Program-made: the position numbers and the translations under genes | In this document: positions 1-30,490 of the stretch, piece by piece | How the letters are laid out: every line of letters starts with the position of its first letter | Position numbering within the stretch: position 1 is the first letter of the stretch | Virus record (IMG/VR): IMGVR_UViG_3300000829_000041 | Span: 1 to 30,490 of that record | From: a virus | Direction: 5' to 3' (one strand) | Length of the DNA: 30,490 nt | Notes under the pieces: generated by a model | The model's database searches: none | What the model was told of the DNA's origin: nothing | Seen by the model: the letters and a program-made list of their open reading frames with translations, nothing else

Positions 1-98
1 TAGGTCTCTTTCATAGAGTAGTGCCCAGCGGTGGCTGGGGTCGGTAGGAGCAGCTTGACGGCCTCCTCGACAATGGCGAGGGGTTTTATGGGTCTCAT
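1..98 (-). CDS. Partial small protein, fourth gene of the leftward early operon
   Basis: An ATG at 98 opens a reading frame that stays open to the window edge (32 codons seen, start MRPIKPLAIVEEAVKLLLP). The ATG overlaps the TGA of the preceding gene in an ATGA arrangement, the same stop-start coupling used by the other genes of this operon, and this is why I accept it although it is short and cut off. The visible part looks helical and matches no family I recognise. Its context is a repressor-controlled early operon of a temperate phage, but its function is unknown. Confidence 0.6.
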   Translation of the reverse strand, partial: MRPIKPLAIVEEAVKLLLPTPATAGHYSMKET

Positions 99-406
99 AG
101 CTCTAGCCGCCCTTCTAGCATGTCGTTCTGGTCATGCAGCGTGAGGGACGCGACGAGATTAGAGAGCGCCTCCTCCGCTGGGCTGATGCGGTCAAACCAT
201 GCCAGCACCGCATACTGAGTAGACCAGTGCAGTCCAGAGGTCTCCTCGTCAACGTAGGGCGCAAACAGCTTCACGGCAACCGCGTGAGTAGCTCGCTCAG
301 GCATCTTGTCAGCATCCCGCGCCGGGGTCTTGCCCACGGTCACAACCTCAAGCCCGAGTATCTGGGCGGGGAAGATCAACCGCCCCGCAATGTCCGTTAG
401 GATCAT
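95..406 (-). CDS. Hypothetical early-operon protein, 103 aa
   Basis: Starts MILTDIAGRL at the ATG at 406, which overlaps the stop of the upstream gene as ATGA; a longer in-frame extension exists but would overlap the upstream gene by about 85 bp and is less likely. Mixed acidic soluble protein with no signal peptide or membrane segment. The middle section (KLFAPYVDEETSGLHWSTQYAVLAWFDRI) is aromatic-rich and the C-terminal third looks helical. No family recognised. Third of four coupled genes downstream of the operator at 887-902, so probably expressed early and shut off in the lysogen. Function unknown. Confidence 0.7.
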   Translation of the reverse strand: MILTDIAGRLIFPAQILGLEVVTVGKTPARDADKMPERATHAVAVKLFAPYVDEETSGLHWSTQYAVLAWFDRISPAEEALSNLVASLTLHDQNDMLEGRLEL

Positions 407-645
407 GCCGCTGCCTTCGCTTTCTTCGCCGCCTTGACCAACTGCCGAGCCAAAGACCGCGCCTGGCGGGGTGTGAGCACCGCTCCGCACTCGGCAATAC
501 CGGAGTTTCCGCGCGGAATGTTGACCACCACGCGCTCGCTCCCCTTGTAGGCACCCACGCTGGCTGTGCCCGAGGCGGTGAGCAGCTCCCCCTCGAAGTA
601 GCCCGATTCATCGGCAATGATGAGCAAGGTAGGGTTCTGCCTCAT
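403..645 (-). CDS. Hypothetical early-operon protein, 80 aa
   Basis: Starts MRQNPTLLIIADESGYFEGELL at ATG 645, overlapping the TGA of the preceding gene (ATGA); the longer version starting further upstream would lie inside that gene. The N-terminal half looks like beta strands (TLLIIADESGYFEGELLTASGTASVGAYKGSERVVVNI), and the C-terminus is a basic Ala/Lys/Arg helix (ARSLARQLVKAAKKAKAAA) that could bind nucleic acid or a protein partner. No known family. Small, coupled and repressor-controlled, so a host-takeover or regulatory role is possible, but this is only inferred from context. Confidence 0.7.
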   Translation of the reverse strand: MRQNPTLLIIADESGYFEGELLTASGTASVGAYKGSERVVVNIPRGNSGIAECGAVLTPRQARSLARQLVKAAKKAKAAA

Positions 646-875
646 CGCGCCACCTCGACAATACAGCCCGCCGCAATACACTCTGCCTCGAAGCACTCGA
701 AGGAGCCCGTGTCGGTACCGGAGCACCCGTAGCCCTGGGGAACGGCGTAGAAGTAGGAGCCATCACCGGGGATGATTACCACGATCAATTCGGCGTTCGC
801 TTTGGCTCGTGCCTGAGCAGGAGTCATGCGCGTGTGGGTGCGGAGGTCGGAGAGGTTGGTGATTCTGGTTTTCAT
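642..875 (-). CDS. Hypothetical Cys-containing protein, first gene of the leftward operon, 77 aa
   Basis: Begins at ATG 875, only 11 bp from the palindromic operator at 886-903, so it is the promoter-proximal gene of the four-gene unit. The N-terminal 35 residues are basic and helical (LSDLRTHTRMTPAQARAKANAELIVVIIPGDG); the C-terminus has four cysteines (GCSGTDTGSFECFEAECIAAGC) that could bind metal or form disulfides. No family recognised. Ends with an ATGA overlap to the next gene. Transcription is likely repressed by the adjacent XRE regulator. Confidence 0.7.
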   Translation of the reverse strand: MKTRITNLSDLRTHTRMTPAQARAKANAELIVVIIPGDGSYFYAVPQGYGCSGTDTGSFECFEAECIAAGCIVEVAR

Positions 876-886
876 GGAGATATTTT

Positions 887-902
887 ATCGCCTTTAGGCG
901 AT
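887..902. promoter_or_regulatory. Operator 1, ATCGC-N6-GCGAT palindrome
   Basis: The sequence ATCGCCTTTAGGCGAT has perfect 7-bp arms around a TT centre (8-bp arms if the flanking T and A are counted). It lies between the regulator gene and the leftward operon, just upstream of the ATG at 875, where a bound repressor would block that operon. The same spacing recurs at 1216-1231 and 1280-1295. Assignment to the regulator at 928-1206 is inferred from position and repetition. Confidence 0.75.
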
Positions 903-919
903 ACTCCGCAATAGATAAA

Positions 920-934
920 GCGATAATTTATCGC
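920..934. promoter_or_regulatory. Related palindrome at the end of the regulator gene
   Basis: GCGATAATTTATCGC, with 7-bp arms and a one-base centre, overlaps the stop codon of the XRE regulator. It contains the same half-site words as the three main operators but in the opposite order (GCGAT first), so the protein contact geometry would differ. It may be an auxiliary operator or part of the promoter of the leftward operon. Confidence 0.45.
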
Positions 935-1206
935 CGTGCTGACATTTTTTTTTCAGCATCTGTGACGACTTGCTCGCGGTAGGTTTCGAGTGGCATTCCA
1001 AGATCAATTAAGGCATCTATGCTACATGGGCCAGGTTTTTTGGCACCGCGCAACCAATCGGAAAGAGTGCTTTGCCCCACACCTATTTTCGTCGCCGCCA
1101 TGCTGACGGTAAGGCCCTCACGCTCTAAGTAATCGAAAAGCCACTTAGCGATAGCCCCGCCTGCGGAAGTAGCGCGAGGTCTTCCCCGGCGCGTCCTGGT
1201 AATCAT
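928..1206 (-). CDS. XRE/Cro-like helix-turn-helix regulator, 92 aa
   Basis: Small DNA-binding protein, probably the phage repressor or Cro-like switch protein. A basic N-terminus (ITRTRRGRPRAT) precedes a helix-turn-helix at about residues 31-60 (GLTVSMAATKIGVGQSTLSDWLRG), with the typical GVGQSTLSDW recognition helix of XRE-family proteins. There is no C-terminal peptidase domain, so it is not a LexA/CI-type self-cleaving repressor. Palindromes lie upstream of its start (1216-1231), beyond its end (887-902) and before the divergent gene (1280-1295), consistent with autoregulation and control of both directions. Nine consecutive A bases near its 3' end encode two of the Lys residues before the C-terminus. 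Confidence 0.85.
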   Translation of the reverse strand: MITRTRRGRPRATSAGGAIAKWLFDYLEREGLTVSMAATKIGVGQSTLSDWLRGAKKPGPCSIDALIDLGMPLETYREQVVTDAEKKMSARR

Positions 1207-1215
1207 ACTGTTTTA

Positions 1216-1231
1216 ATCGCTCCTAGGCGAT
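1216..1231. promoter_or_regulatory. Operator 2, ATCGC-N6-GCGAT, upstream of the regulator
   Basis: ATCGCTCCTAGGCGAT lies 10 bp upstream of the regulator's ATG (1206). It shares arm sequence, arm spacing and the AGGCGAT half with operator 1. This position fits autoregulation of the regulator gene. Confidence 0.7.
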
Positions 1232-1279
1232 ATTGTATCTCTCTCATGCAACCTTTGCAATATCGCCGTGTCTGTCAAT

Positions 1280-1295
1280 ATCGCGATAGGGCGAT
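1280..1295. promoter_or_regulatory. Operator 3, ATCGC-N6-GCGAT, upstream of the rightward genes
   Basis: ATCGCGATAGGGCGAT has the same arms and N6 spacing as the two other operators and ends 3 bp before the ATG of the rightward small gene at 1299. An additional half-site, TATCGCC, is at 1261-1267. The site would let the regulator control rightward transcription into the accessory genes. Confidence 0.7.
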
Positions 1296-1298
1296 AAA

Positions 1299-1403
1299 AT
1301 GAAAGATGTAATGGCGGCTGAGTTCAGTGACTGGTTTCGTAAAACACGGCGAGCGCGAGACCGTGAACGATCACGAACTATCGGTGGAACCGTAGCAGAG
1401 TAG
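1299..1403 (+). CDS. Small basic protein, 34 aa, first rightward gene
   Basis: ORF too short for normal gene calling: starts MKDVMAAEFSDWFRK and is very rich in Arg in its second half (TRRARDRERSRT). It begins directly after operator 3 and ends at a TAG 9 bp before the next start, so it could be a leader gene of the rightward unit. The motif FSDWFRKTRRAR resembles the first helix of many phage HTH regulators, so it might be a truncated one. No strong ribosome site is visible. It may not be translated. Confidence 0.4.
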   Translation: MKDVMAAEFSDWFRKTRRARDRERSRTIGGTVAE

Positions 1404-1412
1404 GAAAAAATC

Positions 1413-1811
1413 ATGCAGTATCCCAGAGTACCAGAGTGGGTGAAGGATGAGATGGCGCAGTGGATCGCCGGAGATATTTCTTTTCGGCTCGATCAGATAG
1501 GCGGGTCTGCCAGCGACCCAATTACTTGGGAATCAGTTGCCCGGAGTTATGGCGCTGATATTGACTCTTATAAATCTATCGGTGGGCCGGTAGGTCGCCA
1601 CCTCCGAAGCTGGCGCACTATTGCTTACAACACTGCCCGCAATATCTGGAGCCAATGCAAAACCATCTGCCACGAGCTGGTGCGTTTTATCCTTTGGCAC
1701 TGGATACCTCCTCGCCTCCGTAGTGGTGCCGATGGTTGGTATTACGACGATGATGCCATGCGAGTTTGCCATCAGATCGCCCAGCGGGTTGAATGGATGG
1801 TGATGGGATGA
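1413..1811 (+). CDS. Hypothetical protein, 132 aa
   Basis: Starts MQYPRVPEWVKDEMAQWIAG with an AGGA ribosome site 8 bases upstream. The protein is Trp- and Tyr-rich (about ten Trp) with an HTH-like stretch in the first half (ITWESVARSYGADIDSYKSIGG), followed by a hydrophobic helix (CHELVRFILWHWIPP) that is too charged at its edges to be a convincing membrane span. No family recognised. It sits in the rightward unit behind operator 3. An ORF overlaps it on the opposite strand (1533-1772) but lacks a good start context. Confidence 0.55.
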   Translation: MQYPRVPEWVKDEMAQWIAGDISFRLDQIGGSASDPITWESVARSYGADIDSYKSIGGPVGRHLRSWRTIAYNTARNIWSQCKTICHELVRFILWHWIPPRLRSGADGWYYDDDAMRVCHQIAQRVEWMVMG

Positions 1812-1852
1812 TCGCGCGTAAAAGCGAGCGGGTGGCGCTAGGATAAATAATT

Positions 1853-2734
1853 ATGATTAAAGTTTCTTTGTTACTATTTTCCATACTGCTGGTTATTGCG
1901 CCTTCGCTGGCTCAAAGGTCTAGTAGATCGTCGGGTGGGTATCGAGAACCACGCCCTAAAAATTATTCCCCCCGGATTCCTAGCTACTCGCCTCGCAGTC
2001 CTAAAATACCAGATTATTCACCTAGGGCACCCAAAGGCGACACATATGTTCAATCTTATTTGAAAAAAGACGGTACTTTTGTTGAAGGTCATTATCGTTC
2101 TGCATCTAATGGTGATTTTTATGATAACTATTCGACAAAACCAAATATAAATCCGTATACAGGTAAAGAAGGTACAAAAGTCACACCGCCACTGGGGCAA
2201 GGTACTTTCTATGATGATCGTTATGATGGATTAAGTTTGAGCGTTTTCTCTGATAGAGAAGCTTCATCCGCATCACCAGGATCTTTAAGCGCGGAAATAG
2301 ATCGTCTGAGAAAACAAGTGGATGAGCTAATAAAACAGCGTAATGTCACTAAAAAGCAACTTCCCGACAGAGATGAGTTAGAACAAAAAGTTACAGTAAA
2401 AGAAAATCTATTAAAAATAGTTCCAGTAGAAGTAAAAGATGCGGGAGAAGATGCACTACGATTTAATAGTTCACAGGAAATTGTATCAGGCCGAATGGGT
2501 GATTTAAAGCGATTACAAGCAGTTTATCGCCGTCCTCTTTTTCGGTCTACTGTGATAATGGATTATCCGAAAAACTCAGAAATTGTTATATGTTTTGAAA
2601 ATAATGATTTTTACGGGATCGTAATGAGAGACAGAATTGTTGGATGGGTTCCCAAAGATTCTGTTGTGCTTAAAACTCAAAATGGACACGTTTCTTTAAA
2701 AACAGGCAACTACGAAACGATTGATGCTCGTTGA
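1853..2734 (+). CDS. Secreted SH3-like protein, probable moron, 293 aa
   Basis: Exported protein. Residues 1-20 form a signal peptide (MIKVSLLLFSILLVIAPSLA) with likely cleavage after SLA; there is no lipobox. Residues 23-62 are a basic Pro/Tyr-rich tract repeating YSPRxP. Residues about 64-108 carry YLKKDGTFVEGHYRSASNG followed by NPYTGKEGT, a motif combination that recurs in many bacterial envelope proteins. A coiled coil covers about 140-200, and the C-terminus (about 222-275) resembles a bacterial SH3 domain ending in VGWVPKDSVVLK. The gene is markedly AT-rich compared with its GC-rich neighbours and lies opposite to the phage late genes. This suggests a horizontally acquired lysogenic-conversion gene acting at the host envelope, perhaps in surface exclusion; the role is inferred. 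Confidence 0.8.
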   Translation: MIKVSLLLFSILLVIAPSLAQRSSRSSGGYREPRPKNYSPRIPSYSPRSPKIPDYSPRAPKGDTYVQSYLKKDGTFVEGHYRSASNGDFYDNYSTKPNINPYTGKEGTKVTPPLGQGTFYDDRYDGLSLSVFSDREASSASPGSLSAEIDRLRKQVDELIKQRNVTKKQLPDRDELEQKVTVKENLLKIVPVEVKDAGEDALRFNSSQEIVSGRMGDLKRLQAVYRRPLFRSTVIMDYPKNSEIVICFENNDFYGIVMRDRIVGWVPKDSVVLKTQNGHVSLKTGNYETIDAR

Positions 2735-2749
2735 AACCTGGCAGGGGCA

Positions 2750-2842
2750 ATGAGGCGGGCGGGGCCAGCTCTTACCGGTGACGAGCCGGAAGACGTGATT
2801 GTGAAGGGTAGCAGAAAGAAAATTCAGGTGGTGGATAAATGA
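2750..2842 (+). CDS. Small peptide gene, 30 aa, coupled to the next gene
   Basis: ATG at 2750 follows an AGGGG ribosome site by five bases, and the TGA overlaps the ATG of the downstream gene (ATGA). The peptide starts MRRAGPALTGD and ends in a module EPEDVIVKGSRKKIQVVDK. The last 19 residues and stop recur, 13 of 19 identical, at 3269-3328. Conservation at protein rather than DNA level (41 of 60 bases) supports real coding. No family recognised. Confidence 0.6.
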   Translation: MRRAGPALTGDEPEDVIVKGSRKKIQVVDK

Positions 2843-3039
2843 AAGTTTACATTGTGGAGTTTTTTAAGGGAGCCAACGAAGGCGGATCCGAGACGTTAAA
2901 AATCGAGGCCGAAGGAATATCTTCGGCTGACGGAGGGGCAACTTTGCAATTTCACTCTATTGGCAATCGCGGCCTGGCCGCAATCATTCCCAGCAATAGA
3001 GTCCGGTACGTCCTTGAAGAAGGTTCTAAGAAGGCTTAA
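2839..3039 (+). CDS. Hypothetical protein, 66 aa
   Basis: Starts MKVYIVEFFKGANEGGSETLKIEAEG, with its ATG overlapping the stop of the 30-aa peptide gene, indicating translational coupling. It looks like a small beta-rich soluble protein (VYIVEFF; TLQFHSIG; GLAAIIPSNRVRYVLEE); the end pattern IIPSNRVRYVLEE resembles small phage proteins of unknown role. Its 3' end overlaps the convergent gene at 3026-3244 by 14 bp. It is part of the accessory unit behind operator 3. Confidence 0.65.
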   Translation: MKVYIVEFFKGANEGGSETLKIEAEGISSADGGATLQFHSIGNRGLAAIIPSNRVRYVLEEGSKKA

Positions 3040-3244
3040 CTGCTTCGACTAGCTCACGGGCTTTTTCGACAATCAGGCTGGCTTGCTGAAGGTCAAGTAT
3101 TTCGTTAGCCGCCAGGGCGGAAATCTCGAAACGGGTTCCGTCTCGTAGGAGAAGGTGATAGCTAGAGTTTGGCCCCTGGACGCAAAGGCGAACTTCACCA
3201 GGCGAGAAAAGCGTTTGGCCCACGCGGGTTAAAGAATTGAACAT
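3026..3244 (-). CDS. Hypothetical protein, 72 aa
   Basis: ATG at 3244, starting MFNSLTRVGQTLFSPGEVRLCVQ. The first two thirds look like a beta-sheet fold with LCVQGPNSSYHLLLRDGTRFEISA; the last third is an amphipathic helix (ILDLQQASLIVEKARELVEAVKPS). No family recognised. It is convergent with the 66-aa gene on the other strand and lies downstream of the late operon, separated from the last tail gene by the peptide remnant and the CRISPR-like repeat. Confidence 0.6.
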   Translation of the reverse strand: MFNSLTRVGQTLFSPGEVRLCVQGPNSSYHLLLRDGTRFEISALAANEILDLQQASLIVEKARELVEAVKPS

Positions 3245-3268
3245 GGTTCATTTTACCAGACAGCTAGA

Positions 3269-3328
3269 GAGCCGGAGGACGTGATTGTGCAGGGGCGACG
3301 CAAAGATATTACGGTGATTGACGACTAG
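3269..3328 (+). pseudogene. Remnant of the peptide module found at 2783-2842
   Basis: Encodes EPEDVIVQGRRKDITVIDD followed by TAG, aligned without gaps to the end of the 30-aa peptide gene at 2750-2842 (13 of 19 residues identical, 41 of 60 bases identical). Upstream the frame is open only back to 3233 and has no ATG, GTG or TTG start before the module, so this copy appears to have lost its 5' end. It stops exactly where the CRISPR-like repeat begins, suggesting that recombination or insertion fixed both borders. Confidence 0.55.
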
Positions 3329-3364
3329 TTGCACCGGGGTCTCGGCTCCGGTGAGGATTGAAAC
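3328..3364 (+). CRISPR. Solitary CRISPR-repeat-like unit, 37 bp
   Basis: A single unit with the hallmarks of a type I/III CRISPR direct repeat: it begins GTTGCACCGGGG, contains an 8-bp stem (CACCGGGG pairing with CTCCGGTG, one G-T wobble, loop TCTCGG), and ends GAGGATTGAAAC. The final ATTGAAAC is the classic 8-nt crRNA handle. Total length of 37 bp is typical. No second copy or regular spacer follows, no cas gene is in the window, and no T-run follows the hairpin on either strand, so it is not a standard terminator. It lies 9 bp beyond the stop of the last late gene (the stop codon is 3374-3376). Phage solitary repeat units are known to act as RNA anti-CRISPRs; that role here is inferred. Confidence 0.6.
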
Positions 3365-3373
3365 TTGCCGACC

Positions 3374-4066
3374 TTAGCACGTCCGCCTATGCCATGCGAC
3401 ACTTGGAGGTACGTTGGGTACCCAATTACAGTGACACTCTTCCGAATCGCCACCCTCGCCGCCACCACCACTTTCACCACCGGGATTCCCGCCCGCGCAG
3501 GGAGCGAGGGTATCTGTCCCGGTCAGGCGGAAATCAGATAAATTAATTGTGGCGGCAACTGTCGCAGTTCCTCCCACGAAGTTCTGTTCATGCCGCAAAA
3601 GGAGCCGCACCCAGCATGCGGTAACTGCTGTAAACGTCCCTTGTTTTACAAACGCAGTCGGCGCTGGGGTGGATTCTGGTAGGATGTTAGGAGCTGTTAT
3701 CACAATAGAGGCGAGACTGACCCACTCCCCGGCGTTCAGGTATTCAAGGCTGGCGCTGGCACTCCCCGGAGTTGGCTCCAATGTCTCGCCGGGTGGCATC
3801 GAGCAGGGTCCCCCCGGATTACAAACAGCGGCCAGGCTTCCGGTGAACGAGTATCCCGTCAGACTGTGCTGCGTACCCAGATAGATCTGAGCGATCATGC
3901 GCGGTGCTGCGGTGATGTGGCTACAGGCCGGATGACTGGTGGCGGCAGCGTTGACGGTGACTCCCTCCCCAGTGGTGATGTCTTGGGCTGTCCCGTCGCT
4001 TAATTTGGTGGTGATAGCCATGCTCGCCCAGGGCGTACCAAGTGCGTCCGACCATCTATATTCCAC
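3374..4066 (-). CDS. Putative tail appendage protein, 230 aa
   Basis: Last gene of the late operon. The likely start is GTG at 4066, one base after the stop of the tail fibre gene, so the two are probably translated together. It is a Ser/Thr/Gly-rich, beta-type protein (for example LSDGTAQDITTGEGVTVNAAATS and YLGTQHSLTGYSFTGSLAAV) with a Gly-rich flexible stretch near residues 195-210 (GGNPGGESGGGGEGGDSEE) and a Cys-containing tail (ECHCNW). Composition and position fit an accessory fibre, tip or chaperone-like tail protein. No specific family recognised. Confidence 0.6.
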   Translation of the reverse strand: MEYRWSDALGTPWASMAITTKLSDGTAQDITTGEGVTVNAAATSHPACSHITAAPRMIAQIYLGTQHSLTGYSFTGSLAAVCNPGGPCSMPPGETLEPTPGSASASLEYLNAGEWVSLASIVITAPNILPESTPAPTAFVKQGTFTAVTACWVRLLLRHEQNFVGGTATVAATINLSDFRLTGTDTLAPCAGGNPGGESGGGGEGGDSEECHCNWVPNVPPSVAWHRRTC

Positions 4067-4067
4067 T

Positions 4068-6698
4068 TTACAGCCCGATCCCTAACCCAACATCTATTTT
4101 CCACCCGCCATAAGAAGACGATCGCGTGTACTCAGAGTTGTTAGCCACTGACACCCCCGAAAAACCGGCCAGCGCGTTGCCCTGCCCGTCGGCCACCAAG
4201 CCAGGGATGTAGCTAGCCGTCACCACCTCTCCTTGTCGCACAGGGGAATCGAGTACCAGGGCATACGACTTATAGCCAAAGCGCCATGCGCCCTGGACAG
4301 TCCTACCGCTGACAGAAAACCCACCCGTGCCAGCAGGCTCAGGCGGCACAATGGGTAGGCTCCCGGTCTCCGTCAGGGGGAGCAAGACGATATTGCCGCC
4401 CTTGCTCACTTCAATCGCCCCGCGCGCGGGCGGTGTAGAGTCTGTCGCCAGCGCCTCGATCAGAATGTTCTCAATTGTAAACTCGCTCGGAGTTGCCCAA
4501 AAGTCACGATGCAGACCAGCTCCCCAATACCCAGTTTCATCTACATAGGTAGCGTCAGTGTAGCTTTGCTTCGTGCCATTATTTGCCCACGTAGCACCGC
4601 CATCTGTGCTACGCAGTGGCGTGACAGTAATCGTAGCTCCCTGAGCCTCCACAATCGCGCCAACGTGGTCTGTAGCAGCATAAGCGTCGGTGAGATAGAT
4701 GCTTCCAAGAGCCGTACCCCCATCACGCCCAATCACTTTGCCCGTGCCACTGGAGCTCACCAGGTTGATGTTCACGCCACGGAGGTAGAGCTGGCCACCC
4801 GACGAAACGTAGTAGGGAGCCACCCTGTTTAATCTTAACCCTATGGTGAATCGGTTGTTTGTACTGGTTCCTCTGGAGCCGAAATTCACAGTCATGCGTC
4901 CATCGCGCCGCAACGTCGAGTGCACTGCATAGAGGCACGCCCCCGTCGCCCCAGACGTGACCATCTGACCTGCGCCGTTTTGCCCAAGGTTGTTGGCTTC
5001 CTGTGGGTCAAAGTAAGTTTGCAATTCTTGCCAGCCAGCAGGGTAGCCGGAAGCTCCCCCGAATCCCTGGTTGGTGATTGTGGAGTAAGCAGGCTCGAAC
5101 GGCGTAGCTGTAGAGTCGTCTACAAGGGCGTAGGTGTCGGTTCCACCAAAGTAAATGCCACGCCCCGGATTGATGCAGCCCGGCACGGTTAGCATTGCAG
5201 CAAGGTACGCGCCCGCCTGGGGAGAGGCAGGCGCGAGGTGTGGCGATTGGAGATAACACCTTAGAAACGGACGCACGATACTCCCGCTCCCCTCTACAAC
5301 CGAGGCGGGAATAATCTCACACGCGACCACTTTTGTTCGAGTGGCAGGAGCCCCAACATCATCCCAAAACGAGATTTCGGCGGTCGAAAGATCAGCTTGA
5401 ACCGCAGGAGTGATCTTGTGCCAAGCGACAAGCCCAGAAGCGGCGATCCGAAAATCCGCAAAACCGCCAGAGGTATCTATCTGACCCCGACTGATGCGAG
5501 GAGAGTAAGGCGACGAAGGGAAAACGCCATCCCAGATAATCGCCCCCATCTCAAGGGCGCTTCCAGCGGTTGGGTGGATACCATCATAGATCAGATTTGG
5601 GTCGAGCATTGTCTCGGTGCCCATCGCCCCCTGCTGCCCCACAATCACGTCGGGATCCAGTAGATAGTGGCACCCAGGGATGTCACCCCATTCAACCCCC
5701 GCCGCCTGAGCCGCCGCATAAGTTCGGAGGTTATTGTTCAAGATCACACGCTGGGCATTGCGCGTGCCCCAGTTGGGCACCGTATCCGACCAGCGTGTGT
5801 CAAACGGGGTCACTGTCGATATCGCGCATAAAAGCGCAGGCGCGGCAAGCTTCACAGCGGCAAAGAGGGCAATCGCCGCCGTTTTATAGCTTGCCGTAGA
5901 ATACTCACCGCCACGAAGATCGTTCACCCCGTGAGCATTCACAAAGTGGGTCGCTTTGTCTTTGAAGTACACAAAAGCGGGGTTTTCCGGTCCGTCCACT
6001 TGCCCTTGTGCCGTCGTGATTTTTGTCGAATCTTCACCCATGTTCACCGACCCGATAAGCCGCCCTTGCAGGCCGCTCTGGTACGCTCCTGCAAACCATG
6101 CTTGATTCCCCGTCGTGCCGCCATCGGTGATCGAGTTCCCCGTTAAAATAACCGCTGGAGTCCCATCGGGGGCATCTTGGGCAATAAGTGCAGCATGGAA
6201 GATGCTTTTTTGCGCAGCTCCCACGGCGATAGTAGCCCCTAAAGTCGTCACCTTGGCAGTCAGGGCACCATCGAGTGTAGCCCCCTCTTCGTACCCGTCA
6301 CTGTCCAAGGTGGCATAGTCGGGGCCGTGATAGAGCGGGCCGTTGGCAATAAGGCCGTTGGTGCGTCCGCCCGCCGAAAGGACATAGTAGCGGAGCTCGT
6401 AGGAGTCTCCTTTTGCCAGCGGAGTCGAAAGCGCAAGCGTGTCACTCACGACCATGCCCCGAGCCCCTGTCACCGACGAAGCCGCGCCACCCAAGAAAAG
6501 AAAGCTTTGGAGAGTAGCGCCCACGACAATGGAGGCAGCGATAACCTGGGAGCCTGCCCAAAGGTCAAAGGAGATCTTCACGGATGATGTTGCGCAGGAT
6601 GCAACTTCACGAGCGCGAATCAGTTGGTAAGGCTGTTTGGTCGTGCTGTCAAAAGTTCCGGCACGACCACGGACAGAACAAGGACGTATCACCGACAT
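4068..6698 (-). CDS. Tail fibre/spike with SGNH-hydrolase domain, 876 aa
   Basis: Probable receptor-binding and carbohydrate-modifying tail protein. Residues about 180-385 contain the three signature blocks of the SGNH/GDSL esterase superfamily: GNSITDGG (nucleophile Ser189), HGVNDL (the GxND block, about 256-261) and YDGIHPTA (catalytic Asp372 and His375). Such domains deacetylate or cleave esters on surface polysaccharides. The remaining 480 C-terminal residues are beta-rich and repetitive, typical of a fibre or lectin-like tip, ending in WKIDVGLGIGL. The ATG at 6698 follows a GAGGAG site inside the end of the holin-like gene. Located after the lysis-type genes and before a smaller appendage gene. 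Confidence 0.8.
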   Translation of the reverse strand: MSVIRPCSVRGRAGTFDSTTKQPYQLIRAREVASCATSSVKISFDLWAGSQVIAASIVVGATLQSFLFLGGAASSVTGARGMVVSDTLALSTPLAKGDSYELRYYVLSAGGRTNGLIANGPLYHGPDYATLDSDGYEEGATLDGALTAKVTTLGATIAVGAAQKSIFHAALIAQDAPDGTPAVILTGNSITDGGTTGNQAWFAGAYQSGLQGRLIGSVNMGEDSTKITTAQGQVDGPENPAFVYFKDKATHFVNAHGVNDLRGGEYSTASYKTAAIALFAAVKLAAPALLCAISTVTPFDTRWSDTVPNWGTRNAQRVILNNNLRTYAAAQAAGVEWGDIPGCHYLLDPDVIVGQQGAMGTETMLDPNLIYDGIHPTAGSALEMGAIIWDGVFPSSPYSPRISRGQIDTSGGFADFRIAASGLVAWHKITPAVQADLSTAEISFWDDVGAPATRTKVVACEIIPASVVEGSGSIVRPFLRCYLQSPHLAPASPQAGAYLAAMLTVPGCINPGRGIYFGGTDTYALVDDSTATPFEPAYSTITNQGFGGASGYPAGWQELQTYFDPQEANNLGQNGAGQMVTSGATGACLYAVHSTLRRDGRMTVNFGSRGTSTNNRFTIGLRLNRVAPYYVSSGGQLYLRGVNINLVSSSGTGKVIGRDGGTALGSIYLTDAYAATDHVGAIVEAQGATITVTPLRSTDGGATWANNGTKQSYTDATYVDETGYWGAGLHRDFWATPSEFTIENILIEALATDSTPPARGAIEVSKGGNIVLLPLTETGSLPIVPPEPAGTGGFSVSGRTVQGAWRFGYKSYALVLDSPVRQGEVVTASYIPGLVADGQGNALAGFSGVSVANNSEYTRSSSYGGWKIDVGLGIGL

Positions 6699-6701
6699 GT
6701 C

Positions 6702-6938
6702 TTACTCCTCAGATTCTTTTTCTCGGGGAGTGGGGTCTTCGGGTCGTCGAGGTTTTAGAGCCGCATACGCCAGCCCACCCCCCGTGGCGATACCAGCCAG
6801 CGCCCCTATACCGATGTCCAAAACCCGTTCTGAGTAAGCGGGTACAGGGCGCGACACGGCGGCCAGGCCGATCCCTCCCAGAATAGTAGCTGTGATCGCC
6901 ATGCCGATGTAGTGGATGATGATCTTGCTCTCGTTCAT
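6702..6938 (-). CDS. Holin-like membrane protein, 78 aa
   Basis: Two hydrophobic helices, about residues 6-28 (IIIHYIGMAITATILGGIGLAAV) and 40-62 (LDIGIGALAGIATGGGLAYAAL), followed by a highly charged C-terminus (KPRRPEDPTPREKESEE). Size, topology and charged tail match phage holins, which permeabilise the inner membrane at lysis. Its ATG overlaps the stop of the preceding membrane protein (ATGA), so the pair is co-translated. No endolysin is seen nearby, so the lysis assignment rests on structure only. Confidence 0.6.
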   Translation of the reverse strand: MNESKIIIHYIGMAITATILGGIGLAAVSRPVPAYSERVLDIGIGALAGIATGGGLAYAALKPRRPEDPTPREKESEE

Positions 6939-7138
6939 GCTTTTTTGGCCTCCAGAACAATGATGCGCGCTTCCATTTTGGCCACATTTTCTTCAAGTTT
7001 GCCCACTTTATCGAGTTTTGCCTCGATACGATCCAGTCGGCGCACCACGGAGAAAATACCAACAACACCGGGTACTAAGATGCCAGCGACCACGGTGATA
7101 GCTGCGACGAGAATCTCTGTCCAGTTGGGCTGATTCAA
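6935..7138 (-). CDS. Single-span membrane protein with coiled coil, holin-like, 67 aa
   Basis: One transmembrane helix at about residues 9-32 (ILVAAITVVAGILVPGVVGIFSVV) followed by a charged coiled coil (RRLDRIEAKLDKVGKLEENVAKMEARIIVLEAKKA). I prefer the TTG at 7138, which forms a TTGA overlap with the previous stop and has GAGG about seven bases upstream; an alternative TTG lies at 7144. The arrangement resembles phage holins or antiholins of the one-span plus coiled-coil kind; a spanin-type role is also possible. Confidence 0.6.
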   Translation of the reverse strand: MNQPNWTEILVAAITVVAGILVPGVVGIFSVVRRLDRIEAKLDKVGKLEENVAKMEARIIVLEAKKA

Positions 7139-7386
7139 CGCCAACCTCGGATTTTTTCAATGGCAATCCCGCTCACTGCCGTGATCTTCTTGCAAAGGAT
7201 GGGCAAAACTTGACCTTGGACGACATCGTAGGCCAGCGCGTTGCTATCATCGCCGTCGACAGGTACCAGCGTTACGGTACCAGCGGCCATAAAGTGGAGC
7301 ACGGCGGGTTCAAAAGCAGTGCCCACCACAGGCTGGAAGTGGACACGGGCGACGCGATCTGGATCAAAAGAGGGACGTGTTGACAT
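7135..7386 (-). CDS. Hypothetical small structural protein, 83 aa
   Basis: Starts MSTRPSFDPDRVARVHFQPV with an AAGGAA ribosome site. It is a soluble, beta-type sequence (AVLHFMAAGTVTLVPVDGDDSNALAYDVVQGQVLPILCKKITAVSGI); the pattern of a short barrel with LPILCKKI...SGI recalls small virion proteins that sit in the tail module of short-tailed phages. No specific family recognised. It lies between the 228-aa virion protein and the membrane proteins, coupled to the latter by a 4-bp overlap. Confidence 0.6.
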   Translation of the reverse strand: MSTRPSFDPDRVARVHFQPVVGTAFEPAVLHFMAAGTVTLVPVDGDDSNALAYDVVQGQVLPILCKKITAVSGIAIEKIRGWR

Positions 7387-7394
7387 AGTTTTCC

Positions 7395-8081
7395 TTAAAG
7401 TTTCCCACCTTGGGAGGTTAACTTCCCGATCTCTGCCGCCAGAGCTTGGATGTCCATGTCTTGGAGTCCCTGCTGCTGGCGATTAAAGGCCACATCGTTA
7501 TCGTAGCCCCGCAAAATATCCTGAGTGAGTGCGCCAGACCGCCCCAGGCTTCGATCCATACTTCCTTGACTTCTAGCCATCTGATCGGCTAGGAACAGGA
7601 CGAGCTGGCGCTTGCGGACTTCCCTCTGGCGGATTCGCTCCACTGCCAGATCATTGGCGCTCTTGGCCCTCATGGCGGCTTGGGAACTCTCGATGGCCGT
7701 CTCCGCACCCACAGTGGCGCTCGATCCGGTAATCCCTCGTCGAGCCATTGAAGAGGCGAGGTTGCTCTTTGCTCGCTCTCCTGCGGCCACACCCGTGGCA
7801 CTAGCGCGATCTAGCTCGGCAGTGTCGTCGGCAGAGCTGGCAAAAGGAGCCTCCAGCATCTGTCGGTAGCTCTGGCTTGCTTCGCGATAGCTCCCCCGAT
7901 CCTCCATCATGTCATCTCGATACAGGGATGCGTCTCTATCATAGAGGTCGCGCTGTCCACTAAGACGATCTCGCTCCGCCCTCTGGCGCTTCTCTGCCGC
8001 GCCGCCGCCACTGCCGACGAGCTGACGTTTGGCGTAGCTGGCAACCAGGGGAGCAACAAAGGGGACTAGATTTAAAGCCAT
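7395..8081 (-). CDS. Internal virion (ejection-type) protein, 228 aa
   Basis: Starts MALNLVPFVAPLVASYAKRQLVGSGGG at ATG 8081, which lies directly after the 25-bp repeat. The N-terminus is hydrophobic, followed by a long charged, Gln/Arg/Asp-rich helical region with many Ser and Ala (about residues 28-180), typical of DNA-ejection proteins of short-tailed phages. The position beside the very large virion protein resembles the small T7 gp14-type ejection protein next to gp15/gp16, although I see no sequence identity that proves this. It begins a new transcription unit if the repeat is a promoter. Confidence 0.6.
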   Translation of the reverse strand: MALNLVPFVAPLVASYAKRQLVGSGGGAAEKRQRAERDRLSGQRDLYDRDASLYRDDMMEDRGSYREASQSYRQMLEAPFASSADDTAELDRASATGVAAGERAKSNLASSMARRGITGSSATVGAETAIESSQAAMRAKSANDLAVERIRQREVRKRQLVLFLADQMARSQGSMDRSLGRSGALTQDILRGYDNDVAFNRQQQGLQDMDIQALAAEIGKLTSQGGKL

Positions 8082-8127
8082 ATCTAAATATATGCTCCAA
8101 GTCTTGAAGCACCGATGCTCCAAGTCG
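8078..8127 (-). promoter_or_regulatory. Promoter-like repeat element, copy 2
   Basis: The 25 bp at 8078-8102 are identical to 25591-25615 and include the ATG of the 228-aa gene. Read on the minus strand the element is ACTTGGAGCAT followed by an AT-rich tract TATTTAGATATGG. Upstream is a second ACTTGGAGCAT at 8116-8126, and together with the sequence between them it forms a 9-bp stem (CTTGGAGCA with TGCTTCAAG, loop TCGG). No good sigma-70 -35 box is visible. It could be a phage promoter, an activator site or an mRNA leader hairpin. Confidence 0.6.
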
Positions 8128-8149
8128 TAGCCCCCTCTGCGGATGCGTT

Positions 8150-11100
8150 CTACTTAATACCAGCCCGTCGTACTTCTTCTCGTAGCTCTTTGGGAGAGAG
8201 TCCTGCCAGGCTAGACGCGATTGCCCGCTTCTCGCGCTTGCCATCCTCACTGGCAGGGGCTAGGCCGGAGCGCTTCAGCTCCGAGGAGATTAGTCCCACT
8301 TTGAGACGTGCCAGCTCGACGAGCTCGCCGGGGGGGAGCGCTTCGTACTCGCTTCCCGATCTTCCGCGCAGCAGTCCACTGGCCGCATCACTGATGTTCT
8401 CCCTCATTGCTTCGCTCCCACCACTGGCCGCATCGAGCGCTTTACGCTTTGCGGCAAAGTCCTCAATGGTCTTGAGCTTGGTTGGAGCCTTCGCCGCTTG
8501 TACGAGGTTCTTTCTCGCCTGGTCGTACTGAGCCGGGTCTTTTGCGCTCCGCAAAAGATCAAACTCATCTTTGAGAGGGGAGGAATTCAGACCGGCGTTT
8601 TTAGCAGCCCGCATGGTTTCCTGTACGCTGATCGCCTCAGGACCTGGCGCACTTCCCACCACACCGGTCTGGGAGAGCGCAAACTCTCCTACCGTTGAGA
8701 GGGGCTTGTCCGGCCTGCCCAGGTCACTGATGCGGGTGGCATCACGCCCCATGTTCCCGCCCATTGCCCCCATAAGGTAGTCGGCCTTTCGTGCGTCAAC
8801 CTTGGCTATCTTCTGGATCCACTGCCCCATACGGCTGGCCCTGGACGTATCGCGCAGATCCAGCGGCTTGTCGTTTTCCATGCCCGGCACGATGGACTTT
8901 TGCCTAAAGAAGTCGTAGTTTGCCAGCGCTCCTGCAATCGCTTTTGTTGGACCAGCCAGCTCGTCCACGTCGAAGGGAATGAGGTTCTGCTGAAGAGTTC
9001 CGCCAGCCGCAGGAATGGGAGCGCCTGGATCGCTGATGTAGCCATGCCATGCCCGCTTGTCTCCCAGAGCCCGGTTAGCCGCTCGTTCTACAGCACTGGC
9101 CATCACGGCAACCTCGAAGCCCTTAGGGATGTAGATCCACTTGGAGGAGCCTGGCACCGGAATGCACCAAAATAAATCTCTCCGGTACGCGGGAATCTCT
9201 CGGTACTCTTCCAGTCGGTCTTCCCCTGTAGCCTTGATCAGCCCCACAAGTGCAGCGCCCGAAGCGCCCATGATCGCCAGATTTGCAGCAAACGCTTTGG
9301 GGTTCTCACGCGCCGCAAGAAGGGTGCGCCGTGCCCCCTGGATCTTTGAGTTAGTGAAGGGCACGACGGCATTGACCACCCGGCCCCACTCGCCCGCTAC
9401 GGCAAAGTCCATCAGGTCGCGCGCTTGGTAGGCAGCGTAGAGCCTGGCATCCGCTTCCTCGTAGCCCAGAGTCGTCTTGGCGTATTCCTTGGCTTTTTTG
9501 TACTCCTGGAGGCGCGTCACCAGCTCGCCCTTCTCCTTAAGCGAGTTGTAACCATCGAGCAGCTTGCCCGGCGCAGTTATAATGATATTAGGGTCACGGG
9601 CGATCTCGCGCTGTGTCTTGGCAAGCGTCGCCTTGTAGCCCTTTGCCGTGGCGACGTGACTGCCGAACTGCCCGCCGCCCGCAAGTAGGAACTCGTCCTT
9701 TAGCTTAAATGCTTGGCGCGTGCTGAAGTTATCAACAAGACTTCCCGCCACCCGGCTCTTAAAGGGGCGCTCCATCTGGTCGCGGATGATGTTGCGAACC
9801 ATGTAGCCAGGCGAGCTGGTCACGCCCGCTTTCATGAGCTTACCCATAATACCGATGGTCGCCTCCGCCACTTCTGGAATTGAGTCTTTCCCCAAGCCCT
9901 CTAGGTACTTCTTGACCTCGGGGATGTTAACGCGCCAATACTCGGGCTTGCCATCCACATAGATAGTAATCGTATCTCGTGGTGCTTCCATGGCTTTTGT
10001 GGCCTGGTTATACACGCCGGGCATCTCGTCGGCGATGGCAGAGAGATTCACGTCCTTGGGGTTCTTGTCTGGTTTCACCAGGTCGCGGAAAGAGCGCATC
10101 ACGCGGTTGCGATCGCTCTCACCGATCATCTGAAAGCCGTTCTCCAGAATGCTCCGGTAAGGGTTGTTGATCTCGTCGAGGCCACCCTTGAGGCGCTTAA
10201 CGACGTTCTTGCCCTTGGCCACGCCACCACCGGGGAGGCCAAATCCCTGCTTGTCTAGGTCGCGTGAGAAGTCCACATAGAACTGGTTGCCTGCCGTGAT
10301 CGTGTCCATGGTTTCCTGTGAGAGCCTGCCCGAGTCCACCATGTACTGAAGCATTCCGCGCGAAAACTCCCTGTACCGCTCCGCACTCTTCTGCATCCGC
10401 TTATAGGCAGCAGGATCGCGCTTCTGGAGATCTGCCAGAATGGATTTCGCTTCGGCCATATCTGAGAAAATCCCTTTGCCCAAGCCGCTCACACGGTCGC
10501 CGTCAATTTCATCACGTCCGGCCAGCTCGATGGTGCGCTCCGCGATCATCATGAGCGCTGTGTCTTTCATGTCGGCATCGAGCTTCTCGATAGGCACTTC
10601 TTTACGACGGCCCACAATCGGCTCTAGCACCCATGCCAGCCCGCCACTGGTGAGCTTCTTGCCATCGGGTGTGACGATTCCCTCTTCAAGCATCGTGCGG
10701 ACCTTGGTGGCCTCACCGCCCACGTAAGTTCTCAGAAGCAGCTCAAAGTCTTGGGTCGGCTTGAGGGTTAGCCCTTGCTCTTTCTGGAGCCACTTGGCGG
10801 CCACAATCGCCGGGTGTGCATCGTCTACCCAGCGCGTGATCTGCTTATCCCATGCGGTGATCTCGAAGTCATAGCCCTCTCCTTGGAGCGCCACCTTGAG
10901 CTTCTCCGCTGGCGTTTTCCTACCCGGCTCCCATGCCAAAGACAGCTTCCCGCGCTCGATAGGGTCGAGCGCGGCCACGCGGCGAACATCATCCCCAAAG
11001 GCGCGGAGCGGTGGGAGTACAAGCCGTGCTCTGGCTTCAAAGTATGCCGTGAAAAGGGGAGCCTGCTTGCGTGCTTCATCCGGGTTGAAGAGGTAAGCAC

Positions 11101-14100
11101 GGATGAACTCCGCAACCCCCTCAGCCCGGTGATAGGCCAGGCTTCCTCGTGCTCCACTAGCAGTACCGGAGCCAAATTGGGAAAAGTTTGGGATCAGCTC
11201 TGCATCAAAGGGGGACTTTTGGCGAGCACCGGTATAGTCACCAACCAGCCCCGTGGCATCGTCAATCAGGTGTCCCACTTCGTGAGCTGTTGTGTCAAGG
11301 TCGCCTCGGTACTTGATCGTCGTGCGCTTGGATCGCGAGAAGAACGTGCCTAGAGTGTTCTTGCCCCGCCCCTTGGCTCCGTAGTCCAGGCGACGGCCAA
11401 GCGCTTTACCAAGATCAAGCGAGATCTCCTTGGCGCTACGAGCAGGAGTACCATCCGCCAAAGGTGCTGGCGCGATCCGGGTAACGGATGGGTTTGAGAT
11501 ATTCTTTATATCTGCTGTGGAGTCTTGAGTATCGACTTGTCCGGCAGATCGGGGAGCCGTGCCATCGGCAGTGGCTCCAGTTCTCTTTTGCCCTCCTCCG
11601 TCTTTCGCCACAACTCCACCTCGCGAAGCGCTTCCTGCGTTACCCGATGGTCCCTCTTGAGGGGCTGAGTTGGTTCCATTTCTTCCATCATCTACCTCCG
11701 AAAAATACTTCGCTAAGACATCCCGAATTTCCTTGTTGAAAGGTTCACCAATCCGCTTTTGGTGAATCAGTATGTCGTATACATTCTTAAGCATATCCCG
11801 TAGGCGCTGGAACGGCGCGGCCAAGGCGGGAGTTGGGATTTCACCTTGGTAGATGTAGCGCTCAAAGGCTTCCGCAAACCTTTCTTGTGCTGCCTCATTA
11901 AATACTCCCTCAGAAGACCCGCTCGCCCACTGCCGGATAGCTGTAACGTCGCGCTTAATCTCTGGCGACGATTCACCTGCATCGGCAAGCATTCGCAGAA
12001 CTGTATGTCCAATCTCATGAAGAGCGGTAGGCGCATCGGGATTGGTGAGACCAGCAAGAAGATTCCGGCGGTCTGTGGGATTGTCGGTATATCGTCTTGT
12101 TGTGTGACTGATCCCATGCTCGGTTCCGTCGCCTCCAAAATCTCGCCCCATCTGCGCATCACCGCGTGTCACACCCGCCACGTAGCGCCGGTACACTTCT
12201 TCGGGTGCCATTCCTAGCTTTTTACCAAGCCCACGCGAAAAGGAATCAATCGTCGCCGCTAGATCGTCTCCCGTCTGTGCATCAAGCCCGAAAGCATCTG
12301 CCAGCGCTACGGCCATCTTAGGGCGGTCTGTGAGACCAATGTGAGTCAAGACAGGGCGCTGGGGAAAGCCGTCGCCGGAGAAACTGTCACTAGGCCCAGG
12401 CGGAAGCGCTCGACGAGCAGAGTCCTGTCTGCCAAAAAGCCCACCGCCTTGCGGGTTTCCTTGAGTCTGCTGAGTTTGGGTTCCCTTCTTGACGATTTCT
12501 GCGAGGTTGGCCGTTCCGTTCTTGATCAGGACCTCACGAACGCGCTTGACACCCTCCTCCCTCCCGATCCGCCCGTTCATCACGTCGGCAGCAGCCTGGC
12601 GCAAGATGCCCTTTACCTCGGGATCGAACTCCAGAAGCGCGTCAGCCTTGCTTCGAGCGGCTTGTACCTGCCCGGCTTCCTCGCGCCGACCAACCACGTC
12701 AAACTTCTCACCCTCGCGGGCTTGGGTCTTCTCGACCGCAAGGAGCCCACTCTGCTCGGACTGGAGCAGGCGCTTCACCGACTGAGTGAGAATAGCCTGC
12801 TCTCCCGCCGTGGACTGAAAGCGAGCGCCGCCAATTGAGTCGTCACCCTCAAAAAGTGATCCGCCTTTTTCCTGCTTAAGAACGATTTCTTCTTCTGACA
12901 CGCGCCGCGCCAATGTTGCGCCGTCGTCGTAGGAGCGAATACCATCCGTGCGCATGGCCTGCTCGATGGCAACGCGCTGGCGTTGCGTGTCGCCGCGAAG
13001 CACTTCCCCAATGGCCGCACCTACAGAGTCGGAGAGCTGCTTGTTGCGCACTGCCGTGCGTCCGGCCTCGTCAAGGAGCACCAGGCCCGCCACGTCGCGA
13101 GCAAGCGGGGTCTTGGGCAGCTTCTGAGTCTCAGAGCGTGCCTGCTCGGGCTTGAGGCTGGCCGCAAGCGCATCTGCGGCATCAATGGCAACGCCCTTGT
13201 TTTCCCTGAGGTTCTTGAGCACCCCGAAAGTCTTAGCGCTCTCTGGTGTCCAACCCTCAGCGGCATCGAGGATCTGTACGGGAAGCTCACGGGGTACCTC
13301 GACGCGGGAGCCATCGGCAGCAGGAGCCGTGAAGCGCTCGGCTCTCTGGGCCAGCTCGCGCCGGTGGTGACCATCCACGGCCAGAAGGTTGCCATCTGCA
13401 TCGCGAAATGCCGTAAGAGTTCCGCCATGCTCGATCTCGTACTCGCGCTGGCCTTTGAGAAGATCGGTCACACCCTCTTTATTGATGTTGCGTTTGTACT
13501 GCATCCCCGGCAGGATTCCAACCTGCTCCGGCGCGACTAGCTCAGTGCGGAGCCCCTGCGCGGCGCTAGTCGCTCCTCGGGAGGCTGGAGTGCTGGCCAC
13601 TTCTGGGGTTCCGCTTCCACTTCCTCCTGTCCGTGGTAGGGCTGGGACTTCTCCGGGATTCCCGACTGGGAGCGCTGGCGCTGGTCTTGTCCCGCCAGCA
13701 GCTCCGCCAGGCTCGACGCTCGATCTAGTTCCTCTTGTGATAGTGCCATCAGTTTCTCCTAACTTTAGTGTACCGTCCGTGGGGATTAGTTGCTTAATCG
13801 GCTCTGGTTGCTTTGCGAAACCAGGGATTCCCGCTCTGGCCGTGGCTGGCCCAGGGGAAGTAGCAGGCAGAACCTTAGCGGCCTGGCGAACTGTCTCCAT
13901 CGCTCCTGGCCGAAACGGCTGGCGCACAATCTGAGCACCCTCGGCCACACTCCTGGCGAGCGCTGGGGCTTTTTTGCTTGTCGCTCTAACGCCCATACCC
14001 GCTCCCACCACACCAATGGCATCCATTATCAGGCTGGCAGGGTCGGTGAGTGCGCGGGTTCTGAGCATCTCACCCGCTTTCTTGGGTGAGCCAAACGCCA

Positions 14101-14767
14101 GCTCAGACAGCTCGCCCGCTGCGGGCACGAGAAAGCCGCCTAGATCCGCCGTTGCCGCTTTGTTTGCTTGACGCTGGTAGTTTTTTGCCTCCGCTCCCAT
14201 GCCACGCGCTTTCAGATTTGCTTGAAGAGCGCTCTGGGTGCTGGCATCGGTGATTATTTTCTGGAGAGCAAGCGATCCCGTGACCGGCATGGTCGAGAGA
14301 GTCAGGGGAAGCTTCACCGCCCCCGTGACCAGGTTGCTCATCCAGTCACCTGCGTTCTTTGGCGCAGGGGTTGAGTCGGCATACTTCCCGCCAAGCACCT
14401 CTGTCAGCTCCTGTCCACCATTGTAGAGCTTAATCGCAAGGTCGTTTAATGCCTGGAGTGCTGCGGGCTTGCGAGTGGTAGGGCCAATAGTCTCGACAGC
14501 TCTGCGACCCGTGGTGCGGGGTGTACCACGGGGAGTGGGGGCTGCTGGCTTGAAGTCCGACTGGGGCTTCATCTTGACCTGCCCGAAGTCGTTCTGCTTG
14601 CGCTGGAGCCCCACCAGGTCACCACCGCGAATAATCCCCGCTGCTACCAGTGCTTGTGCCTGAGCCCGTTTTGTGGAACTCTTGGCATAGGTGCCGTCCC
14701 TGAGGTACTTCTCGTGCTTGGCCTGAGCCTCTGGGTCAAACGCATCTACCAGTTTATCTTCCGCCAT
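8150..14767 (-). CDS. Giant polyvalent virion protein with ParB-like and two zinc-peptidase motifs, 2205 aa
   Basis: Start ATG at 14767 has AAGGAG upstream. Visible parts: a ParB-like segment at about residues 410-520 (LAVDGHHRREL at 462-472); a first zincin motif HEIGH at 917-921 with downstream Glu-rich helix (ERFAEAFERYIYQGE) and the FQRLRDMLKNVYDIL block common in large polyvalent proteins; a second zincin motif HEVGH at 1162-1166 with EGVAEFIRAYLFNP; then a long helical region (about 1250-2205) with hydrophobic stretches near 1828-1848. Ala/Gly/Pro-rich linkers separate the parts. Polyvalent proteins are thought to be delivered with the DNA and to act on host DNA or proteins; the location in the tail module suggests a T7 gp16-like ejection protein. 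Enzyme activities are predicted from motifs only. Confidence 0.8.
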   Translation of the reverse strand: MAEDKLVDAFDPEAQAKHEKYLRDGTYAKSSTKRAQAQALVAAGIIRGGDLVGLQRKQNDFGQVKMKPQSDFKPAAPTPRGTPRTTGRRAVETIGPTTRKPAALQALNDLAIKLYNGGQELTEVLGGKYADSTPAPKNAGDWMSNLVTGAVKLPLTLSTMPVTGSLALQKIITDASTQSALQANLKARGMGAEAKNYQRQANKAATADLGGFLVPAAGELSELAFGSPKKAGEMLRTRALTDPASLIMDAIGVVGAGMGVRATSKKAPALARSVAEGAQIVRQPFRPGAMETVRQAAKVLPATSPGPATARAGIPGFAKQPEPIKQLIPTDGTLKLGETDGTITRGTRSSVEPGGAAGGTRPAPALPVGNPGEVPALPRTGGSGSGTPEVASTPASRGATSAAQGLRTELVAPEQVGILPGMQYKRNINKEGVTDLLKGQREYEIEHGGTLTAFRDADGNLLAVDGHHRRELAQRAERFTAPAADGSRVEVPRELPVQILDAAEGWTPESAKTFGVLKNLRENKGVAIDAADALAASLKPEQARSETQKLPKTPLARDVAGLVLLDEAGRTAVRNKQLSDSVGAAIGEVLRGDTQRQRVAIEQAMRTDGIRSYDDGATLARRVSEEEIVLKQEKGGSLFEGDDSIGGARFQSTAGEQAILTQSVKRLLQSEQSGLLAVEKTQAREGEKFDVVGRREEAGQVQAARSKADALLEFDPEVKGILRQAAADVMNGRIGREEGVKRVREVLIKNGTANLAEIVKKGTQTQQTQGNPQGGGLFGRQDSARRALPPGPSDSFSGDGFPQRPVLTHIGLTDRPKMAVALADAFGLDAQTGDDLAATIDSFSRGLGKKLGMAPEEVYRRYVAGVTRGDAQMGRDFGGDGTEHGISHTTRRYTDNPTDRRNLLAGLTNPDAPTALHEIGHTVLRMLADAGESSPEIKRDVTAIRQWASGSSEGVFNEAAQERFAEAFERYIYQGEIPTPALAAPFQRLRDMLKNVYDILIHQKRIGEPFNKEIRDVLAKYFSEVDDGRNGTNSAPQEGPSGNAGSASRGGVVAKDGGGQKRTGATADGTAPRSAGQVDTQDSTADIKNISNPSVTRIAPAPLADGTPARSAKEISLDLGKALGRRLDYGAKGRGKNTLGTFFSRSKRTTIKYRGDLDTTAHEVGHLIDDATGLVGDYTGARQKSPFDAELIPNFSQFGSGTASGARGSLAYHRAEGVAEFIRAYLFNPDEARKQAPLFTAYFEARARLVLPPLRAFGDDVRRVAALDPIERGKLSLAWEPGRKTPAEKLKVALQGEGYDFEITAWDKQITRWVDDAHPAIVAAKWLQKEQGLTLKPTQDFELLLRTYVGGEATKVRTMLEEGIVTPDGKKLTSGGLAWVLEPIVGRRKEVPIEKLDADMKDTALMMIAERTIELAGRDEIDGDRVSGLGKGIFSDMAEAKSILADLQKRDPAAYKRMQKSAERYREFSRGMLQYMVDSGRLSQETMDTITAGNQFYVDFSRDLDKQGFGLPGGGVAKGKNVVKRLKGGLDEINNPYRSILENGFQMIGESDRNRVMRSFRDLVKPDKNPKDVNLSAIADEMPGVYNQATKAMEAPRDTITIYVDGKPEYWRVNIPEVKKYLEGLGKDSIPEVAEATIGIMGKLMKAGVTSSPGYMVRNIIRDQMERPFKSRVAGSLVDNFSTRQAFKLKDEFLLAGGGQFGSHVATAKGYKATLAKTQREIARDPNIIITAPGKLLDGYNSLKEKGELVTRLQEYKKAKEYAKTTLGYEEADARLYAAYQARDLMDFAVAGEWGRVVNAVVPFTNSKIQGARRTLLAARENPKAFAANLAIMGASGAALVGLIKATGEDRLEEYREIPAYRRDLFWCIPVPGSSKWIYIPKGFEVAVMASAVERAANRALGDKRAWHGYISDPGAPIPAAGGTLQQNLIPFDVDELAGPTKAIAGALANYDFFRQKSIVPGMENDKPLDLRDTSRASRMGQWIQKIAKVDARKADYLMGAMGGNMGRDATRISDLGRPDKPLSTVGEFALSQTGVVGSAPGPEAISVQETMRAAKNAGLNSSPLKDEFDLLRSAKDPAQYDQARKNLVQAAKAPTKLKTIEDFAAKRKALDAASGGSEAMRENISDAASGLLRGRSGSEYEALPPGELVELARLKVGLISSELKRSGLAPASEDGKREKRAIASSLAGLSPKELREEVRRAGIK

Positions 14768-14777
14768 GTCTCTCTCC

Positions 14778-16130
14778 TTAGAATCCGCTTGTCATGCGCT
14801 TCTTCTCGCTGCTCTTAATCGCTGGTTTCTTTGGTGTCGGCTTAGCTATTGGCTTACGATTTCCGGGTTGTGCCTCTGGATTTGCTGTAGGTGTCACAAT
14901 GAACTTCTTGCTGGGTGGTGTAAACCCTCCACCCCCAGAACGACCGGGCATGTTCACCGTGGGGGCGGGGGGAATCGTGGGCTTGAAGGATGGTGAGCCG
15001 CCACCGGGCGGTAGTGTGTAGGGGCTAACAGCGGGAGCACTCCCCACAATAGGGTCTGTTATCCCGCCTGCGAGCGCTCGCAGGGTGCGACTCATTGCAT
15101 CCAGCGCCACTTTATCGGATGGATCAACCCCCCGCTCATTGGCAAGAGCGCCCGCCCGAAGAGATAGTGAGAGAGCGGCCTCGGGCTCGATCCCCGCCAG
15201 CTTTACCGCTTCCATTTCCTGGTTGAACTGTGCGATCTGACCACGAAGTCCCAGCTCCTGAGCACGGAGCCCTGTATTCGCCGCTGCGTTTGCGTTGCGT
15301 TGCTGTCCCAGTCCTAGCTGGCCACGCTGCCAGACTTTGAGCTGCTTGAGTTTCTCAATCTGGAGATTGAGCATGCCCATTTTATAAGGGTCTGCTGGCT
15401 TAGGCGCGACTTTAAGCGGTTCGGCAAAGGGCTGCACACCGAGCTTTTGCAGGAGTGGTGTGCCCACCTTCCCGACACTAACCTGGCTTTTTGAGTCAAA
15501 GCGTGCAATAAACCGCCCGTAGGATTCCATCGCCTGGAGGGCAGCAAGCGAGGCGCTGCGCTCGTCGAGGATGTCCTGGCGATTGAACTGCCGAGCATCC
15601 CGCTCTTTATTGTAGGTGAACTGGCTATCCCGGAACTGACGACCCTCTTCGTAGCGAGTGTCGCCGACTCTATCGCGGCCACGTCCATACTGGATCTGCT
15701 CACCCTGGCGATCATAGCCCTTTTGCCAGCGCTCCTGCCCGATGCGAGCTTGCTCTTCCTGGAAGTCCATAGCATCGAGGCGACTCTCGTCCCCGAAGCG
15801 CTGGCGATTGGCTCCGTACTGCACCATGGCGGTCTGGTTCACTCGCTGGTTGTCGGCCACCTCATTTGCAAACTTGGAGTCCGCTCCCGCCTGGCCGCCC
15901 TTGAGGAAGCTCGCCACCGCACCGATACCACGGCGCGGAGCAAAGAGCGCGGAGACAATCGCCGCCGTGAGAGCGCCTTTCAGTCGCTGGCTCGCCTCGC
16001 CTTGTAGATCGCGGGTCGGAGGTGCCTCCAGAGCGGGGGCTTCCGGCGCTACCTGCGCACGCCGTTTGCGAGCCTGAGCGGGCGTGTCTACCCGGAGCTT
16101 ATCGTCGTTACTGTAGAATCCAAAAGCCAT
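14778..16130 (-). CDS. Internal virion protein, Gln/Arg-rich, 450 aa
   Basis: ATG at 16130 with a good AGGAG site. Residues 47-77 form a hydrophobic Ala/Gly helix (LKGALTAAIVSALF ... GIGAVASFLKG); residues about 85-200 are very polar, rich in Gln, Arg, Asp and Tyr (for example YDRQGEQIQYGRGRDRVGDTRYEEG); the middle is coiled-coil-like; the C-terminus (about 370-450) is a Pro/Lys tail. This matches ejection-type or internal core proteins of short-tailed phages more than tail tubes. It directly precedes the giant protein, 10 bp apart, and the two are probably injected or assembled together. No named family recognised. Confidence 0.65.
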   Translation of the reverse strand: MAFGFYSNDDKLRVDTPAQARKRRAQVAPEAPALEAPPTRDLQGEASQRLKGALTAAIVSALFAPRRGIGAVASFLKGGQAGADSKFANEVADNQRVNQTAMVQYGANRQRFGDESRLDAMDFQEEQARIGQERWQKGYDRQGEQIQYGRGRDRVGDTRYEEGRQFRDSQFTYNKERDARQFNRQDILDERSASLAALQAMESYGRFIARFDSKSQVSVGKVGTPLLQKLGVQPFAEPLKVAPKPADPYKMGMLNLQIEKLKQLKVWQRGQLGLGQQRNANAAANTGLRAQELGLRGQIAQFNQEMEAVKLAGIEPEAALSLSLRAGALANERGVDPSDKVALDAMSRTLRALAGGITDPIVGSAPAVSPYTLPPGGGSPSFKPTIPPAPTVNMPGRSGGGGFTPPSKKFIVTPTANPEAQPGNRKPIAKPTPKKPAIKSSEKKRMTSGF

Positions 16131-16140
16131 TAACTTTCTC

Positions 16141-16479
16141 CTATTCCATCATTGAGGCGATTAGCCCCACAAAGGCTAAGTGCATTGATTGATCGATGCA
16201 TAACGGACCAACTGTCCACATTTCTGGCGGGCTTTGGCGGTACAGTTTCATCCAGCGCAAATGTAGAGCAAAACGATCTTGAAACCAGTGCTGACACAAT
16301 ATTGCCCCTATAGCCCAGCAAGGAAGGTACCCGCGCCACACAAGAACCCAAAAAGGCAACGAGTAGAACGCAACATGGACAGAGCAAACAATACTATTTT
16401 TACTCTTGGCCTGCATCCAATGATTCTGAAGTAGAAAATCACCAATTAAGTGAGCGATAATCAAATAACTTAGTAACAT
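16141..16479 (-). CDS. DUF3307-like membrane protein, 112 aa
   Basis: Integral membrane protein. The N-terminus LIIAHLIGDFLLQNHWMQAKSKNS (residues 6-29) followed by VHVAFYSLPFWVLV matches the DUF3307 family pattern (HLxGDFxLQ then a second helix beginning with His). Further hydrophobic helices follow (YLPCWAIGAILCQHWFQD; CIDQSMHLAFVGLIAS), and conserved polar residues His10, Asp14 and Gln18 lie inside helix 1. The ATG overlaps the stop of the nozzle gene (TAATG). It is a non-structural type of gene inside the tail module, so probably a moron; its role is unknown, as for the family. Confidence 0.75.
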   Translation of the reverse strand: MLLSYLIIAHLIGDFLLQNHWMQAKSKNSIVCSVHVAFYSLPFWVLVWRGYLPCWAIGAILCQHWFQDRFALHLRWMKLYRQSPPEMWTVGPLCIDQSMHLAFVGLIASMME

Positions 16480-19400
16480 TAGTAGTTCCTCCGAGAAAAA
16501 GGGGTCGCCTCGATGGTGAGGCGACGAAGTCGAAACTCTCCGTAGGTCGCGCCCGTGACCTTGAGCACAAGGGAGCGCCCTTGGGGGCAGTGCGACGTGC
16601 GAAAGCGGGCAACCGCGCGAGGGTTGAGCTGGTAGGTTCTAGCTGCTGCTTCACTGGGATCATCACCCGCGACCGTGAGGATCAGCGTCTCCCCGCTGGC
16701 GATGGTCGCGTCAATTCCCAAGTGGTGGGGCCGGAGCATCTCCTGTCGCGATCCCAAAGGCCGTGTGTCCGCTCGCGGGTTTATGTCCGTAGTTCCCGTG
16801 CCATCGCCCGAGGAGAGCTTGAGGAGCGCGATTTGTCCGCCCGCTGTGCCGAGTGCCACAACAGGGATCTCAGGCCGCGCAGCTCCTCCCACCAAGCTGA
16901 GTCCCGGCCACTTGGTCCAGGCATCAGAGCGAACGCCAAGACACAGAACGGTATCGGCTGTCGTCGAGTTCGCATTGGTCGGAACGCAGACCAGGAGCTG
17001 CTCTGGCGTGGAGATCAGGCTTGAGGCACTATAGGCGGAAGCGGTGGCTCCAGAGCGTGGCGGCAGGGAGTCCTGGACACGAACATCGAGCTGACCCGGC
17101 CACTTGACCAGCCCTTCGTGGGTGAGCCAGTAGAGCGTTCCCTGGTGCTCCGTGATCCCATCCTGAGCCGCCAGCCCGCGCTGGCTGACTTGCTCTAGGC
17201 GGTAGTCCTCAAAGCTCGACCCCGTCAGCGCCCACACGCCGCGCTCCGCGAAGATCAAGAGTGATCCACGGCTTGGCCAGAGCCGCACAATTGAATCGCC
17301 TGCCAGAAGGGGGAGGCGAACCCAGAAGCCCTTCTCAGAGGCGCGTGGGTCTTGCGACTGCGGAAGGTTGATCCGGCTCCAGTAGAGTGCGGCAGGTTGC
17401 TGGCTCTCGACGAGCCACGAGCCAAAGACCTCGCTTTCGGTCGAGAGCCAGACACGCTGATTCCAGATGGCCACAGAGCGCGGTATGTCCGGCGGCTTGT
17501 CGCGCCCCAGGCGAAACGTCTCTGCGCCAAAGAGCCACCCGTCTGGGGTGTTGTCCACCAGCGTGTCCACTGCGGCATCTGTATAGGCTATGTAAGGGTT
17601 TGAGATAGCACGAACATGGGGGTCTACCCCTGTTGCCGCATTGCCCCCCATAGCAAAAGTGCTAGACGAGAACGGCACGATTGCAACAAGGCGACCAATG
17701 GGCTGGGCTCCAGAGCTATCTTCGACGAGTCCACCCCCAAAACGGTAGATAGCTCTATGCGTCGCGCTGGGATTCTTCTTGGCGGGGAGTCGGAGCAGCG
17801 CTCGCCGCTGTTGGTAGCCGGGGAGTATCTCCCCGCTGGGCTTGCTCCCCTCACTCTCGATTGTATTGAGCACCGAAGCGTCGCCTGCTGAATCAATCTC
17901 CACCACTCGATACCAGTAGCGCCGCCCTGTGGCCAGGTTGCCCGGGGAGCGTAGCGCTCCTACCGTGCAGACTGTCGCAGTCCCCGCTTCTTGTAGGTTC
18001 TCGATGAGCACATCCTCACGAATCTCAAAGATCACCCGATCCACCGCCGTGAGATTCTTTTGAAGGTCGCGTAGATCCGCCAGCCCCCAGCCCTCTTCCA
18101 GTGTGGTGTCGAGGGTTTGCGTCCAGTAGATTGTCCCACCAGAGCGCAACCCTAGCCGCACCAGAAGGCCGCTTACACCCGCACCCGTTGTCAGCTCCAG
18201 CGCGAGGGTATCGGTGCCCGACCAGTCCACCGCCGTGATGTCGCTAAATGCCTGAAGTCCTGCCGTCAGGAGTCGTCCCGGAGGAGCCTGCGCGGGGTCG
18301 CTCTGCCCTCCTACGGCACCGCTCGGTGTCAGAGCAGAGCCAGAACCCGCCCAGACCTGGACACTGCCCTGACGAATCGCAATAAGATCGGGGGTTGTCT
18401 TAACGATCTCCAGCTCCATGCGCGGGACAAAGAGCGCCACACGGTTGACATCTGCCCCTTGGTTGCTATTGAGCGCGACAGGTTGAGTAAAGCCCACTCG
18501 GATCGAACGAGGGACTATGGAAAGTCCCCGAATATCCACAAGCTGGCGCACTTGGGTCGAAGCATCGTTTTTCAGAAACGGCGAGCGCCAGGTCTTTGTG
18601 CCGCCAGCGATAGGTGTAGAACCGCCCGTGTCCGAGTAGGCCACCACATCCGCATCCACCACCATCGAGTTACTTGTCGCGTCTTCCGCAGCGGCTTCAT
18701 AGGAAAGCACTGCCACACGGGCATAGCCAGAGGTGTTTCCGGCATTAAGAAGCAGCGGGCCAGAGCGTACCGAGTCTCCCGAGCCTGTGTCCGAATCAAG
18801 CTCCACCGCATTTGCCCCGTTACCATCCTGGACATTAGGAGAGTAGGCCGGAGATCCAGCACGGGTAGACCAGAGCGCCGTCCCCGTGAGGTTCGACCCG
18901 TCCCAGAAGTTACTATCGGACTGAGTGATAGAGCTCATCGGGGCGAGCGTGTCACCCGCTCCCGATGTACTTGGAGTGGTAATTGCGCCTGTGATGAAGT
19001 TTTGACTCCATGTCAGCAAGCCCGGTGAGCTGATTAGGGTCTGGTGGGACAGCTCCAAGAGTGGCTGATCTGGCGCATCGAGCCCAGCTAGGCTCCCAAT
19101 AGCGGTTCCATTGAAAAAGCGGGGGCCATTTACCCCATCCACAATCCAGAACATCCCAAAGCCTTGCGCTGCTTGTACATCACCCGGTGTGACCGTAATA
19201 GAAGTCTGGCCTGTCGGTAGACTCGTAGAGTTTGCCGCCCATGCCCACTTGCGTATCTTTCCATTTGCTGCCACCAGGAGGTAGTCTCCCGCGCCATCGC
19301 TAGCAGAACCCAGCACGTAGACTGCTGTGGGGAGCACCGATGCAAGCTGGTTTACAATCCCTGGGCGCAAACGAATCTCCCCTCCTTCGACGATCACATG

Positions 19401-19496
19401 ATCTGCGCGAGAGAGATAACCCTCAGGAAGTAGCTCCGGGGCAATTGACTCATTGATTCCTTTAAACCCGGTCTCACTGATGCGGATGTCAGGCAT
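16479..19496 (-). CDS. Large tail nozzle/tubular protein, 1005 aa
   Basis: I chose the ATG at 19496 (MPDIRISETGFKGINESIAPELLPEGYLSRADHVIVEGGEIRLRPG), which overlaps the upstream stop by 8 bp; the longer frame would run far into the preceding gene. The N-terminal pattern GxNESxxPELLPEGxxxxxxN-like segment ending in xxRPG is characteristic of podovirus tail nozzle (T7 gp12-like) proteins. The rest is beta-propeller-like, with repeated YWLTHEGL, VWLSTESEVFGSW and RGVWALTGSSFEDYRLEQVSQRGLAA, the last being typical of such tail proteins. It would attach to the adaptor ring and form the tail tip that contacts the host envelope. Confidence 0.75.
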   Translation of the reverse strand: MPDIRISETGFKGINESIAPELLPEGYLSRADHVIVEGGEIRLRPGIVNQLASVLPTAVYVLGSASDGAGDYLLVAANGKIRKWAWAANSTSLPTGQTSITVTPGDVQAAQGFGMFWIVDGVNGPRFFNGTAIGSLAGLDAPDQPLLELSHQTLISSPGLLTWSQNFITGAITTPSTSGAGDTLAPMSSITQSDSNFWDGSNLTGTALWSTRAGSPAYSPNVQDGNGANAVELDSDTGSGDSVRSGPLLLNAGNTSGYARVAVLSYEAAAEDATSNSMVVDADVVAYSDTGGSTPIAGGTKTWRSPFLKNDASTQVRQLVDIRGLSIVPRSIRVGFTQPVALNSNQGADVNRVALFVPRMELEIVKTTPDLIAIRQGSVQVWAGSGSALTPSGAVGGQSDPAQAPPGRLLTAGLQAFSDITAVDWSGTDTLALELTTGAGVSGLLVRLGLRSGGTIYWTQTLDTTLEEGWGLADLRDLQKNLTAVDRVIFEIREDVLIENLQEAGTATVCTVGALRSPGNLATGRRYWYRVVEIDSAGDASVLNTIESEGSKPSGEILPGYQQRRALLRLPAKKNPSATHRAIYRFGGGLVEDSSGAQPIGRLVAIVPFSSSTFAMGGNAATGVDPHVRAISNPYIAYTDAAVDTLVDNTPDGWLFGAETFRLGRDKPPDIPRSVAIWNQRVWLSTESEVFGSWLVESQQPAALYWSRINLPQSQDPRASEKGFWVRLPLLAGDSIVRLWPSRGSLLIFAERGVWALTGSSFEDYRLEQVSQRGLAAQDGITEHQGTLYWLTHEGLVKWPGQLDVRVQDSLPPRSGATASAYSASSLISTPEQLLVCVPTNANSTTADTVLCLGVRSDAWTKWPGLSLVGGAARPEIPVVALGTAGGQIALLKLSSGDGTGTTDINPRADTRPLGSRQEMLRPHHLGIDATIASGETLILTVAGDDPSEAAARTYQLNPRAVARFRTSHCPQGRSLVLKVTGATYGEFRLRRLTIEATPFSRRNY

Positions 19497-20175
19497 CGCG
19501 GCGTGTCCTCCGTGGCACAGGAGCGCCACGCCACTCTGCTTCCCAGATAGGCAACACTGCCGCCAGAGCTGTCTCCGCACCATTTTGCTTGGTGAGCATC
19601 GCGCAGGCATATGCGATAAGGCGGGGGGCGATCTCTACCGGCAAGTCGGCAAAGGAGCCACCTGCGATACCTGGGCGGGGGAAGACAACGCCCTCTAGCA
19701 CCAGTGTGCCCGGTGTAAGGGGGCGAGGACCAAGGAGCACACCGTCGGCCTCTTGGTACACGCGCTCGGGAATGGCTTTATCCTCGACCAGTATCATGGG
19801 GTGGTGAACCTCGTACCATTTTCTGTCGCAGTACTGCACCGGAGTCGAAACCACGGGGTCGCCTTGGCTCCAGCTCCCTTGCCGCACAGTGAACATCCTT
19901 TGGTTTGCTACAGACATGCTCAATCCGGTGAACAAAACCTTCACCGTACCACCTGCGACATCGGACTTCGTTCCCTTGCCAAAGGTCTGGATCACGCCCA
20001 GCTCTGTGAGCCGTTCCTGCCCTTCGTTAAGAAAAATTAGAATCTGCTCTGCCGTTGAAATCTCAGGACTGATCGCCGGGCCTCCATCTGCGGGAAGCTC
20101 CGCCACTTGCGAACCCTCCGCTTCGGCGAGCCGCGACAGCACCTGCGCAATTGCATCATCAACAACGTACGGCAT
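19489..20175 (-). CDS. Head-tail connector or tail protein, 228 aa
   Basis: ATG at 20175 overlaps the stop of the adaptor gene (TAATG); the upstream extension lies inside that gene. Starts MPYVVDDAIAQVLSRLAEAEG; residues about 35-60 contain EISTAEQILIFLNEGQERLTEL, a helix pattern typical of phage adaptor-type proteins that bind under the portal, followed by a beta-rich part (YCDRKWYEVHHPMILVEDKAIPERVYQEADGVLLGPRP) and a C-terminal helix (IAPRLIAYACAMLTKQNGAETALAAVLPIWEAEW). Together with the preceding 224-aa protein it probably joins head to tail nozzle. Confidence 0.65.
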   Translation of the reverse strand: MPYVVDDAIAQVLSRLAEAEGSQVAELPADGGPAISPEISTAEQILIFLNEGQERLTELGVIQTFGKGTKSDVAGGTVKVLFTGLSMSVANQRMFTVRQGSWSQGDPVVSTPVQYCDRKWYEVHHPMILVEDKAIPERVYQEADGVLLGPRPLTPGTLVLEGVVFPRPGIAGGSFADLPVEIAPRLIAYACAMLTKQNGAETALAAVLPIWEAEWRGAPVPRRTRRDA

Positions 20176-20849
20176 TAGCTCCACTCTTTCCGTAGGCGAG
20201 AGTAGGAATCTCCCGCCAGACGATTGACTATCCCCTGTGCCTCGCGGGCTCTGGGTGTGATCATTCCGAGACGCTGGCCGTCGCCGGTTTGGATGCACCT
20301 CAGCTCAGCAGCCTTGTAGGTAACCGCGTCTACAGCCCACTGCGCCAGGGGGAACTCGTCACTAGGGCCAGGAGCCGTCTTTGTCGTGTCCCAGAGCCTT
20401 CCAGGCACAGCAAAGCCCCGCACAGTTACAGCCGCTGCCTTGAGATAGTTAGGGCGAGGGTGAAGATACAGAATGGGGCGCGCAAAAGCAACATAGCGCG
20501 GCGTGCCCAGTTCAGGCGCGGTCTTCCAGTTTGGGAGCACTCGATCTAGATAGGCCGCAGTGACCAGCCCAACCCCTTCGCGTAGCAACGTCTTTTGTCC
20601 CGTAGAGGAAAGCACCTCTACTACCTTGGGCTTGTAGAGATTATCCGGGAGGCACACCTCAGAGACGGGGGTGGTAGTTCCGTCGATATCCAAAGAAAAA
20701 TAGGTGTACCAGGCATCTGCTTCTCGTGCGACCTGGTCGGTCGCATCTATCACTGTTTCACGTAGCCAAATAGGTTCACCGAAAAAGGGGGAGTCAGCCG
20801 ACTCCCCCAGTAGCAAACCAACGCGGCGCTCAAGTTCCCAGCGCTTCAT
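20175..20849 (-). CDS. Head-tail adaptor protein, 224 aa
   Basis: Begins MKRWELERRVGLLLGESADSPFFGEPIWLRETVIDATDQVAREADAWY. The helix pattern ending in a conserved aromatic and the beta segment LPDNLYKPKVVEVLSSTGQKTLLREG recall P22 gp4/T7 gp11-type adaptor proteins: bound helices followed by a YKPKxVE strand. The C-terminus has a long helix (FPLAQWAVDAVTYKAAELRCIQTGDGQRLGMITPRAREAQGIVNRLAGD) that in such proteins lines the portal. It lies between the decoration protein and the second connector, the order usual in short-tailed phages. Exact family not proven. Confidence 0.65.
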   Translation of the reverse strand: MKRWELERRVGLLLGESADSPFFGEPIWLRETVIDATDQVAREADAWYTYFSLDIDGTTTPVSEVCLPDNLYKPKVVEVLSSTGQKTLLREGVGLVTAAYLDRVLPNWKTAPELGTPRYVAFARPILYLHPRPNYLKAAAVTVRGFAVPGRLWDTTKTAPGPSDEFPLAQWAVDAVTYKAAELRCIQTGDGQRLGMITPRAREAQGIVNRLAGDSYSRLRKEWS

Positions 20850-20861
20850 TGTTAAGCCTTT

Positions 20862-21275
20862 CTAAGCGTACCGGGTCTGGCTCCAGTTGCATTCCCACTT
20901 AAAATCCGTCGTATTAGCGCTGGCCTCGATCTTGCACCGAAACTCTTGAAATCGAGAGTTGATCGGGGCGGCGAGCTGGACATTCTGCTCTGTCGTGGTC
21001 ACGGTAATTACGTCGTCTGAGTACGACACGGGGTTCCATGTGCCTCCCGTCAAACGCCCCTCTACAAGAAGCCGAAGGGTGGCAGTAGACGTGCTTGTCT
21101 TGAGAGATCGTAGGACAGCGCGGGCATAGCCGCCCATGATGTCGGCTCCCTCAGTAAGCGTCACCACGCTATCGCCCGTATACGTCGCTGCCCCGTCTTG
21201 CAGAGTCTCAGCGTCCGCATGGAAAACTAATGTTGCATCAACCATCTTCTGTAAATCCTCCAGGGCAAAAGCCAT
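20862..21275 (-). CDS. Probable capsid decoration/cement protein, 137 aa
   Basis: Immediately follows the major capsid gene. Start taken at ATG 21275 (MAFALEDLQKMVDATLVFHADAETL); a GTG at 21287 is an alternative. The sequence is beta-rich with many Thr and Val (YTGDSVVTLTEGADIMGGYARAVLRSLKTSTSTATLRLLVEGRLTGGTWNPVSYSDDVITVTTTEQNVQLAAPINSRFQEFRCKIEAS), like the jelly-roll cement proteins of Bbp16 type that coat podovirus heads. Position and fold suggest that role; homology is not demonstrated. Confidence 0.55.
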   Translation of the reverse strand: MAFALEDLQKMVDATLVFHADAETLQDGAATYTGDSVVTLTEGADIMGGYARAVLRSLKTSTSTATLRLLVEGRLTGGTWNPVSYSDDVITVTTTEQNVQLAAPINSRFQEFRCKIEASANTTDFKWECNWSQTRYA

Positions 21276-21297
21276 CCCTTGCCCCACTATCGCTAAG

Positions 21298-22317
21298 CTA
21301 GCTGTTGGTGCCCTGAATCCCGGTCAGGCGGGCAAACGCACGCTCTTTTTTGGCGAGGCGACCCATTCCCCATTCAATGTGCGCCATTTTCTTAGAACCG
21401 ATCTGGCCCTGCATCTCAGGCACGAGGGTCTGAGGTTGAAACACATCTAGCGCCTCGGGATCGGTGTTGGTGATGTATGCCGATGTGTAGACCGTACCAC
21501 CTGACGCGCCTGTGACTGTCTCCGTTGCAGAGATCACAGGGGTGGAGCCGTCCGCTTTCCATCCAACTTTCTGCACAATCGCTTTTTTGTACTTGAGCAT
21601 GTCGTTGCCAAACTGGTCTTTTTCAATAGAGAACATTCGCCCCATTTGGAGCGCCGTTACCCAGTTAGTAACGAGCTGGTAATCCATTGAGATAACGCAG
21701 TTTTGTCCCTCGCGGCTACCCATCCAGAAAAGCTTTTTGTCGATCTCGCCGCACAAAATAAGTGCGGCGTTTGCACTAAGCCCGCCCGTGGACAGGTTGA
21801 TCGTGGGGGTCTGGGACTTAGAGTTTGGATCGAGCTTGTACTGCGTGGGGTTGTCCAGCATGGTCTTTAGACCAGCAGGGCAGTCCTCGTACGAGACAAG
21901 CGCGGGGTTGGCATTAAACCAAACGTCCTCAATCTCGAAGTCCAGCGCGGTCTGCCACATGGAGAACTGCTCCGCCACGGGGTCGGTGATGAGCTTGCCT
22001 GCCTTGTAGGCACGAAGCTCGGCGACATCGAACTCCAGATCATTGGCAATGATGTGAAGCTCTGCTTCAACGGCGCGAGTTTTACCCTTGGTGGCTTCCG
22101 ATTGCTCATTAAGCTTACGCCAACCGATAGGGGGCAGTCCCGCATGGGTGAGCTGTCGCCCTTGCACCTTCAAGCTCGGATCTGTCCGAAACTTGAAGTA
22201 CTTAATCATCATGTCTCCCGCATAGATGCTTTTAGCGAGCTTCATCGCCATGGCACTATTAGAGAGTTTCGCCCAGTCGTAAAGCGACATGGGAGTCCTA
22301 AAATCAACTACCGACAT
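21298..22317 (-). CDS. Major capsid protein, HK97-fold type, 339 aa
   Basis: Forms the icosahedral shell. The ATG at 22317 has AAGGAG about ten bases upstream. N-terminal helix (MSVVDFRTPMSLYDWAKLSNSAMAMKLAKSIYAG) and acidic helix with ANDLEFDVAELRAYKAGKL are followed by TDPVAEQFSMWQTALDFEIEDVWFNAN and the P-loop-like domain region with LFWMGSREGQNCVISMDYQLVTNWV; the end has PEMQGQIGSKKMAHIEWGMGRLAKKERAFARLTGIQG. Length of about 340 and placement between scaffold and decoration protein fit a short-tailed phage capsid protein. No separate protease gene is visible, consistent with a scaffold-dependent, non-cleaved head. Confidence 0.8.
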   Translation of the reverse strand: MSVVDFRTPMSLYDWAKLSNSAMAMKLAKSIYAGDMMIKYFKFRTDPSLKVQGRQLTHAGLPPIGWRKLNEQSEATKGKTRAVEAELHIIANDLEFDVAELRAYKAGKLITDPVAEQFSMWQTALDFEIEDVWFNANPALVSYEDCPAGLKTMLDNPTQYKLDPNSKSQTPTINLSTGGLSANAALILCGEIDKKLFWMGSREGQNCVISMDYQLVTNWVTALQMGRMFSIEKDQFGNDMLKYKKAIVQKVGWKADGSTPVISATETVTGASGGTVYTSAYITNTDPEALDVFQPQTLVPEMQGQIGSKKMAHIEWGMGRLAKKERAFARLTGIQGTNS

Positions 22318-22360
22318 ACTACTCTGCTCCTTCCGCGCCGAAAGCGCGTTGCAAGTTCCT

Positions 22361-23080
22361 CTACAGCCCTAGGAGACTCCCCCAGTCGCTGTCCTCGTCG
22401 AGCACCTTCCCACCACTCAGGCGGGAAGAGCTTCCACCGGCAGGGACGAACGCGCCCCCATCCTCGGTTTTTGCGGCCACGTACTTGGCTACTGCCTCGT
22501 CCGTGAGCTTCTTAGCGGTCGCGCTCTGGCGGGCCGCGATTGTGCGCAGCGCGTTGGGCTCGATCCCCTGACCTGAGAGCAGCTTGAGCGTCTCCACGTC
22601 AGCACCAGGAAACTCACTGGTCACTTGAGTGAAGAACGCATCGAGCTGTGCAGCCCGCGCCACTTGCTGGGCCTGCGTCTGGGCTTGCTCGCGCTCCATG
22701 CGGGCCGTGGTGGCCTCGACACGCGCTTCGAGCAGCTCGTTGGCGGCTTCCGTGCTCAGCTCGCCCGCCTCGATCCGTGCGCCCAGTTGCTGGCGATACG
22801 GCTCAATGGCCTGAGCGACTTGCTGAGAAAGCGCCGCCTCACGCGCATCTGCCAGGATCTGGGCACGCTCTTCCGGGCTGGCCTGAGAGAGCATCTGCAG
22901 GAGCTCGTCTTGACCCATGGGGGATTCTTCTGCTACGAGAGGCTCCGCCACAGGCAATTCCTCGGTCACAGGTAGCGCCTCGCCCACGGGTTCCGGTGCA
23001 GGCTCGGGGGCAGGCTCGGGCGTAGCGCTGGCAGTGCCAAGCAGCTCGTCTACAGCGTCCATCGGGTTGTCTTCGTCCAT
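22361..23080 (-). CDS. Scaffolding protein, 239 aa
   Basis: Internal assembly scaffold. Residues 1-60 are acidic with repeated PEPAPEPAPEP and VTEELPVAEPLVAEE stretches; residues about 65-150 form a long charged coiled coil (AREAALSQQVAQAIEPYRQQLGARIEAGELSTEAANELLEARVEATTARMEREQAQTQAQ); the end contains a basic helix and a short acidic tail (VLDEDSDWGSLLGL). This bipartite helical, acidic pattern immediately before the capsid gene is standard for scaffolds. ATG at 23080 preceded by AGGAGATAGGAG. Confidence 0.8.
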   Translation of the reverse strand: MDEDNPMDAVDELLGTASATPEPAPEPAPEPVGEALPVTEELPVAEPLVAEESPMGQDELLQMLSQASPEERAQILADAREAALSQQVAQAIEPYRQQLGARIEAGELSTEAANELLEARVEATTARMEREQAQTQAQQVARAAQLDAFFTQVTSEFPGADVETLKLLSGQGIEPNALRTIAARQSATAKKLTDEAVAKYVAAKTEDGGAFVPAGGSSSRLSGGKVLDEDSDWGSLLGL

Positions 23081-23091
23081 TCTCCTATCTC

Positions 23092-24894
23092 CTACATCCT
23101 CTCTTCCAGTTGCGCGGCGATCATCTGGCGCTTCTGGTCTAGCTCTCGCTTCTTGCGGAGCGCTTCGACTGCCTTACTGGCAGCAGGGCTGGCCATGAGG
23201 CCAAAGATCATCTCCTGGGTATCAGGATCAGCGGGGTCGCCCAGAAGTCCCGCAGCCGCCCAGTCTTGAATCGCGGAGTCCTGAGCCTCGGGAGTGCTCG
23301 GGGTCAGGCTTCCCTTCACGACTCGAACCACGGCGCTCCCACCCGCTGTGAGAGCCCCCAGACGAGAGACACTGATCCGTCCTTCTTCCGGGTTCTTGGT
23401 ATCGTCGAGCCCCCAGGCGCGGGGCTCACGCACATACTTGCCCAAGATCACGCCACGGCGACGCGCACGCTCCTCGATAAAGCGCTCCAGGCGGGCGGAA
23501 AACGGGGCGTTCTGGGTGTTGTCGGCATCGAGCGCGATCCGCAGAGCGTAGCCAGAGGGTTTCTCCCCACCCATGTTCATGAGCTGGTTTACGTGGACAC
23601 CTGCGATATCCGACATCTGGCGCTCCAGCACGGCCAGCGCTTCGGGCGTGTCCGAATGAACGGTGGGGGAGGCTGCAAGCTGACCCATGCTTTTCGTCCA
23701 GATCGTGACAAAGTTCCCACTCTCCTCGACCGGCGCTTGGAGCCTCTCCTCGATGTCCGCCCCGCTGCCGTCGTTAGGGTCGCGGAAGAACACGTATTTC
23801 CTGTTATTGCGCTCGGCTAGCCAGCGGCTCTGGAGTAGGTTATAGGAGAACTGGGGCTCGACCAGATCGCACACAATCCCCCGGTGGTAGCACGTCCCCA
23901 CTTGCTCCTGGTACCCCAGGTGCAAGAGCGGGATCATGCCACAGGGTAGCTCGCCTTTGTAGAAGACATCGTTGCCACAGACCACAATCGTGCGCCCTTT
24001 GCGAAAGCGAGCGGTGGCTTTCTCGTACATAAAGAGCACCGTGGGGTTCTTGGTATCCTTGGCGGCCTGGCCGTTAGCTGCCCAGGGTGAAGTGAAGACC
24101 TCTTTGAGTGAGCGCCATAAGTTGGTCGCACCCAGCATGCCTGTCTCAGGAACGCGCCCATAGCGGCGCTCGACCTCGGCGAGGGGCATCTCAACGGCAT
24201 GAATGACCCACTGGCAATCTTCCCACCGTGCGGCTCTGGGGTCGGCGTACACATCCCAGCCCGGTACGATCACCTCGACCAGATCACCCACGGGGCGCTC
24301 TTCGTAGCCGACAATCTCGCCTGTTTTGTCCCACTTGACCGGGACACTGGCTAATGCGGTCGGGTCCCAATACTGCAAGAGGAACGAATCGCCGACTGTC
24401 CAGGACAAGCGCGAGAGCCTCTGGAGCTGGGCGCGTGAGTCGAGCTTGGCGTTGTAGTGCTCCTCGGCGACGCGCAGCTCCTGGGCAGCTCTCTGGTCGA
24501 GGTCGCGCTTGGTCAGCGGCTGGATGAGTGCGCCAGGCTCCATCATGGTGAAGCGCGCAACAGCCATCGAGCCAAAGCCACGGATAAGGTTGGTAGGTCG
24601 CCAGAAGTCTAGGTCGTCTGGGTTGCGTCCATCCTCCAGGGTGCGAGTCGCCGCGTTATACTTCAGGTGTGAGTAGCCACGCTCCGCCGCAATGCACATT
24701 GCCCACTCGGGCTCTAAGTCTTGGCGGGCTTGCATGGCCAGCTCAAAGCGCTGGGTCACTAGCTCGATAAGTGCCTGATCGTCTTCTCCCGCGCTCTTGC
24801 TCACCTGCTGCACAGACGAAGCATCGGGCTCGCTCTCTGGATCGCTGGGATTCAGGAGCGGGGCAGGCTTGGAGCGAGAGAACGGCCAGTGCAT
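23092..24894 (-). CDS. Portal protein, 600 aa
   Basis: Ring protein at the DNA-entry vertex of the head. After a flexible N-terminus (residues 1-35) the core starts RFELAMQARQDLEPEWAMCIAAERGYSHLKYNAATR, which is common in portals of short-tailed phages, followed by FWRPTNLIRGFGSMAVARFTMMEPGALIQP, GDSFLLQYWDP and the stretch EVIVPGWDVYADPRAARWEDCQWVIHAVEMPLAEVERRYG. Later QFSYNLLQSRWLAERNNRKYVFFRD and SGYALRIALDADNTQNAPFSARLERFIEERARRRG are also typical. Located five bp downstream of the coiled-coil gene and just before the scaffold. Confidence 0.85.
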   Translation of the reverse strand: MHWPFSRSKPAPLLNPSDPESEPDASSVQQVSKSAGEDDQALIELVTQRFELAMQARQDLEPEWAMCIAAERGYSHLKYNAATRTLEDGRNPDDLDFWRPTNLIRGFGSMAVARFTMMEPGALIQPLTKRDLDQRAAQELRVAEEHYNAKLDSRAQLQRLSRLSWTVGDSFLLQYWDPTALASVPVKWDKTGEIVGYEERPVGDLVEVIVPGWDVYADPRAARWEDCQWVIHAVEMPLAEVERRYGRVPETGMLGATNLWRSLKEVFTSPWAANGQAAKDTKNPTVLFMYEKATARFRKGRTIVVCGNDVFYKGELPCGMIPLLHLGYQEQVGTCYHRGIVCDLVEPQFSYNLLQSRWLAERNNRKYVFFRDPNDGSGADIEERLQAPVEESGNFVTIWTKSMGQLAASPTVHSDTPEALAVLERQMSDIAGVHVNQLMNMGGEKPSGYALRIALDADNTQNAPFSARLERFIEERARRRGVILGKYVREPRAWGLDDTKNPEEGRISVSRLGALTAGGSAVVRVVKGSLTPSTPEAQDSAIQDWAAAGLLGDPADPDTQEMIFGLMASPAASKAVEALRKKRELDQKRQMIAAQLEERM

Positions 24895-24899
24895 GGGGA

Positions 24900-25355
24900 T
24901 TACTCAGCCGCCGCCAGAAGCTCGACGATCAGAGGACGAAGTGCGGCCTGGTCGTTGGCGGAGAGGGAGCCGTTGGAGAAGATCGCCTCGTTCAAAAGGC
25001 GAGCTGCTGTCTTGAGCGTTGAGGGAGCGTGGTGCAGAGTATCGGCAAGTTTCTTGCGCAGATCTTCCGCTTCAGTCGCGAGAGAAATCTTTTCCGACCG
25101 CAGATCTTCGATGTCTTCAACAACACCACGAATAGGACCACGAATCTCACCAACTGCGGCAGCGTGCATCGAAGCGATTGTTTCACACGCGCCCTCGTAG
25201 GACTCCTTAAACTGACCAAGCCCAAGATCTAGCTCACTAATCTGAGATAGGAGCTTATCGTTCTCGTCGGTCAGGCGAACATTGGCCGCATTCGCCGCCG
25301 CTAGAAGCCCTTCAGGAGTCGTCGCTTCCGCCGCTTTATCTTTTTCAGTTGCCAT
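24900..25355 (-). CDS. Coiled-coil protein before the portal, 151 aa
   Basis: Ala/Glu/Asp/Leu-rich helical protein (MATEKDKAAEATTPEGLLAAANAANVRLTDENDKLLSQISELDLGLGQ...; later EDIEDLRSEKISLATEAEDLRKKLADTLHH) with two predicted coiled coils separated near residues 65-75. No family recognised. Acidic helical proteins just upstream of portals are sometimes additional scaffold or head proteins, so this role is possible. ATG at 25355 has no strong ribosome site and follows the small membrane protein gene by five bases. Confidence 0.6.
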   Translation of the reverse strand: MATEKDKAAEATTPEGLLAAANAANVRLTDENDKLLSQISELDLGLGQFKESYEGACETIASMHAAAVGEIRGPIRGVVEDIEDLRSEKISLATEAEDLRKKLADTLHHAPSTLKTAARLLNEAIFSNGSLSANDQAALRPLIVELLAAAE

Positions 25356-25360
25356 AGTTT

Positions 25361-25594
25361 TTAGTCCAAGTACCTCGGCGCTATCGCCTGGGTCTTTGCT
25401 GCCTCTCGCCGTGCCAGTTGCCTTGCCTGCGTGTTTCGGAGCGCTAGGGTATCAAGGCTCTCGCGCAGGAGCTTCCAGAAGCCGGGCTGAACCTGACCAC
25501 ACCGCAGCAAGCGCAGCTCACTGGCCAGCCAAAGCAAGCCAAGAGCCACGATCCACAACGGTGCGGCCATGATCCAGAGAGAAGAGAGCCCCAT
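25361..25594 (-). CDS. Small membrane protein, 77 aa
   Basis: Starts MGLSSLWIMAAPLWIVALGLLWLASELRLLRCGQ: one hydrophobic helix of about 20 residues (7-26), then a basic, Arg-rich cytoplasmic-like tail (ESLDTLALRNTQARQLARREAAKTQAIAPRYLD). The ATG at 25594 is embedded in the 25-bp repeat element, just as with the 228-aa gene at 8081, so this gene is likely the first of the head operon. A second in-frame ATG is at 25570. No family recognised. Confidence 0.6.
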   Translation of the reverse strand: MGLSSLWIMAAPLWIVALGLLWLASELRLLRCGQVQPGFWKLLRESLDTLALRNTQARQLARREAAKTQAIAPRYLD

Positions 25595-25640
25595 ATCTAA
25601 ATATATGCTCCAAGTGCTGAGCGTCCGTGCTTCGAGTGGA
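25591..25640 (-). promoter_or_regulatory. Promoter-like repeat element, copy 1
   Basis: The 25 bp at 25591-25615 are identical to 8078-8102 and cover the ATG of the small membrane protein. Upstream, about 23 bp further, is a diverged second half (ACTCGAAGCAC, compared with ACTTGGAGCAT). The element follows a rho-independent terminator by about nine bases, which is where a new promoter would be expected. The ATG lies at the end of the AT-rich tract, so a transcript beginning here would have almost no leader. Confidence 0.65.
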
Positions 25641-25648
25641 TGGGTATG

Positions 25649-25674
25649 AAAAAAGCCCCGTCCGTAGCGGGGTT
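25649..25674 (-). terminator. Rho-independent terminator
   Basis: On the minus strand CCCCG and CGGGG arms (25668-25672 with 25656-25660, seven-base loop) are followed by six T. It lies 12 bp after the stop of the Cys-rich gene and ends the recombinase-terminase-HAD transcription unit before the promoter-like repeat. Confidence 0.8.
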
Positions 25675-25685
25675 ATCCTAAAATT

Positions 25686-25892
25686 TCAATCGAAACTTGG
25701 GCCACCTGTCTTGTATTTAGCGACCGGCACATTGGCGAAGATCTTCTGAAGGGAAGTCTGGGGGTTTTCGCAGTCGCACAGAGGGTACGTCCGGTGCGAC
25801 AAGACAATATCCTGAGGCGGGGTTATCCAATGTCCGCAGTTCGCGCATTTCTCCCCCATGACGCGCTGCGCATGCTTCTCTTTCTCGCTCAC
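25686..25892 (-). CDS. Small Cys-rich, zinc-ribbon-like protein, 68 aa
   Basis: Starts at GTG 25892, whose GTGA overlaps the stop of the HAD gene (a longer ATG start at 25916 lies inside the HAD gene). Contains CANCGHW at about residues 16-22 and CDCEN near 39-43, so four cysteines are spaced like a zinc ribbon; the rest is polar. No named family recognised. Coupled to the HAD protein and placed between TerL and the terminator. Could be a DNA- or protein-binding accessory factor for packaging, but this is not supported beyond context. Confidence 0.6.
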   Translation of the reverse strand: MSEKEKHAQRVMGEKCANCGHWITPPQDIVLSHRTYPLCDCENPQTSLQKIFANVPVAKYKTGGPSFD

Positions 25893-26284
25893 AGCAATCC
25901 CTCTTTCTCCAGCCACTTCTCAACGGCATCCCAGTTCACCATGTCCCGCTCTCCTGGCTCGCCTGGGAGCAGAGGACAGCCAAGGGCCGCATCGTCGATA
26001 TAGAGGTTGGCGTATGCCTTCGGGCTCTGGCTCCAGTATTGGGATGGGTTTGAATTGACTCCATAGAGAGGAATGCTACGGACCGCAAACCATGCAGCAG
26101 CATCGGTGAGAACCTTGCGGTCTTCAGAATCGCTACGCATCGTCCAAAGAATGAGCTTGTGCCCATTGGCGACAAGACGCTTCAGAACCTGGACGGCTCC
26201 AGGAACGTCGCGCCCAACCTTCGGAAACTCATGGGTAACGCAAGTACCGTCGAAGTCAACAGCGATAATGATTTTGTTATTCAT
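25889..26284 (-). CDS. HAD-superfamily phosphatase-like protein, 131 aa
   Basis: A small C0-type (no cap) HAD hydrolase. Starts MNNKIIIAVDFDGTCVTHEFP at ATG 26284 with AAGGAAAGAG upstream; a 29-residue longer form lacks this site. Motif I is DFDGT at residues 10-14 (Asp10 nucleophile, Asp12 acid/base), motif II is Thr48 in LILWTMRSD, motif III Lys89 (SPKAYAN) and motif IV Asp97-Asp98 (YIDDAALG). All catalytic positions are present. Phage enzymes of this type are usually called HAD hydrolases or 3'-phosphatase-like; the substrate cannot be determined. It lies after TerL and is coupled to the Cys-rich gene. Confidence 0.8.
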   Translation of the reverse strand: MNNKIIIAVDFDGTCVTHEFPKVGRDVPGAVQVLKRLVANGHKLILWTMRSDSEDRKVLTDAAAWFAVRSIPLYGVNSNPSQYWSQSPKAYANLYIDDAALGCPLLPGEPGERDMVNWDAVEKWLEKEGLL

Positions 26285-26312
26285 ACTCTCTTTCCTTGCT
26301 CCCTCTGGAGCG

Positions 26313-27929
26313 TCAATTGATCCTTGCGCCTTTGGTCTTGCCCTTGAGCCAGCTCGGACGGTTGCGGTCATAGGCCAGCTTTTCGTCGAGCTGCTCAGGG
26401 CTTTTTGGCGGCGGTTGGATCGAGCGATGTAGCCCCATCCTCAGAGCATCGGCAGGGTGGTCTTCCTGCTTGGGAGCCTGCTCGATCTCCTCACGATCTA
26501 TGGCATCCTCGTCGAGGCTATTTAACACTCGGATCAAGTGCTTGCACGTCGCCAGAATCCGAAAGCGGGGGAGCGCGTATTCCTCGCCATCACTCCGAAT
26601 CTCCGTGCGGGTTGCATGTAAGAAACGCTTCACGGTGCGCCAGCCAGCCTTGCGGTCTTTGTCGCCCTTGACGGCTGGCAAGCCTCTCTCCCAGTAGACC
26701 TCAGCAGCATATTTGCCTACACCCGCTCTCCTGGGTGTGCTTGCGTCCTCGGGCGGGAAGGTGCTTGCCCAGTCCATGGGGAGGCTCTCAAAGCCGCCAC
26801 GGGATTTCTCGTCAGGCCCTTGCCAGCGTGACAGCTCCCAGCGACCCTCACGATCTCGCACGGGCGAGGCAAGCCCCCACTTCTCCAGACACTCCAGAAT
26901 GAGCTGGGCTTGCTCGTCGTCGCCCTTGCCCGCATCGTAGATCTCGTCCACCGCGTAAATATCGCCCAGGTGATCCTGCACCAGGAGCGCAAAGTAGAAC
27001 GTCGGGCTCGTGGCGCTGGTGCCGTAGTCCACCGTGCCCCACCAGTTGCACCAGAGCCCGATGTGTAAGGGTAGAGACGCGATGACGTGCCATGGCTCTG
27101 CGTGGTAGGTAAAGTGGCCACGCTCCTCATCCCAGACGGGAAAGCGGTGCTCCTCCTCAAACTCGTCAAAGAACCTACCCTGGCGATCCAGGAATCCCGC
27201 CTCGATCTCTTGGTGGAACTCTGCGGTCGAGAGGTCTTTGCGCAGGCTCTCGATCTCACTGGGGGCGATATGAGGGTTAGATCTCGTGGGCATCTGCCAG
27301 CTCTTCCAGTCGGGATCATAGGTCTCGTCCTCAGGCTGTCCCTTGCGCCAGAGCCCATGGTAATCATCGCGACCTCGGGGAGTGGACGGGAACCATGCGC
27401 GACCTCGGTAGTCGGCCAGGGCGGGACGGATCGCCATGCGCCACGCGACCATGAGGTGCCGAGACTTAGCGGCCTCGTTGATGATCACGTCTTTGTATTT
27501 GCGCCCGCGACAAGCTTCTGGGTCGCCATCCAGGCTCCAGAACTCGATGATCCCGCCATTGACAAGTTCCAGGCGCTTGTTCTGCTCACTGACGCTCTTG
27601 GTCGCGGGCTTACAGTACGCTTTCATGGCTCGCCAGACATCGAGCAGGCTCTTGTACGTGGGCTGAAACCACCCGACAGGAAGAGCGTGGAGGACAAGGC
27701 TCTCGATGCCGATGTTGATACACATGACATCTTTACCAAAACGTCGCCCGCAGCAGATCACATTGAAGCGCTTGGACTCCCGCTTAATCTGCTCTTGGGC
27801 GCTATGCAGACTCGGTATCCGAATCGTCGGGGGAGATACAGACGTACTCAATTTTGATTTCTTGTGCGACACTTCCCGCGCTTTCTGAATCTCCCGCCGC
27901 ATCGCCCTTGCTCTCGTCCTGGCCGCCAT
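26313..27929 (-). CDS. Terminase large subunit, 538 aa
   Basis: DNA-packaging motor with ATPase and nuclease. Walker A-like CGRRFGKD at residues 60-67, Walker B with catalytic Glu in DVIINEAA (147-154), coupling motif PSTPRG (181-186). The nuclease part has VDYGTS (Asp301), VDEIYD (about 327-332) and HPADALRMG (Asp494), the usual RNase H-like metal ligands. The ATG at 27929 has GGAG eight bases upstream and overlaps the small terminase gene by 128 bp; in-frame starts at 27902 (ATG) or 27872 (GTG) would shorten this. Works with the small subunit to fill the prohead through the portal. Confidence 0.9.
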   Translation of the reverse strand: MAARTRARAMRREIQKAREVSHKKSKLSTSVSPPTIRIPSLHSAQEQIKRESKRFNVICCGRRFGKDVMCINIGIESLVLHALPVGWFQPTYKSLLDVWRAMKAYCKPATKSVSEQNKRLELVNGGIIEFWSLDGDPEACRGRKYKDVIINEAAKSRHLMVAWRMAIRPALADYRGRAWFPSTPRGRDDYHGLWRKGQPEDETYDPDWKSWQMPTRSNPHIAPSEIESLRKDLSTAEFHQEIEAGFLDRQGRFFDEFEEEHRFPVWDEERGHFTYHAEPWHVIASLPLHIGLWCNWWGTVDYGTSATSPTFYFALLVQDHLGDIYAVDEIYDAGKGDDEQAQLILECLEKWGLASPVRDREGRWELSRWQGPDEKSRGGFESLPMDWASTFPPEDASTPRRAGVGKYAAEVYWERGLPAVKGDKDRKAGWRTVKRFLHATRTEIRSDGEEYALPRFRILATCKHLIRVLNSLDEDAIDREEIEQAPKQEDHPADALRMGLHRSIQPPPKSPEQLDEKLAYDRNRPSWLKGKTKGARIN

Positions 27930-28374
27930 CTGGTTTCTCCAACTCTTTCTGGAGAAGCTTCTCCTCCAACTCCGCCAAGCGCAGCTCCAGCTGCGTCAGG
28001 CGAACACGCGATTTCGATTCTACGATCCTCTGGATAGCCTCCGGGCTCTGCCACTCCTCCGGGAATCTCTGAGCCAGGTACCGCCACGCTAGAGCGGGAT
28101 CTCGTGGTATCCGGTTGAGCAGAACTGTCTCGACAGCACCTTGGGCTCTTGCCTCCGCCCGATCCACGCGCTGGGCAAAAGTGAGTTTCTGGCCATCATC
28201 GTGCTCCTCCGTGGAATTTGTAGAATCGCCAAGCCAGTTGTAGAAGGTTTTTTTATCAATCCCTGCCGCAGCACAAGCAGCCGTGCGGGTGTATCCCATC
28301 TCCAGCGCCTTGAGGCAGGTGGTCTGCCTTTCCGGGGTGAAGTGGTGGTACCGCCGGGGGACGATCTCAGACAT
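27802..28374 (-). CDS. Terminase small subunit, 190 aa
   Basis: DNA-recognition subunit of packaging. The preferred start is ATG 28374 (MSEIVPRRYHHFTPERQTTCL), which overlaps the preceding stop by eight bp. Residues about 18-48 are an HTH with TRTAACAAAGIDKKTFYNWLGD; residues about 70-105 contain VLLNRIPRDPALAWRYLAQRFPEEWQ, a pattern of the WRYLxxRFPEEW type seen in many small terminase proteins; then a coiled coil (LTQLELRLAELEEKLLQKELEK) and an acidic tail ending EIKIEYVCISPDDSDTESA. The last 42 codons overlap terL in another frame. Confidence 0.8.
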   Translation of the reverse strand: MSEIVPRRYHHFTPERQTTCLKALEMGYTRTAACAAAGIDKKTFYNWLGDSTNSTEEHDDGQKLTFAQRVDRAEARAQGAVETVLLNRIPRDPALAWRYLAQRFPEEWQSPEAIQRIVESKSRVRLTQLELRLAELEEKLLQKELEKPDGGQDESKGDAAGDSESAGSVAQEIKIEYVCISPDDSDTESA

Positions 28375-28744
28375 TAGCTTCCTCCTCGCAAAGTGCTTGA
28401 GAAGGATCGGTATCATACTGCCCGGACCGCTGCGCGACTCGTGCTAACATCAATATCTGGACTTGTCTTTGCGAATAACGACCTTGCTTTCGCAACTCCA
28501 TGAGAATGCCCCAGCGTATGGCCTGTTGTGCGTATTTGTAAAACCCTCTTGGGGAGCGTGATGCATCCCATTTCAGAGCGGCATTACACAACGCCAAGTG
28601 CCCCTCGGAAAGCAGTTCATCGTAGAGATTCGGACACCCCTTGGCATACTGCCCCGCCAAAACTTTGGGCAAATGTTGCCACTGGTCAATCAGCTTCTCG
28701 GCGCACGGGCAACCCACCAGCCCGCAGTGGGGGCACCGGGTCAC
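28367..28744 (-). CDS. Sigma-factor region 2-only protein with Cys cluster, 125 aa
   Basis: Probable late-transcription regulator. GTG start at 28744 behind a GGGGGGAAG site. The N-terminus has CPHCGLVGCPC (Cys4, 7, 12, 14), like a small zinc finger. Residues about 40-88 match region 2 of sigma-70 factors: LYDELLSEGHLALCNAALKWDASRSPRGFYKYAQQAIRWGILMELRKQ, equivalent to the core-binding and -10 recognition helices. The remaining 37 residues do not form region 4, so -35 recognition is missing. It stands directly before the terminase genes, where many temperate phages have their late-gene activator, so I infer a role in late transcription. Confidence 0.65.
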   Translation of the reverse strand: MTRCPHCGLVGCPCAEKLIDQWQHLPKVLAGQYAKGCPNLYDELLSEGHLALCNAALKWDASRSPRGFYKYAQQAIRWGILMELRKQGRYSQRQVQILMLARVAQRSGQYDTDPSQALCEEEANV

Positions 28745-28805
28745 TCTTCCCCCCGGTTACCATCGAGCGCCACCACACCGCACTGCAAGCAATAAATGAG
28801 ATGAC

Positions 28806-29936
28806 TCACTGAGACCCCACTGACAGTGCCAACGTCTTAGCCCGAGAAATAACCAGGTGCGACCGGGTCCCTTTTTTGCGTGCTTGCTCTCGGTAGAAGG
28901 GAGTTTCGCTCTGCACCATCTCTGCCAGTGCCGCCTCCAGAAAATCTTGTTGTCGCACCTCACCCAGTAGCTCCCAAGCGCTGGGCTCGGTAGACACGGC
29001 AGGGCACGGATGCGGTGTAATCCTGGCCTTGGCGGGGGTGTGCCGAGGCGCACGGCTGATCTCGCTGGGATGGCTGGCAGGTGCTACGGGAGCGCTGTAG
29101 CCCTCTGGCGAGCGTAGAGCGGCGCGGAGCCACCCTCCAGCATTCTGGACACGTCCACGGGCTTTTGCGGCATGGAAGCAGCTGAGGATGTGCTCGATGG
29201 TGGCGCGGCTCAGGTCCTTGGTCGCCGATCTGACTTGGGGATCGTGGGCTATGCTTTGGGCTACGGGCAGTGGGATTCCGGCAGATTCTGCAAGAAGAGA
29301 AGCAGCAGCAAGAGACTCGGTAGACTGGGACGTTTTGGGGTTTGGATAAAGCCCCTGCGCTGACTGCTGTCCTTCCTGCTTTGCAGGAGTCTGCAAGGTA
29401 TCCCTACGGGATACTTTATACTGACCCTCCGCAACAGTCTCCGCAGAACCCTCCGCAACAAGGGGGCAAAAAGAGGGGGCACCTGTGTGGTTTTCAAGGC
29501 TTTCAGGGGTGGTTTTTGCCGCGTTTTCATGCCTCGTTTTGGGCACTTTTGGAGCCGAAAAACGGGCAGTTGTTGCGGAGGGTCGGAGGTCGGGTGCAGA
29601 CTCCCTCCAATGGGTTTTGTGACCGGGAAAAAGCAGGGCTTTAAGACTCTCTGGAGACAGCAAAACGCGGATACGGCGCTCAATGCCTATAACCTGCTCA
29701 ACTGCCAGAGCGCCCAAAGCCACCAGGCGGGCTATGTATCGCTCTACCGTGTCCACAGAGCATTTTAGATACCCTGCCAGATATTTATTCGTAGCCCAGC
29801 AGAAGCGATCTTTGTTGCGCGTCAGGCGGCGCACTTCAAAAAACAAATTCAGAAGCCCTGCCTGATTTCGTATCCGGCAGGGTTCTGGAACCTCTTTGGT
29901 AAAAGTCAGCTGGTTAGGTGCGGCGAGCGTTGCCAT
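28806..29936 (-). CDS. Winged-helix DNA-binding protein, replication-initiator-like, 376 aa
   Basis: ATG at 29936 with GGAG eight bases upstream. Residues about 25-92 form a winged helix-turn-helix (FEVRRLTRNKDRFCWATNKYLAGYLKCSVDTVERYIARLVALGALAVEQVIGIERRIRVLL), as in plasmid/phage replication initiators and HTH_36-type proteins. A long Ser/Thr/Pro/Gln-rich linker (about 105-225) is followed by a helical C-terminal part with LSRATIEHILSCFHAAKARGRVQNAGGWLRAALRSPEGYSAP, often found in phage replication proteins. It overlaps the recombinase gene by 23 bp. Replication or regulation is inferred from the fold. Confidence 0.65.
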   Translation of the reverse strand: MATLAAPNQLTFTKEVPEPCRIRNQAGLLNLFFEVRRLTRNKDRFCWATNKYLAGYLKCSVDTVERYIARLVALGALAVEQVIGIERRIRVLLSPESLKALLFPGHKTHWRESAPDLRPSATTARFSAPKVPKTRHENAAKTTPESLENHTGAPSFCPLVAEGSAETVAEGQYKVSRRDTLQTPAKQEGQQSAQGLYPNPKTSQSTESLAAASLLAESAGIPLPVAQSIAHDPQVRSATKDLSRATIEHILSCFHAAKARGRVQNAGGWLRAALRSPEGYSAPVAPASHPSEISRAPRHTPAKARITPHPCPAVSTEPSAWELLGEVRQQDFLEAALAEMVQSETPFYREQARKKGTRSHLVISRAKTLALSVGSQ

Positions 29937-30490
29937 GGTTGTCTCCAGCAGAGACTACAAGGCGTAAAACCTCCCGCTCGCCTGGTTTTAGGCCAGGTTT
30001 TAAAGCAGGAAGGGTTATAGCGGCCAGGGCGAGGTCGCCCTGTTTTGTAGCATTCTGCGAACCCGTAGATGGGGACACCTCAAATTGAGTGCCCGATGAA
30101 ACTCCGAAATCACTGTAGATTTCAGCCTCCAGTGAGAGAGTCTTGGGCGATATAACCGTCACCCGATGTACAAAGCCTCGCAAGATCGTGCGACGCTCCG
30201 TTTCTGTAGCAGCTTCCCAAAGCTCACCAAATCGCCCTAGGAGCACTTCTAGCTGGTGCTGAGTGGGCAGCGCCGCGCTTGCACGGGACATCTCATGATC
30301 TAGCCGATCTGCCTCAATGCGCAGTAGCTCGGCCTGGGTTGCCCGCGTGTCCAGCTCACGCAACAATATTTGCCGAGCAGCCCCACCGAGGTTTCCTGCG
30401 AGATCTCCCGTCAGTCGCCGCACCGCCTCCTCTTCCGTCTTGACGCGGCGCAGTGCGGCGCGGTGGGCATCGCGTAGCTCTTTAGGATCT
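29914..30490 (-). CDS. Serine recombinase (integrase), C-terminal part, partial
   Basis: The reading frame is open to the right window edge; the visible 191 residues begin within DPKELRDAHRAALRRVKTEEEAVRRLTGDLAGN. They consist of a long coiled-coil-rich helical region (RQILLRELDTRATQAELLRIEADRLDHEMSRASAALPTQHQLEVLLGRFGELWEAATETERRTILRGFVHRVTV) and a short beta C-terminus with ISPKTLSLEAEIYSDFG. The pattern LWEAATETERRTILRGFVHRVTV is typical of large serine recombinases after their zinc-ribbon and coiled-coil parts; the catalytic N-terminus is outside the window. It would catalyse integration and, with a directionality factor, excision. Confidence 0.75.
   Translation of the reverse strand, partial: DPKELRDAHRAALRRVKTEEEAVRRLTGDLAGNLGGAARQILLRELDTRATQAELLRIEADRLDHEMSRASAALPTQHQLEVLLGRFGELWEAATETERRTILRGFVHRVTVISPKTLSLEAEIYSDFGVSSGTQFEVSPSTGSQNATKQGDLALAAITLPALKPGLKPGEREVLRLVVSAGDNHGNARRT

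Follow-up and report, generated by a model that had tools for sequence, protein, structure and literature searches.

A solitary type I-C CRISPR repeat unit in an incomplete phage genome: a candidate RNA decoy

The virus record IMGVR_UViG_3300000829_000041 of IMG/VR (positions 1 to 30,490; this whole stretch of 30,490 nucleotides is referred to below as the window) contains, on the plus strand at positions 3328..3364, a 37-nt unit of the CRISPR repeat type, denoted here SRU-A. Judging from the sequence, SRU-A is a genuine, solitary type I-C unit, and its differences from array repeats preserve the structure. The explanation that we consider probable is that the phage mimics a type I-C repeat and that the resulting RNA would serve as a decoy, i.e., as an anti-CRISPR of the Racr type. 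The assignment rests on an exact single copy, on membership in a family of array repeats and on the location of the closest array in a type I-C cas locus.

The sequence of SRU-A conforms to GTTGCACC-N17-GAGGATTGAAAC (the full 37-mer is GTTGCACCGGGGTCTCGGCTCCGGTGAGGATTGAAAC). No second copy at up to three mismatches was found elsewhere in the window (0 in 100 shuffles), no near-copy was found within 600 bp, and spacer periodicity is absent; the original prediction of a solitary CRISPR-type repeat without detectable cas genes thus holds, and the combination of at least two repeats with a spacer that characterizes a CRISPR mini-array is not present. When folded alone, SRU-A forms a hairpin (3332..3353, plus strand) with a 9-bp stem (3332-3340/3345-3353), 1 bp longer than originally described, and a 4-nt loop (3341-3344), with a dG of -15.3 kcal/mol and a z of -2.4. 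About 2% of all 37-mers in the GC-rich window fold as well as SRU-A; the fold by itself is weak evidence, and the strong part is the match to the repeat family. The motif GGATTGAAAC is found in the window at SRU-A only, and SRU-A has no match in Rfam as a known structured RNA. A terminator was rejected, since neither strand has a T-run following the hairpin and the terminator scan called nothing at SRU-A. The type I-C repeat has a single open frame (S-C-T...V-R-I-E-T), which in SRU-A comprises 19 open codons only. Three other viral units, namely the second unit of the same phage (SRU-B, see below) and those of L005 and L088, are read inside ORFs in this one open frame.

Searched in 84,980 species genomes, the pattern GTTGCACC-N15..19-GAGGATTGAAAC yielded 77 stretches; many are arrays with a 70-75-nt periodicity, in which the copy number ranges from 7 to over 100. 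From these arrays, 30 distinct repeats were extracted. The family supplies the repeats of large arrays found in Armatimonadota, Bipolaricaulota, Thermus, Geobacillus, Moorella and Chloroflexota. The array repeat nearest to SRU-A in these genomes, GTTGCACCGGGCCTTCGGGTCCGGTGAGGATTGAAAC, is present in an Armatimonadetes MAG (L081) and a Bipolaricaulota MAG (L016) and is identical at 33 of the 37 positions. Compared by eye with the L081 repeat, a G-C stem pair is swapped to C-G, a C-G stands in place of a U-G, and the loop deviates at a single base; all four differences keep the hairpin, and the remainder is identical. The L081 array is adjoined by genes for Cas2, Cas1c, Cas4, Cas7/Csd2, Cas8c/Csd1 and Cas5d, all with proteins scoring above curated cut-offs, and by a helicase-like ORF at the cas3 position. 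Because this array adjoins type I-C cas genes, the repeat family of SRU-A is assigned to type I-C. In this type, the precursor is processed by Cas5d (Cas5c), which leaves an 11-nt handle (PMC3727216), and Cas5 is likewise named as the type I-C processing enzyme in the study of solitary repeat units by Camara-Wilpert et al. (2023, PMC10651486). Accordingly, the predicted crRNA 5' handle is the 11-nt Cas5d handle AGGATTGAAAC (3354..3364, plus strand) rather than the 8-nt handle named originally; it is invariant in the viral units by virtue of the search pattern, and the predicted cut falls at 3353/3354. SRU-A thus displays the layout of a type I-C repeat, a hairpin and then the 11-nt handle, in a family with arrays beside Cas5d, Cas8c and Cas7.

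The virus record that makes up the window is incomplete. It encodes a terminase, a P22-type portal and a major head protein, and further contains a gene resembling HTH repressors and, of a serine recombinase, the C-terminal portion. The HTH gene is flanked by repeated TTTTATCGCC...GGCGATA inverted elements (882-903, 1212-1235 and 1276-1300), which are probable repressor operators. As originally reported, SRU-A lies between the accessory genes and the end of the late operon: its first base is the last base of a TAG stop codon (3326-3328), and its end is 9 nt short of the stop codon that closes the final gene of the late operon (3374..4066, minus strand, no family match), which is convergent with SRU-A and whose 3' end, in antisense, would follow the handle in RNA. 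The segment that ends in this TAG (3269..3328, plus strand) is an imperfect direct repeat of 2783-2835 (74% identical) and encodes the C-terminal peptide EPEDVIVQGRRKDITVIDD with no obvious start. In the 53-bp duplicate proper (2783-2835 and 3269-3321) both copies encode the same C-terminal peptide, EPEDVIV.G.RK.I.V.D, and the startless second copy runs into SRU-A; a DNA search for this duplicated peptide returned unrelated matches. The nearest same-strand gene upstream is a 66-aa accessory ORF (2839..3039, plus strand), and a 72-aa ORF (3026..3244, minus strand) lies between it and SRU-A. Neither has a family match, and the same applies to the accessory ORFs near SRU-A in general when compared with PHROGs, Pfam, NCBIfam and PADLOC, except for an uncharacterised PHROG matched by 1853-2734. 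No cas or defence model was detected among ten accessory proteins scanned, no known anti-CRISPR family was recognised near SRU-A, and the neighbouring late gene yielded no relatives.

No promoter at the 9/12 threshold points at SRU-A within the 300 nt upstream, the sole match of the promoter scan being at 2960-2987, 340 nt from SRU-A; by eye, a weak TTGTGC-16-TATTAC is discernible at 3285-3312. Transcripts covering SRU-A might originate in the accessory operon or at a promoter immediately 5' of the unit. In the fold model, the probability of the hairpin is 0.99 for the unit alone and about 0.02-0.5 when each side carries at least 30 nt of flank, a single context reaching 0.81; in such contexts the hairpin is mostly outcompeted (mean pair probability usually below 0.5 and often below 0.2), and it does form in modelled short transcripts. 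SRU-B and most of the other viral units keep their stems in context better than SRU-A.

SRU-B was identified through terminase searches, which recovered a contig (IMGVR_UViG_3300000827_000030, L100/L010) that is 100% identical to positions 16316-30490 of the window over 14,175 bp and extends 6.1 kb beyond the window end; the initial 1.9 kb of the extension is also present in another contig (L099), and the tie of SRU-B to the window phage rests on the single contig L100. The unit, GTTGCACCCGGCCCGAAGACCGGGTGAGGATTGAAAC, is located at L100:1647-1683, 4.4 kb beyond the window end and on the minus strand in the window orientation; it is identical to SRU-A at 28 of 37 positions and has a 7-bp stem of its own. 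SRU-B lies within a 40-aa ORF (L100:1577-1699), the ATGA of which overlaps the upstream stop codon, and is flanked, in a replication/recombination operon, by genes for a 305-aa protein that matches the phage recombinase Bet (RecT-like) below the cut-off and for a 512-aa protein. The phage thus appears to carry two diverged units, of which the second was overlooked originally since it lies outside the window.

Scanning IMG/VR with two patterns returned 20 stretches, most of them solitary and a few in arrays, compared to 0 for the reversed control of the looser family pattern. PHROG matches (terminase, portal, head, tail, DnaB helicase) identify the contigs L002, L003, L005 and L006 as phages; L092 has a helicase, and L096 has PHROG matches of unknown function only. 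The unit of L090 and the 36/39-nt matches in L029 and L087 were judged to be chance matches. Across ten distinct viral units, in which the stem equivalent to that of SRU-A covaries, 96.7% of the stem cells are paired and 13 cells are double-changed, compared to 6.0 in shuffles, with far fewer double changes when the partner was slid. This covariation is best taken to mean that the units are undecayed rather than that they evolved in place, because they may derive from different host arrays.

The units recur at gene junctions in a separate phage group with terminase, portal and major head protein genes, represented by L006 and L093 (L006 1801, 1971-2005 and 7366-7400; L093 5281-5317 and 10694-10728; further units in L127-L142); L006 and L093 are 88% identical, in a cluster with 90-100% identity of the head protein. 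Of the 11 contigs in which the site just upstream of a putative TerS gene is fully covered, 9 have a hairpin followed by GAGGATTGAAAC there; two further copies are degenerate (L136) or have 2 mismatches in the 12-nt motif (L138). The stems at this site are alternatives (CGCCGGCC..GGCCGGCG, GGCCGGCC..GGCCGGT/CG and CGCCGGCC..GCCGGCG), and the spacing to the start codon varies. At the site that follows the head gene, units whose stems differ are found in L006, L130 and L134, and others have decayed ones (GAGAACTGAAA); the site of the L006 1801 unit is empty in the otherwise colinear L093. Within this group, units appear to have been gained, altered with compensation, and lost. Across 11 records, drawn from this group and from others, GGATTGAAAC was counted 14 times, always in units or unit positions, and its mirror image 0 times. 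In L006, short runs of GAAAC-like pentamers (GAAACGAAACGAAACGAAAC) directly follow the handle at 1837-1853 and 7400-7432, a pattern that resembles tandem copying of the five bases at the end of the handle.

Several other arrangements were observed. L092 carries two identical solitary units 4 kb apart (533-569 and 4537-4573), the first of which lies 10 bp after a 9/12 promoter (TTGAAT-17-TATGAT) and is followed by an HTH gene. In Desulfovirgula (L071, 3873-3909), a lone repeat is preceded by a cas3-like ORF and directly followed by cas5d; through it, the cas operon may regulate itself. Lone type I-C-like repeats are also present in cellular contigs, namely in Chthonomonas calidirosea (L058, 5413-5449) and in L083 (1697-1733), where they sit just 5' of genes of a housekeeping type, by eye IMP dehydrogenase-like and KdsA-like. 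Cas5d was not detected in seven MAGs with solitary units, L058 and L083 included.

The host searches bear on the original proposal that the unit mimics the repeat of the phage's own host, for which they gave no support: no array with the exact SRU-A repeat was found in the 84,980 species genomes, in which the nearest array repeat has 4 mismatches, and no copy at up to three mismatches was found in 291 Armatimonadota genomes. Comparison of 955 spacers from the family arrays with the window, and of the SRU-A 37-mer with annotated phages and plasmids, gave no credible match. The terminase gave a weak pointer to the host: relatives at E <= 1e-40 were found in 2 of 151 Armatimonadota genomes and in none of 151 from the phylum to which L068 belongs (Chloroflexota), and the N-terminal part alone matches.

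The broader part of the original proposal, a candidate RNA anti-CRISPR, fits the published class of solitary repeat units and appears to be the best hypothesis. We infer a course of events that runs from transcription of SRU-A through binding and cutting by Cas5d to titration and phage protection. Plus-strand RNA of the accessory region would fold into the repeat hairpin; host Cas5d would bind it, cut at the 3' base of the stem (after position 26) and remain on the 11-nt handle. Cas7, Cas8c and Cas11 may then assemble on the phage RNA 3' of the handle, giving a Cascade devoid of a useful guide, whereby fewer Cas proteins would be left for real crRNAs and the phage would be protected. The family identity, the L081 cas locus, the hairpin-preserving differences, SRU-B, the covariation among the ten units, the recurrence at the TerS site and the Racr precedent argue for such a decoy; the lack of a threshold promoter, the weak hairpin in long transcripts, and the failure to find a matching array or an acr family nearby argue against it.

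Another view is that SRU-A is a non-functional relic, a host repeat captured by recombination beside a scrap of a duplicated gene and not yet decayed. The unit abuts the imperfect 53-bp duplicate, is convergent with the late operon, has no good promoter and a hairpin that is weak in context, and some units at the post-head-gene site of the other phage group have visibly decayed. However, the conserved ends and the complete 9-bp stem of SRU-A are intact despite the divergence of the upper stem from known arrays, the same phage has a second, different and intact unit, and viral units as a class change in sequence yet keep their stems. We regard a relic as unlikely.

The placement of units between stop and start codons in operons, such as SRU-B between the RecT-like gene and the next gene, the L006/L093 units that precede the putative TerS gene or follow the head gene, and the L092 unit between its promoter and the HTH gene, is compatible with Cas5d cut sites for gene regulation, whereby host Cas5d would trim phage mRNA at operon junctions or signal the presence of host CRISPR, and titration would be secondary. 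No same-strand gene lies downstream of SRU-A, though, the presence of sites varies (as at L006 1801, empty in L093) and such regulation would fail in hosts without type I-C, which makes this role quite improbable. Still more doubtful is a mini-array in which the sequence past 3364 would guide an attack on the host or on competing phages: mini-arrays have been described in viruses (PMC6858448, PMC11656645) and a type I-C repeat with the following RNA could yield a crRNA-like product, but the pseudo-spacer originally suggested at this place does not hold up, with only 9 nt of non-coding sequence before the late-gene coding sequence, no second repeat and, by reading, dissimilar sequences 3' of SRU-A and SRU-B. 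The least credible option is that SRU-A serves as an attachment site through which the phage integrates into CRISPR arrays of its host, even with a large serine recombinase encoded by the phage and with repeat-like sequences that mediate such integration of some viruses (mentioned in the discussion of PMC10651486), given that SRU-A and SRU-B differ at 9 of 37 positions and are oppositely oriented, and hence are not attL and attR, and that the recombinase is about 27 kb from SRU-A in the window, its start being about 3.3 kb from SRU-B.

Returning to the decoy, the units per phage number two in the window phage and two or three in L092, L006 and L093. A tentative extension, which we hold to be possible and no better than that, is that phages spread several different type I-C units across operon junctions, so that each long mRNA would also consume Cas5d as a single-turnover sink; the Racr strategy would then be distributed and embedded in mRNAs, with a diversity that might cover several host alleles. 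SRU-A adds an example of type I-C repeat mimicry in a phage with a probably uncultured host, and suggests that one phage may carry several diverged mimics inside operons. If this layout is general, screens for intergenic, promoter-driven units would miss members such as SRU-B in its 40-aa ORF; positional conservation combined with compensatory changes could separate working decoys from relics without experiments.

Among known systems, the L081/L016 type I-C repeat shares with SRU-A the 37-nt length, the 9-bp stem, the first 11 and the last 18 bases, and differs by the four inner-stem and loop changes and by its occurrence in arrays with spacers, in L081 next to cas genes. Virus-borne mini-CRISPR arrays (PMC6858448) are likewise viral CRISPR repeats without cas genes but have at least one spacer between repeats, whereas SRU-A is one repeat with no spacer. 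The closest counterpart is the class of solitary repeat units (SRUs) described from 2,103 viral cases in IMG/VR3 and other sources (PMC10651486): nine tested candidates inhibit, acting as RNA anti-CRISPRs (Racrs), for which competition with crRNAs for Cas proteins is the proposed model; Cas6f cuts RacrIF1 and, together with Cas7f, is trapped by it. Like these units, SRU-A matches a CRISPR array repeat, has no full or partial repeat nearby and no array partner, is viral, intergenic and not cas-associated (as scanned in the ten accessory proteins), and keeps the hairpin and handle. SRUs are often directly downstream of a promoter, with a location within 250 bp among the criteria for Racr candidates, whereas SRU-A is known from its sequence and has no threshold promoter upstream. 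RacrIC1, which acts against type I-C and is located in a Bifidobacterium pseudocatenulatum prophage 11 nt downstream of acrIC5, is, by its description, also a type I-C mimic, and its placement just after a gene is comparable to that of SRU-B and the L006/L093 units; unlike RacrIC1, SRU-A has no recognised acr homologue beside it. SRU-A is a new example of a described class, not a new kind; two diverged units in one phage, together with units in ORFs and at operon junctions, appear to go slightly beyond the published description.
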